A DNA stretch of 46,851 bases, taken from contig PMSS01000120.1 of assembly GCA_003167515.1 (NCBI GenBank), positions 1-46,851 on the forward strand, written 5' to 3'. Shown one piece after another: positions 1-46,851 of this stretch (positions are counted from its first letter, which is position 1; each line of letters begins with the position of its first letter). The notes beneath the pieces were generated by a model that did not search any database, had not been told where the DNA came from, and worked only from the letters and a program-made list of their open reading frames with translations. This DNA is from Acidobacterium sp. (GTDB lineage Bacteria; Acidobacteriota; Terriglobia; Terriglobales; Acidobacteriaceae). Both the position numbers and the translations under genes were made by a program.

Positions 1-541
1 CATCGCCCACGCGGTTGACGATAAACGCTTTTTTCCCCGCGTCCGATGCCGACTTACGATGGAAATAGAATCCGATCAGCAAATAGCTGCAAGTTCCCAC
101 GCCTTCCCAGCCGACGAACATCAGCAGGAAATTCTCCGCAAGCACCAGCGTGAGCATGAAGAAGAGGAAGAGGTTCATGTAGGCGAAGAAGCGCCAGTAG
201 CCGTCTTCCTCGGCCATATAGCCTACGGAGTAGATGTGGATCAGGAATCCGACGCCGGTGACGACGCAGAGCATCACGAGGGTGAGCTGATCGAGCTGGA
301 AGGAGAAGTCGGCGTGGAAGGCACCGGAGCGGATCCAGGCGCCGAGGTTTTCTCCGTAGGGAAGTGTGAGCGAGCTGAATTTTGTAACGATCACTGCGAC
401 TTGCAGGGCGGGGATCAGCGACGCCATGAGGGCGACGGTGGTCACCAGGGCCTTCGGGAACCTGCGGCCGAGGAGACCATTCACCAGAAATCCGGCGAAG
501 GGGACGAGCGGGATGAGCCAGAGGTGAAGGTCGGCGTTCAT
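1..541 (-). CDS. nuoL: NADH-quinone oxidoreductase subunit L, N-terminal part (cut by window edge)
   Basis: About 180 N-terminal residues of the antiporter-like membrane subunit of complex I, which helps pump protons in the inner membrane. Translating the minus strand from the ATG at 541 gives [20 protein letters not shown]. Further in come a [20 protein letters not shown] segment, [19 protein letters not shown] and [20 protein letters not shown], the conserved start of the NuoL/ND5 core. The frame is still open at base 1, so the rest of the gene, and any nuoM and nuoN, lie off the left edge. The start ATG overlaps the nuoK stop (ATGA), indicating translational coupling within the operon. Confidence 0.93.
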
Positions 542-858
542 AGTTTCATCAGGTCGATGGAGTCGACGTTGAGGGTGTTGCGGGCGCGGAAGACGGCGAT
601 GATGATGGCGAGCCCGACGGCGGCTTCAGCGGCGGCGACGACCATCACGAAGAAGACGAAGAGTTGGCCGTTCACCTGCAAATGGCCGCTCACCTGACTC
701 CATCGCCGCGAAAACGCTACGAAAGTGAGGTTCACCGCATTGAGCATCAGTTCAATCGACAAAAAGACGGTGATGATGTTGCGCTTGATAAGAAAGGCCG
801 CGACCCCGATTGAAAAGAGAATTGCGCCGAGAACAAGGTAGCAGGCAATCGGAACCAT
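538..858 (-). CDS. nuoK: NADH-quinone oxidoreductase subunit K
   Basis: A 106-residue three-helix membrane subunit of complex I, of normal family length. The protein begins [20 protein letters not shown]. It carries the hallmark [20 protein letters not shown], whose conserved Glu in the second helix belongs to the proton path. The third helix is [20 protein letters not shown], with another conserved Glu. The frame is open well upstream, but that extension lies antisense to nothing useful and overlaps nuoJ, so the ATG at 858, five bases after the nuoJ stop, is the real start. It ends in an ATGA overlap with nuoL. Confidence 0.95.
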
Positions 859-863
859 AGGCC

Positions 864-1358
864 TCAGTGCTCCTTCCGGGCCAGCGCTACGGCGCCAAGA
901 ATCGCGATGAGGATGAGCACCGAGGTGACTTCGAACGGCAACAAAAGATCGCGGAAGAGTACGCGGCTCAGATCCCCGGTTGTCGCCAGGTACTCGCCCA
1001 GCTGCGCCTGTCCAAAACTGCTTCTTCGATTGAGAAAAATGAACGTCAGCAGCCCCAGGAGCGCAGCGGCACCGGGGAATCCGGCGATATAAGCGAGCTT
1101 GCTTCCATGAGTACGCTCCTCCCGGCCAGCGTTCAGCAACATGATGACGAAGGTGAAGAGAACCATGATGGCGCCTGAGTAGACGATCACCTGGGCCGCC
1201 GCGAGAAACTCGGCCCCCAGCAGCAGATATAACACCGCCAGGGAACTCATTACCACGATGAGCGACAAGGCGCTGTTGATCGGATGGCGCTGGAAAAGGA
1301 GGTTCAGGGCTCCCGCCACACACAACCCCGCGAAGATGATGAATAAGGCCAGGTGCAT
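864..1358 (-). CDS. nuoJ: NADH-quinone oxidoreductase subunit J
   Basis: A 164-residue hydrophobic membrane subunit of complex I. Recognisable features are the N-terminal helix [20 protein letters not shown], the [20 protein letters not shown] segment and the [20 protein letters not shown] helix, which in the family contains the pi-bulge at YSGAIMVLF. It sits between nuoH and nuoK. In most nuo operons nuoI comes between nuoH and nuoJ, but here only about 70 bases separate the two genes, so nuoI is absent at this position. Confidence 0.94.
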
Positions 1359-1427
1359 TTGCTTCAGTAGCTCGCAAACTGCAGGAAAACGGTGAACAAT
1401 TCGAGGACCGGAACAGAGAATTGTAAA

Positions 1428-2489
1428 TCAGTGCAGCGGCAGTCTCAGACCGATGAAAAAGCTCGTGACCACGATATTTGCAACAGCCACAGGCACCAGA
1501 AACTTCCATCCGAAGCCCATAAGCTGGTCATAGCGGAGGCGCGGAAGCGTCCCGCGCACCCAGATGTAGAGAAAGAGGAAGAAGAGAACTTTGACGACGA
1601 ACCAGAAGAGAGAGAGCAGCGAGATCGCGATGGGGTTGCTGGGTTGTGGCAGGAGATTGCCGAAGGGGCTGGTCCAACCGCCGAAGAACAGCAGCGTGGC
1701 CACGCATCCAACGGTGATCATGTTGGCGTATTCAGCCATAAAAAACATGGCGAACTTCATCGAGCTGTACTCGGTGTGATAGCCGGCAGTCAGCTCGGAC
1801 TCGGCTTCGGGCAGGTCGAAGGGGGCGCGGTTGGTTTCGGCGTACGCGGCCATCAGATAAATGAAGAAGGCGATGAACTGGAATCCGCCGAAGAAGTTCC
1901 AGGAGAGCAGCCCGTGCGTGGCCTGCACGTCGACGATGTGGCGGAGGTTCAGTGAACCGGAGCGGAGGACGATGCCGACAAGCGAGAGGCCGAGGGCGAG
2001 CTCGTAGCTAATGACCTGGGCGGAGGCACGGAGGGCGCCGAGCAGTGAATATTTATTGTTCGACGACCAGCCGGAGAGCGCGATGCCGTAGACGCCGATC
2101 GAGGTGATGCCGAGCAGAATGAGGAGGCCGATGTTGGTGTCGGAAATTTCGAAGAGCTGGACGCCCTTCCAGCGGACATCGGCGCCGAAGGGCACAACAG
2201 CGATGGACATCAACGCGCAGATCAGCGCAATCATGGGCGCCAGAATGTAAAGCGGCCGATAAACCGCCTCGGGCATCAGGTCTTCCTTCAGAAATAGCTT
2301 GGCCCCATCGGCGAGCGGCTGGAGCAACCCGAAGGGTCCGACGCGACTCGGTCCCCAGCGATTTTGGATGCGACCAACCAGCTTGCGCTCGAGCAGCACC
2401 GTGTAAGCAACCGCCATGAGCGTGATCACCACCACCACGATGACCTTCGCAAGACTGATTAGAAGAAACACCAACAAGCTGGTCTCCAT
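1428..2489 (-). CDS. nuoH: NADH-quinone oxidoreductase subunit H
   Basis: The 353-residue membrane subunit that joins the peripheral and membrane arms of complex I and lines the quinone chamber. Seen directly are [20 protein letters not shown] near residue 35, [20 protein letters not shown], and a central segment [20 protein letters not shown] with [20 protein letters not shown], all signature stretches of NuoH/ND1. Eight or so hydrophobic helices span the length, as expected. The start at 2489 is 21 bases downstream of the nuoG stop. The next gene is nuoJ rather than nuoI. Confidence 0.96.
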
Positions 2490-2510
2490 CCAAAGCCTTT
2501 CAATATGTTC

Positions 2511-4847
2511 CTAGTCTGCCGCTGCCACTTCCGCGGGTTTGCGCGCTTCCATAACGGAGTGCAGCGTCTTGCTGTAGAACCCGAGCGAACCAGAGGTAAA
2601 GAGTGTGTCGTTGGACGGCCTGACGAGGTCGCGTCTTAAGGAAGTTGTCTCGATCTGCACCAGGCCGGATCTGAGATGCTGATCGTTCCCGGCCAGCAAG
2701 TCCAGCCGAGGCACCTCGTACGCCGGGACCAGACGCTGAATCTCATCGAAGATGGCGAAGGGATCAAAAGGGCTGAGCTTTGGCTCCAGATGATGAGCGG
2801 CCAGCCACACTCCGTGACGATCCGCCTCACCGGACTGCGCTCCGCGGGTCTGCCCAAAATCCGCCCGAACGCCCGCCTGCCCAAACGGCACAAGTTTCCT
2901 TACATCCGCGCCCATAGCGGCGGCCAGGCGCACTATAACTTCGAAATCCGTACGCACGCCGGCCCGATCCGCCGCTTTCTTTACCAACTGCAGATCGCCA
3001 AACGTGTTGGTGACGGTGCCGGCCTTCTCATAAAGATTAGCGGCCGGAAAGACGACGTCAGCAAGCTGCGCCGTTGCGGTCAGGAACATGTCCTGGACTA
3101 TGAGGAAAGTATTGCGCAGAACCGGGCTAGTCATGCCATACCGGCCCACGGGGTTCGCGCCCACAACATAGAGCGCGTCGAGTTCGCCGCGTTGGGCAGC
3201 ATCGAACATCTCGACGAGATCGAGTCCCGGCCGCGCGGGAAGCATCGGTCCGTATTCCTCCGCGAAATGTCCTGCGGAAACAGGCAGGTATCCGGGCAAC
3301 AAATCGGGGTAAAGGCCCATATCCGCCGCCCCACGCGAGTTGGCGTAATCGCCGAGACAGGAGAATTTCACATTGGGGAGTGTTGAACCGAGTTTTACGA
3401 GTGCTTCGATATCACGGCCGCGAAACTCCGATCCGAAAACGACCAGCAGAGATTCCTCTTTGCGGATGGCATCGCGGAATGCCGTTGCTTCCTCGTCATC
3501 ACTGAGTTCGCCGCCTTCGCCCGCCAAAAATGAGATCAGCCCTGAGTAGTCGCCCTCGCGGATGTGCAGGAACGCTGTGGCCTGGCGGCGAAGCTTGATC
3601 AGCTGGTGATTGGCGACGTAGAGGCGACCCTGGTTCAGGCGGATGTTGGTGCGGATCTGCCAGGCGAGCCCAGGATGCTGCTCGGTGGGATCGTTGCCGA
3701 GGAGCAGGATCGCTTTGGCTGCGCCGATATCGCGGAGTGAGGCTTCCTGCTGGCCCTGGAGAGCTGCGGCAAAGGCCGGGTAATCGGCGGTCCGGTGATG
3801 GTCGATATTGTTGGTGCCCAGAACCGTGCGCGCGAACTTCTGCAGCAGGTAAGCTTCCTCATTGGTGGTCCGGTTTGAGCCGATGACGCCAATGGCGGAG
3901 CCACCCCTTGCGTCGCGAATCTCGCGGAGTTTTTTTCCGGTGAATTCGATGGCTTCATCCCAACTGACCGGCGCGAGATTGCCATCGAGCTGCCGGACCA
4001 GCGGCGTCGTCAACCGGTCCTCGCGATTCGCGAAGTCGAATGCGTAACGACCTTTGATACATAAGAAATCGCCATTGATGCCGGACTTATCGCGATTGTC
4101 GCCGCGGACGATATCCATACCTTCGTTGGAGCGGCGGACGCCGAGGGTGGTCTTGCAGCCGTCGCCGCAGTGGGTGCAGATGGTGCCCACATGCGACATC
4201 TCCCAGGGCCGGGTTTTGTACCGATAAGCGCCGGAGGTAAGCGCACCGACGGGACAAATGTCGATGCACATGCCGCACTCCTCGCACTCGAGGTGATCCT
4301 GCTTGTTAGGAGCAATAACGCTACCCGCACCGCGGTTCTGGATGCCGAGCGCCCAGACATCCATGCCCTCGCCGCAGACGCGGACACAGCGGTAGCAGAG
4401 GATGCACCGCGGGCGATCGAAAAAGACTACTGGGGACCACTGCTGCTCCTCGCGGTGTTGCTTGATCTCGACGAATTTGGATTCATGCGCGCCGTACTTG
4501 AAGGTCATATCCTGGAGCTCGCACTCGCCACCCGCGTCGCACACGGGGCAATCGAGAGGATGATTGCCAAGCAGCATCTCGATGGTCGCCTTCCGGGCCT
4601 GCGCGATTTCAGGACTTTCGGTGGCAACCACCATGCCTTCTGCGACCGGCGTGGTGCAGGCGGTCTGGAGCTTGGGAACTTTTTCGAGGCGGACGACGCA
4701 CATGCGGCAAGCGGCCTGGAGCGAAAGGCCGGGGTAATAGCAGAAGGCGGGGATTTCGATGCCGTGGGCGCGGCAGGCTTCAATGAGGAGCGTGCCCGCG
4801 GGTACGGTGAGTTTTTTGCCGTCTACAGTGAATGTGACGTCAGCCAT
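2511..4847 (-). CDS. nuoG: NADH-quinone oxidoreductase subunit G
   Basis: The 778-residue iron-sulfur subunit of the peripheral arm of complex I. The N-terminus is a ferredoxin-like domain with [2Fe-2S] cysteines (EIPAFCYYPGLSLQAACRMC). A His/Cys cluster (NHPLDCPVCDAGGECELQD) and two 4Fe-4S motifs (CILCYRCVRVC, CEECGMCIDICP) follow. After these comes a molybdopterin-oxidoreductase-like domain with its own CTHCGDGC motif, degenerate in its cofactor role in this family. A Shine-Dalgarno AAGGA lies just before the ATG and overlaps the stop codon of hicB, so nuoG translation is probably coupled to the antitoxin gene upstream. Confidence 0.96.
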   Translation of the reverse strand: MADVTFTVDGKKLTVPAGTLLIEACRAHGIEIPAFCYYPGLSLQAACRMCVVRLEKVPKLQTACTTPVAEGMVVATESPEIAQARKATIEMLLGNHPLDCPVCDAGGECELQDMTFKYGAHESKFVEIKQHREEQQWSPVVFFDRPRCILCYRCVRVCGEGMDVWALGIQNRGAGSVIAPNKQDHLECEECGMCIDICPVGALTSGAYRYKTRPWEMSHVGTICTHCGDGCKTTLGVRRSNEGMDIVRGDNRDKSGINGDFLCIKGRYAFDFANREDRLTTPLVRQLDGNLAPVSWDEAIEFTGKKLREIRDARGGSAIGVIGSNRTTNEEAYLLQKFARTVLGTNNIDHHRTADYPAFAAALQGQQEASLRDIGAAKAILLLGNDPTEQHPGLAWQIRTNIRLNQGRLYVANHQLIKLRRQATAFLHIREGDYSGLISFLAGEGGELSDDEEATAFRDAIRKEESLLVVFGSEFRGRDIEALVKLGSTLPNVKFSCLGDYANSRGAADMGLYPDLLPGYLPVSAGHFAEEYGPMLPARPGLDLVEMFDAAQRGELDALYVVGANPVGRYGMTSPVLRNTFLIVQDMFLTATAQLADVVFPAANLYEKAGTVTNTFGDLQLVKKAADRAGVRTDFEVIVRLAAAMGADVRKLVPFGQAGVRADFGQTRGAQSGEADRHGVWLAAHHLEPKLSPFDPFAIFDEIQRLVPAYEVPRLDLLAGNDQHLRSGLVQIETTSLRRDLVRPSNDTLFTSGSLGFYSKTLHSVMEARKPAEVAAAD

Positions 4848-4855
4848 TCAGATCC

Positions 4856-5161
4856 TTATACGGAAATTGCGGCTCTGCGTGGTTTTTCTGCGGGGACTCT
4901 GACCTCGAGATGCTCAACAACGAAGTACTCGACGTCATCAAAGTCCTCATCTTTAAACTCGACGCCGGTTGCGGCGGGCTCCGGAATGGTTTCTCCGTGT
5001 TCGATCATCACTTCAAAATGCGATTCCAGCCCCTCTCGCATCATGGCCCGCATCTCGTCCAGGGTGTCGCCCGCCGAAACGCAGCCAGGAACATCGGGCG
5101 CCTGCCCGGCAAAGTTGCTGCCAGGGGACTTGGCGTAAACGACCAGAAATTTTCTCGTCAT
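4856..5161 (-). CDS. hicB: HicB-family antitoxin embedded in the nuo operon
   Basis: A 101-residue HicB-like protein, the antitoxin of a type II toxin-antitoxin pair. The N-terminal half has the usual partially degraded RNase H-like fold signature: a short strand at the start, then DVPGCVSAGDTLDEMRAMMR and an amphipathic helix, followed by HGETIPEP. No C-terminal helix-turn-helix or ribbon-helix-helix is evident; the tail is acidic (FKDEDFDD). It overlaps hicA by four bases (ATGA) and ends eight bases before nuoG. Toxin neutralisation is known for the family; whether this copy is active is inferred. Confidence 0.88.
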   Translation of the reverse strand: MTRKFLVVYAKSPGSNFAGQAPDVPGCVSAGDTLDEMRAMMREGLESHFEVMIEHGETIPEPAATGVEFKDEDFDDVEYFVVEHLEVRVPAEKPRRAAISV

Positions 5162-5343
5162 TTCAACCCCGCTTGTTTCAGGATACTTGCCACGATGAAC
5201 TTTGGCAGGTCCTTGCTGCCGTGAAAGGGCACCGTTACGATTCCCGGTTTCACGGGATGAACGAAGTGCATGTGACTCCCGGTTTGCCTCACCAGCTTCC
5301 AGCCATCCTTCTCGACGATGCGAATAATTTCACGGGCTTTCAA
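5158..5343 (-). CDS. hicA: HicA-family mRNA interferase toxin embedded in the nuo operon
   Basis: A 61-residue HicA (YcfA-type) protein, a small double-stranded-RNA-binding-fold toxin that cleaves mRNA. It has the expected order: KAREIIRIVEKDGWKLVRQT, the catalytic-type GSH motif (GSHMHFVHP), then a strand ending VPFHG and the DLPKFIVASILKQAGL helix. Length is normal, and both the GSH histidine and the HG motif are intact, so the copy looks functional. It begins 52 bases after nuoF and is followed at once by hicB in an ATGA overlap. Its place inside a respiratory operon is unusual. Confidence 0.9.
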   Translation of the reverse strand: MKAREIIRIVEKDGWKLVRQTGSHMHFVHPVKPGIVTVPFHGSKDLPKFIVASILKQAGLK

Positions 5344-5395
5344 CGCGTTCCTGCTGTTCTCACTCTGCCCTGCTTGTTAATCCCAACTAACTGCT

Positions 5396-6709
5396 TCAGA
5401 CCAGCGCGGGTTCTGGTTCACGCACGCGGCGATAAGGGCAGCCTCTGCCCTCGAGGTGGTCTTCAAACTCTTTGCGAAATTTCTGGACGAAGGCAATGGT
5501 GGGCATCGCGGCCGCGTCGCCGAGCGGGCAGAAGGTGCGGCCCAGCATGTTTTCGGCGAGGTAGCGGATGTTGACGATGTCTTTGTCGACGCCGCCGCCT
5601 TCATGGATCCGTGTGAGGGACTTTTTGAGCCAGTCGGTGCCTTCGCGGCAGGGGATGCACCAGCCGCAGCTTTCGTGTGCGTAGAACTTCATGGTGCGGA
5701 GGGCGAATTCGACCATGCAGGTGGTCTCGTCGAGGACGACGACGCCGCCGGAGCCGAGCATGGAGCCGGCTTTGCCGACCTGATCGAAGTCCATGCCGAT
5801 GTCAATTTCATCCGCGGTGAGGGCGGGCGTGGAGGCTCCGCCAGGAACGACGGCTTTGAGCTTTTTGCCGTTGGGGATGCCACCGCCGACTTCGTAAATC
5901 ATCTTCCTGAGGTTGTAGCCCATGGGCAGCTCGTAGACGCCAGGGCGCTCGATGTGGCCGCTGAGGCAGAAGAGTCGCGTACCTCCGTTGCGTTCGGTGC
6001 CGAGCTTGGCATATTCGGCGCCGCCCATGCGGAAGATGTGCGGGACGGTGGCGATGGTCTCGGCGTTGTTGATGATGGTGGGTCCGCCATAGAGACCCAC
6101 GACAGCGGGAAATGGCGGGCGGATGCGCGGGATGCCGCGCTTGCCTTCGAGCGATTCCATGAGCGCGGATTCTTCGCCTACTTCGTAGGCGCCGGCACCG
6201 GTCTGGGTGACGATGTCGAAGTCGATGCCTGAGCCGAAGATGTTTTTCCCGAGGAAGCCTTTGGCGTAGGCCTGGGCGACGGCCTTCTCCGTAATTTCGA
6301 GGAGGTAGCGGTATTCGCCACGCAGGTAGATGAAGCCCATTTTGGCCTGAACGGAGAGGCCGGCGATGATGGTGCCTTCGATAACGGAGTGGGGATCGTG
6401 CTCGAAGATGAGGCGATCTTTGCAGGTGCCCGGCTCACTCTCGTCTCCGTTCACCAAAACGTATTTCGGCTTCGCCGACTGCTTTGGTACGAACGACCAC
6501 TTGAGGCCGGTTGGGAATCCCGCACCACCACGGCCGCGCAGGTTCGACGCCTTCATCTCATTGATGATTCCATCCGGACCCAGCGTGAGTGCTTTGCGGG
6601 TCGCTTCATAGCCTTCGAGTTCAAGGTACCGGTCGATCGAGGTGGCGCCTTTGCCAAACCGGTACGAAACCACGGGCACGCAGTCGGGATGGGTGGAGAG
6701 CGTCGCCAT
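5396..6709 (-). CDS. nuoF: NADH-quinone oxidoreductase subunit F
   Basis: The 437-residue flavoprotein subunit of complex I, which binds NADH, FMN and one 4Fe-4S cluster. The NADH/FMN glycine-rich loop is LRGRGGAGFPTGLKWSF (residues about 57-73). Next come the FMN-binding stretch NGDESEPGTCKDRLIFEHDP and AYEVGEESALMESLEGKRG. The cluster motif is ESCGWCIPCREGTDWL, with the fourth Cys in RTFCPLGDAA. The nuoE stop and nuoF start share one base (TAATG), which indicates translational coupling. Confidence 0.97.
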   Translation of the reverse strand: MATLSTHPDCVPVVSYRFGKGATSIDRYLELEGYEATRKALTLGPDGIINEMKASNLRGRGGAGFPTGLKWSFVPKQSAKPKYVLVNGDESEPGTCKDRLIFEHDPHSVIEGTIIAGLSVQAKMGFIYLRGEYRYLLEITEKAVAQAYAKGFLGKNIFGSGIDFDIVTQTGAGAYEVGEESALMESLEGKRGIPRIRPPFPAVVGLYGGPTIINNAETIATVPHIFRMGGAEYAKLGTERNGGTRLFCLSGHIERPGVYELPMGYNLRKMIYEVGGGIPNGKKLKAVVPGGASTPALTADEIDIGMDFDQVGKAGSMLGSGGVVVLDETTCMVEFALRTMKFYAHESCGWCIPCREGTDWLKKSLTRIHEGGGVDKDIVNIRYLAENMLGRTFCPLGDAAAMPTIAFVQKFRKEFEDHLEGRGCPYRRVREPEPALV

Positions 6710-7218
6710 TACTTCCCTGCCCTCCCGCGATAATCTGCCAGTACCCGATCGATGGATTCAGGCGTCAGGTTTTCATGGAAGTCATAATTCACCTGAGCCG
6801 CGGGCGCCCACGAACACGCGCCGATGCATTCGACCTCTTCGAGTGAGAACACACCGTCTGACGTGACTCCTTTATTCGGAACACCGAGCTTCTTCTTGCA
6901 GTGTTCGAGAATTTCGTTGCCGCCGCGCAGCATGCAGCTGATGTTGGTGCAGACCTGCACGTGAAATTTCCCAGCGGGTCTGGTGCGCAGCAACGAGTAA
7001 TAGCTGATGACGTTGCGCACCTCGAGCTCAGAAACGCCGACGCGCTCGGCGACTTCGGCGATGACGGCGTCGGAGAGGTAGCCGGTTTCGTCCTGAGCGT
7101 AGAGGAGCATGGGGACAAGGGCGGATCGCTTGACCGGATAGAGGGTGACGAACTGGTCGAAGCGGGCGGCGAGCGCGGGGGAAAAGAGAGCGGCGGGTTG
7201 TGAGGGCTGTGTGCTCAT
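6709..7218 (-). CDS. nuoE: NADH-quinone oxidoreductase subunit E
   Basis: A 169-residue thioredoxin-like [2Fe-2S] subunit of the NADH dehydrogenase module of complex I. The N-terminal helical part contains LVPMLLYAQDETGYLSDAVI and the ISYYSLLRTRPAGKFHVQVC stretch. The four cluster cysteines follow the family pattern: a CTNISC pair, then CIGAC about 40 residues later. The start overlaps the stop of the preceding small gene by four bases (ATGA), so that unknown gene is part of the same coupled transcript. Confidence 0.96.
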   Translation of the reverse strand: MSTQPSQPAALFSPALAARFDQFVTLYPVKRSALVPMLLYAQDETGYLSDAVIAEVAERVGVSELEVRNVISYYSLLRTRPAGKFHVQVCTNISCMLRGGNEILEHCKKKLGVPNKGVTSDGVFSLEEVECIGACSWAPAAQVNYDFHENLTPESIDRVLADYRGRAGK

Positions 7219-7568
7219 CGTTCGTTTCTCGCTGATCCGGCGGCGGCGTTCATCAGAGACGCAACCAGGTCGATGGCGGCATGATCCAGATCCAGAACCG
7301 TGCCGTCGATGTCGATGCGGCCTTCGGGCAGTAACGCAAGCCGCCCTCGTGTCTGCTGACCCATGCCGCTGCTTAAAGACCAGCTCCCGATCGAGTCGTG
7401 CGGATCACGAGTCAGTTCCATAGCCGCATTTCCTGCCACGATTCGGATCGAGTCCCCCTTTTGCGCTACGTCGGCCGATTCTTCGTCGTTCAGACTTCGA
7501 GCTGCGGTATAGGAACACAGCAAGGAAGCGAAAGAAATCCAAAGCTCGGTACTAACCTGATTAGTCAT
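7215..7568 (-). CDS. Hypothetical protein inside the nuo operon (between nuoD and nuoE)
   Basis: A 117-residue protein I do not recognise. It has no signal peptide, membrane segment or cysteine-rich motif. The first 30 residues are mixed; the middle has alternating hydrophobic residues (SIRIVAGNAAMELTRD) and the end has RIDIDGTVLDLDHAAIDLVA, suggesting a small alpha/beta domain. It overlaps its upstream partner and nuoE by four bases each (ATGA), so it is made together with complex I subunits. It shares a loose layout with the upstream gene (GDxI, a DPH segment, a C-terminal helix), so the two might be diverged relatives, but that is weak. Confidence 0.7.
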   Translation of the reverse strand: MTNQVSTELWISFASLLCSYTAARSLNDEESADVAQKGDSIRIVAGNAAMELTRDPHDSIGSWSLSSGMGQQTRGRLALLPEGRIDIDGTVLDLDHAAIDLVASLMNAAAGSARNER

Positions 7569-7969
7569 CCTCGCAAATCAACAACTGCCTTGATTACGAA
7601 CTGGGCGAGGTTGGTCACGTCGACAGGATCAGAGCCGTTCACGCCTGGCAGAAGCGGACTGCTGGTGCTGGCGAGCTTCTGCGGATCCTGTGTGAGGTTG
7701 AAGTTGTAAGCGGTGCGATCCACTACCACGGAGATCGTTCGCGCGTGAGGATCAAGATTGAGAGACACCTTCCGATTCAGAGTGGAGGTAACGGAGATCA
7801 TGTCGCCGGTTTCGGCGAGCGCCAGTTTCGTCTGCGACTTCCCCTCCAGGATTTTATTAATTTCAGCGATAGCCGTGCGCAACTGTTGAGACAGGTCAGA
7901 CCAAGTGTCTTTGGTCTTCGCTTCGCTGTTCAAAACTTCCTGCGCGAATTCAACTGCCCACTCTGCCAT
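7565..7969 (-). CDS. Hypothetical protein inside the nuo operon (immediately after nuoD)
   Basis: A 134-residue protein of unknown function. The N-terminal third is helical and charged (WAVEFAQEVLNSEAKTKDTW, then LSQQLRTAIAEINKILEGK). The rest looks like beta strands: MISVTSTLNRKVSLNLD, TISVVVDRTAYNFNLTQD. It has no cysteines and no membrane helix, so it is unlikely to carry a cluster or be a membrane subunit. A good ribosome binding site precedes the ATG (GAAAGGAGACAGGTC). It lies 20 bases after nuoD and overlaps the next small gene by four bases. The context suggests an accessory or assembly role with complex I; the sequence alone does not show it. Confidence 0.72.
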   Translation of the reverse strand: MAEWAVEFAQEVLNSEAKTKDTWSDLSQQLRTAIAEINKILEGKSQTKLALAETGDMISVTSTLNRKVSLNLDPHARTISVVVDRTAYNFNLTQDPQKLASTSSPLLPGVNGSDPVDVTNLAQFVIKAVVDLRG

Positions 7970-7989
7970 GACCTGTCTCCTTTCTGACC

Positions 7990-9249
7990 TTAGCGGTCGA
8001 TTTCTCCGAGCACAATGTCAATCGACCCAATGACGGCCACCACATCGGCGATGAGGCGGCCGACGCACATGGTTTCGAGCGCCTGGAGCGTCGCGAAGGA
8101 CGGATTACGCATGTGGACACGATACGGTTTGGCGGTGCCGTCGCTAACGGCGTAGTAGCCCATTTCGCCGCGGGGCGATTCGACGGCCTGGTAAACTTCG
8201 CCGGTCGGGACCTGGAAGCCTTCAGTGACGATCTTGAAGTGGTAGATGAGCGCTTCCATTTGCGTCTTCATCTTTTCGCGGTCAGGGAGGACAACGTGCG
8301 GCGCGTCCGCCTTGATGGGGCCTTCGGGCATGCCATCGAGAGCCTGCTGGCAGATCTTCACCGACTCACGCATTTCCTGGAGCCGCACGATGTAGCGCGC
8401 CCAAACATCGCCATCGTTTGAGACGGGCACCTGAAAACGAAACTTGTCATAGCTCGAGTACGGCATGTCGCGGCGCAGATCCCAATCGACGCCGCTGGCG
8501 CGCAGCGGAGGACCGGTAACGCCGAGGGCGATCGCATCCTCTGCGCTGAGATAGCCGACATTTTTGAGCCGGTTAATGAAAATCGGATTGCCGGTGAGCA
8601 GGTTTTCGTACTCGTCGATCTTCTCGGGCAGGATTTTGATGAGAGCCTGGACCGAGTCGAAGAAGTCGAGTGGCGGGTCCAGCGCCAGGCCTCCGATGCG
8701 AAAGTAGGAGGTCATCATGCGCTGACCGGAGAGGTGCTCGAAAATGCGAAGGATTTCCTCGCGCTCGCGGAAGGTATAGAGGAAGACGGTGAGCGCGCCG
8801 ATGTCCATGGCGTGCGTGCCGAGCCAGACCAGGTGCGAATTGAGCCGCGTGAGTTCGTTGAGCAGCACCCGCATCCACTGGGCACGCTCGGGGATTTCGA
8901 GTTGGAGAAGCTTCTCGATCGCGAGGCAGTAGGCGAGGTTGTTCGTCATCGGACACAGGTAGTCGATCCGATCGGTCAGCGGCACCACCTGCTGGTAGAA
9001 CTTAGCCTCGCAGGTTTTTTCGATCCCGGTGTGCAGATAGCCAATGTCCGCGACCAGTTTCACAACGGTCTCGCCGTCAATCTCGAGCACCACGCGCAGC
9101 ACACCATGCGTCGAAGGATGCTGCGGCCCCATGTTGAGGACCATGGTGTGATCCTTCGAGCCTTCTTCCGGACGCGGCACAACGAGCGTGGATGTCTCGA
9201 CGAACCCCGGAATTTCCGGCATATCGTGCCGGTCAGAATAGTCGGGCAT
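7990..9249 (-). CDS. nuoD: NADH-quinone oxidoreductase subunit D
   Basis: The 419-residue 49-kDa-type subunit that forms the quinone-binding site with NuoB. Signature stretches are NMGPQHPSTHGVLRVVLEID, GYLHTGIEKTCEAK, TRLNSHLVWLGTHAMDIGAL and PRGEMGYYAVSDGT; the C-terminus ends VLGEIDR, as in the family. The open frame runs 39 codons further upstream but that part overlaps nuoC. The ATG at 9249 is chosen because it shares one base with the nuoC stop (TGATG) and the protein then starts MPDYSDRHDMPEIPGF. Its usual partner gene nuoB is not adjacent here. Confidence 0.96.
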   Translation of the reverse strand: MPDYSDRHDMPEIPGFVETSTLVVPRPEEGSKDHTMVLNMGPQHPSTHGVLRVVLEIDGETVVKLVADIGYLHTGIEKTCEAKFYQQVVPLTDRIDYLCPMTNNLAYCLAIEKLLQLEIPERAQWMRVLLNELTRLNSHLVWLGTHAMDIGALTVFLYTFREREEILRIFEHLSGQRMMTSYFRIGGLALDPPLDFFDSVQALIKILPEKIDEYENLLTGNPIFINRLKNVGYLSAEDAIALGVTGPPLRASGVDWDLRRDMPYSSYDKFRFQVPVSNDGDVWARYIVRLQEMRESVKICQQALDGMPEGPIKADAPHVVLPDREKMKTQMEALIYHFKIVTEGFQVPTGEVYQAVESPRGEMGYYAVSDGTAKPYRVHMRNPSFATLQALETMCVGRLIADVVAVIGSIDIVLGEIDR

Positions 9250-9743
9250 CAGCGGTAGCCCTCTACGGGGTAATCTTTGCGCAACGGGTGGCCTTCCCAT
9301 TCCTCGGGCAGCATGATGCGACGCAAACCCGGATGGCCATGAAAGCGCACGCCGAACAAGTCCCATACTTCGCGCTCATAGAAATTGGCCGACGGCCATA
9401 CCGGCGTGATGCTGTCGACGGAAGGGTCGATGCTTTGGACCATTACATGCAGCCGGACGCGCTCCTTCAGCCTGTGCGAGAGGACGTGATACGTGACCTG
9501 GAAGCGCGGTTCCGCGGGATACCAGTCCACGCAGGTGACGTCTTCGAGAAAGTTATATCCGGCTGCCTGCAGAGTGCGGCACGCTGGACGAATCGACCCG
9601 GGGGCTACGACCAGGGTCAGCTCGCCGCGATCGAATTTGGCGTTGGCAATGGCCTCCGGATGCGCGGCGCGCAAGGCCTGTATGGCCACATTCTGCGCGA
9701 GGCCTTCAAACACGGCCTCCTTATTGAGCAACGCCTCTCCCAT
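9249..9743 (-). CDS. nuoC: NADH-quinone oxidoreductase subunit C
   Basis: The 164-residue 30-kDa-type subunit of the complex I peripheral arm. The C-terminal half has the family signature: VDSITPVWPSANFYEREVWD, then LFGVRFHGHPGLRRIMLPEE and WEGHPLRKDYPVEGYR at the very end. It is a separate protein, not a NuoCD fusion. It begins about 30 bases after the nuoA stop, leaving no room for nuoB, which normally lies between nuoA and nuoC. Confidence 0.95.
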   Translation of the reverse strand: MGEALLNKEAVFEGLAQNVAIQALRAAHPEAIANAKFDRGELTLVVAPGSIRPACRTLQAAGYNFLEDVTCVDWYPAEPRFQVTYHVLSHRLKERVRLHVMVQSIDPSVDSITPVWPSANFYEREVWDLFGVRFHGHPGLRRIMLPEEWEGHPLRKDYPVEGYR

Positions 9744-9773
9744 GGCACTTTCCAGAAAGTCCTTTGCTGTCGT

Positions 9774-10181
9774 TTAAAGATCTGCCTTGTCGGCCGCCCA
9801 ATCCAGAATGCCCTTCTTCCACACGTAGAAGACCCCAAGGGCCACGAATCCCAGATACACGAGCATCTCCCAAAAACCGAAGAAGCGAGAGCCCGTAATG
9901 CTGGGCAGTTCCCGATAGATGACCGCCCAGGGGAGCATGAAAACTGCTTCCACGTCGAAGAGGATGAACAGCATCGCCACCATGTAGAAGCGCACGGAAA
10001 AACGCCCGCGCGCATCGCCTTCGGCGGGAATGCCGCACTCATAAGCTTCAAGCTTTTCCTTCACGTTGCGATGGCGGCCGATGAACCAGGACATCGTGAC
10101 CATGCTGCAGGCCATCGCACCGACTACGACAATCTGCAGCAGCAGCGCAAGATAGTTCCAGATGTACGGGTGGTTCTGCAT
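9774..10181 (-). CDS. nuoA: NADH-quinone oxidoreductase subunit A
   Basis: A 135-residue three-helix membrane subunit, first gene of the operon. It shows the first helix LALLLQIVVVGAMACSMVTM, the hallmark YECGIPAEGDARGRFSVRFY stretch and the AMLFILFDVEAVFMLPWAV helix with its conserved acidic pair. The frame is open 39 codons further up, but the ATG at 10181 is preceded by a strong AGGAGAG Shine-Dalgarno and gives the normal protein MQNHPYIWNY. A promoter is readable about 60-90 bases upstream. Confidence 0.95.
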   Translation of the reverse strand: MQNHPYIWNYLALLLQIVVVGAMACSMVTMSWFIGRHRNVKEKLEAYECGIPAEGDARGRFSVRFYMVAMLFILFDVEAVFMLPWAVIYRELPSITGSRFFGFWEMLVYLGFVALGVFYVWKKGILDWAADKADL

Positions 10182-10239
10182 GGCCGCTCTCCTGGAAAAA
10201 AACACGGAGCAGGGAAGAACCGCCGCTGCCTCCAATTCG

Positions 10240-10268
10240 ACTCTAAGTCTGCGGTTGTCAAGAGTCAA
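10240..10268 (-). promoter_or_regulatory. Predicted sigma-70-type promoter of the nuo operon
   Basis: On the minus strand a -35 box TTGACT (10263-10268) and a -10 box TAGAGT (10240-10245) are separated by exactly 17 bases. Transcription would start near 10233, giving an untranslated leader of about 50 bases before nuoA. A second TTGACA lies within the spacer but has no good -10 partner. Confidence 0.5.
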
Positions 10269-10333
10269 GTTACGGGCGCATGTAACCGACGCGTCCACTC
10301 GCCATCATGCGACGGGTTGCAAACGGACCGGGC

Positions 10334-11917
10334 TCAGAGAGTGCAGGGACCCGCATCACGCACAGATTCCGGCACGTCAAATTTCCGGAAATTCTCCACG
10401 AACTTCGAAGCCAGCAATCGAGCCTGCGCATCGTAAGCGGATTTATCCGCCCAGGCATTGCGGGGATTCAGTAATTCTGCCGGGACTTCGGGACAGGTGG
10501 TTGGGATGCTCAGGCCAAAGGCGTCCTCAGTCGAGAACTCCGCCTGAGCAAGACGGCCGTCGAGGGCGGCGTGCACGATGGCACGGGTGTGGGGCAAGCT
10601 CATGCGCTTGCCTGTCCCGAAAGCTCCGCCAGACCACCCGGTGTTGACGAGCCAGCACTGCGCGTTGTGTTCGCGCAGGCGGCGACCCAGCATCTCCGCA
10701 TAAACGGCGGGAGCGAGCGGCAGGAATGGCGAGCCGAAGCAAGTGGAAAATTCGGGCACCGGCTCACTGCCAAGGCCCGCTTCGGTTCCGGCGAGTTTTG
10801 CTGTGTATCCGGAAAGGAAGTGGTACATGGCCTGATCGGGCGTGAGCTTTGCGATGGGCGGGAGGACGCCGAAGGCGTCAGCCGCGAGGAAGAGGAGGTT
10901 GCGCGGATGGCCACCGATGCCGGGGATGACGGCGTTGGCGATGAATTCGATGGGATAGGCGGCGCGGGTGTTTTCGGTGTAGCGGATGTCGGAGTAGTCA
11001 GGTTCGCCAGTGCGCGGATCGAGGACGACATTTTCGAGGACGGAGCCAAAGCGGATGGCGTTATATATCTGCGGCTCTTTATCGAGGGTGAGGTCGATGC
11101 ACTTGGCGTAGCAGCCGCCCTCGAAATTGAAGACGCCGTCGGGACTCCAGCCATGTTCGTCGTCGCCTATGAGTCGTCGATCGGGATCGGCCGAAAGGGT
11201 CGTCTTTCCGGTACCGGAGAGACCGAAGAAGAGGGCGGAATCACCGTCGGCACCGACGTTCGCGGAACAGTGCATGGGAAAGACATTGCGCTCGGGAAGC
11301 AGGTAATTCATCACGCCAAAGATGGACTTCTTCATCTCGCCGGCGTATTTTGTGCCGCCGATCAGCACAATTCTCTTCGTGAAGTCGGTGAGGATGAACG
11401 TGCTGGACCGGACTCCGTCGCGTTCGGGAATTGCCTCGAATTCGGGTGCCGCGATGACGATGAACTCGGGCGCGTGCGTGGCGAGTTCCGGAGGATCAGG
11501 CCTGATGAAGAGCTGCTTTACGAAGAGCGCGTGCCAGGCATATTCGCAGATGACCTGGATGTCGAGCCGATAGGTGGCGTCGGCACCGGCCGCCAGGTCC
11601 ATGATGTAGAGATCGCGCTCGGCCATATGCCGGAGGACGCGCTCCAGCAGCCCGTGGAACTTCTCCGGCGGGAAGGGTTGATTCACTTTCCCCCAGTGAA
11701 CGCGCGAGCGTGTCTGATCGTCCTCGACGGTGAACTTGTCGCGGGGCGAGCGGCCGGTGCGTGCGCCGGTCATAGCCACCAGGGCGCCGCTGGAGGCCAG
11801 GCGCCCCTCTCCCCGGGCGATCGCGGTTTCCACCAGTTGTGGGGTGGAGAGGTTGCGATGGGCATGCAGTCCTTCGGTGAGCCTTCTCCTGTCCTGCATC
11901 GCAATTGTCGCTCCCAT
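10334..11917 (-). CDS. pckA: Phosphoenolpyruvate carboxykinase (ATP)
   Basis: A 527-residue enzyme converting oxaloacetate and ATP to phosphoenolpyruvate, CO2 and ADP, the first committed step of gluconeogenesis. Seen are [16 protein letters not shown] near the N-terminus, the phosphate-binding loop [16 protein letters not shown] and the metal-binding [20 protein letters not shown]. Later come [20 protein letters not shown] and the adenine-site region [16 protein letters not shown]-like (here [20 protein letters not shown]). The frame is open 42 codons upstream; the ATG at 11917 is preferred because GGAGG stands eight bases before it. No clear terminator is visible before nuoA. Confidence 0.97.
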
Positions 11918-12082
11918 ACGGGAAGCCTCCGTGGGTTCAAAAAGGAACAAATTATTGTCACATCCGGCAGACGGGATGCAAAGCAGAAAACGAGTGCAGC
12001 GGGTCGGTAGCAACAGGTTGACCACTCGTTGGTTTCTCTTCAAATGGGCCGGCCAGGGACCAGAGATTGCCTGGCCTATTCC

Positions 12083-12541
12083 TCAAACCTGCGGCTGAGC
12101 GTCGTCGAGCGGAACCAGGTACGGCAGATTCGAGGTGTGTCCGGCCTCGCGCAGGACAGCTTCCACTTGCTCCAGAACCTCTTCGATGGTCATGGTATAC
12201 ATTTCGCGACCATAGTCGTAACCGGATTCGATGGCCTTTTTCAGATAACGTCCGGCGGCCTGAGCGGCTAAAGAATCGGTAATCGTGTGGCCAGTGCGTT
12301 TCTTTTGCTCGACCCAGGCGAGGCAGGGCATCGCAATCCAGACAGGCCTGCCACTGACGTCGAACCGAATGTCGACCGCGTCGGCGTGGCGCGTGGCGAT
12401 GGCAACTACGTTGGCCCTCCAGCGGCAGTGCAGTTCTTCGCCGCTCCAGCGATCGGTTGCTTTGAAATCTTCGTACATGGCTCTTTCAGCGTAAAGCATT
12501 TTGTGTTCGGCCGCGCCATCGGAGGGCCGCTGAAGCGACAC
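12083..12541 (-). CDS. Hypothetical protein
   Basis: A 152-residue (GTG start) or 138-residue (ATG at 12499, MLYAERAMYEDFKATD) soluble protein that I do not recognise. It has no signal peptide or membrane helix. The middle reads VDIRFDVSGRPVWIAMPCLA and looks like beta strands with a single Cys. The C-terminal half is helical (HTITDSLAAQAAGRYLKKAI, then EEVLEQVEAVLREAGH). Neither start has a good ribosome site. It is divergent from the DksA-like gene, so the two share an upstream region of fewer than 150 bases. Confidence 0.72.
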   Translation of the reverse strand: MSLQRPSDGAAEHKMLYAERAMYEDFKATDRWSGEELHCRWRANVVAIATRHADAVDIRFDVSGRPVWIAMPCLAWVEQKKRTGHTITDSLAAQAAGRYLKKAIESGYDYGREMYTMTIEEVLEQVEAVLREAGHTSNLPYLVPLDDAQPQV

Positions 12542-12675
12542 CGGAGGTCATCTGGGAGGGTTAAATGAAAATAACCGCGGGAATGTGTCGAAACAAAACA
12601 AATCTTCACAGGTTTTGTGCGTCCAATCAATCTGTCCGCAAAACGACCAGCCCTTTATCCGAGGAGTCTCATTCA

Positions 12676-13062
12676 GTGACCAGTTCATCGCAGAACCCCA
12701 AACTACGGCGATTCGAAGAACGGCTTCACCATCAACAGCGGCAGCTGGAACACACCATGCTGACTGCGGCGAAAGAAGGCCGCCAGGCAATGGCCGAAGA
12801 TACTCTGGACGTGGCCGATCAGGCGGTTTTGTCCTATCAGAAGGAGCTGATCTTCTCGCAGGGCACCGAGGGCCATAGCCAGCTGTCGAAGGTCCGGCTG
12901 GCGCTGGAACGTCTGCATGAAGGGACGTTCGGCGAGTGCATGCATTGCGCCAAAACGATCGGCGACAAGCGGCTTGAAGCTTTGCCGTCAACTCCTTACT
13001 GCATCGAGTGCCAGGAGAAGATCGAAAGCGGGCAAATCGATGACGTGGTGCGGGCGGCCTGA
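12676..13062 (+). CDS. DksA/TraR-family zinc-finger protein
   Basis: A 128-residue protein with the DksA/TraR layout: a long N-terminal coiled-coil (LRRFEERLHHQQRQLEHTML onward) followed by a C4 zinc finger CMHC-(17)-CIEC near the C-terminus. Family members bind the RNA polymerase secondary channel or act as related stress regulators. An upstream ATG at 12565 with GGGAGGG four bases before it would add 37 residues of low-complexity sequence. The GTG at 12676 is chosen because GAGGAG lies nine bases before it and the protein then has normal length. The acidic tip typical of true DksA (DxxDxA) is partly matched by EDTLDVADQA, so DksA-like activity is possible but not certain. Confidence 0.88.
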   Translation: MTSSSQNPKLRRFEERLHHQQRQLEHTMLTAAKEGRQAMAEDTLDVADQAVLSYQKELIFSQGTEGHSQLSKVRLALERLHEGTFGECMHCAKTIGDKRLEALPSTPYCIECQEKIESGQIDDVVRAA

Positions 13063-13198
13063 GCCAGCCGGGAAACTCGGCCTTCCAATGAGCGCGTGGT
13101 AGACTGAATTTATCTTTCAGTGAGCGCTGGAGCACAGCCGCGTTCGCAACTACCTGGCCGGGAAACTCGGGCCGCCCAAAGGAAATTCGGGAAAATCG

Positions 13199-13909
13199 GT
13201 GGATACACAGACCCGTCACGCGCTCAAACAGGACAAATTCGTAACTGCGACCACCTCCGGTCTGGAATGGATCGGCGAACACCGGAGCCGGGTCGTGGCC
13301 TGGTCGGTGGGCTTCGTGTTGGCGATTGCCATCGCCATCGCCGGCATTGTCGTTTACCAGAAGCGCGATGCGGCGGCGAGCCAGTTGCTGGGCCAGGCGA
13401 TGGACATTTACCAGACGGCGCTGGCCAAGCCGAATCAGCCTGCTGAGCCGGGCGAGAAGACTTATGCGACGGCGGCGCAGCGGGCGAAGGCGGCTTATCC
13501 GCTTTTTCGGCAGGCCGCCGATCAGTACGGCTGGCTGAGCGCGGGCGAAATGGCTCGCTACTTTGCCGGCGTGACCGAACTTGATCTTGGGCAGCAGGCG
13601 GCGGCTGAAGCGGATCTGGAAAAAGCGACGCATGCCGGCAACAGCAATTTGGCGGCGCTGGCGAAGATTGCGTTGGCGAATCTTTACGCTCAGACGGGGC
13701 GGAATTCGCAGGCGGTGACGCTGTTTCAGGATGTGATCCAGCATCCGACCACGACGGTTCCGAAGTCGGCGGCGCAACTGCAACTGGCTCAGTTATATGA
13801 GACGACGCAGCCTGCGGAGGCGCGGCGGCTTTACGCGGAAATCAAGGACCAGAATAAGGAAAACGACGCGGGTCAGATCGCCACGCAGAAACTTGCGAGC
13901 CTGAAGTAG
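13199..13909 (+). CDS. Membrane-anchored tetratricopeptide-repeat protein
   Basis: A 236-residue protein with a GTG start (MDTQTRHALKQDKF). An uncleaved membrane helix is seen at residues about 33-53 (VVAWSVGFVLAIAIAIAGIV), followed by a periplasmic-side domain of helical TPR-like repeats: LGQAMDIYQTALA, YFAGVTELDLGQQAAAEADL, ALAKIALANLYAQTGRNSQA, LQLAQLYETTQPAEARRLYA. The layout (short cytosolic N-terminus, helix, TPR_21-type repeats) resembles YfgM, an ancillary SecYEG partner, and BamD-like scaffolds. The exact role here is inferred only from this shape. Confidence 0.82.
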   Translation: MDTQTRHALKQDKFVTATTSGLEWIGEHRSRVVAWSVGFVLAIAIAIAGIVVYQKRDAAASQLLGQAMDIYQTALAKPNQPAEPGEKTYATAAQRAKAAYPLFRQAADQYGWLSAGEMARYFAGVTELDLGQQAAAEADLEKATHAGNSNLAALAKIALANLYAQTGRNSQAVTLFQDVIQHPTTTVPKSAAQLQLAQLYETTQPAEARRLYAEIKDQNKENDAGQIATQKLASLK

Positions 13910-13932
13910 CGTTTTTGGCGTTTTGGGGTGTA

Positions 13933-13947
13933 CCCCCCCCGGGGGGG
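13933..13947. repeat. C8G7 homopolymer palindrome
   Basis: Eight C followed directly by seven G. It can fold as a tight palindrome and is a likely site of replication slippage or sequencing error. It lies 24 bases after the TPR gene stop. Confidence 0.8.
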
Positions 13948-14177
13948 TGGTCCAGAATGTCCTTTGGTTTGTGCAGCTTGCATAGTAACTCTTTTTTTTG
14001 GGTACCCTCCGGTCTCTGAAAACAAGTCACTTCGGTCGCGCGCGTGAGTGCTTCATTCGCACTCGTGAATGCGGGGGTGATGCGGCTTGGTGTAAGGGAT
14101 TGGCCGGCGTTGCCGGGGGCGTCCGAGGTGATGGCGAACGGGCGGGGCATGGCTGGTTTGTCCTTTCCAGAAACGGC

Positions 14178-14204
14178 AAAAGCCTCGCGGCGCGAGGCTT
14201 TTTT
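14178..14204 (+). terminator. Bidirectional intrinsic terminator
   Basis: A perfect seven-base stem AGCCTCG/CGAGGCT around the loop CGGCG, with A residues on the left and a run of six T on the right. It could end transcription from either side: rightward from the TPR gene, or leftward read-through from the GloVer gene. Confidence 0.7.
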
Positions 14205-14423
14205 CTTTGCTCAAATTCGGGGAATTCGTTTTTCTACTCTTAAGTTAAGAATACCAGATTCAGGGGAAAAAACTGCCAACTTTGTTTGGGTGTTTTGGCG
14301 GGTAAGTGGTTTGGAATGTGGGGGACGTTACTTTGGTGAAGAGGTCGGGGGTTGACAAGTTTTTGGGGGAAGCCCTTTGGGGAGACAGTTCGACTTTTGA
14401 CGTGCGCCAAAGTGCAAAATCTT

Positions 14424-14470
14424 GGGATTCCCGCCCCATCAGCGCGAAACGCTGGAAAGGGCGGGAACCC
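14424..14470 (-). terminator. Nested GC hairpin after the GloVer gene
   Basis: An outer stem GGGATTCCCGCCC / GGGCGGGAACCC, with one bulge, encloses an inner hairpin CAGCG-CGAAA-CGCTG. It starts about 30 bases beyond the stop codon of the minus-strand gene. There is only a weak T-rich tail on that strand, so it may be a terminator or an mRNA 3'-end stabiliser. Confidence 0.45.
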
Positions 14471-14498
14471 GGTCCCGTGAGTCTGTGGCGGCTGCAGC

Positions 14499-15869
14499 TT
14501 AGTTTTCACCGCCGTTGTGTTCCAGCGCGATTTTGAAGACCACACCGCAGTTGCAGGTTGGGTCTCCTCCCGCGGTTGTCGTGCCGTAGATGTCGCCGTG
14601 TTGGTCCATGTACAGGTTGGCCACCGGGTTGGCTCCGTCAGGGCCGGTGAACGTGTGCAGAACGGTGTAACGGCCCCAAGGATCGACTCTGAAGACGACA
14701 CCGCAGCCGCCGGCCGCGCTGCAGGCGGCGTCGGTCGTGTCCCCGCCCAGGAGCGTTGCTCCGTAGAGATTGCCCAGGTTGTCGCGGATGACGCTGCCTA
14801 AGGAAGAAAATCCCTGCGCGCCCCCGGCGAAGTTGTAAAGGACGGACTCGTGGCCGTGGCGGTCGATTTTGAAGACGGTTCCGTTGCCCAGATTGGTGCT
14901 GCTGACGGCGCTGCCTCCATTGCCGGTAATGCCGTAGATGTTACCGGCGTAGTCGGTGGCGAGCCAGCCATCGGGGAACGGACCACCGTCTTTTCCCTCA
15001 AACGTGTGAACGACGGAGAAGTTCCCTCGGTCGCCGATTTTGAAGACAGTTCCGCAACCCAGAGCGCCAGCGAAATTCTGGACCGCAGCCCCGCAGAAGG
15101 AACTGGATATGTTCCCGCCGTTGGAGGCGACACCGACGAGGTTGCCCTGTCCGTCGCGAAGGAGGCTGCCGTAGGGCGAGTATCCGTCAGAGCCTCCGGT
15201 GAAGGCGTGGAGCACGGTTTCGTTGCCTTTCGGGTCCACTTTGTAGATAACGCCGCAGGTTCCGGGAGGACCGTCCCCGGTGCAGGCCGCGTTTGAGATG
15301 CCACCCGCGACGGTCGTGCCATAGAAGTTGCCGGCCTGATCACGAATCAGGCCGGAGGAAACGCCGAAGCCGTCTGTGCCACCTGAGAAGGAGTAAAGAA
15401 CGGACTCCTCGTCGTGGCGATCGAGCTTGAATACGACCCCGCATCCCGAAATAAATGCGCATGGCGAATCGGTTGTCAGAATCCCACCGCCGCGGGCGGT
15501 GCCGTAGAGATTGCCGGCTTGGTCGAGGAGCAACTCCGTGGTGGGAAAGGCTCCGTCCGGGCCGCCTTTGAACTGATACAGGACGGATTCGGCGCCGCGG
15601 CGATCGATCTTGTAGACGACTCCACAACCGGGAGCGAATGGGCTGTTCTGGCAAGGGGTGTCAGCGGTGTCGCCGCCGCCGATAGTGGTGCCGTAGAGAT
15701 TGCCTTCCCAGTCGCCGATGAGGCTTCCGTAGGGGGTTGAGCCGTCGGCGCCGGTGAAGACATGGAGCACGGAGTAGTTTGCATGATCCTGGGCGACGAT
15801 GCGTGGTGGCGTTGCCAGCAGCGCGACCAGAGTCGCCGTCGCGATGGGAGCGAAAAATCTGCATTTCAT
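14499..15869 (-). CDS. Secreted GloVer-type tandem-repeat protein
   Basis: A 456-residue exported protein. The signal peptide is clear (MKCRFFAPIATATLVALLAT, cleavage probably after IVAQ). The mature part is seven repeats of about 60 residues built on GNLYGTTxxGG, then CGVVFKID, then ESVLYxFxGGxDG. This matches the TIGR03803-type GloVer repeat, thought to form a beta-propeller-like surface protein. Many repeats carry paired cysteines (as in GCGVVYKID), which may form disulfides outside the cell. The start overlaps the preceding small gene by a few bases, so the two are coupled. A binding or adhesion role is a guess from the fold. Confidence 0.88.
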   Translation of the reverse strand: MKCRFFAPIATATLVALLATPPRIVAQDHANYSVLHVFTGADGSTPYGSLIGDWEGNLYGTTIGGGDTADTPCQNSPFAPGCGVVYKIDRRGAESVLYQFKGGPDGAFPTTELLLDQAGNLYGTARGGGILTTDSPCAFISGCGVVFKLDRHDEESVLYSFSGGTDGFGVSSGLIRDQAGNFYGTTVAGGISNAACTGDGPPGTCGVIYKVDPKGNETVLHAFTGGSDGYSPYGSLLRDGQGNLVGVASNGGNISSSFCGAAVQNFAGALGCGTVFKIGDRGNFSVVHTFEGKDGGPFPDGWLATDYAGNIYGITGNGGSAVSSTNLGNGTVFKIDRHGHESVLYNFAGGAQGFSSLGSVIRDNLGNLYGATLLGGDTTDAACSAAGGCGVVFRVDPWGRYTVLHTFTGPDGANPVANLYMDQHGDIYGTTTAGGDPTCNCGVVFKIALEHNGGEN

Positions 15870-16165
15870 TGTCGAATCTCCTTGTGAAGTGCGGGGTCAG
15901 TCGGTTTGGTGTTGCGCACACGGGCGAGCAGGGAGTTGAGACAGATGAGAGCCGAGCCATCGTCGCCCTGCAGCCGGTGCAGTTCGCTGGAGTTGATCCA
16001 CTCCTCGACAGTGGGGCGGTCGAGGTTAGAGATGACCTGAAGGTTTTCAAGCGCGACCATTTCGGATTCGGCGCCGCATTGGGGACATAAGGCGCGGGTG
16101 GAACTGCGACCGCGAAGCAGCAGAACAGAGTCGGTTTGGATGGTGATCCTGGTTTGCTTTGTCAT
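15866..16165 (-). CDS. Small CxxC protein coupled to the GloVer gene
   Basis: A 99-residue soluble protein. After a beta-like start (TRITIQTDSVLLLRGRSSTR) it has one CPQC motif near residue 27, then EWINSSELHRLQGDDGSALI and CLNSLLARV. No second CxxC pair exists, so a full zinc ribbon would need dimerisation. AAGGA stands just before the ATG, and the stop overlaps the start of the GloVer gene (ATGA). I know no function. Divergent placement from a winged-helix regulator suggests a shared regulatory region between 16166 and 16351. Confidence 0.75.
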   Translation of the reverse strand: MTKQTRITIQTDSVLLLRGRSSTRALCPQCGAESEMVALENLQVISNLDRPTVEEWINSSELHRLQGDDGSALICLNSLLARVRNTKPTDPALHKEIRQ

Positions 16166-16351
16166 TGCGTCCTTGTCGCAAAGTGCGTTCCGCGGGCTGA
16201 AACGAGGACAGATTGGGCGCAGTGGCGCCGGGAAGTCCTTTCAAGCGGCCTGAAAAGTTCTGATAATTTCTCGCATGGCGGTAAATGGCTGAAGGCAGGA
16301 GGGTTGCGGAGGGACAAAAATCGCCTGTGAATCAGGGCCAGAGCGGATTCC

Positions 16352-18724
16352 GTGCTACATTGGCTCTCTCTGCGCAGTGGCAGAAGCTGGAGGAGCTCCT
16401 TGGCGGAGACGCAAAGGCTCAAAGAGCTCTATGAATTTGGACCTTTTCGCGTGGATGCCGAGAAGGAGACTCTGCTGCGGTCCGGCGATCCGGTCCCGCT
16501 AACGCCGAAGACATTTCAGATCCTGCTGGTGCTCGTGCGGCATAGCCAGGAGATCGTGACGAAGGACGATCTGCTGAAGGCAGTGTGGCCGGACACGTTC
16601 GTGGAAGAGGCGAACCTGAGCCGCAACATATTCATGCTGCGCAAGGCGCTCGGGGAGAGCCCGCAGGATCACAAGTACATATTGACGGTCCCCGGGAGAG
16701 GCTACCGGTTGGCGGAGAACGTGCGGTTGGTGCCGGATCAGGAGTTCAGCCTGATTGCGGCGAATCGCGAGAAGGTGGAGGTGCAGATCACCGAGAAGCG
16801 ATCGGTGAAATGGGTGGTTACGGTGGCGGCAGTTCTGGTGGCTGCGACCGCGGCAGGCGTGTGGAGGTTCTCCCGGCAGCGGCCGATGTTGAGTGCAAGA
16901 GACACGGTTGTGCTGGCCGAGTTTGCGAATTCGACGGGCGACAAGGTCTTTGATGACACGCTCCGGGAAGGCATGGCGGTGCAGCTGGAACAGTCGCCGT
17001 ACCTGAGTTTGATTTCGGATCAGAGGATCCGGCACACGCTTGTGTTGATGGGGATGTCGGCCGATGTGGAGCTGACACCGGAGCTGGCGCGGGAGGTCTG
17101 TGCGAGAACGGGCAGCGCGGCGGTGATCGAGGGGTCGATTGCGAGCCTGGGAAGCCGATATGTGCTGGGGTTGATCGCGAAGAGTTGCAGGACCGGCGAG
17201 ACGCTGGACGATGAGATGGCGCAGGCGGCGCACAAGGAAGATGTGCTGAATACGCTGAGCCAGATTGCCAGCAGATTCAGAAAGCGGGTGGGCGAATCGC
17301 TGGAAACGATCGATCAGCACAACACGCCACTTGCCGAAGCAACAACGTCGTCACTGGAGGCGCTGGAAGCGTACACGATGGCGTGGAAGGTTCACTTTGC
17401 GAGTGGGGCAACTGCGTCGATGCCTCTTTTCAGGCGAGCCGTGGAGATCGATCCGAATTTTGCGATGGCGCACGCGGCACTCGGACGAATCTACCAGGAT
17501 ATCGACGAATCCGATCTCTCCTCCGCGAGCCTAAGCAGGGCGTGGCAGTTACGTGAACGGACGAGCGACCGCGAGAAGTTTTTCATCACGGCGAATTACG
17601 AAGCGCTGGTGACGGGAAACATGGAAGAGGCGAGGCAGACGTGCGAGGCGTGGTCGAGGACATATCCGCGCGATGCGATTCCAACGACGCTGCTGTCGGG
17701 GTACGTGAACAAGGTGGCAGGCCGGTACGAAGTTGCGCTGGATTGGGCACGGAAGTCAATCGGACTCGATCCGGATTTCGGCATTGCCTACTACAGTCTC
17801 GCGGCCAACAACATGTACCTGAATCGGCTTGACGAAGCTGAGAATGGGTTGCGGCTTGCCGCTGGACGAGGGCTGGAGATCGACGAGCACGTGGGGCTGG
17901 CGCACGATCTCGCCTTTCTGAAAGGGGACTGGGCGGGGATGGAACGGGCATCGATGCGGGCTCGGCAGCGGACTGGCGGAGAGGGATGGATTTCAAACAA
18001 AGAAGCGTTTGCGCTGGCCTATTACGGGCGGCTCACGGAGGCGGAAAGCGCGACGGATCGAGCTGTCACTTTCAGCGAGCACACGAGAGAGCAGGAGCGT
18101 GCCGGCCTGTGGGAAGTTGGCTCCGCGGTGCGCGAGGCGCTCTTTGGGAATCGAGGTGAGGCGAGACAGCGAGCGGGGCGGGCGTTGAAGCTCTCACGAA
18201 ATCGCGAAGTGGAGTATGGCGCTGCGTTTGCACTGGCGCGGTCAGGGGAGATGGCGGAGGCCGAGACGCTCGCGAATGACATTGAGAAGCGCTTCCCGGA
18301 GGACACTTCGGCGCGGTTCAGCTATATGCCTACGCTGAAAGCAGTGTTTGCATTGCAGCGCGGCGATGCGGCAAAGGCGATCGAGGAGTTGCGCAGCGCG
18401 ATCCCGTATGAGACTGGATTGCCGAGGTTGCTGGTTGGCGCGATGTATCCGGTCTACGTACGGGGAGAGGCTTTACTGGCAGAAGGGCGCGGAGCAGAAG
18501 CCGCGGCGGAATTTCAGAAGATTCTGGATCATCGCGGGGTCATGGTTAGTGATCCGGTTGGTGCGCTGGCGCGCCTGGAACTCGGGCGGGCGTACAGGAT
18601 CGCCGGGGATCGTGCGAAGGCCACGGCCGCATATGAGGATTTTCTCGCACTCTGGAAGGATGCGGATCGAGGTGTGCCGGTGCTGCTGGAAGCGAGGCGG
18701 GAAAGCGCAGGAATCAGGAACTAG
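16352..18724 (+). CDS. CadC-like winged-helix regulator with membrane helix and TPR repeats
   Basis: A 790-residue one-component regulator. Residues about 28-115 form an OmpR/CadC-type winged helix (YEFGPFRVDAEKETLL, VPLTPKTFQILLVLVRHSQE, the recognition-helix stretch EEANLSRNIFMLRKALGES, and the wing ending VPGRGYRLAENV). One membrane helix follows (VVTVAAVLVAATAAG), then a TolB/FlgO-like segment VVLAEFANSTGDKVFDDTLR, and TPR-like repeats to the end (FAMAHAALGRIYQDI, YYSLAANNMYLNRLDEAENG). It would bind DNA on the cytosolic side while sensing through the periplasmic repeats. A TTG at 16400 after GGAGGAG is an alternative start. Confidence 0.88.
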   Translation: MLHWLSLRSGRSWRSSLAETQRLKELYEFGPFRVDAEKETLLRSGDPVPLTPKTFQILLVLVRHSQEIVTKDDLLKAVWPDTFVEEANLSRNIFMLRKALGESPQDHKYILTVPGRGYRLAENVRLVPDQEFSLIAANREKVEVQITEKRSVKWVVTVAAVLVAATAAGVWRFSRQRPMLSARDTVVLAEFANSTGDKVFDDTLREGMAVQLEQSPYLSLISDQRIRHTLVLMGMSADVELTPELAREVCARTGSAAVIEGSIASLGSRYVLGLIAKSCRTGETLDDEMAQAAHKEDVLNTLSQIASRFRKRVGESLETIDQHNTPLAEATTSSLEALEAYTMAWKVHFASGATASMPLFRRAVEIDPNFAMAHAALGRIYQDIDESDLSSASLSRAWQLRERTSDREKFFITANYEALVTGNMEEARQTCEAWSRTYPRDAIPTTLLSGYVNKVAGRYEVALDWARKSIGLDPDFGIAYYSLAANNMYLNRLDEAENGLRLAAGRGLEIDEHVGLAHDLAFLKGDWAGMERASMRARQRTGGEGWISNKEAFALAYYGRLTEAESATDRAVTFSEHTREQERAGLWEVGSAVREALFGNRGEARQRAGRALKLSRNREVEYGAAFALARSGEMAEAETLANDIEKRFPEDTSARFSYMPTLKAVFALQRGDAAKAIEELRSAIPYETGLPRLLVGAMYPVYVRGEALLAEGRGAEAAAEFQKILDHRGVMVSDPVGALARLELGRAYRIAGDRAKATAAYEDFLALWKDADRGVPVLLEARRESAGIRN

Positions 18725-18818
18725 TACTGATCAAGTTAGCTGACTCCACCAATGAATGCCTGGCCTGCACTCTGGAATATCGATAACAGGGCAAAGCGCC
18801 GATTGAGGCCATTCTCCC

Positions 18819-18856
18819 GGGTAGTGTACGGTTGGTGGCCCCACCGTACACTACCC
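18819..18856. repeat. Perfect 14-bp inverted repeat
   Basis: GGGTAGTGTACGGT (18819-18832) is matched perfectly by ACCGTACACTACCC (18843-18856) around a 10-base loop. It lies about 95 bases after the winged-helix/TPR gene. There is no T tract directly after it. Its right arm shares three C with the next hairpin, so the two structures are mutually exclusive in RNA. Confidence 0.85.
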
Positions 18857-18889
18857 CGAGCCTTTTCGTCCCACTCGGGTTTGTTGTTA
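18854..18889 (+). terminator. Possible terminator of the winged-helix/TPR gene
   Basis: CCCGAG (18854-18859) pairs with CTCGGG (18874-18879) and is followed by the T-rich stretch TTTGTTGTTATT. The stem is only six bases with a 14-base loop, so it is moderate as a terminator. Confidence 0.4.
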
Positions 18890-19115
18890 TTGTGACTGAA
18901 CCGCGAGAGACAACGGATTCGCAATCGTGTAGGGCGAGCCTGGAGCCTCCTGAGGCCCGTCGTAAGTGTTTGCGTTGGGGATGGTAAAGACGTAAAGCTT
19001 GCCCGGGGTAACTGTGCCTGATCGCGGTCGAGTGCCGGCGGTGCGATGCGCACCTTGGGCATGTGTTCGATGATGGGCCGGCGCCGACGGGGTTGCGGTA
19101 CAGCATGAATTCGGC
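18887..19115 (-). pseudogene. Decayed 3' end of an unidentified gene
   Basis: One minus-strand frame ending at the TAA at 18887-18889 reads [20 protein letters not shown] and later PYTIANPLSLAVQSQ, which looks like genuine protein. The protein-like reading continues upstream only by changing frame: [17 protein letters not shown] in one frame and [14 protein letters not shown] in another. That suggests at least two frameshifts in an old gene whose 5' part is gone. I cannot name the family. The open frames in this stretch would otherwise be dismissed as spurious. Confidence 0.35.
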
Positions 19116-19138
19116 GGCTATGCGGTTTGTGTAGAGGC

Positions 19139-19185
19139 AGGGTGCAGGGAAGAGGGTGGAGGGTACAGGGTACGGGTTGCAGGGA
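19139..19185. repeat. Low-complexity GGGTACAGG-type tract
   Basis: A run of imperfect GGGTGCAGGG/GGGTACAGGGTACGGG units. A very similar tract occurs at 31182-31206, so the motif recurs in the genome. Confidence 0.7.
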
Positions 19186-19371
19186 TGGGTAAGCGTTCAG
19201 TCGAAACAGCGCGAGAACGAAACGCTCGGCGTTCGGGAAGGATGCGGCTGCGGGGAGTCGATGGCGGTTCGGGGAGCGCTATGAAGCGTACGGCGTTCTG
19301 GGAGGGCCTGGGGTGCTTCGGGATCGCCGAGGAGCGCACAAGCGGGGGTGAAGCAGGGTACCGGGTTCTGG

Positions 19372-19563
19372 TTAGGCGAGCTTCTGGATTTCTCTCTCGG
19401 AGAGGAGTTCCAGATCGGCGCCGCGCACCAGTTTTTCTTCACTGCGAGGGCCGTCTTCGAAGAGGATTACGTACACATCATCGAGGGAGGAGAGCTTCTT
19501 CTCGACCTTCCCGACGAGCTTTTTGTCCCTGATACGGACCCGCTGTCCTTGAGCAAAGTTCAT
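19372..19563 (-). CDS. Small hypothetical protein, SH3/KOW-like
   Basis: A 63-residue protein starting MNFAQGQRVRIRDKKLVGKV. Alternating strands and turns (VRIRDKKLVGKVEKKL, DVYVILFEDGPRSEEKLV) look like a small beta-barrel of KOW/SH3 type; a short helix (SEREIQKLA) closes it. A GTG at 19596 would add 11 residues, but the ATG gives a more natural start. There is no clear ribosome site. It stands alone with no operon partner, so its role is unknown. Confidence 0.55.
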   Translation of the reverse strand: MNFAQGQRVRIRDKKLVGKVEKKLSSLDDVYVILFEDGPRSEEKLVRGADLELLSEREIQKLA

Positions 19564-19984
19564 GAGCAAAGGGTAGGCGGCCGGGATCGCATCCACTATC
19601 CCAAGAACGGGTTAAGGGGAGGGCCAAAACAGTAACCATTTCCGAGCACGAAGGTGATGGGGCGGGTGATTGCTTTGGTTTCCGGAAGGGCGGGGGTGAT
19701 TGGCCTTTGCCCTGTGCAAAAGAGTCGCCGCGGCGCCAGATGCTGGACGATAGTAGCGCGGTTTGGGCCGGTGGGAATATCAAAAAAGTAACAATCGTGT
19801 GGCGGCCGGGAGGGGTCGCTTCTGGAGCGGCCATTCAGCAGGAACAGGTAAGAGATGTCAGCCGCAGGACTGGAAGTGGGAGGTCCGATTCGGCCTTCGG
19901 GAACCATTCCTCAGGGCTAAAAGCCCGTTTTTCAGTGCTCTTTACGGCATGGCTAGCTGTGCCCCGTGAAGGCTGCGCGCCGGG

Positions 19985-20152
19985 AGAGCCGAAGAAAGCT
20001 GAACAGATTGCGGAAGGAGTGCGGGGCGGTTGACACTGTGCGCTTCCAAAATGGTGCAGGGCAGTACTCTCGGAGTGGACCCAGAATCGATTCGCATTGA
20101 TGTCCGGGTCGCTTGGGAGTTTGCTGCTTGCTATGGGGTGAACCTGGCCGTC
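19985..20152. repeat. Interspersed repeat, copy 1
   Basis: The conserved core runs from TTCCAAAATGGTGCA (20044) to GGGGTGAACCTGGCCGTC (ends 20152). The left flank from 19985 (AGAGCCGAAGAAAGCTGAAC) also matches copy 2. The core contains CAGAATCGATTCGCATTGAT, identical in copy 2. Confidence 0.85.
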
Positions 20153-20218
20153 TCCGTGGTGGTTTTGGGTTTTTCTTCTGCAAGGTGTGAAGCCGTGACC
20201 ATTCAAAGCAGGCGCCGA

Positions 20219-20388
20219 AGAGCCGAGGAAGAGCTGAACAGTTTGCGGGAGGAGTGCGTGGGCGGAGTTGACACTGCAGGTTTCAAAATGGTGCAACGCA
20301 ATACTTCGGGGTGAACCCAGAATCGATTCGCATTGATGTTCGGGTCGCGTGGGAGTTTGCTACTTGCTATGGGGTGAACCTGGCCGTC
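20219..20388. repeat. Interspersed repeat, copy 2
   Basis: Same orientation as copy 1; the core is 20282-20388 and the left flank 20219-20281. Copies 1 and 2 together look like a direct duplication of about 170 bases at a 235-base period. Confidence 0.85.
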
Positions 20389-20753
20389 GCAGGGCTGGGT
20401 GTTGGGCCAGGTTACACCCCATTTTTCTCCCGCATCGGTGTTTGAATTTGACCGGATCGACACGCCCGGATAACTGTACCAACCACGACCGGGGTTCGCT
20501 GGGGCTTGACGATCACGAATGATTCTGGGCGACTGCGGCGATCCTCATCGGGCTTCCCATTTTTCTCGTGCTGCACTCCTGTGGACCAACAAGAGTCGGG
20601 AACCCTGGCCGCACTTCTGCTGTCTATCCAGGCAACAGATCGATCCGAGCACAACTTGCTCGCGCGATCTTGTTTCCGCCTCGCTCTCTCCAAGTTATTG
20701 ATTTCGCTGCGCCCTGCGCTCCGAGAACCTCGCTCTGTTAAGGAGAGATCCCT

Positions 20754-21476
20754 ATGTTCGAAGACAGCCTTGTTGAATCGACTGGCCGCATCCACACACG
20801 CAGCCGGCGTTATGCTGCCGGGTCGCTGGTGCTCGAGACGGCGCTGGTCGCCGTCGTCGTGCTCATCCCTTACCTTTATCCGGATGCGCTGCCGCGGAAA
20901 TTCCTCAGCGTGCCGCTCATTGCTCCACCGCCGCCTGCCGCGCCGGTCGCGGAGCCGCAACATGCCGTTGCGCCTTTGCATACCGAGCTTCTCGCGACCA
21001 CTCTTCTCGCGCCTGGGCAGATCCCACACCATATTCCCGACGTCGTCGACAACGCGCCTCCCTGGTTGAACATCTCGGGCGCGGCTGACATTGGCAGCTC
21101 CAGCCACGGGGTGGTCGGCACACTGCCGCTCGGCCTTTCAACGCCTCTACCGGTTGCGCGCGTGCATCCTGCCAAACCTGCCGGGCCGGTACGCGTGTCT
21201 GCCGGAGTCGCTGCTGGCCAGCTCATCGTTCCCATCCAGCCGGAGTACCCAGCGATTGCGCGGCAGATTCATCTCCAGGGAACCGTGATTGTTTCGGCCA
21301 TCATCTCGACCGATGGACGCATTGAGAGCCTTCGCGTGCTGAGCGGGCCAGCGCTGCTCGTCAACTCCGCGGTGCAGGCTATTCGTCAGGCGCGCTATCG
21401 GCCGTGGCAACTGAACGGCGAGCCTGTCGAGGTGGAAACCACCATCAACGTTGTCTTTTCCTTCGGCAGCAACTGA
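20754..21476 (+). CDS. TonB-family energy transducer
   Basis: A 240-residue protein with a typical TonB layout: a short N-terminus, one membrane helix (residues about 22-42, AAGSLVLETALVAVVVLIPY), a proline-rich linker (LIAPPPPAAPVAEPQ) and a C-terminal TonB domain from about residue 155. The domain reads IQPEYPAIARQIHLQGTVIV, IISTDGRIESLRVLSGPALL, then AVQAIRQARYRPWQLNGEPV and VETTINVVFSFG. TonB passes inner-membrane energy to outer-membrane receptors. AAGGAGAG lies before the ATG. No ExbB/ExbD or receptor is nearby, and repeats flank the gene on both sides. Confidence 0.9.
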   Translation: MFEDSLVESTGRIHTRSRRYAAGSLVLETALVAVVVLIPYLYPDALPRKFLSVPLIAPPPPAAPVAEPQHAVAPLHTELLATTLLAPGQIPHHIPDVVDNAPPWLNISGAADIGSSSHGVVGTLPLGLSTPLPVARVHPAKPAGPVRVSAGVAAGQLIVPIQPEYPAIARQIHLQGTVIVSAIISTDGRIESLRVLSGPALLVNSAVQAIRQARYRPWQLNGEPVEVETTINVVFSFGSN

Positions 21477-21896
21477 ATTCGGTACGGCGCAACTCGTTCG
21501 CCCGAGCTCGATATGAAAAAAAATCGCTGGGCGGCTAAGCTGGACCCATTTTTCTGCGGTTACGGCGCGGGAAAAGCAGCTCGCGAAAAAAAATCGTCAT
21601 GGGCGCATTTGAGGTGGTGGCTTTTTCAAAATGGTGCACGGCGGTACTTTGGGGTAAACCCGGCATAGTTTCGCGTTGAGGTTCGGGTGTCGAGGGAGTT
21701 TGCTTCTTGCTATGGGGTGAACCTGGCCGTCTCCCGGTTTTGGGTTTTGTTTCGGGTTTGGTTCTGGTTTTGGTTTTGGCGCGCGGAAAGCTGCGCGCAT
21801 CAGGGATGGGGGGGAGACCCTCGATTAGGCCGCTGATTCCTGTTCCCTCTTTTGTGTGATTCGGGTCACCCCCTGTGGCGGTTTTGTTGCGGTACG
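21477..21896 (+). other. Intergenic region containing a third repeat copy
   Basis: 420 bases without a convincing gene. The minus-strand open frames here merely read through the interspersed repeat. Downstream of the repeat is a GTTTTGG-rich low-complexity stretch (21735-21780). Confidence 0.6.
21625..21731. repeat. Interspersed repeat, copy 3
   Basis: Core from TTCAAAATGGTGCA to GGGGTGAACCTGGCCGTC in the same orientation as copies 1 and 2. It is more diverged in the middle (GGCATAGTTTCGCGTTGAGG). Confidence 0.8.
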
Positions 21897-22223
21897 ATGA
21901 ATTTCGTGCAGGTTCTCGTCTACTCAGCACCCTGGTGCCGTGACTGTCGTGAGGCCAAGCGGTTTCTCGAATCGCACCAGATCCCATACACGGAAATCGA
22001 CATCGAGGAGACGCCTGGGGCCGCCGAAGAGGTGCTCGCCCACGTTGGGAAGCGGGCGATCCCTCAATTTGTGATCGATGGGGAGTGGGTGCAGCCGTAT
22101 CGGCCTGGCCGCGGGTTTCTTTACGCCGAGATGGCGGCGCGATTGAGGCTCAACGGTGCGAATGGGACCAGCCTGAACGGCAAGAACGGGACCGCCAAAT
22201 CCACGACGTCTCACCAGAGATAG
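21897..22223 (+). CDS. Glutaredoxin-like protein
   Basis: A 108-residue thioredoxin-fold protein. The start MNFVQVLVYSAPWCRDCREA holds the redox motif CRDC, a dithiol variant of the usual CPYC. It continues RFLESHQIPYTEIDIEETPG, then the cis-proline stretch KRAIPQFVIDGEW, as in NrdH/glutaredoxin-type proteins. The C-terminus has a short Asn/Gly-rich tail. It probably reduces disulfides or glutathionylated sites in the cytosol. The open frame begins 15 codons earlier, but the ATG at 21897 starts the domain directly. There is no partner gene on this strand. Confidence 0.85.
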   Translation: MNFVQVLVYSAPWCRDCREAKRFLESHQIPYTEIDIEETPGAAEEVLAHVGKRAIPQFVIDGEWVQPYRPGRGFLYAEMAARLRLNGANGTSLNGKNGTAKSTTSHQR

Positions 22224-22307
22224 CGAAGGCAGCACGGCGCTAACGTGCCGACCGAATGCCCGGGGGACTCGGGAAGACCGGAACGACTGTGGAACGGCTG
22301 ACCCGTT

Positions 22308-23180
22308 CTAGGGGTTTGGCGCCAGTCCACCGCACTCGCGCGGAGTGTCCCGGTTCGACTCGCCGAGAATGTTAGCGTCTGCGCAGGTGAAACCCACATC
22401 GATTCCATGCTGCTGAATCGCATTGCTGATCAAAGTACTTTTGAGCCCGTAGGCAGATACCCCTGGGGGTGTTGCCGAGGCAGGAGTTGTGTAGGGGAAA
22501 AACATCTTTTGCAGCCAAACGGGAGGTACCGTGTAGCTCTTGAAGACGGCCTCAACGGCGGGCGCAGTCTGGACTGCTATGGCCGAGGGCGCCGTTCCCA
22601 TCATCAAAACGCTCTTGAAAAACTGGGCGGAGTCGTCCGGGAGGGAACAGAATATGCCCATTCCTTTGCCCGGATTGGTGTTCCCGGTAGCATCGATCAC
22701 GAACATGCCGCATTGGCCCATAGCCGCTTGCATCTGGAGCGGCGCCGCGTAAAGGAACTTGACCTGAGGCACCGGTTTTCCGTTGAGCGCGGCAATCTGC
22801 TGGAGAATCATGACGAGCTTGTCAGTAAGCTTTGCCGAGGAGGGCATGGTCAGAAAAGCGCCGCCGGGGCCCTTCTGCCCCAATTGAAACGAACCGTCAT
22901 GCGCGACGAATACATTTCCGACGGTGATGGATTGGCCTTGCGGTCCTGACATCAGGATCGCACCGCCCACAGCATCCGTGACTTTCCATCCCTGCGGCAC
23001 ACCGGCTGAGGCGCTTTGGTCGGGCGCGGTATAGGACTGCAACTGGACAGGGGTGGAGCTGGCGGCAGCCGGGGGATTCGCCTGCGCTGCACAAGCGACG
23101 AAGGCTGGAACCAGGATGATGGTCAGGATCGCCGTGACGACGGCGATCCGCAGGGATTTCATTCCGTCGCAAACTTGCAT
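22308..23180 (-). CDS. Exported hypothetical protein
   Basis: A 290-residue protein with an N-terminal signal sequence (MKSLRIAVVTAILTIILVPA, possible cleavage after FVACAAQA). A VACA stretch hints at a lipobox, but the preceding residues do not fit well. The mature part has a domain from about residue 45: VQLQSYTAPDQSASAGVPQG, WKVTDAVGGAILMSGPQGQS and ITVGNVFVAHDG. The end has two Cys-containing segments (DVGFTCADANILGES, PRECGGLAP). The pattern of a cell-envelope protein with a PsbP-like domain is possible; I cannot assign a function. It is divergent from the HlyD gene. Confidence 0.72.
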   Translation of the reverse strand: MQVCDGMKSLRIAVVTAILTIILVPAFVACAAQANPPAAASSTPVQLQSYTAPDQSASAGVPQGWKVTDAVGGAILMSGPQGQSITVGNVFVAHDGSFQLGQKGPGGAFLTMPSSAKLTDKLVMILQQIAALNGKPVPQVKFLYAAPLQMQAAMGQCGMFVIDATGNTNPGKGMGIFCSLPDDSAQFFKSVLMMGTAPSAIAVQTAPAVEAVFKSYTVPPVWLQKMFFPYTTPASATPPGVSAYGLKSTLISNAIQQHGIDVGFTCADANILGESNRDTPRECGGLAPNP

Positions 23181-23395
23181 GGTTCAGGTCGCTCCTTGAT
23201 GGTTTCAGGCCTCTTGCTTTGCGCAGGCTACGAACGGGGGAATTCTGCTCAGTTCTGCGCTCGGGTATGCGCAGGGTAGCATGGTTTTAGTTGTTTTTTC
23301 CCAGGCAGGGAACACCCAATCCCCTGTCCGTTGCTTCTGCGGAACCAATCCCGTCTAACCTGCGTACCTCATTGCAGACGAAAGGGAAACTTGCC

Positions 23396-24607
23396 GTGAA
23401 TCAGATTCGCAAACGCAAAAGGCGCTGGTTGTTCTGGACCATCATTTGCGTGGTCGTCGTCGCTGTGGTCGGCGGCGTCGTGGCCTTTGCACTGCATAGT
23501 GGCGACCCGAAGATACCGGCCGCTCGTCTCGCCAAGGTGACACGCGGCGACATCGCCAAATCGGTCGTCGCCACGGGGCCGATACAGCCGATCACGAAAG
23601 TGGAGCTCAAGTCCAAGGCTTCGGGACTGGTCGAGAGGCTGTACGTCGACATCAATCAGATGGTGACCAAGGGGCAGGTGCTCGCGCAGCTCGATCAGCA
23701 GGAGATCCTTGCGCAGGTAGCCGCGCAACGCGCGCAGCTTGCCGCGGCTGCAGCCAACGTCACTACTTTTTCGGCCAACATCGCGCAGGACAAGGTCAAC
23801 GCTGAAGCGCCCGATCTGCCGATGTATCAGGAGACCTGGCAGCGGAACGTCCAGATGCTGAAGGACGGCATCGTCTCGCAGCAGGCGCTCGATAATGCCG
23901 AGCGCGACTACCTGGCGCAGAAGAACAAGCGCGACGGCGCGGTGGCTCAGATTGGCGTCGATCAGGCGAAGCTGAGGCAAGCGGAGGCGCAGGTGCAGCA
24001 GGCGCAGGCGAGCCTCGACCAGCTGAACGAACAGCTCAGCTACACGACCCTGGTCGCGCCCATCGACGGCATGGTGCTTTCGCGCGACGTTGAAGTTGGT
24101 GACGCGGTCAGTTCCATCCTCGTGCTGGGCTCAACCGCTACCCTGGTGATGACGATTGGCGACATCCACCAGGTCTACGTAGACGGCAAGGTGGACGAGG
24201 CGGATATTGGCAACGTTTATCTGGGGCAGCCCGCGCGGATTCACGTGGAATCTTTCCCGAACAAGACTTTCGACGGGAAGGTGACGAAGATTTCGCCACT
24301 TGGCGTGGAGAAGGATAACGTCACGACCTTTGAAGTCCGCGTCTCGATTGACAACCCCACCGGTGAGTTGAAGGCGCTGATGACGGCTAACGCTGAGATC
24401 GTTGTGACTGAGCATAAGGGTGCGCTGAGCGTGCCTGAACAGGCGATGACCTGGGACAACCAGAAGAACGCATCTGTGTTTGTGCCCGACGCTAAGTCCA
24501 AAGAGGGACAGAAGAAGCTGCCCGTCACCGCGGGTATTTCGAATGGGAGCCGGACCGAAATTATCTCCGGGCTGAAAGAAGGAGACACGGTTGTGCTTCA
24601 ACAATAA
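23396..24607 (+). CDS. HlyD/MacA-type periplasmic adaptor protein
   Basis: A 403-residue membrane-fusion protein of an efflux system. It has an N-terminal membrane helix (RRWLFWTIICVVVVAVVGGV), a lipoyl-like half-motif (KVELKSKASGLVERLYVDIN) and a long coiled-coil hairpin (LAQLDQQEILAQVAAQRAQL to QAQASLDQLNEQLSYTTLVA). The second lipoyl half is APIDGMVLSRDVEVGDAVSS, followed by a beta-barrel domain. The GTG at 23396 is chosen because AAAGGGA stands eight bases before it; the frame is open further upstream. No ABC or RND transporter gene follows, so the partner pump lies elsewhere. Confidence 0.9.
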   Translation: MNQIRKRKRRWLFWTIICVVVVAVVGGVVAFALHSGDPKIPAARLAKVTRGDIAKSVVATGPIQPITKVELKSKASGLVERLYVDINQMVTKGQVLAQLDQQEILAQVAAQRAQLAAAAANVTTFSANIAQDKVNAEAPDLPMYQETWQRNVQMLKDGIVSQQALDNAERDYLAQKNKRDGAVAQIGVDQAKLRQAEAQVQQAQASLDQLNEQLSYTTLVAPIDGMVLSRDVEVGDAVSSILVLGSTATLVMTIGDIHQVYVDGKVDEADIGNVYLGQPARIHVESFPNKTFDGKVTKISPLGVEKDNVTTFEVRVSIDNPTGELKALMTANAEIVVTEHKGALSVPEQAMTWDNQKNASVFVPDAKSKEGQKKLPVTAGISNGSRTEIISGLKEGDTVVLQQ

Positions 24608-24626
24608 GGCCCGTACGCACACGAAT

Positions 24627-24664
24627 TTTGCAATTCCGAGTTTGCAATTCCGAGTTTGCAGTTC
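24627..24664. repeat. 14-bp tandem repeat
   Basis: TTTGCAATTCCGAG occurs twice in a row, followed by a partial third unit TTTGCAGTTC, between the HlyD gene and the DUF4097 gene. The third unit runs into the ribosome site CAGGAGG. Confidence 0.85.
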
Positions 24665-24675
24665 AGGAGGAACCC

Positions 24676-25533
24676 ATGTTTGCTTCCCGTAAAACGCAGT
24701 TTCTGATCGTGGCCGCGATCGCGGCGCTGGTCCCCGCAGCCGCGTTGGCCGCCGACGGCACCTTCGACAAAACCCTGCACGTGAGCGGCTCGGTCGTGCT
24801 CAGCGTTTCCACCGGCTCGGGATACGTTCACGTTTCGCCCGGGTCGGGCAGTGAGGTGCATATTGTTGGCCATGTTCACGCGAACGGCTGGGGATTTGGC
24901 GCTTCAGCCGACGACCGCGTGAAGCAGGTCGTCAACAATCCGCCGATCGACCAGTCGGGGGACATCATCACGATCGGCCGCCACCAGGACTGGATCCGCA
25001 ATGTGTCGATCGATTACGACGTCACCGCACCCAAGGGCACGCAACTCGAAGCTAACTCCGGATCCGGAGACCTGCGTTTGCAGGATCTGGGGGGTCCGCT
25101 GAAGGCGAATACCGGCTCAGGGTCAATTGAGGCGAATGGCTTCAGCGGCCGCGTGCAGCTTGAAACGGGCTCGGGCGACATTCGCGCGGGGCTGCAGGCT
25201 GCGAATGACGTGAAGGCGACTACGGGGAGCGGCAGCATTCATCTTCAGGGAGTGGAAGGCAGCCTGTTCGCGGAGACCGGTTCGGGGGACATGGAAATCG
25301 GCGGGCACCCCAGTTCACCGTGGAAGCTGGAGACGGGTTCGGGGTCGGTGACGCTGAACGTGGGCAACTCGCACTTCTCGCTTGACGCCAGCACGGGGTC
25401 GGGTTCCGTGCACAGCGATCCGCCGATCACGACGCATGGCGCGCTGGAGCGGCATCACATTCAGGGAGACATTAACGGAGGAGGCCCCACCGTGCGCGTG
25501 GAGACGGGCTCCGGCGACATCCGGATCCACTAA
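24676..25533 (+). CDS. Exported DUF4097-type beta-repeat protein
   Basis: A 285-residue protein with a signal peptide (MFASRKTQFLIVAAIAALVP, cleavage near ALAAD). The mature part is built of about ten short strands, each ending in a Gly-Ser-Gly turn: STGSGYVHVS, ANSGSGDLRLQDLGG, ANTGSGSIEANGFSG, ETGSGDIRAG, TTGSGSIHLQG, ETGSGDMEIGG, ETGSGSVTLN, STGSGSVHSD and ETGSGDIRIH. This matches DUF4097/putative adhesin right-handed helix proteins. AGGAGG lies five bases before the ATG at 24676. It may be co-transcribed with the HlyD adaptor 68 bases upstream. Confidence 0.85.
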   Translation: MFASRKTQFLIVAAIAALVPAAALAADGTFDKTLHVSGSVVLSVSTGSGYVHVSPGSGSEVHIVGHVHANGWGFGASADDRVKQVVNNPPIDQSGDIITIGRHQDWIRNVSIDYDVTAPKGTQLEANSGSGDLRLQDLGGPLKANTGSGSIEANGFSGRVQLETGSGDIRAGLQAANDVKATTGSGSIHLQGVEGSLFAETGSGDMEIGGHPSSPWKLETGSGSVTLNVGNSHFSLDASTGSGSVHSDPPITTHGALERHHIQGDINGGGPTVRVETGSGDIRIH

Positions 25534-25930
25534 CTAACTTGAGTGCCCCATCCTGTTGCTGGGCGTTCGGGTCTGGACTCTGCGCTGGGCTCTGGTCTGG
25601 GCTCTGGTCTGGGCTCTGCTGGGCGATCGGCTCGGGCGCGCGCTGGGCGACAGGGTGGAGTGCCTGATCCATCTCTCTTTCTTCGTGTTGAGAGGTTCGG
25701 GCTAATTCCCTGAGCATGGCGGCCGGAGTTTCGCGGAAGGGCCGCAGCCATCCGGCGGAGAGCCATCTGGAACTGACGACAAACTCGGAAAATCCGCAGT
25801 CCAGGCAAACAGCGATTTCCGGCGGGGGATTCAGCGGGGCGGCGCTCACGGTTCTCGAGCGGTTCAAATAGAGGCGAATGTCGGCGGGAAATGTTGCGAG
25901 CATCTCGGAATAGCACTTTTTACAGATCAC
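25472..25930 (-). CDS. Small zinc-ribbon protein with a repeat-expanded tail
   Basis: A 152-residue protein. The N-terminal 75 residues carry a likely zinc ribbon: CKKC at the start and CLDCGFSEFVV about 40 residues later, with a beta pattern. The rest is low complexity (QQSPDQSPDQSPAQSPDP), encoded by a short tandem DNA repeat. The last 20 codons overlap the end of the DUF4097 gene on the other strand. The GTG start has GGAGAG six bases before it. The conserved part looks real; the tail may vary between strains. Confidence 0.65.
   Translation of the reverse strand: MICKKCYSEMLATFPADIRLYLNRSRTVSAAPLNPPPEIAVCLDCGFSEFVVSSRWLSAGWLRPFRETPAAMLRELARTSQHEEREMDQALHPVAQRAPEPIAQQSPDQSPDQSPAQSPDPNAQQQDGALKLVSGSGCRRSPSPRARWGLLR
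25583..25625. repeat. Tandem GGGCTCTGGTCT repeat
   Basis: A 12-base unit repeated about three times with variation, giving the Ser-Pro-Asp-Gln repeat in the tail of the zinc-ribbon protein. The unit is a multiple of three, so copy-number changes keep the frame. Confidence 0.75.
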
Positions 25931-26177
25931 AGAGTTCTCTCCTCACGAGATTCTCGCGGCGCTGTTTGGTCTCTACGCACTTTGATCGGTGCAGGGCAAG
26001 GAAGCATCAGGAAAACCGCCGGGGAAACATGGAGATTCGCCTGCTTTTCCGGATTCAGGAATCATTCCTGAATCGAAGAACGAGTCCTTCTCGATCCGTG
26101 TGCCGTCTCTGAGCGTGCGATGTTTGTTGCCCCGGGAGGTTGGGAGTCGCATCGCCGGAAAGTCGAGTTTGACTTAC

Positions 26178-26690
26178 ATGTCAGGAATTTTCAGGTCCGC
26201 TGTTCTTTTCGGTGTCTTCGCGCTGCTTCTCCACGGCGCGCAGGCCCAGTCGCCACTTGCGCCGGTTCCGGCGCCGCTGCTGTCCGCGCAAAAGGTTTTC
26301 CTCGCGAATGGCGGAGCCGATGTGGTTTCAACCGCAGCGTTCAGGAAGGCTGCTGAGGTCAACGAGCCTTATAACTCCATGTACAACGCTTTGCAGGGGT
26401 GGGGACACTGGCAGCTCGTTTCCTCACCCGATGCCGCCGACCTGGTGCTGGTGGTGCGCTTCGGCGCACCAGTGGCGATCTACTCCAAGGGCATGCCGCT
26501 GAGCTATGCGCCGCAGGAAGAGCTGACGATCCTCGATGGCAAGACTCACATTCCGTTGTGGGCGCTTGCGCAGCCCGTCCAGGGAGCCTTTCGCAAGACC
26601 ACCTGGGAGAAGAACTATAACGACGGCATCGCGTCTCTGATAAGCGAGCTCAAAGCGCTAACCGCTGCGCCTGCGCCCGCCACTCCCTGA
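26178..26690 (+). CDS. Exported hypothetical protein
   Basis: A 170-residue protein that starts MSGIFRSAVLFGVFALLLHG, a clear signal peptide with likely cleavage after GAQA. The mature domain contains AQKVFLANGGADVVSTAAFR, YNALQGWGHWQLVSSPDAAD and LVLVVRFGAPVAIYSKGMPL, and ends in a helix NDGIASLISELKALT. The pattern (a strand, then a small residue-rich helix, then LVSSPxxADLVLxV) is common in exported proteins of this type of genome, but I have no function for it. The frame is open 63 codons upstream, but that part is arginine- and proline-rich and has no start support. Confidence 0.72.
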   Translation: MSGIFRSAVLFGVFALLLHGAQAQSPLAPVPAPLLSAQKVFLANGGADVVSTAAFRKAAEVNEPYNSMYNALQGWGHWQLVSSPDAADLVLVVRFGAPVAIYSKGMPLSYAPQEELTILDGKTHIPLWALAQPVQGAFRKTTWEKNYNDGIASLISELKALTAAPAPATP

Positions 26691-26711
26691 CGCTTCTGGC
26701 TGCGTGTGCGC

Positions 26712-27083
26712 TTACGCCTGCGGGGCGCCGCAGGACGGACAGAACTTGACGGTGCCTTCGAAGCGCTGGCCACACTGACCACAGAAGCGTCCAGGTGCGG
26801 CAGGTGGAGGGGCAAAGGTCGCCCCCGGCGCCGGCGGCGGAATATACGAAGGCGGCAGCTGCGTCACAAAGGTCCCCGGCGGCATGCCTGGCATTCCCGC
26901 AGTCAGCAGCGGTTTACGCAGGATGAGATACAGCGGGAGACACACGATGCAGACCAGGAACACGCCGATGGCCCAGCCGACGGCGTTCATGCCGCGCTTC
27001 TTTGCATCCGAATAAACCCAAGCCGCAATGGCTGCGGCAATAACATACCCAATTAAATACGCACCGCTGTTCGCAGTCCCCAT
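26712..27083 (-). CDS. Membrane protein with C-terminal zinc ribbon
   Basis: A 123-residue protein: two membrane helices (YLIGYVIAAAIAAWVYSDAK and AVGWAIGVFLVCIVCLPLYL), a proline-rich linker, then a zinc ribbon CGQC-(11)-CPSC at the end. The ATG is preceded by GGAGG five bases upstream. It lies 11 bases after the DUF2752 gene and surely belongs to the same transcript. Zinc ribbons on short membrane anchors occur in several housekeeping and cell-envelope contexts; no role can be read here. Confidence 0.8.
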   Translation of the reverse strand: MGTANSGAYLIGYVIAAAIAAWVYSDAKKRGMNAVGWAIGVFLVCIVCLPLYLILRKPLLTAGMPGMPPGTFVTQLPPSYIPPPAPGATFAPPPAAPGRFCGQCGQRFEGTVKFCPSCGAPQA

Positions 27084-27094
27084 GATCTCCTCCG

Positions 27095-27484
27095 TCAAGG
27101 CAAATTGTTGAGCACCAGCATAGCGGCCAGCGCCACGGCGACCATCCGCGCTACCGACGCACTGTGAAACACGTCCAGCCGCTTCCTGCGCCACGCCAGC
27201 GCGACCGCTGCTGGATAGACCCCGTAAACTACCAGCGCCGCAAACCATGAGCACGGATTGAGGGTCGGTCTTCCGCCATGCAGCATGGTTGCAAAGTCGC
27301 GGGTCATTCCGCAGAACGGGCAGCGCAGCCCCAGGAGCGCCCGCAACTGACACTGATATCCGACATGCAGGATCGATTGCGGCCACAACGCCAGTACCAC
27401 GGTGAATACAATCATCGCGCCCAACACGACCAGGTGGGGGAGCAGCTCCCGGTGCGTGATCGAGGCCGAATGCGGCATAAGCAT
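27095..27484 (-). CDS. DUF2752 membrane protein
   Basis: A 129-residue membrane protein of the DUF2752 family. The signature is LLGLRCPFCGMTRDFATMLH, with CPxCGxTR and following His, between hydrophobic helices (LVVLGAMIVFTVVLALWPQS; WFAALVVYGVYPAAVALAWR; VARMVAVALAAMLVL). The family has no established function; members are small membrane proteins with this Cys motif. It is the first gene of a two-gene operon. Confidence 0.85.
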   Translation of the reverse strand: MLMPHSASITHRELLPHLVVLGAMIVFTVVLALWPQSILHVGYQCQLRALLGLRCPFCGMTRDFATMLHGGRPTLNPCSWFAALVVYGVYPAAVALAWRRKRLDVFHSASVARMVAVALAAMLVLNNLP

Positions 27485-27574
27485 ATATACCGGAAATTCG
27501 CTGCGGCAATGAACTGAAATCGGTCGGTCGGAGGCGGGGTCGGGGGGCAGGAGCGGCGCTGGATCAGGAGCGGT

Positions 27575-27961
27575 TCAGTGTTCGTCTTCGACGAAAGATT
27601 TGAGGCGGGACAGGGCCTCGTCCCACTGGGCGGAGATGCGGTCGAGGTAGTCGCGGAGTTCGAGGACGGGGTGGGGGTCGAGTTCGAAGAGGGCATGGCG
27701 GCCGGAGCGGACACAGCGGACGATTTTGGCGCGCTCGAGGACGCGAAGGTGCTTGGTGATGGCCTGGCGGGTGAGATGGGAGCCGTGGGTGAGTTGGGAG
27801 ATGGATCGGGCCGGACCGCGACTCAGCCTCGAGAGCAGAGACAGACGGGTGGGGTCACCGAGCGCGGCGAAGGTGGGGGCGGCCTTGCCCCATGTCCCAA
27901 CCCCAGAGACATGGGGCACCCGTTTCTGTTTGGCTACGACCTTAGGGGTTCTGGACGACAT
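27575..27961 (-). CDS. ArsR-family transcriptional regulator
   Basis: A 128-residue winged-helix repressor of the ArsR/SmtB fold: FAALGDPTRLSLLSRLSRGP, then SISQLTHGSHLTRQAITKHL, the recognition helix region LRVLERAKIVRCVRSGRHAL, and a wing leading to ELRDYLDRISAQWDEALSRL. It has no metal-binding Cys pair, so it belongs to the subgroup that pairs with SRPBCC proteins. Residues about 12-25 are encoded by a copy of a palindromic repeat, so the true N-terminus may be shorter, nearer the FAALGDPTR start. It overlaps the SRPBCC gene by 20 bases and is second in the operon. Confidence 0.9.
   Translation of the reverse strand: MSSRTPKVVAKQKRVPHVSGVGTWGKAAPTFAALGDPTRLSLLSRLSRGPARSISQLTHGSHLTRQAITKHLRVLERAKIVRCVRSGRHALFELDPHPVLELRDYLDRISAQWDEALSRLKSFVEDEH
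27889..27923. repeat. Palindromic repeat, copy 1, inside the ArsR gene
   Basis: GCCCCATGTC (27889-27898) and GACATGGGGC (27910-27919) form a perfect stem, followed by ACCC. The copy lies inside the 5' coding part of the ArsR gene and keeps its frame. Confidence 0.8.
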
Positions 27962-28421
27962 ACTCCTCGATGTTTTTCACCTGCTGGGTCCAGCCTTCGC
28001 TGTTGCGGAGGAAGGCTTCTTTACGGCGGGCGTCGGGGATGTCGCTGAAGCCGGATTCGGAGACTTTGAGCAGGGTGCCGGTGGGGGTTTTCTCGAGATG
28101 GAACTCGATGAGGGTGGGTGTCTCTTCGGAGTAGTCGGTGTTGGGATCGACTGAGTAAGGGTGCCAGGTGAAGGCGAAGTACTGTTCGGGGTCGATCTGC
28201 TGGACGACGGCGCGGAAGGTGACGTGTTCGTAGCCGGGCCAGGTGATCTGGCCATGGGATTCTTCGCCGACCTCAAAAGGGGCGTCGAGTTTGACACGGA
28301 ACCAGGCTCCGAATTCGTTATGGTCGGTGAGGGCGCGCCAGAGGCGGGAGACGGGGGCGGCGATTTCGATCTGTTTCTCGATGCGGTCGGCGATGCGTTC
28401 TTCAGTGTGAGCCAGGGTCAT
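27942..28421 (-). CDS. SRPBCC (AHSA1-type) domain protein
   Basis: A 159-residue protein of the START/Bet v1-like fold: EKQIEIAAPVSRLWRALTDH, EFGAWFRVKLDAPFEVGEES, then EQYFAFTWHPYSVDPNTDYS and EGWTQQVKNIEEYVVQNP as the closing helix. Such domains form a hydrophobic ligand cavity. Genes of this kind are often paired with an ArsR regulator that controls them, as here. The ATG at 28421 follows AGGAGG by six bases. The leader is short, and the ribosome site lies inside the downstream operator, so repressor binding and translation signals overlap. Confidence 0.9.
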   Translation of the reverse strand: MTLAHTEERIADRIEKQIEIAAPVSRLWRALTDHNEFGAWFRVKLDAPFEVGEESHGQITWPGYEHVTFRAVVQQIDPEQYFAFTWHPYSVDPNTDYSEETPTLIEFHLEKTPTGTLLKVSESGFSDIPDARRKEAFLRNSEGWTQQVKNIEEYVVQNP

Positions 28422-28423
28422 AG

Positions 28424-28480
28424 GCAACCTCCTGGTTGCAGAATACGCCGGGGCCTGTGGAAATGCAACCGGATGGTTGC
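28424..28480 (-). promoter_or_regulatory. Promoter of the SRPBCC-ArsR operon with two palindromic operators
   Basis: Two copies of GCAACC-N4-GGTTGC occur at 28424-28439 and 28465-28480, 41 bases centre to centre. On the minus strand a -35 box TTGCAT (28463-28468) and -10 box TATTCT (28440-28445) with a 17-base spacer lie between them. The upstream operator covers the -35 box and the downstream operator lies at the predicted start of transcription. This is the expected layout for ArsR autorepression. Confidence 0.72.
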
Positions 28481-28533
28481 GTAAGGGCAGCCTTCAGCGC
28501 ACAGCGTTCAGAAAAACAGGCGCTAAGCATCTC

Positions 28534-28567
28534 ACCCATGTCCCAAGACCAGGGATATGGGGCACCC
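28534..28567. repeat. Palindromic repeat, copy 2
   Basis: CCCATGTCCC and GGGATATGGG form a stem with one wobble pair; followed by GGCACCC in the same orientation as the other copies. Confidence 0.8.
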
Positions 28568-28611
28568 GTGGGGCGGCAAGCCGGGCCGGGAGCAGCCGGC
28601 ACCCTGACGAT

Positions 28612-28643
28612 CCCATGTCTCAAAAGCGAGACATGGGGCACCC
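28612..28643. repeat. Palindromic repeat, copy 3
   Basis: CCCATGTCTC (28612-28621) and GAGACATGGG (28628-28637) form a perfect 10-bp stem with a six-base loop, followed by GCACCC. It lies just beyond the stop of the aminopeptidase gene and could also end its transcript. Confidence 0.82.
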
Positions 28644-28658
28644 AGGTTAGTGGCCGTC

Positions 28659-29411
28659 TTACGCGGCGGTGAGGAGGAGAGGCGTGTCTTTGGTGATGAC
28701 GAGGGTGTGTTCGTAGTGGGCGGCGAGGCCGCGGTCGGCGGTGCGGACGGTCCATCCATCTTTGGCGAGGACGGATTTGCCGGAGCGGCTGGCGATGATG
28801 GGCTCAACGGTGATGACGAGGCCTTCAGTGAGGAAATCGGAGGCGGAGGGGTCGGGCCAGTTGGGGACGCTGGGCTTCTCGTGGATGGTGCGGCCGATGC
28901 CGTGGCCGCAGAGGTCGCGGATGACGTGGAAGCCGGCGGCGGCAACTTCTTTTTCGACGGCGCGGCCGATGTCGCGGACGCGGTTGCCGGCGCGGGCGAC
29001 CTGCATGGCCTGGCCGAAGGCGCGCTGAGCGCAGACGGCGAGGCGGCTGCCGATGGCGGACTCGGTGATGGGCGGGCCGACGATGACGGTCTCGGCGGCG
29101 TCGGCCATGAAGCCGTCCTTGCGGATGGTGACGTCGAGCTTGAGGAGATCGCCGTTGCGGAGGCGGCGGTTGGATGGGATGCCGTGGACGATTTCGTCGT
29201 TGACGCTGATGCAGGAGACGCCGGGGAAATTGTAGACGGTGATGGGGCCGGAGACGGCGCCGTGCTGGCGCATGACGTCGCCGCCGATCTGGTCGAGGTC
29301 GGCGGTGGTAATGCCGGAGCGGGCGGCGGCTTTCATGGCGTCGAGCATGAGGCGGACGACGTGGCCGGAGGCGCGCATGGCGGCTAGTTCTTCGGGGGTC
29401 TGGATGGACAA
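28659..29411 (-). CDS. map: Methionine aminopeptidase, type I
   Basis: A 250-residue metalloprotease that removes the N-terminal methionine of new proteins. Motifs: ISVNDEIVHGIPSNRRLRNG (the His of HGIP), DLLKLDVTIRKDGFMADAAE (two metal-binding Asp), GHGIGRTIHEKPSVPNW (His) and GLVITVEPIIA (Glu), with the final Glu in AHYEHTLVITKDTPLL. All five usual metal ligands are present. Length is normal. It is probably transcribed alone; no secY/adk/infA neighbours are present, unlike the ribosomal-operon copy in many bacteria, so it may be a second copy. Confidence 0.95.
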   Translation of the reverse strand: MSIQTPEELAAMRASGHVVRLMLDAMKAAARSGITTADLDQIGGDVMRQHGAVSGPITVYNFPGVSCISVNDEIVHGIPSNRRLRNGDLLKLDVTIRKDGFMADAAETVIVGPPITESAIGSRLAVCAQRAFGQAMQVARAGNRVRDIGRAVEKEVAAAGFHVIRDLCGHGIGRTIHEKPSVPNWPDPSASDFLTEGLVITVEPIIASRSGKSVLAKDGWTVRTADRGLAAHYEHTLVITKDTPLLLTAA

Positions 29412-29481
29412 CGGTGCTACCTCTGTTGTTTCTATTTTCGCAGGCAGACGGGCGGCCGGGGCTTAGTTTCGCGAAGGATTG

Positions 29482-29799
29482 TTAGCCGGCGCGCCTGCGT
29501 TTGGGGGCTGCTTCGCGGAGCATGGCGGCGCGGAGAAGGCCATTGAGGCGGGTTTGATAGCCTTTGCCCTGTTTGCGAAGCCAGGCGATGACGTCGGCAT
29601 CGAGGCGGACGGTGAGTTGCTTTTTCACCGGGCGGTAGAAGGGGTTGGGGCGTGGGTGCTTCCATGCATCTCCGCCAAGTTCGGGAATGTCGGATAAGTC
29701 GATTTCGCTGTCGGGGCGAGCAGCCAGGGCAGCCATTCTCCTGATTTCACGAGACGATGGCTTGTAATCATCCATCGACTTCCTGACGATTTTGCTCAT
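29482..29799 (-). CDS. brnA: BrnA-family antitoxin
   Basis: A 105-residue antitoxin starting MSKIVRKSMDDYKPSSREIR. The N-terminal half has the BrnA pattern AALAARPDSEIDLSDIPEL and WKHPRPNPFYRPVKKQLTVR. The C-terminal half is a ribbon-helix-helix DNA-binding domain (LTVRLDADVIAWLRKQGKGY, QTRLNGLLRAAM). It overlaps brnT by 32 bases. BrnA blocks BrnT and represses the operon in characterised systems. Confidence 0.9.
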   Translation of the reverse strand: MSKIVRKSMDDYKPSSREIRRMAALAARPDSEIDLSDIPELGGDAWKHPRPNPFYRPVKKQLTVRLDADVIAWLRKQGKGYQTRLNGLLRAAMLREAAPKRRRAG

Positions 29800-30070
29800 A
29801 GGCCAGCCGCTCCTTCCTTGTAGCTTTCCGCGCCGAGATGATTCGTATGGATTCCCTCGGCCCTTCGTCCCAAACGGCATAAGCGACCATCAGCAGGACC
29901 ACTCCTTCGAACAGTCCGACGATCTGCCAACGAGATTCTCCCTCGACGGCCCGGTCAAGCTCATATATGGCATACGGATCGTCGAAGACGCGCATGGCGG
30001 CTTCAAAGAGGACACCGTGTTTGCGCCGGTTGCTTTGCGCTTTGACCGGATCCCACTCGAACAGGGTCAT
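29768..30070 (-). CDS. brnT: BrnT-family toxin
   Basis: A 100-residue ribonuclease toxin of the BrnT/RelE-like fold. Typical parts are FEWDPVKAQSNRRKHGVLFE, AAMRVFDDPYAIYELDRAVE, RWQIVGLFEGVVLLMVAYAV and the C-terminal IRIISARKATRKERLAYEQN with its conserved Arg and Glu. All family landmarks are present, so it is probably active. It is the first gene of the pair, as is usual for brnTA, and is read before its antitoxin. Confidence 0.92.
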   Translation of the reverse strand: MTLFEWDPVKAQSNRRKHGVLFEAAMRVFDDPYAIYELDRAVEGESRWQIVGLFEGVVLLMVAYAVWDEGPRESIRIISARKATRKERLAYEQNRQEVDG

Positions 30071-30165
30071 AGCAGCATCTTTGATTGTAACTACAAATTA
30101 ATAGCTACGCAACTGCGACGAAGACGGTTCGGTCTCCGCGGTCGAAGGACCAATTAGAGAGATTG

Positions 30166-30363
30166 TCACGGCTTCGTGGGGGCTTTCGCGAGTTTTTCGT
30201 AGAAGGGGTTGGGCTTGGCGTTTTTCCAGAATTCTTCGGGTAGCTCCGGGATATCGGAGAGGTCGATTTCGCTGTCGGGGCGGGCGGCGAGGGCTGTGAC
30301 TCTCTCGATTTCGGCCGGCGTTGGTTTGCACTGGTCGATAGTCTTCCTGATCATGCGTCCCAT
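30166..30363 (-). CDS. Truncated BrnA-like protein
   Basis: A 65-residue paralogue of the N-terminal half of BrnA. It shares the 18-residue stretch ALAARPDSEIDLSDIPEL exactly with the nearby brnA, and then PNPFYEKLAK where brnA has PNPFYRPVKK. It lacks the ribbon-helix-helix part altogether, so it cannot bind DNA alone. It could still bind BrnT, or be a remnant. It begins nine bases after the phosphodiesterase gene and precedes the brnT/brnA pair. Confidence 0.7.
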   Translation of the reverse strand: MGRMIRKTIDQCKPTPAEIERVTALAARPDSEIDLSDIPELPEEFWKNAKPNPFYEKLAKAPTKP

Positions 30364-30372
30364 AGTGAGAGT

Positions 30373-31170
30373 TTACTCGCCGAGGAGAAGGCGTTCGGTG
30401 GAGAGGGCGTGGCCGGTGGCGGGGTCGGCTTCGATGAGGAGGGCGGCCATGCGGGGGTCGCCTCTGGCGGCTTCGAATTTGTTGGGCATGGAGGTGAGAA
30501 AGCGCTCGAGGACGAGTTCTTTCTGGACGCCAATGATGCTGTCGTACGGGCCGCTCATGCCTACGTCGGTTTGGTAGGCGGTGCCGCCGGGGAGGACGCG
30601 GTCGTCGGCGGTGGGGATGTGGGTGTGGGTTCCGATGACCGCCGTGACGCGACCGTCGAGATACCAGCCGAGGGCGCATTTCTCCGATGTGGCTTCGGCG
30701 TGGAAGTCGACGACGATGATTTTGGCGGTGATTTCTTTGAGGAGGGCGTCGGCAGTGCGGAAGGGGTCTTCGTTATTGGCCATGAAGACGCGGCCCTGGA
30801 GATCGACGACGGCGTATTCCTGACCGGAAGGGAGCGTGCCCTGATAGACGCCGAAGCCGGGGCTGCCGGGGGCGTAGTTGGCGGGGCGAATAACGCGGCG
30901 GGGGCGGTCGTGACTGTCGGCGGGGACGGATTTGAGATAGTCGATGATTTCCTTTTTGTCCCAGATGTGGTTGCCGGTGGTGAGGACGTGGGCGCCGAGG
31001 TCGAAGAGCTCGTCGGCGATGGGCGGGGTGAGGCCGAATCCGCCGGCTGCATTTTCAGCATTGACGATGAGAAGGTCGACGGATCGACCGTGGACGATGT
31101 AGCCGAGGTGCTCGCGCACGATGCGGCGACCCGCGCTGCCGAAGACGTCGCCGACGAAGAGGATGCGCAT
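30373..31170 (-). CDS. YmdB-type metallophosphoesterase
   Basis: A 265-residue protein of the TIGR00282/YmdB family. It begins MRILFVGDVFGSAGRRIVRE (Asp of GDVFG), followed by NAENAAGGFGLTPPIADELF, TTGNHIWDKKEI (Asn-His), VVDFHAEATSEK (His) and VIGTHTHIPTADDRVLPGG (GTHTH), which together form the two-metal centre. Characterised relatives hydrolyse cyclic nucleotides and influence developmental decisions. The last residues run to the brnA-like gene. Confidence 0.9.
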   Translation of the reverse strand: MRILFVGDVFGSAGRRIVREHLGYIVHGRSVDLLIVNAENAAGGFGLTPPIADELFDLGAHVLTTGNHIWDKKEIIDYLKSVPADSHDRPRRVIRPANYAPGSPGFGVYQGTLPSGQEYAVVDLQGRVFMANNEDPFRTADALLKEITAKIIVVDFHAEATSEKCALGWYLDGRVTAVIGTHTHIPTADDRVLPGGTAYQTDVGMSGPYDSIIGVQKELVLERFLTSMPNKFEAARGDPRMAALLIEADPATGHALSTERLLLGE

Positions 31171-31181
31171 GAAAGCAGGGT

Positions 31182-31206
31182 ACAGGGTACAGGGGGCAGG
31201 GTACAG
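31182..31206. repeat. GGGTACAGG-type low-complexity tract
   Basis: CAGGGTACAGGGTACAGGGG followed by CAGGGTAC, in the non-coding stretch upstream of the phosphodiesterase gene. It matches the tract near 19139; GGGCACGGGGCACCGAGCAC continues the pattern to about 31237. Confidence 0.75.
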
Positions 31207-31380
31207 CGTTCACCGGGCACGGGGCACCGAGCACGGGCATCGGGGTGCGGCGTTCAGAATAAGCACAGGGGCGATGCGGGCCGGTGAATCAGCCCGCGCG
31301 CGACCTTCAGCGTACAGGCCACGGGGATTGTTACAGATTTTCATACGACGCCCAAAAAAAAGCTGTGGTAGCGTGAAGCA

Positions 31381-31797
31381 ATGGCCGCTAATACCCGATT
31401 CGCAACCGGCGTTCACGCCATGGTATTGCTCGCTGCCGAACCGGATGGACTGCAGACTTCGGAAGATGTTGCCGGCAAGCTAAGCATCAATCCTGTCGTT
31501 ATTCGACGCGTATTTTCACTGCTGCACCAGGCGGGGCTGCTGGAGAGCCAGAAGGGTCCCCATGGCGGATCGAAGCTGGCGCGCTCGGCGAAGGCGATCA
31601 CGCTGGCGGACATCTATAAAGCGTTGGATGGCGGAGAGCTTTTCCATACTGCGGCGTTGGCGGGGACACAGGCGGCGAAGCTGGGATTGGTGCTGAAGAA
31701 GGTGTTTGAGAGCGCTGAGGGCGCGCTGCGCGAGGAGCTGGAGAAGACGACACTCAACGATCTGGCTAAGAAGGTGGGTAAGAAGGGGAAGAAGTAG
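31381..31797 (+). CDS. Rrf2-family transcriptional regulator
   Basis: A 138-residue winged-helix protein of the Rrf2 family: TRFATGVHAMVLLAAEPDGL, SEDVAGKLSINPVVIRRVFS (recognition helix), LLHQAGLLESQKGPHGGSKL, ARSAKAITLADIYKALDGGE. The region where IscR/NsrR carry three cysteines for an iron-sulfur cluster has none here (LFHTAALAGTQAAKLGLVLK), so it is likely a cluster-free type such as YwnA/CymR-like. The C-terminus is Lys-rich. The gene is divergent from ymdB. Confidence 0.9.
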   Translation: MAANTRFATGVHAMVLLAAEPDGLQTSEDVAGKLSINPVVIRRVFSLLHQAGLLESQKGPHGGSKLARSAKAITLADIYKALDGGELFHTAALAGTQAAKLGLVLKKVFESAEGALREELEKTTLNDLAKKVGKKGKK

Positions 31798-31837
31798 GAA
31801 GACAGCCGGGAGCCGGGAGCCTGTAGCTGGTGAGCAA

Positions 31838-32071
31838 TTGATTACCGTTACGATTCGCGAGGCGGAAGCCGATCTTTCCCGTTTGATCCGGAAGGCCGGC
31901 GAGGGTGAAGAGGTCGTGATTCTCAGAGGATCGAAGCCGGTCGCCAGGCTCATCCCGGTAAGCGAAGTCAAGGGTCGTCGGCGGCCGGGATTTCTGAAGG
32001 GCAAGCTGCATGTGGGGCCGGAGTTCTTTGAACCGCTGCCCGAAGATGAGCAGTCTCGCTGGGGGAATTAG
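31838..32071 (+). CDS. Phd/YefM-family antitoxin
   Basis: A 77-residue antitoxin. The sequence ITVTIREAEADLSRLIRKAG, then EEVVILRGSKPVARLIPVSE is the Phd/YefM DNA-binding fold, and the tail FLKGKLHVGPEFFEPLPEDE is the toxin-binding segment typical of Phd proteins that pair with VapC. The start is uncertain: a TTG at 31838 fits best; the frame is open upstream but overlaps the Rrf2 gene. No VapC or Doc gene follows; the next gene is a candidate PD-(D/E)XK nuclease 20 bases away. Confidence 0.85.
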   Translation: MITVTIREAEADLSRLIRKAGEGEEVVILRGSKPVARLIPVSEVKGRRRPGFLKGKLHVGPEFFEPLPEDEQSRWGN

Positions 32072-32091
32072 CGCGAGAAATTCCGCATCGT

Positions 32092-32697
32092 ATGCGAGTC
32101 GTGATTGACGATCTGATCGTCGAGCTTGATCCCCCGCCAAATCGCATCGGCAAATGTGACGGCGGGAGGGAGCGGCACTTCACCGAAGCGGCGGTGATGC
32201 TCGCTTACGCCTTCCACTTATTTGAGACGACGATCCCGGACTTATGTGCCGTTGAGCTTCATCCCGACGGCGAGCATGGAAAGAGATTTGAAATTGCCAA
32301 ATGGCTGGCGGCGCACGGATTTCCTCTGAAGGAGTCGCGGGGTGTTACGAACTATTGCGGAAAATATGTTTGCGGGGAGCGGCAGATTCTGATTTCGGCG
32401 ACGCCCGGTCTGGGCGATGTCGTCGCCGTGACGCCCGGCGGAGCCATCATTGCCGAGTGTAAAGGAGGTATCATCAACACTCGGCATTCGGGCCAGCTTT
32501 CACGCTTGCGCAAAGGACTTTGCGAAGCAGTGGGCCTTCTGATGTCCAAGGCCAGGGGCGGGCGTCAGGTTGCAGTCGTGCCATACACCGAGACTACGCT
32601 TCGAATAGCAAAGCAGATGGCTTCCCGCGCTGATGAGGCTGGCATTGCGATCGCGCTTGTGAGGGAATCGGGAGAGGTTCTCGACGTAGCGCCTTAA
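32092..32697 (+). CDS. Candidate PD-(D/E)XK nuclease-like protein
   Basis: A 201-residue protein I cannot place in a named family. From residue about 107 it has GLGDVVAVTPGGAIIAECKG: an Asp (D109), then E122-x-K124 after a strand, which is the PD-(D/E)XK nuclease pattern. Upstream is a possible first helix with Glu (AVELHPDGEHGKRFEIAKWL). Downstream is a long helix (SGQLSRLRKGLCEAVGLLMS) and a strand RQVAVVPYTETTL. There is no signal or membrane helix. It follows a Phd antitoxin by 20 bases, in the place where a toxin normally lies. Confidence 0.65.
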   Translation: MRVVIDDLIVELDPPPNRIGKCDGGRERHFTEAAVMLAYAFHLFETTIPDLCAVELHPDGEHGKRFEIAKWLAAHGFPLKESRGVTNYCGKYVCGERQILISATPGLGDVVAVTPGGAIIAECKGGIINTRHSGQLSRLRKGLCEAVGLLMSKARGGRQVAVVPYTETTLRIAKQMASRADEAGIAIALVRESGEVLDVAP

Positions 32698-32734
32698 CCA
32701 AGCGCGGGATCATGCTTCCACGTCGTGACCGAGG

Positions 32735-34201
32735 TTATGAAGCTTGCGCTGTCAGCGGCTTTCGCGAGTCCGCGAACCATCGTGCTATCAGCACCAGCGC
32801 GATGAGGATCAGGGATAGCGTGAGGCCGGTCCATAGGCCGGAGAGTCCCCACTTGAGGCGGAAGCAGAGCAGGGCTCCGAGGGGGAGGCCGAGGATCCAG
32901 TAGCCGGCGAAGTTCATGAGCATGGGGAAGCGGGTTTCGCCGAGGCCGCGGAGGGCGCCGGTGGAGACGGTCTGGATGCCGTCGAAGATCTGAAAGCCTG
33001 CGACGATGGCGAGGATGTGCGCGCCGAGGATGAGGACGCGGGTGTCGCGTGTCCAGATGGAGATGATGGGTTTTGGGACGACGATGAGGAGGACGGCCAT
33101 GAGGGCCATGAATCCTGCGCCGATAGCGATAGCGAGGATTCCGGCGCGGCGGGCGCGGGCGGGATTGCCTGCACCAATAGCATGACCAACGGCGACCGCT
33201 GCAGCTGCGGAGATTCCCAACGGAACCATGTAGGTGTAGGCGGCGCAGCTAAGGACAATTTCGTGGGTGGCGAGGGCGATAGGGGTCAGGTGCGCGGCCA
33301 TGACGGTGACCGCCCCGAATGCAGCGACTTCGAGGACGACCTGGGATGCGGCGGGCAGGCCGAGTTGGAGGAGGGCACGGAGGCGGGTCCAGTCCGGCGC
33401 GGGCCAGTGAGTGAAGAGGGCGTGGCCGCGCTTCGACTCGTGGGACGAGGCGGCGTAGACCAGGACGCCGGCCATGTAGACACGGGCCAGACAGGTCGAA
33501 AGCGCGGAGCCGCGGACACCGAGGGCAGGGAAGCCGAAGTGGCCGTAGATGAGGATCCAGTTGAAGGCGAGGTTGACGAGGTTGGCGGTGATAAGGGCGA
33601 AGGCGACGGGGCGGACCTGGCCTACTCCCTGGAGATAGCGGCGGAATCCGCCGTAGACGAGCAGGGGGAAGGTGCCCCAGTTGAGGATGCCGACGTAGGA
33701 GCGGGTGAGGCTGGCGACGGTGGGGTCGACGCCGCGGCCAGTGAAGATCCACTGCGCGGCGAGCATGAAGAGCATGAGCAGGGGCGTAAAGGCGAGGGCG
33801 ATGTAGATGGCCTGGGCGAGCGAGCGGTGGCAGTCGTCGAAGCGGCCGGCGCCCCAGGATTGCGAGACCAGGGTGTCGAGGCCGAGGAGCAGGCCGATGC
33901 CGAAGAGAGAAGGCGCGTAGTAGATGGCGTTGCCGAGGCCGACGGCGCCGATGGCGTCGGGACCGAGACGGCCGACCATGATGAGGTCGACGATGGTCAT
34001 GGTCATCCAGCCGAGTTCGGAGAGGACGACGGGTATTGCGAGGGTGAGGAGGGCGCGGAGTTCTTCTCCGATGCGAGCGCGGTGCTGGCGCTGGTCGAAG
34101 ATCTCGACTGCGGCGACCTGGCCTGGGTGGAGCTGGGGTTCAGACGACGGGGCCTCGGCGGGCGGAATTTCGGGGTCCTGCATTTGACCTTCGGAGGACA
34201 T
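32735..34201 (-). CDS. MATE-family multidrug efflux transporter
   Basis: A 488-residue membrane protein with about twelve helices of the MATE family (cation-drug antiporters). Recognisable parts: LLTLAIPVVLSELGWMTMTI, VDLIMVGRLGPDAIGAVGLG, GLLLGLDTLVSQSWGAGRFD, and the second half ALLQLGLPAASQVVLEVAAF, LGISAAAAVAVGHAIGAGNP, IQTVSTGALRGLGETRFPML. The N-terminal 45 residues are a hydrophilic tail before the first helix. Alternative starts inside it cannot be ruled out. Nearest known relatives are NorM/DinF-like. Confidence 0.93.
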   Translation of the reverse strand: MSSEGQMQDPEIPPAEAPSSEPQLHPGQVAAVEIFDQRQHRARIGEELRALLTLAIPVVLSELGWMTMTIVDLIMVGRLGPDAIGAVGLGNAIYYAPSLFGIGLLLGLDTLVSQSWGAGRFDDCHRSLAQAIYIALAFTPLLMLFMLAAQWIFTGRGVDPTVASLTRSYVGILNWGTFPLLVYGGFRRYLQGVGQVRPVAFALITANLVNLAFNWILIYGHFGFPALGVRGSALSTCLARVYMAGVLVYAASSHESKRGHALFTHWPAPDWTRLRALLQLGLPAASQVVLEVAAFGAVTVMAAHLTPIALATHEIVLSCAAYTYMVPLGISAAAAVAVGHAIGAGNPARARRAGILAIAIGAGFMALMAVLLIVVPKPIISIWTRDTRVLILGAHILAIVAGFQIFDGIQTVSTGALRGLGETRFPMLMNFAGYWILGLPLGALLCFRLKWGLSGLWTGLTLSLILIALVLIARWFADSRKPLTAQAS

Positions 34202-34305
34202 GGAATGCCTATTTTAGGTGAGGGCGAGGCGCTGAGAGCGTGTGGTAGATTTGGGGTAGCGCGCTCTCTGCTTAAAGGGCGAGGGCAGTGAATCGGCAAG
34301 TGCGC

Positions 34306-34393
34306 GGAGAGATGGCCGAGTGGCTGAAGGCGCACGCTTGGAAAGCGTGTATACCGCAAGGTATCCGGGGTTCGAATCCCTGTCTCTCCGCCA
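34306..34393 (+). tRNA. tRNA-Ser(GGA)
   Basis: An 88-base tRNA that folds completely: acceptor GGAGAGA/TCTCTCC, a D arm starting TGGCCGAGTGGCTGAAGG, anticodon stem CACGC/GCGTG with loop TTGGAAA (anticodon GGA, serine), a long variable arm (GTATACCGCAAGGTATCC) typical of class II tRNAs, T arm GGGGTTCGAATCCC, and an encoded CCA end. Confidence 0.97.
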
Positions 34394-34433
34394 GTTTCCT
34401 TCCAGCGATATCAGAGACATCTCAAGAGACTCA

Positions 34434-34468
34434 GAGATCCCCAGTGATACTGGGGATCTCATCTTTTT
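34434..34468 (+). terminator. Intrinsic terminator after tRNA-Ser
   Basis: A perfect 12-bp stem GAGATCCCCAGT / ACTGGGGATCTC with loop GAT, followed by ATCTTTTT. It lies 40 bases past the tRNA end. Confidence 0.85.
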
Positions 34469-34851
34469 GCGTACAAGGCGGCACTAACAAGACGGCCCTA
34501 TGGACAGGGCCCTGGAGCGCATAGGATACAGGGTCCGGATAATCGGCCACGGCTTTCCGGGGACTCGCTTCAACGGTCCTGAATGAACAAGGCAGAGTGT
34601 CCAGGCAACCTAACCTCCAGGTTTCGGGCTAATTGCCGGCTCCAGAAGCGATTTGAAGTTCCCAATTGCCGACACACCTGTAGTAACTGCGATTGTCCCC
34701 TTACACCGACAAAGGACTGAGCCTGAACTGTTTAGCTTCCGCCTCGTGATCCATTTGTGTCATTCGCTTACGAGCTAGATTGAACAGAATCGAAAGCAGA
34801 TTGGGAAGATGCTTATCTCAGGCCTTTATAACAAGCCGAATCGAGGTACTC
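34469..34851 (+). other. Intergenic region between tRNA-Ser and the response regulator
   Basis: About 380 bases with no supported gene. A small inverted repeat GGCCCT-N6-AGGGCC is at 34494-34511. I see no integrase gene or repeat of the tRNA 3' end here, so there is no sign of an element inserted at this tRNA. Confidence 0.55.
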
Positions 34852-35733
34852 GTGCCCCATGTACAGGAGTTGCAGTCCAGTTCAGAAACGTCACTTATAG
34901 CTAAGTCGAGGATTCTTCTGGTGGACGACAACGACATTCTTAGAAAATCTCTCTGCCTGGTCCTTGAACATAACGGCTTTGAAGTCGTGACGGCTTCAAA
35001 TGTGAACGACGCCCTGAAACTCATTGGAGCCGAGACTTTCGATGTACTGCTGAGCGATCTGCAAATGCCCAACGCCGGCGATGGATTGACCGTCGTCAGC
35101 GCCATGCGCCACGCCAACCCCAAAGCGGTCACGCTCATCCTGAGCGGCTACCCCGAAATGAAAGCGGCTGCGGCAGCGATCCTGCTACAGACAGATGAAG
35201 TCCTGACCAAGCCCATGTCTCCTGAAGCCCTGGTAGAAACGATCAGGGGCCGGTTGAAGCTCGATATTCATGAAGCGCGCCCTATCGAGAGCGTCGCCAC
35301 GATTCTTGCCAGGGAAACGCAATCGACCATCGATGCCTGGCTCGCTCGTGTCGATCAGGAGGGGGATATATTGTCGATCCCGATGGAACATGCCGAGCGC
35401 TCTGCTTACCTTCCGCAGTTATTCCTGGACCTGGTATCTCGTCTTCAGAAACCACTTCCTCTGGGCACACGGGCGCTTGTCTCCCCCTCTGCGTCTAAGC
35501 ACGGTATCCTGCGGCGTGATCAGGGCTATACCCCGGCCATGATGGTGGAAGAGTCGCGAATGTTGCAGGTTTCCATCTTCCAGACCCTGGAGCATAATCT
35601 GACCAGTGTCGATTTCAATCTCCTGCTCGGGGATGTGATGGCTATAGCGGATGAAGTGGATTCGCAACTCGCACAGCAGATGGCCAGCTATATTTCGGAG
35701 TCAAGGAAGGACGGTAAGGAAATAGCTGCCTGA
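34852..35733 (+). CDS. Response regulator with RsbRD-like C-terminal domain
   Basis: A 293-residue protein with a GTG start after GAGG. Residues about 20-140 form a receiver domain: SRILLVDDNDILRKSLCLVL (acidic pair), the phosphoacceptor Asp in DVLLSDLQMPNAGDG, then LILSGYPEM (Ser) and VLTKPMSPEAL (conserved Lys). The C-terminal 145 residues are all-helical (ILARETQSTIDAWLARVDQE to LLLGDVMAIADEVDSQLAQQ) and resemble the RsbRD N-terminal domain found in stressosome and kinase proteins, not a DNA-binding output. A TTG 24 codons upstream is an alternative start. No histidine kinase is adjacent. Confidence 0.85.
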   Translation: MPHVQELQSSSETSLIAKSRILLVDDNDILRKSLCLVLEHNGFEVVTASNVNDALKLIGAETFDVLLSDLQMPNAGDGLTVVSAMRHANPKAVTLILSGYPEMKAAAAAILLQTDEVLTKPMSPEALVETIRGRLKLDIHEARPIESVATILARETQSTIDAWLARVDQEGDILSIPMEHAERSAYLPQLFLDLVSRLQKPLPLGTRALVSPSASKHGILRRDQGYTPAMMVEESRMLQVSIFQTLEHNLTSVDFNLLLGDVMAIADEVDSQLAQQMASYISESRKDGKEIAA

Positions 35734-35806
35734 GTCCGGATGTCTCCTCGAAATCAGGTCGCTATGAACGACTCCGGTCCAACTCCCACGCAGCCGGTGA
35801 TGATCA

Positions 35807-36445
35807 TCATCTGTCGAGATAGAGAGCGAGAAGCCCCTGGGATTCGAGTCCGAAGGTGTTGACTACGCGATTGAACGTGGCGAAGAGTGCGGCGATGTGA
35901 ACTGCCTCGGCGATCTGTAGTTCGCTCCAGCCGGTGTGAGACAGGGTCTCCACGTCAGCACGGGTGATTTCGTGGGAGCGGCTGTTCACCTTTGCCGCAA
36001 ACCTCAGCAGTGCTTGTTCGACAGCACTGAGCGATGGCGAATTAAGATCATTTTCCTGAATCGCGGATAGAGCCTCGGCGGAGCCGCCATGGACGCGGAG
36101 AAAGTATCCATGGCTGTCGGCGCAATAAGCACAGGCGTTTTGGGATGACACGAGCGTGGCGATCATCTCTTTGTGCCGGCGGATTAAGTATCCATCCACG
36201 AAGAGCAGGCTCTCAGCCAGATCGATCATGTGCCGCAGCAGGGGCGGGTGGGTGGCGAAGCACTTCAGGATTCCGGGAATATCGCGTCTGCCAAAGGCAG
36301 AGCGGAAGTGATCGTAGAGCAGCGCAACCTCACCGGTGGCCTGATCTTCCTCGATGATCGGGAGATTCCTCGACGCCGGGGGCTTATGGGTCGGGGGCCT
36401 ATGGTTCGCGACCACTGCGGAAAGCTTCTCGGATTCGGGTAGCAC
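35807..36445 (-). CDS. AhpD-like carboxymuconolactone decarboxylase family protein
   Basis: A 212-residue AhpD/CMD-family protein. The redox centre is SSQNACAYCADSHGYFLR (CxxC followed by His). Before it lies HPPLLRHMIDLAESLLFVDG, after it a helical bundle with AVEQALLRFAAKVNSRSHEI. Proteins with this centre act as disulfide-based peroxidases. The open frame runs 41 codons further, but AGGAGG stands eight bases before the GTG at 36445, and the upstream part overlaps the neighbouring gene's end. It follows the second AhpD-like gene by 46 bases, presumably one transcript. Confidence 0.87.
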   Translation of the reverse strand: MLPESEKLSAVVANHRPPTHKPPASRNLPIIEEDQATGEVALLYDHFRSAFGRRDIPGILKCFATHPPLLRHMIDLAESLLFVDGYLIRRHKEMIATLVSSQNACAYCADSHGYFLRVHGGSAEALSAIQENDLNSPSLSAVEQALLRFAAKVNSRSHEITRADVETLSHTGWSELQIAEAVHIAALFATFNRVVNTFGLESQGLLALYLDR

Positions 36446-36491
36446 GATGGGAGCCTCCTGTGAGGGACGGGTTGCGGCTGTTTTTTCGTGC

Positions 36492-37064
36492 TCAGCGGGC
36501 AGCAGTTTCCGCGGGCAGATATGTCTTGCTGACGGCGACATATCCCTCGCGCGCGACCTGCTTGCCACGTTCGCGATACAGGGCTTCGTCGCGGGGCTGA
36601 ATGGTATCGAGCCCGTCTACGTAGCGGTTGTACATACAGAAGGCCGCGGCGATCAGGACGGTATCGTGGATTTCGAGGTCGGTTGCGCCGAGGCTGCGCG
36701 CATGCGCGACGTCGGCCGCGGTGACGTTCTTGCCGCCTCGCTGGACCTTCGCCGCGATGACGAGGAGAGCCTTCAGCTTCTCTGAGATGTCCGCGTGCTG
36801 AAAGTCGCTTTTGACGCGCCTGACTAAGTCTTCGTCGCCCTTGAGATGGGCTGCGGCAATGGCGCCGTGAATGGTCTGGCAGTAGTAGCAGTCGTTCAGA
36901 GAAGAGACATAGGTGGCGATCAGCTCGCGTTCGCCAGGCGTGAGCGTGCCGGGGCCGCGCAGCAGGACTTCGACGAGTTCGTTGAGCGGTTTGGCGGTTT
37001 CGGGGCGGAAGGCCATGGCGGCGCGGATTCCGGGTAATCCTTCGGGCAGGGCAATGTGGGGCAT
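36492..37064 (-). CDS. AhpD-like peroxidase-related protein
   Basis: A 190-residue AhpD/CMD-family protein with the redox centre SSLNDCYYCQTIHGAIAAAH (CxxC, then His). Preceding it are RPETAKPLNELVEVLLRGPG and TPGERELIATYV, typical of the peroxidase-related subgroup. It ends YLPAETAAR. The two tandem genes share the CxxC-H layout but little else, so they are diverged paralogues. A purine-rich AAAGGATGAAG precedes the ATG. Confidence 0.88.
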   Translation of the reverse strand: MPHIALPEGLPGIRAAMAFRPETAKPLNELVEVLLRGPGTLTPGERELIATYVSSLNDCYYCQTIHGAIAAAHLKGDEDLVRRVKSDFQHADISEKLKALLVIAAKVQRGGKNVTAADVAHARSLGATDLEIHDTVLIAAAFCMYNRYVDGLDTIQPRDEALYRERGKQVAREGYVAVSKTYLPAETAAR

Positions 37065-37368
37065 AGAGTCTTCATCCTTTCAGGGGTGGGGATTCTCAGC
37101 GTAAACTGTGCCAGCATCTATCGAGTGAGTGGAGATCGTCAAGCACCCAAAGATGGACCTGGTGCGGCCGGCGGGGTCGGCGGGCAGATCGGTCGATGAC
37201 CATCCCATCGAGAGATGGATGGAATCCTACGCCTTTCGGTGGAAGACTTTGTTGTTGCGCGTTGAGTAAGGTGGGCTAGACCTTGTACTTTTCCGTGACC
37301 CTCGTTTTGCTCGTTGCCAAATCTCAGGACCAGCGGCCGGTATCGATGCGGCTACTGTATTCACCACG
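37065..37368 (+). other. Intergenic upstream region of the repeat-protein cassette
   Basis: About 300 bases between divergent transcripts, without a supported gene. A possible promoter for the cassette is TTGAGT-N18-TACTTT at about 37262-37291, but the -10 match is weak. Confidence 0.4.
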
Positions 37369-40300
37369 ATGAGATTCGCGGAGTCAGTGTCACGCGGAAT
37401 CCTCGCTTCGGTTCTGACCGTTGCTGCGCTTCTTTTCACGGGGTGTCATTCGGGCCTGCCGAAGCCCGAGTCGGCGCAATATACGCAATTCGTGCAGGCG
37501 TTTTACGTGGGGTTGGCAGCGATGGAGGTGGGCAACGACGTTCGCGCGGAGGACATGCTGGGCCGGGCGACGCAGTTGGCGCCGGGAGAGCCGGCGGGGT
37601 GGGCGGACTGGGGGATTCTGGCGCTGCGGCAGCGCAACTTCGACGAGGCAAAGCGGCGGCTGGACGAGGCGCACCGGCTTGCTCCGCACAACGGGCAGAT
37701 CGACGCCGATCTGGGCACGCTCGAAAGCGCGCGCGGGAATTCCGCGGTAGCCATCGCGGATTTTCGCGAAGCACTTGCTCGCGACCCGAGGAATGTACGC
37801 ACCATCTATCAGCTCGCGCTGGAGGTGGAGCGCCAGGGAGGAACGGACAGTGAGGCGGAGTTTCAGGGGCTGATGGAGCGGATCCTCGGCGCGCAGCCGG
37901 AGAATCTGCCGGCGCTGCTGGAGTTGAGCCGCATCGCCGCAAAACGCGGGGACACGGCCACCCTTCGATCTGCTGTCGCTCGCATCGCTGCGCAATCCGG
38001 CGCGTGGCCTGCCATGGTGCAGCAACGGCTTGCGGAGTTACAGAGCGCGGCTGCGAGCGCACCCGCCACGGCGGCGATCCGCAGCATTTTTCTTCGCAAC
38101 GTTCTCATGCAGGTTCCCAGTTTTCGGCAGAGTCTGGCTGTTATCAAGGCGCAACCTGGCGAGGAAGCCCAACCTTTCTTGGATTTTGCGCGGCTTCCGT
38201 CGCCGCGTTCCCGGCCTGCGGCACCCGACACAGCGATGCGTTTTGTTGCGGAGACGCTGACGGATCAACAGGGGCAGAAGTGGGACTGGATTGGCGCAGT
38301 CTCGCTGAACGATGCGCAACCGCCCGTGTTGCTGACGGCAAATGCGAAGACGGTGAGCCTGATGGGTGGCCCTGCGTTTGTGTTTCCTGGAGGCGCGCAC
38401 GGCACGGCGCCGGGGCCGGAATCTGTTCTGCCGGTGGACTTCAATTACGACTTCAAAACAGACCTGGTGCTGGCTGGCGCGGGCGGCGTGAGGTTCATGC
38501 GCCAGGATTCGCCGCAGAAATTCACCGACGTTTCGGCGCAGACGAACCTGCCGTCGGCGATTCTGAACGGCGACTATACGGGCGCGTGGGCTGTCGACAT
38601 TGAAGCGGACGGCGATCTGGACATTGTGCTGGGTTCGCAGAGCGGGGCGCCCACAGTGCTGCGCAACAACGGCGACGGGACCTTTACGCCGATCCACCCC
38701 TTCGCGGGAATCTCGGGCATGCAGCAGTTTGTGTGGGCCGATCTGGATGGCGACGGCAATCCCGATGCTTCGCTGATCGACGGCGCGGGGCGTCTCCACG
38801 TTTTTCATAACGAGAGAGCGGGGAATTTTCGCGAGATCGCCGTGCCGGGAAATCTCGGATTTTTGAAGGCGATTGCAGCCGCGGATACGCGGCACGGCGG
38901 CACCCTCGATCTGCTGGCGGTGGGAGCCGATGGGGCGATTGTGCGTCTCGTGAATCAGGACGGTGCGTGGATTTCGACGGAGATTGCACGCGTGGCAAAT
39001 CCTGAAAAGGTGTTGAGCGGGGCTGTTCGGCTGGCTACGCCGGATCTCGACAATAATGGAGCGGCCGATCTGGTGCTGATGCAGGTGGGAGTGGCGGCCA
39101 CGGATGGGGGCGCCCTGGTTTGGTTGGCTAACGAAGACGGCACGTTCACGCTGATGGATCATGCTGCGGGTCCGGCGCGCGTCTTTGCAGCCGCCGATGT
39201 GAACGGCAGCGGCCATCTGGATCTGCTGGGGCTCTCCGCAGAGGGTGAGCCGGTAAAGGGAGTCAATCACGGAACGATGCATTATCACTGGCAGGTGATT
39301 CGGACCCGGGCCGTGCAGGCGACGGGCGACCAGCGGATCAATTCGTTCGGCATCGGCGGTGAGGTTCAGATTCGTTCGGGGTTGCTGCTGCAGGCGCAGG
39401 CCATCAGCGGGCCGGAGGAGCATTTTGGGCTGGGTGAGTGGACAGAGACCGACGTGGCGCGGATTCTATGGCCGAACGGGACGGTGAATGCGGAGTTCGA
39501 GCTAAAAGACGATCAGGAGGTGCTGGCGCAGCAGCGGCTGAAGGGGTCTTGTCCGTTTCTTTTCGCGTGGGACGGGAAAGAGATGCGATTCGTGAAGGAC
39601 ACCGTGCCGTGGGGATCGGCCATCGGGTTGCGCATTGATGCGCTGGGGCCGGCCCGCATCGTTGCCACGCAGGAGTGGTACAAGATTCCGCGCGGCGATC
39701 TTGTGCCTCGTGACGGCGCGTACGATCTGCGCATCACGGGCGAGCTGTGGGAGACGTATTACTACGACTGGCTCGAACTGATGACGGTGGATCATCCGCA
39801 GGGTACGGAGGTATTCACCGATGAGCGCTTCGTCGTACCACCGGTGAAACTCGCGATCACGGCGACCGAGGCCCCGCATCCCATCGCGCGCGCGGCGGAC
39901 GATCGTGGCAACGATGTGACAGAAGTCTTGCGTTCGCTCGACGGCCGCTATCTGGATACATTTGGCCGTGGGCAATACCAGGGCGTAACGCGCGATCACT
40001 ATGTCGAGATTGATTTGGGTAATAATGTGCCCACGAGCGGGCCGCTGTATCTCATCGCACGCGGCTGGCTCCATCCATCGGATTCTTCGATCAACGTGGC
40101 GATGAGCCAGGGTCATCATGAGCAATCGAAGCCGCTGAGTCTCGAGGTTCAGGATGGGCACGGCGGATGGGTAGTGGCGCGGCCCAACCTGGGATTCCCG
40201 GCAGGGCGCAACAAGATTTGCCTGATCGATCTGACCGGGGTCTTTAGGCCTGACACGCCGCGCAAAGTGAGACTGCGGACCAACCTTGAAATCTATTGGG

Positions 40301-40866
40301 ACCAGATTCAGTGGGCGCGCGGGTTACCCGGCACACTGCTCAAGATAACCCGCATTGAGCCGTCAACCGCGGACCTGCGCTATCGCGGGTACTCAACCAT
40401 CCATCAGGCGAATGCATCGTCACCGGAGGTTCCGAACTACAACCATCTGATGTCGACTGCGCAGATTTGGCCGGACCTTGAAGGCTACTACACGCGCTTT
40501 GGTGACGTGCGCGAGTTACTGCGCAGGATCGACGACCGCTACGTGATCATGAATGCCGGCGACGAGATAGCGCTGCGCTTTCCGGCGCCGCCTCCGCCGC
40601 CACGGGGCTGGGTGCGCGATTATGTGATTGCCGGCGATGGCTGGATCAAGGACGGCGATTACAACTCAACCGATTCCGCCACCGTAGGCCCGCTGCCATA
40701 CCACGAGCGAACGGAGTATGACACGCCGCCGCTCCCGCTCGATCAGGAATGGGTCTATCGTCGTCATCCAAAAGATTGGCTCACATGGCAGACGCGCTAT
40801 GTAACTCCGGAGCCTTTCCGCAATGCTCTGAACGATGCGCCAGGGAAAACGAGACCGCAGCAATGA
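37369..40866 (+). CDS. Exported TPR-VCBS-UnbV repeat lipoprotein
   Basis: A 1,165-residue envelope protein. The N-terminus has a signal helix ending LLFTGCHS; Cys26 fits a lipobox, though with Phe at -3. TPR repeats cover about residues 40-210 (EDMLGRATQLAPGEPAGWAD, FDEAKRRLDEAHRLAPHNGQ). VCBS/FG-GAP strands with calcium-loop motifs follow at about 370-640 (DIEADGDLDIVLGSQSG, WADLDGDGNPDASLID, TPDLDNNGAADLVLM). An ASPIC/UnbV segment comes next (EEHFGLGEWTETDVARILWP), then an uncharacterised roughly 430-residue domain (AYDLRITGELWETYYYDWLE). The stop overlaps the next gene (ATGA). Confidence 0.85.
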   Translation: MRFAESVSRGILASVLTVAALLFTGCHSGLPKPESAQYTQFVQAFYVGLAAMEVGNDVRAEDMLGRATQLAPGEPAGWADWGILALRQRNFDEAKRRLDEAHRLAPHNGQIDADLGTLESARGNSAVAIADFREALARDPRNVRTIYQLALEVERQGGTDSEAEFQGLMERILGAQPENLPALLELSRIAAKRGDTATLRSAVARIAAQSGAWPAMVQQRLAELQSAAASAPATAAIRSIFLRNVLMQVPSFRQSLAVIKAQPGEEAQPFLDFARLPSPRSRPAAPDTAMRFVAETLTDQQGQKWDWIGAVSLNDAQPPVLLTANAKTVSLMGGPAFVFPGGAHGTAPGPESVLPVDFNYDFKTDLVLAGAGGVRFMRQDSPQKFTDVSAQTNLPSAILNGDYTGAWAVDIEADGDLDIVLGSQSGAPTVLRNNGDGTFTPIHPFAGISGMQQFVWADLDGDGNPDASLIDGAGRLHVFHNERAGNFREIAVPGNLGFLKAIAAADTRHGGTLDLLAVGADGAIVRLVNQDGAWISTEIARVANPEKVLSGAVRLATPDLDNNGAADLVLMQVGVAATDGGALVWLANEDGTFTLMDHAAGPARVFAAADVNGSGHLDLLGLSAEGEPVKGVNHGTMHYHWQVIRTRAVQATGDQRINSFGIGGEVQIRSGLLLQAQAISGPEEHFGLGEWTETDVARILWPNGTVNAEFELKDDQEVLAQQRLKGSCPFLFAWDGKEMRFVKDTVPWGSAIGLRIDALGPARIVATQEWYKIPRGDLVPRDGAYDLRITGELWETYYYDWLELMTVDHPQGTEVFTDERFVVPPVKLAITATEAPHPIARAADDRGNDVTEVLRSLDGRYLDTFGRGQYQGVTRDHYVEIDLGNNVPTSGPLYLIARGWLHPSDSSINVAMSQGHHEQSKPLSLEVQDGHGGWVVARPNLGFPAGRNKICLIDLTGVFRPDTPRKVRLRTNLEIYWDQIQWARGLPGTLLKITRIEPSTADLRYRGYSTIHQANASSPEVPNYNHLMSTAQIWPDLEGYYTRFGDVRELLRRIDDRYVIMNAGDEIALRFPAPPPPPRGWVRDYVIAGDGWIKDGDYNSTDSATVGPLPYHERTEYDTPPLPLDQEWVYRRHPKDWLTWQTRYVTPEPFRNALNDAPGKTRPQQ

Positions 40867-42653
40867 AGCGAATCCCGGTAGCTCGCATCATTCTTACTCT
40901 CTTATTCGTGGGCATGCTGGCCACGCCGGTCATCCTGCGACGTCTCTCGTTGCGGCGCGGCCAACCGGACGCAGGCCACACTGATTGCCAGTCGGCGCTG
41001 GCGCGTTACGGTTTCTGTTTTGAGGAAGTCTCGAAGCAGGCGGAAGTTAACTTTGTGCACGAAGCTCCGCAACTCGATCCGAAGCTCGATCCGATCATGC
41101 CGGAGATCGCTTCGATGGGCGCCTCTGTCTCCATTGTGGATTACAACCGCGACGGATGGCCTGACATTTACGTTACTAACAGCAGAACCGGCAGCATGAA
41201 CCATCTTTACCGCAACAATCACGACGGCACTTTTACCGACGTGGCGCCGGAGCTGGGCATCGCCGATGTCAACAAGCCGGGCACAGGCGTCTCGATGGGC
41301 GTGGTGTGGGGCGATTACGACAATGACGGCTATGAGGACCTGTTCCTGATCAAGTGGGGCAAGCCGGAGCTCTTTCACAATGATCATGGGCAGGGTTTTA
41401 CCAACGTGACTGCCCAGGCTGGACTGCCCTCGTGGATCAATGCAAACACCGCGACGTGGCTCGACTACGATGGCGACGGAAAGCTGGACCTGTTTGTCGG
41501 AGGCTACTATCCGGAAGACGTAGACCTGTGGCATCTGAAGAACACGCGCATGATGCCGGAAAGCTTCGAGTACGCGAAGAACGGGGGCCGAAAGTATCTC
41601 TTTCATAATTTAGGCAACGGACACTTCGAAGAGGTTAGCGCGAAGGTTGGCATCGACAGCCGGCGGTGGGCGCTGGCTTGCGCGGCTGCCGATCTGCGCG
41701 GAACCGGCTATCCCGACCTATTCGTCGCCAATGATTACGGCGTCTCGGAACTCTACCTGAACGATCACGGCCATTTCCACGAAGCTGGCGAGCAGACCGG
41801 TGTGGGTTTTGCGCCGAAGAGCGGCATGAATGCGGCTTTCGGAGATATCTTTAACCAGGGAAAGTACGCGATTTATGTGTCGAATATCTCCGAGGAAGGA
41901 GTGCTGATTCAGGGAAACAACCTATGGGTTCCGCAGGAGGGCAGCGGCCTCCACTATCAGAACATGGCCCGCGATCTGGGCGTGGAGCTGGGCGGATGGA
42001 GCTTCGGCGCGCAGTTTGGCGACCTGAATAACGACGGCACTCTGGATCTATTTCTCGAGAATGGATACATTTCGGCGTCGAAAACCAGGAGCTATTGGTA
42101 TGACTTTTCGAAAGTGGCTGGCGGCAACAGCTCTATCATCAGCGATGCGGCGCACTGGCCGGCGTTCGACGGGCGCAGCCTTTCCGGCTACCAGCAGAAG
42201 AAAGTCTGGATCAACGACGGCTCGGGGAAATTCGAGGATGTAGCGCAGGCGACAGGCGTGACCGATCGCTACGATGGACGCGCGGTGGCGCTGGCGGATT
42301 TGTGGAACACAGGAGCGCTGGACGCCGTCGTCGCCAACCAGGCCGGCCCTCTGCTGATTTATAGGAACACTGTGGCTCCGGGGAACGACTGGATCGAGTT
42401 CGATCTGGAAGGCACGCGGAGCAACAGCAGCGCCATCGGGGCGCAGGTTATGCTGGTCTGGAATGGCGAGGAACAGATACAGTCCGTCTCGGGGGGCAAC
42501 GGGTTTGCATCTGAGAATGACCGGCGCCTGCACTTCGGGCTGGGGAAGAACCCACATATCGAGAAGGCGGTAATTCACTGGCCCTCGGGGGCCGTCCAGA
42601 CGCTCGAGAATCTCACGCCTAACCGCCTGTATCAGGTGAAGGAGCCCGCGTGA
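40863..42653 (+). CDS. CRTAC1-like FG-GAP/UnbV repeat protein
   Basis: A 596-residue exported protein. Its N-terminus is a signal-anchor (KRIPVARIILTLLFVGMLAT). The body is a beta-propeller-type series of FG-GAP/VCBS repeats with calcium loops: IVDYNRDGWPDIYVTNS, WGDYDNDGYEDLFLIKWG, WLDYDGDGKLDLFVGGY, FGDLNNDGTLDLFLENGY. The C-terminus has an ASPIC/UnbV domain (GAQVMLVWNGEEQIQSVSGG, RRLHFGLGKNPHIEKAVIHW). The ATG at 40863 is chosen because of the ATGA overlap with the preceding lipoprotein; the frame is open 38 codons earlier. It overlaps the RnfD-like gene (GTGA). Confidence 0.9.
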   Translation: MKRIPVARIILTLLFVGMLATPVILRRLSLRRGQPDAGHTDCQSALARYGFCFEEVSKQAEVNFVHEAPQLDPKLDPIMPEIASMGASVSIVDYNRDGWPDIYVTNSRTGSMNHLYRNNHDGTFTDVAPELGIADVNKPGTGVSMGVVWGDYDNDGYEDLFLIKWGKPELFHNDHGQGFTNVTAQAGLPSWINANTATWLDYDGDGKLDLFVGGYYPEDVDLWHLKNTRMMPESFEYAKNGGRKYLFHNLGNGHFEEVSAKVGIDSRRWALACAAADLRGTGYPDLFVANDYGVSELYLNDHGHFHEAGEQTGVGFAPKSGMNAAFGDIFNQGKYAIYVSNISEEGVLIQGNNLWVPQEGSGLHYQNMARDLGVELGGWSFGAQFGDLNNDGTLDLFLENGYISASKTRSYWYDFSKVAGGNSSIISDAAHWPAFDGRSLSGYQQKKVWINDGSGKFEDVAQATGVTDRYDGRAVALADLWNTGALDAVVANQAGPLLIYRNTVAPGNDWIEFDLEGTRSNSSAIGAQVMLVWNGEEQIQSVSGGNGFASENDRRLHFGLGKNPHIEKAVIHWPSGAVQTLENLTPNRLYQVKEPA

Positions 42654-43516
42654 CACCGCCGGTAGCCGTGAAGCAAACCGCCGAGGTCCCATCTGTTCCG
42701 CGCTGGAAGCAGATGCTGGACAGCCGGTTTGCGCCGCCGGTTTTGATCACGCTCATTTTGCTGGCGGGCAATCTGTCTTTCGGGATTCTCGAGAGCTACC
42801 AGAAAACGCTGCTGGCAATTGTAACCAGCATTGCGACAGAAATGGTGCTGGGGCGCATCTTTCTGCATAAGTGGCCGCATCCCGCGAGTGCCTACATTAC
42901 GGGGATCAGCGTCGGCATTCTGCTGCGCTCTCCGGCGTTCTGGCCGTATGCGCTGTGCGCAGCGCTTTCCATTACTTCGAAGTACGTGTTGCGTTATCGC
43001 GGGCGCCACATCTGGAACCCTTCTAACTTCGGCATCTGTGCAATGCTGGTTGTGGCGTCAGCGTCGGTGGCCGGACTCAGCATCCAGTGGGGCAATAACT
43101 TCGCCGCCGTGATTGTGATTTGGGTCCTGGGATCGCTGATTCTGTGGCGCGCCAAGCGGTTTCACATCACTGCTGTTTACGTGGTTTCGTTTTTCCTGCT
43201 CGGGTTTCTGCGCGCCCGTATCATCGGCGATCCCTGGCAGTCGGAAATCTCGCCCATGACGGGCCCCATGTACCAGCTCTTTATCTTTTTCATGATCACG
43301 GATCCCAAGACCACTGTCCGCACCCGCACGGGCCAGTGCGTCGTCGCCTTCGCCATTGCCTTCGTGGAATTCCTGATGCGTCTCGACCAGAGCGTGTATG
43401 CGCCGTTGTATGCGTTGTTCTGGGTTGGTCCGACGGCGCTGTTCGTCGAAATGTGGATCGATTCCCGTCGCACCCGCGCTGGTGGCGCCTTGAACCCACA
43501 GCCTGCTCGTCCTTAG
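42650..43516 (+). CDS. RnfD/NqrB-like flavin membrane protein
   Basis: A 288-residue membrane protein related to RnfD/NqrB, the FMN-carrying membrane subunits of Rnf and Na+-NQR redox pumps. Seen are YITGISVGILLRSPAFWPYA, the conserved RGRHIWNPSNFGI (NP motif), and SEISPMTGPMYQLFIFFMIT with DPKTT. In the family an FMN is bound to a Thr in a similar spot (S-G-A-T); here T204 of SPMTG is the candidate, but the context differs. There are about nine helices. The GTG start is coupled to CRTAC1 (GTGA). No other rnf or nqr subunit is nearby, so it acts alone or with the coupled repeat proteins. Confidence 0.85.
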   Translation: MTPPVAVKQTAEVPSVPRWKQMLDSRFAPPVLITLILLAGNLSFGILESYQKTLLAIVTSIATEMVLGRIFLHKWPHPASAYITGISVGILLRSPAFWPYALCAALSITSKYVLRYRGRHIWNPSNFGICAMLVVASASVAGLSIQWGNNFAAVIVIWVLGSLILWRAKRFHITAVYVVSFFLLGFLRARIIGDPWQSEISPMTGPMYQLFIFFMITDPKTTVRTRTGQCVVAFAIAFVEFLMRLDQSVYAPLYALFWVGPTALFVEMWIDSRRTRAGGALNPQPARP

Positions 43517-45081
43517 TTACCCACGGAGGAGGCCCCTGGCTGGAAACCGCAACGCTCGAGCATCCTCAGGATTTCGTCGTGCGTCGCGTCCAGCTTGCCC
43601 GCACTTTCCAGCAGGTCGTTCGCTTCGACGGCATACCAGTTGCGCCGCCCCGGCCGACCCAGCCCCGCGACGTTGAACGGCTCAATCGCGAGCAGAATGT
43701 CGCGGATCAATTCTGCCGATTCTGTTTTGGCCCGGGGCCGCTGCGCGCGCTCGAAAAGACGGACGCATTCAGGCCCAAAGACCGGATGCTCGCATAAGAG
43801 GAACGATGAAACCAGTTCTGGTTTGCCCAGCCTCCGCGCTGCTTCGGAATAGCTGGCCGCGGCAAAGTAGAGCAGCGAAAGCGCGGTAAACACGGGGAAG
43901 TTACTCATATTGGCATAGAGAGCCGCGATAAGTCGTGCGGTCGCGAGTAACTCGTGGTCCGTTTGTGTGGCATAGGTATCGAGCCTTCTATCGAGGTAGG
44001 GCGAACCCCAGTCCTCATCGATGATTTCCGCCAGGCGCGCGACTCCGAGCAGCGTCAGGGGGAACCCAGTCGACAGCAACGGATCGACAAAGCCTGCGGC
44101 CGATGGCAGAAGAGCCCATCGAGGTCCGGCAACCTGCGCTGAACGGAAACTCAGGCGGGGGATGTGGATAAAGGGCCGCTCCGCCTTCGCGGTTGCGAAC
44201 TGCTCATGCAACGCAGGAATGAGGTTCAGAAGCCGATCCCACGCCTGGCCGCTGTTTTCGAAGTGCAACTGAGCAGCGATCTGACTGGTTGCCGCAATCC
44301 CGGCGCTCGTCATTCCGTTATCGAATTGCAGCACCCATACCCATCCGCCATCGAAGATGTGATGCACCGCGGCGTCGTCGATCGGAAAGGGAGGAGCTTC
44401 CCCCGTTCGGCTATATTGTGTTTCTTCGAGGCGTCGAACCCCGAAAAAGTGGCTATAAAGTGCGTGGGTCGCCGGATAACCTTGTAACTCCCGTTCACCT
44501 ATGCCGAGAGCGTGATGAAGAAATCCGCGAGGTCCGGTCGCGTCAACTACAAACCTTGCGCGAAATGTCATAGCCTGCCCGTTCCGTTGCCCTTCCAGTC
44601 TCACTTCGCTTCCGCAATCTGCGAACCGGCGCAGCGCAACCTGATCCACGTATTCGACGCCCAGCTTCTGAGCTTCCTCGACCAGAAAGCTGTCGAAGTC
44701 AGCCCGGTACCAATGCGTGTCAGCAATCTCATCGCGCGGGCTGGCCGTAACCAGCAGTTGATCCTGAGGGTTCTGATCCGGAGGCTGCGGTGAAGCAAGC
44801 ACATGGTGATGAAATGTAAATCCGCGCTTCAGTCCACAGGCTATGTGGGGATAGGTTCGCTGCCAGCTTCCCCATTTCGCAAGCGGTCGCAGAGAGGGTA
44901 GGTTGTAGCGCGTGGCCAATTCTTCCAGCAACAGATTGGAGAGAGGCGTGGAGGATTCACCGATGACCACGCGCGGATGGGACCCCTTCTCGATCAGAAC
45001 AACCGAGTGCCCAAGCCGGCGTGCGATCATGGCCAGCAGCGACCCCGCAAACCCTGATCCTACGATCGCGATGTCATACAT
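43513..45081 (-). CDS. FAD-dependent halogenase-like oxidoreductase
   Basis: A 522-residue flavoprotein of the tryptophan-halogenase-like group. The FAD-binding start is MYDIAIVGSGFAGSLLAMIA (GxGxxG), a second flavin motif is VVDATGPRGFL, and IGESSTPLSNLLLEEL follows the first strand, as in this group. At residue 247 it has GGWVWVLQFDNG, a WxW pair close to the WxWxIP signature of flavin-dependent halogenases but with Leu-Gln instead of Ile-Pro. Halogenation is possible but not proven; monooxygenation is the alternative. It is five bases downstream of the radical SAM gene and converges on the RnfD-like gene with a four-base overlap. Confidence 0.85.
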   Translation of the reverse strand: MYDIAIVGSGFAGSLLAMIARRLGHSVVLIEKGSHPRVVIGESSTPLSNLLLEELATRYNLPSLRPLAKWGSWQRTYPHIACGLKRGFTFHHHVLASPQPPDQNPQDQLLVTASPRDEIADTHWYRADFDSFLVEEAQKLGVEYVDQVALRRFADCGSEVRLEGQRNGQAMTFRARFVVDATGPRGFLHHALGIGERELQGYPATHALYSHFFGVRRLEETQYSRTGEAPPFPIDDAAVHHIFDGGWVWVLQFDNGMTSAGIAATSQIAAQLHFENSGQAWDRLLNLIPALHEQFATAKAERPFIHIPRLSFRSAQVAGPRWALLPSAAGFVDPLLSTGFPLTLLGVARLAEIIDEDWGSPYLDRRLDTYATQTDHELLATARLIAALYANMSNFPVFTALSLLYFAAASYSEAARRLGKPELVSSFLLCEHPVFGPECVRLFERAQRPRAKTESAELIRDILLAIEPFNVAGLGRPGRRNWYAVEANDLLESAGKLDATHDEILRMLERCGFQPGASSVGN

Positions 45082-45086
45082 CTCGC

Positions 45087-46061
45087 TCAGCGGTTTCCTC
45101 CGCAGTGTTGGCAGACGACAAAGGGCAAAATAGTTTGCCCAATATTCATGCTATGCAACCGCGCGATTCGCTGCTGATGGCAATGCTCGCAGGTCGTGCT
45201 CCGGCGGAGATCCCACAGATCAGTAAAGACGCGTCCTCGGCGGAGCTTGATGCCATAAGCTGCAGCGGCTTCGACGGTCGCCAGTGTTGGTGGCGAGAAA
45301 TCGCCGCTCGTGGCCAGCTCCTCCATGGCTCCGTTGCCTCCTCGCGTCGGAATCAGTGTCGCTGCCGTCGCCCCGCAGTCAAAGGCGAACTCCAGCGAGC
45401 GAGCAGCCCATTCGAGCGCCTTTTCTTCCCGCATGAAGGGTGGCTTCACCAGGATGAAGACGCGCAGGTCGACATCATGCTTCAGCAGAAGATCGGCCGC
45501 CGTTGCAAATTGGTCGACCGACATCCGCTTGTTTAGTCGACTGAGCGTCTCCGGGTGAACTGTTTCGAGGCCCATAGCGACTTCAAGCGTGCCGCTCAAC
45601 CTGTCTCGAAATCGCCAGCAATCGTCGCCGACCAGTGCCGGATGACATTCCACGATCGATCGCTCGAAGTTAGTAACTCGATCGGCGATGGATGCATGGT
45701 CCTCGAGCGGAATTGCTTTCCTGTCGAAGAAGCTGCCGCTGTTATAGAGCTTGAGTTGTCGAGCCGGCGGCAGCCGATTTAAGGCATAATCGATCTGCGC
45801 CGGGATCGCGCCGAGCGCGGTATCGCTCGCCAGCGTGTTCCGCCAGAGATCGCACATCAGGCAGCGCCAGGGGCACTCGCGATTGGTGAGAAAGATGGTT
45901 GCAATCGGAACAACCTCTCCGGTCGCCGCGCATTCATCCTCGACGTGAAACGAGTAAGGCCGGAAAGGATCAAGCGCGTTGCGCCGCGGACGCCGCGTGA
46001 GAATCCAGGAGTCACGCTCGGCGATGGTCGTTGGGTAAGAAGACGGCAACGCGACCCTCAA
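45087..46061 (-). CDS. Radical SAM enzyme with C-terminal zinc ribbon
   Basis: A 324-residue enzyme. Cys63-x3-Cys67-x2-Cys70 (NRECPWRCLMCDLW) binds the 4Fe-4S cluster of radical SAM proteins. Then come YNSGSFFDRKAIPLEDHASI and TLEVAMGLETVHPETLSRLN, which fit the Elp3/TIGR01210-like subgroup. A C-terminal pair of CxxC motifs (CEHCHQQR and CQHCGG) suggests a zinc site. The start overlaps the stop of the PP-loop gene (ATGA), and the stop is five bases from the flavoprotein gene. The substrate is unknown; the context suggests a biosynthetic modification. Confidence 0.88.
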   Translation of the reverse strand: MRVALPSSYPTTIAERDSWILTRRPRRNALDPFRPYSFHVEDECAATGEVVPIATIFLTNRECPWRCLMCDLWRNTLASDTALGAIPAQIDYALNRLPPARQLKLYNSGSFFDRKAIPLEDHASIADRVTNFERSIVECHPALVGDDCWRFRDRLSGTLEVAMGLETVHPETLSRLNKRMSVDQFATAADLLLKHDVDLRVFILVKPPFMREEKALEWAARSLEFAFDCGATAATLIPTRGGNGAMEELATSGDFSPPTLATVEAAAAYGIKLRRGRVFTDLWDLRRSTTCEHCHQQRIARLHSMNIGQTILPFVVCQHCGGNR

Positions 46062-46851
46062 TGGTAGAGCGACAGAAACTGCTCGCGGTATTCAGCCTCG
46101 CGATAGGGCAGGTGTGCATGCAGGGAATCCTCAGGGAGAGCGCCGTGCTGGAAACGTCGCTTGGGGAAGACCGGCATGTCGAAACCGGTCACCGCTTTAA
46201 TCCCGCGCGCGACAATCTCGCCCTTCAGTTCGTAGAGGCGATCGACGCTGTAATGCGTCAGATCGATGAAAGGAATCGCTTCCGCCACTGCGATGACGTT
46301 AGGTCTCGTGCAGGGACTGAAGCCGTGGAAGCCGTGACGACGCCCCGTGGCATAGGTGCGTACATAGGAGCGGCTCAGTCCACCGCTGTAGGTGAGCGAG
46401 TGCTTGATCTTGCCGACGCCCCAGCCTTCCTGATAGAGCATTGAGTTATTAATCACGCTGCGAATGGTTAGTTCTGGATTCTCTTCGATCGGATAATCCT
46501 TCAGGTTCTCATCTCCGCCGTCGCCGTCGACTAAGTAGCGCCAGTCAGGATGGCGGGCGCGAATGCCGCGTCCCAGGGCCAGTGCCATCGTCGCTGACTC
46601 GATATCGAGCGGCTTATAGTCTTCCACCACTCGTATGGTCTCGTTCACATCGAGCGCCGACGCATCGGCTTCGATCGGCTCGAGGAACAGCGATAGCCCC
46701 AGTTGTTCCAGGAAGCATCGCGCCTGTCGCAAATCCGGGCCATCCCCAAGATCGAGAACGAAAGCCTTGAGCCGAGTCAGGTTCATGCCGAGCCGCTGCA
46801 TCACGTGATAGGTGGTGATGAAGACACTCCCGCTGTCGATGCCGCCGGAGA
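46058..46851 (-). CDS. Asparagine-synthase-like PP-loop protein (cut by window edge)
   Basis: About 263 C-terminal residues are visible. The open frame continues beyond the right edge, and its first codons give SGGIDSGSVFITTYHVMQRL, the ATP-binding PP-loop SGGxDS of asparagine synthetase-like enzymes. Further on are DIESATMALALGRGIRARHP, YLVDGDGGDENLKDYPIEEN (the second ATP/aspartyl-AMP site; D-G-x-G-G-D-E-N/E) and RPNVIAVAEAIPFIDL. The glutaminase half, if any, lies off the window. Such enzymes make amide or lactam bonds in some natural-product pathways. It is the first visible gene of the operon. Confidence 0.9.
   Translation of the reverse strand, partial: SGGIDSGSVFITTYHVMQRLGMNLTRLKAFVLDLGDGPDLRQARCFLEQLGLSLFLEPIEADASALDVNETIRVVEDYKPLDIESATMALALGRGIRARHPDWRYLVDGDGGDENLKDYPIEENPELTIRSVINNSMLYQEGWGVGKIKHSLTYSGGLSRSYVRTYATGRRHGFHGFSPCTRPNVIAVAEAIPFIDLTHYSVDRLYELKGEIVARGIKAVTGFDMPVFPKRRFQHGALPEDSLHAHLPYREAEYREQFLSLYH

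What the first reader, a model, noticed from the sequence alone, without database searches (positions are those of the whole stretch)
37369..43516. Three-gene coupled cassette: TPR/VCBS/UnbV lipoprotein, CRTAC1 protein and RnfD-like flavin protein
Seen: ATGA and GTGA overlaps join the three genes, so they are made in fixed proportion. The lipoprotein and CRTAC1 protein are calcium-loop repeat proteins outside the cytosol. The third has the RnfD/NqrB NP motif and a Thr in the area where the FMN ester sits. Known: RnfD/NqrB normally work in six-subunit complexes. No other subunit is here. Inference: a stand-alone membrane flavin protein serves the exported repeat proteins, perhaps passing electrons outward.
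Basis: partly seen in the sequence, partly recalled or inferred. Interest (0 to 1): 0.85.

Follow-up and report, generated by a model that had tools for sequence, protein, structure and literature searches.

The report
Enediyne-type UnbV/UnbU cassette without polyketide synthase
Many soil bacteria carry a fixed set of three envelope genes, two of which resemble a pair that belongs to an indispensable but unexplained part of the machinery making enediyne antitumour antibiotics; here the pair occurs without the antibiotic-making enzyme, so its role may be more general and can be tested.

Summary
The three overlapping genes are real: lipoprotein 37369-40866, CRTAC1 40863-42653, RnfD-fold membrane protein 42650-43516. 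The order is conserved: CRTAC1 lies directly upstream of the RnfD-like gene in 79 of 80 related loci, mostly Acidobacteriota but also Planctomycetota, Latescibacterota, a Chthonomonadaceae MAG and Fodinibius. The genome (87% complete) shows no RnfA/RnfE-type subunit and no ApbE. The proposed FMN-ester threonine is refuted: the loop that carries it in RnfD/NqrB is missing. Three of four NqrB riboflavin contacts are kept, the fourth is an invariant His. Here no enediyne PKS or DUF1702 (UnbL) was found. An unnamed 'HWxEH' membrane family, and more weakly an AhpD-like protein, occur in both settings. Best reading: a PKS-free cousin of UnbV/UnbU, a membrane redox unit with a non-covalent flavin serving exported beta-propeller proteins. 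Module, order and missing loop are shown; redox function and substrate are inferred. New variant of a known kind.

The parts
37369..40866 (+). Envelope lipoprotein, 1165 aa: signal with Cys26 (LFTGC), TPR (about 50-200), FG-GAP beta-propeller, weak ASPIC/UnbV (681-717), unnamed C-terminal region (736-1165) with a possible CBM/F5-8C-like beta-sandwich
   Evidence: C-terminal model pLDDT 88.9, marginal CBM32/35-like matches, Z about 8-9, over model residues about 98-252; lipobox-like Cys in 33 of 61 homologues with a strict pattern and 51 of 61 with a relaxed one; some, e.g. L136, L140, L141, L144, show a hydrophobic anchor instead
40863..42653 (+). CRTAC1 protein, 596 aa: N-terminal hydrophobic anchor, FG-GAP propeller, C-terminal ASPIC/UnbV domain; counterpart of enediyne UnbV (E4)
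   Evidence: cartilage acidic protein 1 structure 9etn E 1.6e-13; hydrophobic segment in the N-terminal open frame of 68 of 70 homologues (crude window score)
42650..43516 (+). RnfD/NqrB-fold membrane protein, 288 aa, without the FMN-ester loop, riboflavin-type pocket largely kept (T84, H120, N123, D218); counterpart of enediyne UnbU (E5)
36492..37064 (-). CMD/AhpD-like protein (CMD1), divergent from the cassette; 49-50% identical to proteins about 9-11 kb from UnbU in three Streptomyces enediyne loci; possible accessory
   Evidence: in 6 of 80 related loci
35807..36568 (-). Second CMD-like protein overlapping CMD1; possible accessory
   Evidence: in 6 of 80 related loci
43513..45081 (-). FAD-dependent monooxygenase/halogenase-like protein, convergent with the cassette; recurrent neighbour
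   Evidence: Trp_halogenase PF04820 3.5e-13; in 35 of 80 loci
45087..46061 (-). Radical-SAM protein (RaSEA-like, below cut-off); recurrent neighbour
   Evidence: TIGR01210 90.4 bits vs 212 cut-off; in 36 of 80 loci, downstream of the RnfD-like gene in all 36
46058..46804 (-). Asparagine-synthase-like protein, 248 aa here against 443 aa in L084, so probably cut by the contig end (46851); recurrent neighbour
   Evidence: in 34 of 80 loci

Best explanation
The cassette encodes a membrane-bound, outward-facing redox unit of the UnbV/UnbU kind that works without an enediyne polyketide synthase. SHOWN: three co-oriented overlapping genes in an order conserved across several phyla; a membrane protein with the RnfD/NqrB fold that lacks the covalent-FMN loop but keeps three of four NqrB riboflavin contacts (the fourth is an invariant His); partners with an export signal or membrane anchor and beta-propellers; the same CRTAC1-then-RnfD-like order in enediyne clusters, directly before the PKS gene in most of those looked at. 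INFERRED: the RnfD-like protein holds a non-covalent flavin and relays electrons between the membrane and a substrate or cofactor held by CRTAC1 and the lipoprotein outside. By analogy with the enediyne pair, whose cassette makes highly unsaturated carbon chains (recalled), I think it most likely that substrate oxidation outside feeds electrons inward to the quinone pool; this direction is a guess.
For: Conserved order, 79 of 80 loci. Fold: RnfD/NqrB first (8rbq_D E 9.6e-6; Z 18-21 against about 10-12 for urea, ammonium and Rh channels). FMN loop missing. Riboflavin contacts of NqrB (Thr162, Asn200, Asn203, Asp346; PMC9325719 passages) map to T84, H120, N123, D218: T/S, H, N and D in 93 of 93 cassette rows (at least three genomes counted twice) and 4 of 4 enediyne rows; two of these four positions (N123, D218) are among only seven invariant columns of 12 divergent proteins. 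Enediyne pair: L058 = DUF1702, CRTAC1, RnfD-like, PKS; L063 = CRTAC1, RnfD-like, DUF1702, HWxEH, PKS; S. globisporus C-1027 plasmid = DUF1702 x2, CRTAC1, RnfD-like, PKS. 29 plasmid records match the window protein; S. clavuligerus ones are annotated 'enediyne biosynthesis protein UnbU', others 'enediyne biosynthesis protein' or RnfD. HWxEH membrane family within the fetched 10 kb of the cassette in 15 of 80 loci (upstream in 14, downstream in L136), and directly after the RnfD-like gene in L042; 55% identical (E 5e-66) to a protein of the C-1027 locus; 12 of 14 plasmid records with it have an UnbU within about 11 kb (all Streptomyces, several near-copies). With it lie a YtkA-like and a NapH-like (below its cut-off) Fe-S membrane protein in 14 of 55 loci with at least 9.5 kb upstream, as an electron route might need.
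Against: No flavin, redox activity or substrate has been shown. The CRTAC1 family is large (47 matching stretches on 17 contigs of this genome, window included) and cassette CRTAC1 scores lower against UnbV (117-152 bits) than against most own-genome paralogues (123-236 bits for the ten used). Cassette CRTAC1 and UnbV, and cassette RnfD-like and UnbU, are separate clades whose mutual kinship is unresolved, so the pairing may have arisen twice. RnfD-like to UnbU identity is only 24-27%. HWxEH and NapH-like proteins were not found in this genome, HWxEH in only 3 of 21 cassette genomes, and only 13 of 50 plasmid records with UnbU have HWxEH. The fold family also contains channels.
Confidence: 0.5

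Rival explanations
1. The RnfD-like protein is a channel or transporter, not an electron carrier: it moves a small solute or product across the membrane to the CRTAC1 protein and lipoprotein, as its fold relatives (urea and ammonium transporters) do.
For: Same inverted-repeat fold (RnfD described as resembling urea and ammonium transporters in PMC9588780 passages); no covalent-FMN loop; an invariant His (H120) in the core pocket.
Against: RnfD/NqrB are closer (Z 18-21 vs about 10-12; profile E 1e-35 to RnfD); flavin-contact residues are among the most conserved positions.
Confidence: 0.25
2. A structural or display module without redox chemistry: the membrane protein is a docking platform for surface propeller proteins that bind glycans or calcium.
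For: TPR, propellers and a possible CBM/F5-8C-like domain in the lipoprotein; CRTAC1 family members are often extracellular binding proteins (general knowledge).
Against: Invariant flavin-pocket residues; the related E4/E5 genes belong to a cassette called indispensable for building the enediyne skeleton (PMC11069151 passages; the chemistry is recalled).
Confidence: 0.15
3. One reading: covalently flavinylated stand-alone RnfD (FMN ester on Thr) exporting electrons to the propeller proteins.
For: RnfD fold and NP motif; 10 of 21 cassette genomes do have an ApbE.
Against: Loop with the FMN threonine absent; no ApbE found in the own genome or in 10 further ones of 21 cassette genomes.
Confidence: 0.03

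Closest known systems
Enediyne PKS cassette proteins UnbV/E4 (CRTAC1 family) and UnbU/E5 (RnfD-like), of E3/E4/E5/E/E10
   Same: CRTAC1 gene directly before an RnfD-like gene, co-oriented; both lack the FMN loop and keep K, H, N, P and D core residues; HWxEH family near some members of both
   Different: No PKS or DUF1702 beside it or found in the genome; a TPR/propeller lipoprotein precedes it; 24-27% identity; separate clades in both trees
RnfD / NqrB subunits of Rnf and Na+-NQR
   Same: PF03116, fold, NP and TDP motifs, most riboflavin contacts
   Different: Far below the TIGR01946 cut-off, no covalent-FMN loop, no PF02508 subunits found in the genome
Two-subunit Nqr/Rnf-like complexes (PMC8238504, PMC11334425; passages seen)
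   Same: NqrB/RnfD-like membrane domain without the flavinylation threonine, next to an extracytosolic partner
   Different: No NAD-binding C-terminal domain, no FMN-bind partner; the partner is CRTAC1
RnfD-like proteins next to or fused with DUF2330 (L047 by eye, L052 by Pfam)
   Same: Short-loop RnfD-like protein; His at the NqrB Asn200 position in most of this group
   Different: Different extracytoplasmic partner; no CRTAC1 in the fetched stretch

Membership tests
PF03116 NQR2_RnfD_RnfE | Score above Pfam gathering cut-off | tested here: met
   40.3 vs 27.7 bits
RnfD of the Rnf complex | TIGR01946 subfamily score | tested here: not met
   22.4 vs 207.05 bits
RnfD / NqrB flavoprotein | Loop with FMN-ester threonine | tested here: not met
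   Loop absent in the window protein and 93 cassette rows; NqrB T236 (7xk3_B vs the T236Y chain 9ud3_B) lies in the missing insertion
RnfD / NqrB flavoprotein | Non-covalent riboflavin contacts (NqrB T162, N200, N203, D346) | tested here: inconclusive
   T/S84, N123, D218 kept; N200 replaced by invariant H120
Rnf or Nqr complex | RnfA/RnfE (NqrD/NqrE) subunits, PF02508, in the genome | tested here: not met
   0 hits in the own 87%-complete genome; 2 of 21 cassette genomes have them
Rnf or Nqr complex | RnfB, RnfC, RnfG (or NqrA, NqrC, NqrF) in the genome | not tested
   Not searched
Enediyne PKS cassette | CRTAC1 (E4) directly before RnfD-like (E5) | tested here: met
   Same order in L058, L063, L068, L152, L153
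Enediyne PKS cassette | Enediyne type I PKS | tested here: not met
   No large PKS ORF in the window; own-genome KS hits 32-33% identical in frames of 398-572 aa; genome incomplete
Enediyne PKS cassette | DUF1702 (UnbL/E3) | tested here: not met
   0 in the own genome; 1 of 21 cassette genomes (the two enediyne-type genomes in the same call matched)
CRTAC1 / ASPIC-UnbV family | FG-GAP propeller plus UnbV_ASPIC domain | tested here: met
   136.6 and 76.6 bits, both over cut-off
Nqr/Rnf-like two-subunit complex | Fused NAD-binding domain and FMN-bind partner | tested here: not met
   Only PF03116 in the protein; no FMN-bind match in the cassette proteins or the adjacent genes scanned
Redox flavoprotein | Bound flavin and electron transfer | not testable with these tools
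   Needs purified protein

The most novel reading that the evidence does not exclude
UnbV/UnbU of enediyne biosynthesis are a borrowed branch of a widespread bacterial envelope oxidation machine. In Acidobacteriota and other phyla this machine, with its lipoprotein and, in some, the HWxEH metal-motif membrane protein and NapH-like Fe-S protein, desaturates or otherwise oxidises a lipid-like product made by the recurrent neighbours (Asn-synthase-like, radical-SAM, FAD halogenase-like). Short-loop RnfD-like proteins pair elsewhere with DUF2330 or a redoxin, so they may form a general non-covalent-flavin conduit serving many exported partners.
Probability: 0.25. Interest if true: 0.82.

Novelty: new variant of a known kind. 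Interest (0 to 1): 0.6.

Why it matters
The roles of E3, E4 and E5 of the enediyne cassette were still called uncertain in 2024 (PMC11069151, passages). A PKS-free, conserved relative of the E4/E5 pair in cultured bacteria (for example Silvibacterium bohemicum, Acidipila rosea, Fodinibius sediminis) lets the pair be studied apart from a toxic product, and shows that an RnfD-fold protein without the covalent-FMN loop has a life outside Rnf/Nqr. The unnamed HWxEH family, with conserved His and Glu in two HxxEH motifs, is a further candidate enzyme found in both settings.

Tried and rejected
Covalent flavin on Thr: rejected. Rnf complex remnant: rejected for most genomes as far as PF02508 tells. 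Enediyne cluster in the window or own genome: not found. The partner of HWxEH in Streptomyces clusters (about 140-150 aa) as a YtkA homologue: tested and not found. The Geminocystis HWxEH plasmid: no UnbV/UnbU-like neighbour seen, no Pfam match in the three neighbours scanned. Trees to show that UnbV/UnbU and the cassette pair share one origin: unresolved, long branches. Fold of the lipoprotein's last 430 residues: Foldseek gave nothing at E <= 0.001; VIA-align gave only marginal CBM/F5-8C-like matches to one part; a profile search of PDB sequences gave only replication-factor chains at E 0.03-0.2, which I take as chance. I did not model the lipoprotein or CRTAC1 together with the RnfD-like protein. 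Literature, open-licence library only: no paper held with UnbU+UnbV, enediyne+UnbV, RnfD+ASPIC, at least four of five enediyne-cassette terms with SgcE4/SgcE5, RnfD+enediyne; 'CRTAC1 family protein' gave one paper, on anammox, listing only; one search gave 11 listings, of which I looked at passages of two (PMC3174227, PMC3909097): both only list ASPIC/UnbV domains in genomes, with no word on RnfD-like partners in the passages shown.
Full report
What is there. The window is contig C400 of a 501-contig assembly, 5.0 Mb, 87.15% complete, 4.03% contamination. The lipoprotein has an export signal ending in LFTGC (Cys26), TPR units, FG-GAP repeats, a weak ASPIC/UnbV match and about 430 C-terminal residues with no Pfam match; CRTAC1 has FG-GAP and UnbV_ASPIC; the third protein matches PF03116. 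The NCBIfam RnfD model scores it at 22.4 bits against a cut-off of 207.

Conservation. In the phylum sample, 33 of 297 genomes match the RnfD-like protein; 14 of these (own genome included) match at 55% identity or more. A pattern scan of the collection of 84,980 species genomes gave 302 relatives, of which the best 80 were kept. CRTAC1 precedes the RnfD-like gene in 79 of 80; in the exception only 189 nt precede the match. The lipoprotein is present in 66 of 67 loci with at least 3.3 kb upstream by script, and in the 67th (L077) on inspection. The loci include named isolates (Silvibacterium bohemicum, Granulicella sp. S190, Acidipila rosea, Acidicapsa dinghuensis, Aquisphaera insulae, Fodinibius sediminis) and MAGs titled Latescibacterota, Chthonomonadaceae and others; a few MAG titles (Burkholderiales, Alphaproteobacteria, Betaproteobacteria) may be binning errors. 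Some genomes appear in both collections (L108/L037, L113/L033, L124/L035 share contig length and place), so rows are not all independent. A second CRTAC1-type gene follows in 46 of 68 loci with at least 2.5 kb downstream, not in the window. Of 17 distant RnfD-like loci in the phylum, none has a CRTAC1 match in the stretch held.

Flavin test. Aligned to E. coli RsxD and, by profile, to RnfD and NqrB chains of known structure, the window protein lacks the extracytoplasmic insertion that holds the FMN threonine. The T236Y mutant chain 9ud3_B and wild type 7xk3_B differ in that insertion, which marks the site. Spacing from the NP motif to the next helix is 34-35 residues in 93 cassette rows, 41-42 in four enediyne rows, 111 in RsxD. 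The NqrB riboflavin contacts Thr162, Asn200, Asn203, Asp346 (PMC9325719, passages) fall on T84, H120, N123, D218. In the 93 rows these are T/S, H, N, D without exception, and likewise in four enediyne rows; in 19 others H120 is kept in 16. ApbE is not found in 11 of 21 cassette genomes, the own one included, and is found in 10 (two further genomes carry only the enediyne type). The predicted model (mean pLDDT 77, 14 sequences) matches RnfD/NqrB best, then urea, Rh and ammonium channels.

The enediyne link. Two Acidobacteriota loci found by the same search carry DUF1702, CRTAC1, RnfD-like and a roughly 1920-aa PKS: L058 in the order DUF1702, CRTAC1, RnfD-like, PKS, and L063 in the order CRTAC1, RnfD-like, DUF1702, HWxEH protein, PKS (DUF1702 of both also; the L058 PKS was scanned, the L063 one read by eye). 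L064 has the RnfD-like gene before what looks like a PKS start (by eye). I recognised this as UnbL-UnbV-UnbU-PKSE from memory; the records then bore it out: the C-1027 producer's plasmid has DUF1702, DUF1702, CRTAC1, RnfD-like, type I PKS, and 29 plasmid records match the window protein, the S. clavuligerus ones annotated 'enediyne biosynthesis protein UnbU'. The cassette E3/E4/E5/E/E10 is described in PMC5181780 (passages); equating E3, E4, E5 with DUF1702, CRTAC1, RnfD-like rests on gene order and recall. PMC11069151 (passages) calls the cassette indispensable for skeleton formation and the roles of E3-E5 uncertain; overexpressing tnmE3/E4/E5 there did not raise the yield. Gui et al. 2024 on a diiodotetrayne intermediate was seen only as a title in a reference list; its content is recalled. 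In the own genome no such PKS and no DUF1702 was found; of 21 cassette genomes one has DUF1702.

Shared neighbours. Fifteen of 80 loci carry, near the cassette (upstream in 14, downstream in L136), an unnamed roughly 200-aa membrane protein with two HxxEH motifs; in 14 of the 55 loci with at least 9.5 kb upstream it lies with a YtkA-like and a NapH-like protein, the latter below its curated cut-off. In L042 the HWxEH, YtkA-like and NapH-like genes follow the RnfD-like gene directly on the same strand. The HWxEH protein is 55% identical (E 5e-66) to a hypothetical protein of the C-1027 locus. Of 14 plasmid records with it, 13 also hold an UnbU, 12 within about 11 kb; these are Streptomyces, several near-copies, and 37 of the 50 records with UnbU have no HWxEH match. 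It was not found in the own genome nor in 17 others of 21 cassette genomes. The window's CMD1, divergent from the cassette, is 49-50% identical to proteins about 9-11 kb from UnbU in three Streptomyces loci, but it is near the cassette in only 6 of 80 loci and CMD proteins are common, so this is weak.

The trio. FAD halogenase-like, radical-SAM and Asn-synthase-like genes recur on the other side: at least one in 34 and all three in 31 of 60 loci with at least 6 kb downstream; the radical-SAM or Asn-synthase-like gene is downstream in all 36 loci that have one. In most Acidobacteriaceae loci they are convergent with the cassette, as in the window, but in L147 (titled Bryobacterales) and L039 all three, and in L140 and L141 (titled Planctomycetales and Aquisphaera) two of them, follow the RnfD-like gene on the same strand. 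The changed orientation argues for a working link rather than plain synteny; the product is unknown.

Kinship limits. In the RnfD-like tree, cassette proteins form one clade (100/99) and enediyne UnbU another with L060 and L064 (100/99); how they join is unresolved. In the CRTAC1 tree, cassette CRTAC1 (99/99) and UnbV (100/100) are separate clades; own-genome paralogues and the second CRTAC1 fill the rest. Thus 'works like UnbV/UnbU' is better supported than 'shares the same pair by descent'.

Verdict. The mechanism (non-covalent flavin relay to exported propeller proteins) is inference at about 0.5; channel function is the main rival.

Noticed in passing
L052:6042-8270 (-); L047:7789-8637 (-): Short-loop RnfD-like proteins of the phylum are fused to DUF2330 (L052, Pfam 6e-81) or lie before a gene that looks like DUF2330 (L047, by eye): a different exported partner for the same membrane fold.
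   Followed up: partly
L069:5333-6720 (Metabacillus plasmid pB218): A redoxin-domain gene overlaps an RnfD-like gene, another possible partner pairing.
   Followed up: no
L061:6331-8020: A gene that looks ApbE-like (by eye) overlaps a distant RnfD-like gene.
   Followed up: no
L070 (Serratia proteamaculans plasmid), 4251-8894: DUF1702, VCBS (UnbV-like) and RnfD-like genes lie together without a large type I PKS in the fetched stretch; a ketoacyl-synthase-like gene is nearby.
   Followed up: no
window 43513-46804 (-): FAD halogenase-like, radical-SAM (RaSEA-like) and Asn-synthase-like genes recur next to the cassette in Acidobacteriota and, in part, Planctomycetota; product unknown.
   Followed up: partly
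L093:1367-1966; L068:6634-7197; L063:5905-6447: Unnamed roughly 180-200 aa membrane family with two HxxEH motifs and a conserved ELHLFYN-like stretch, found at Acidobacteriota cassette loci and in enediyne clusters; looks metal-binding.
   Followed up: partly
L197 (own contig C74:1000-8035): A paralogue of the lipoprotein (1132-aa frame, 37% identical over the C-terminal region) in the same genome, away from the cassette.
   Followed up: no
L108:1917-2699 and similar in about 20 of 80 loci: ABC-transporter permease and ATPase genes that look nitrate/sulfonate/taurine-type (by eye) lie mostly divergently upstream of the cassette.
   Followed up: no
L105, L121, L128, L135: MAGs titled Burkholderiales, Alphaproteobacteria or Betaproteobacteria hold RnfD-like proteins 61-70% identical to the window's; binning errors are likely.
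   Followed up: no
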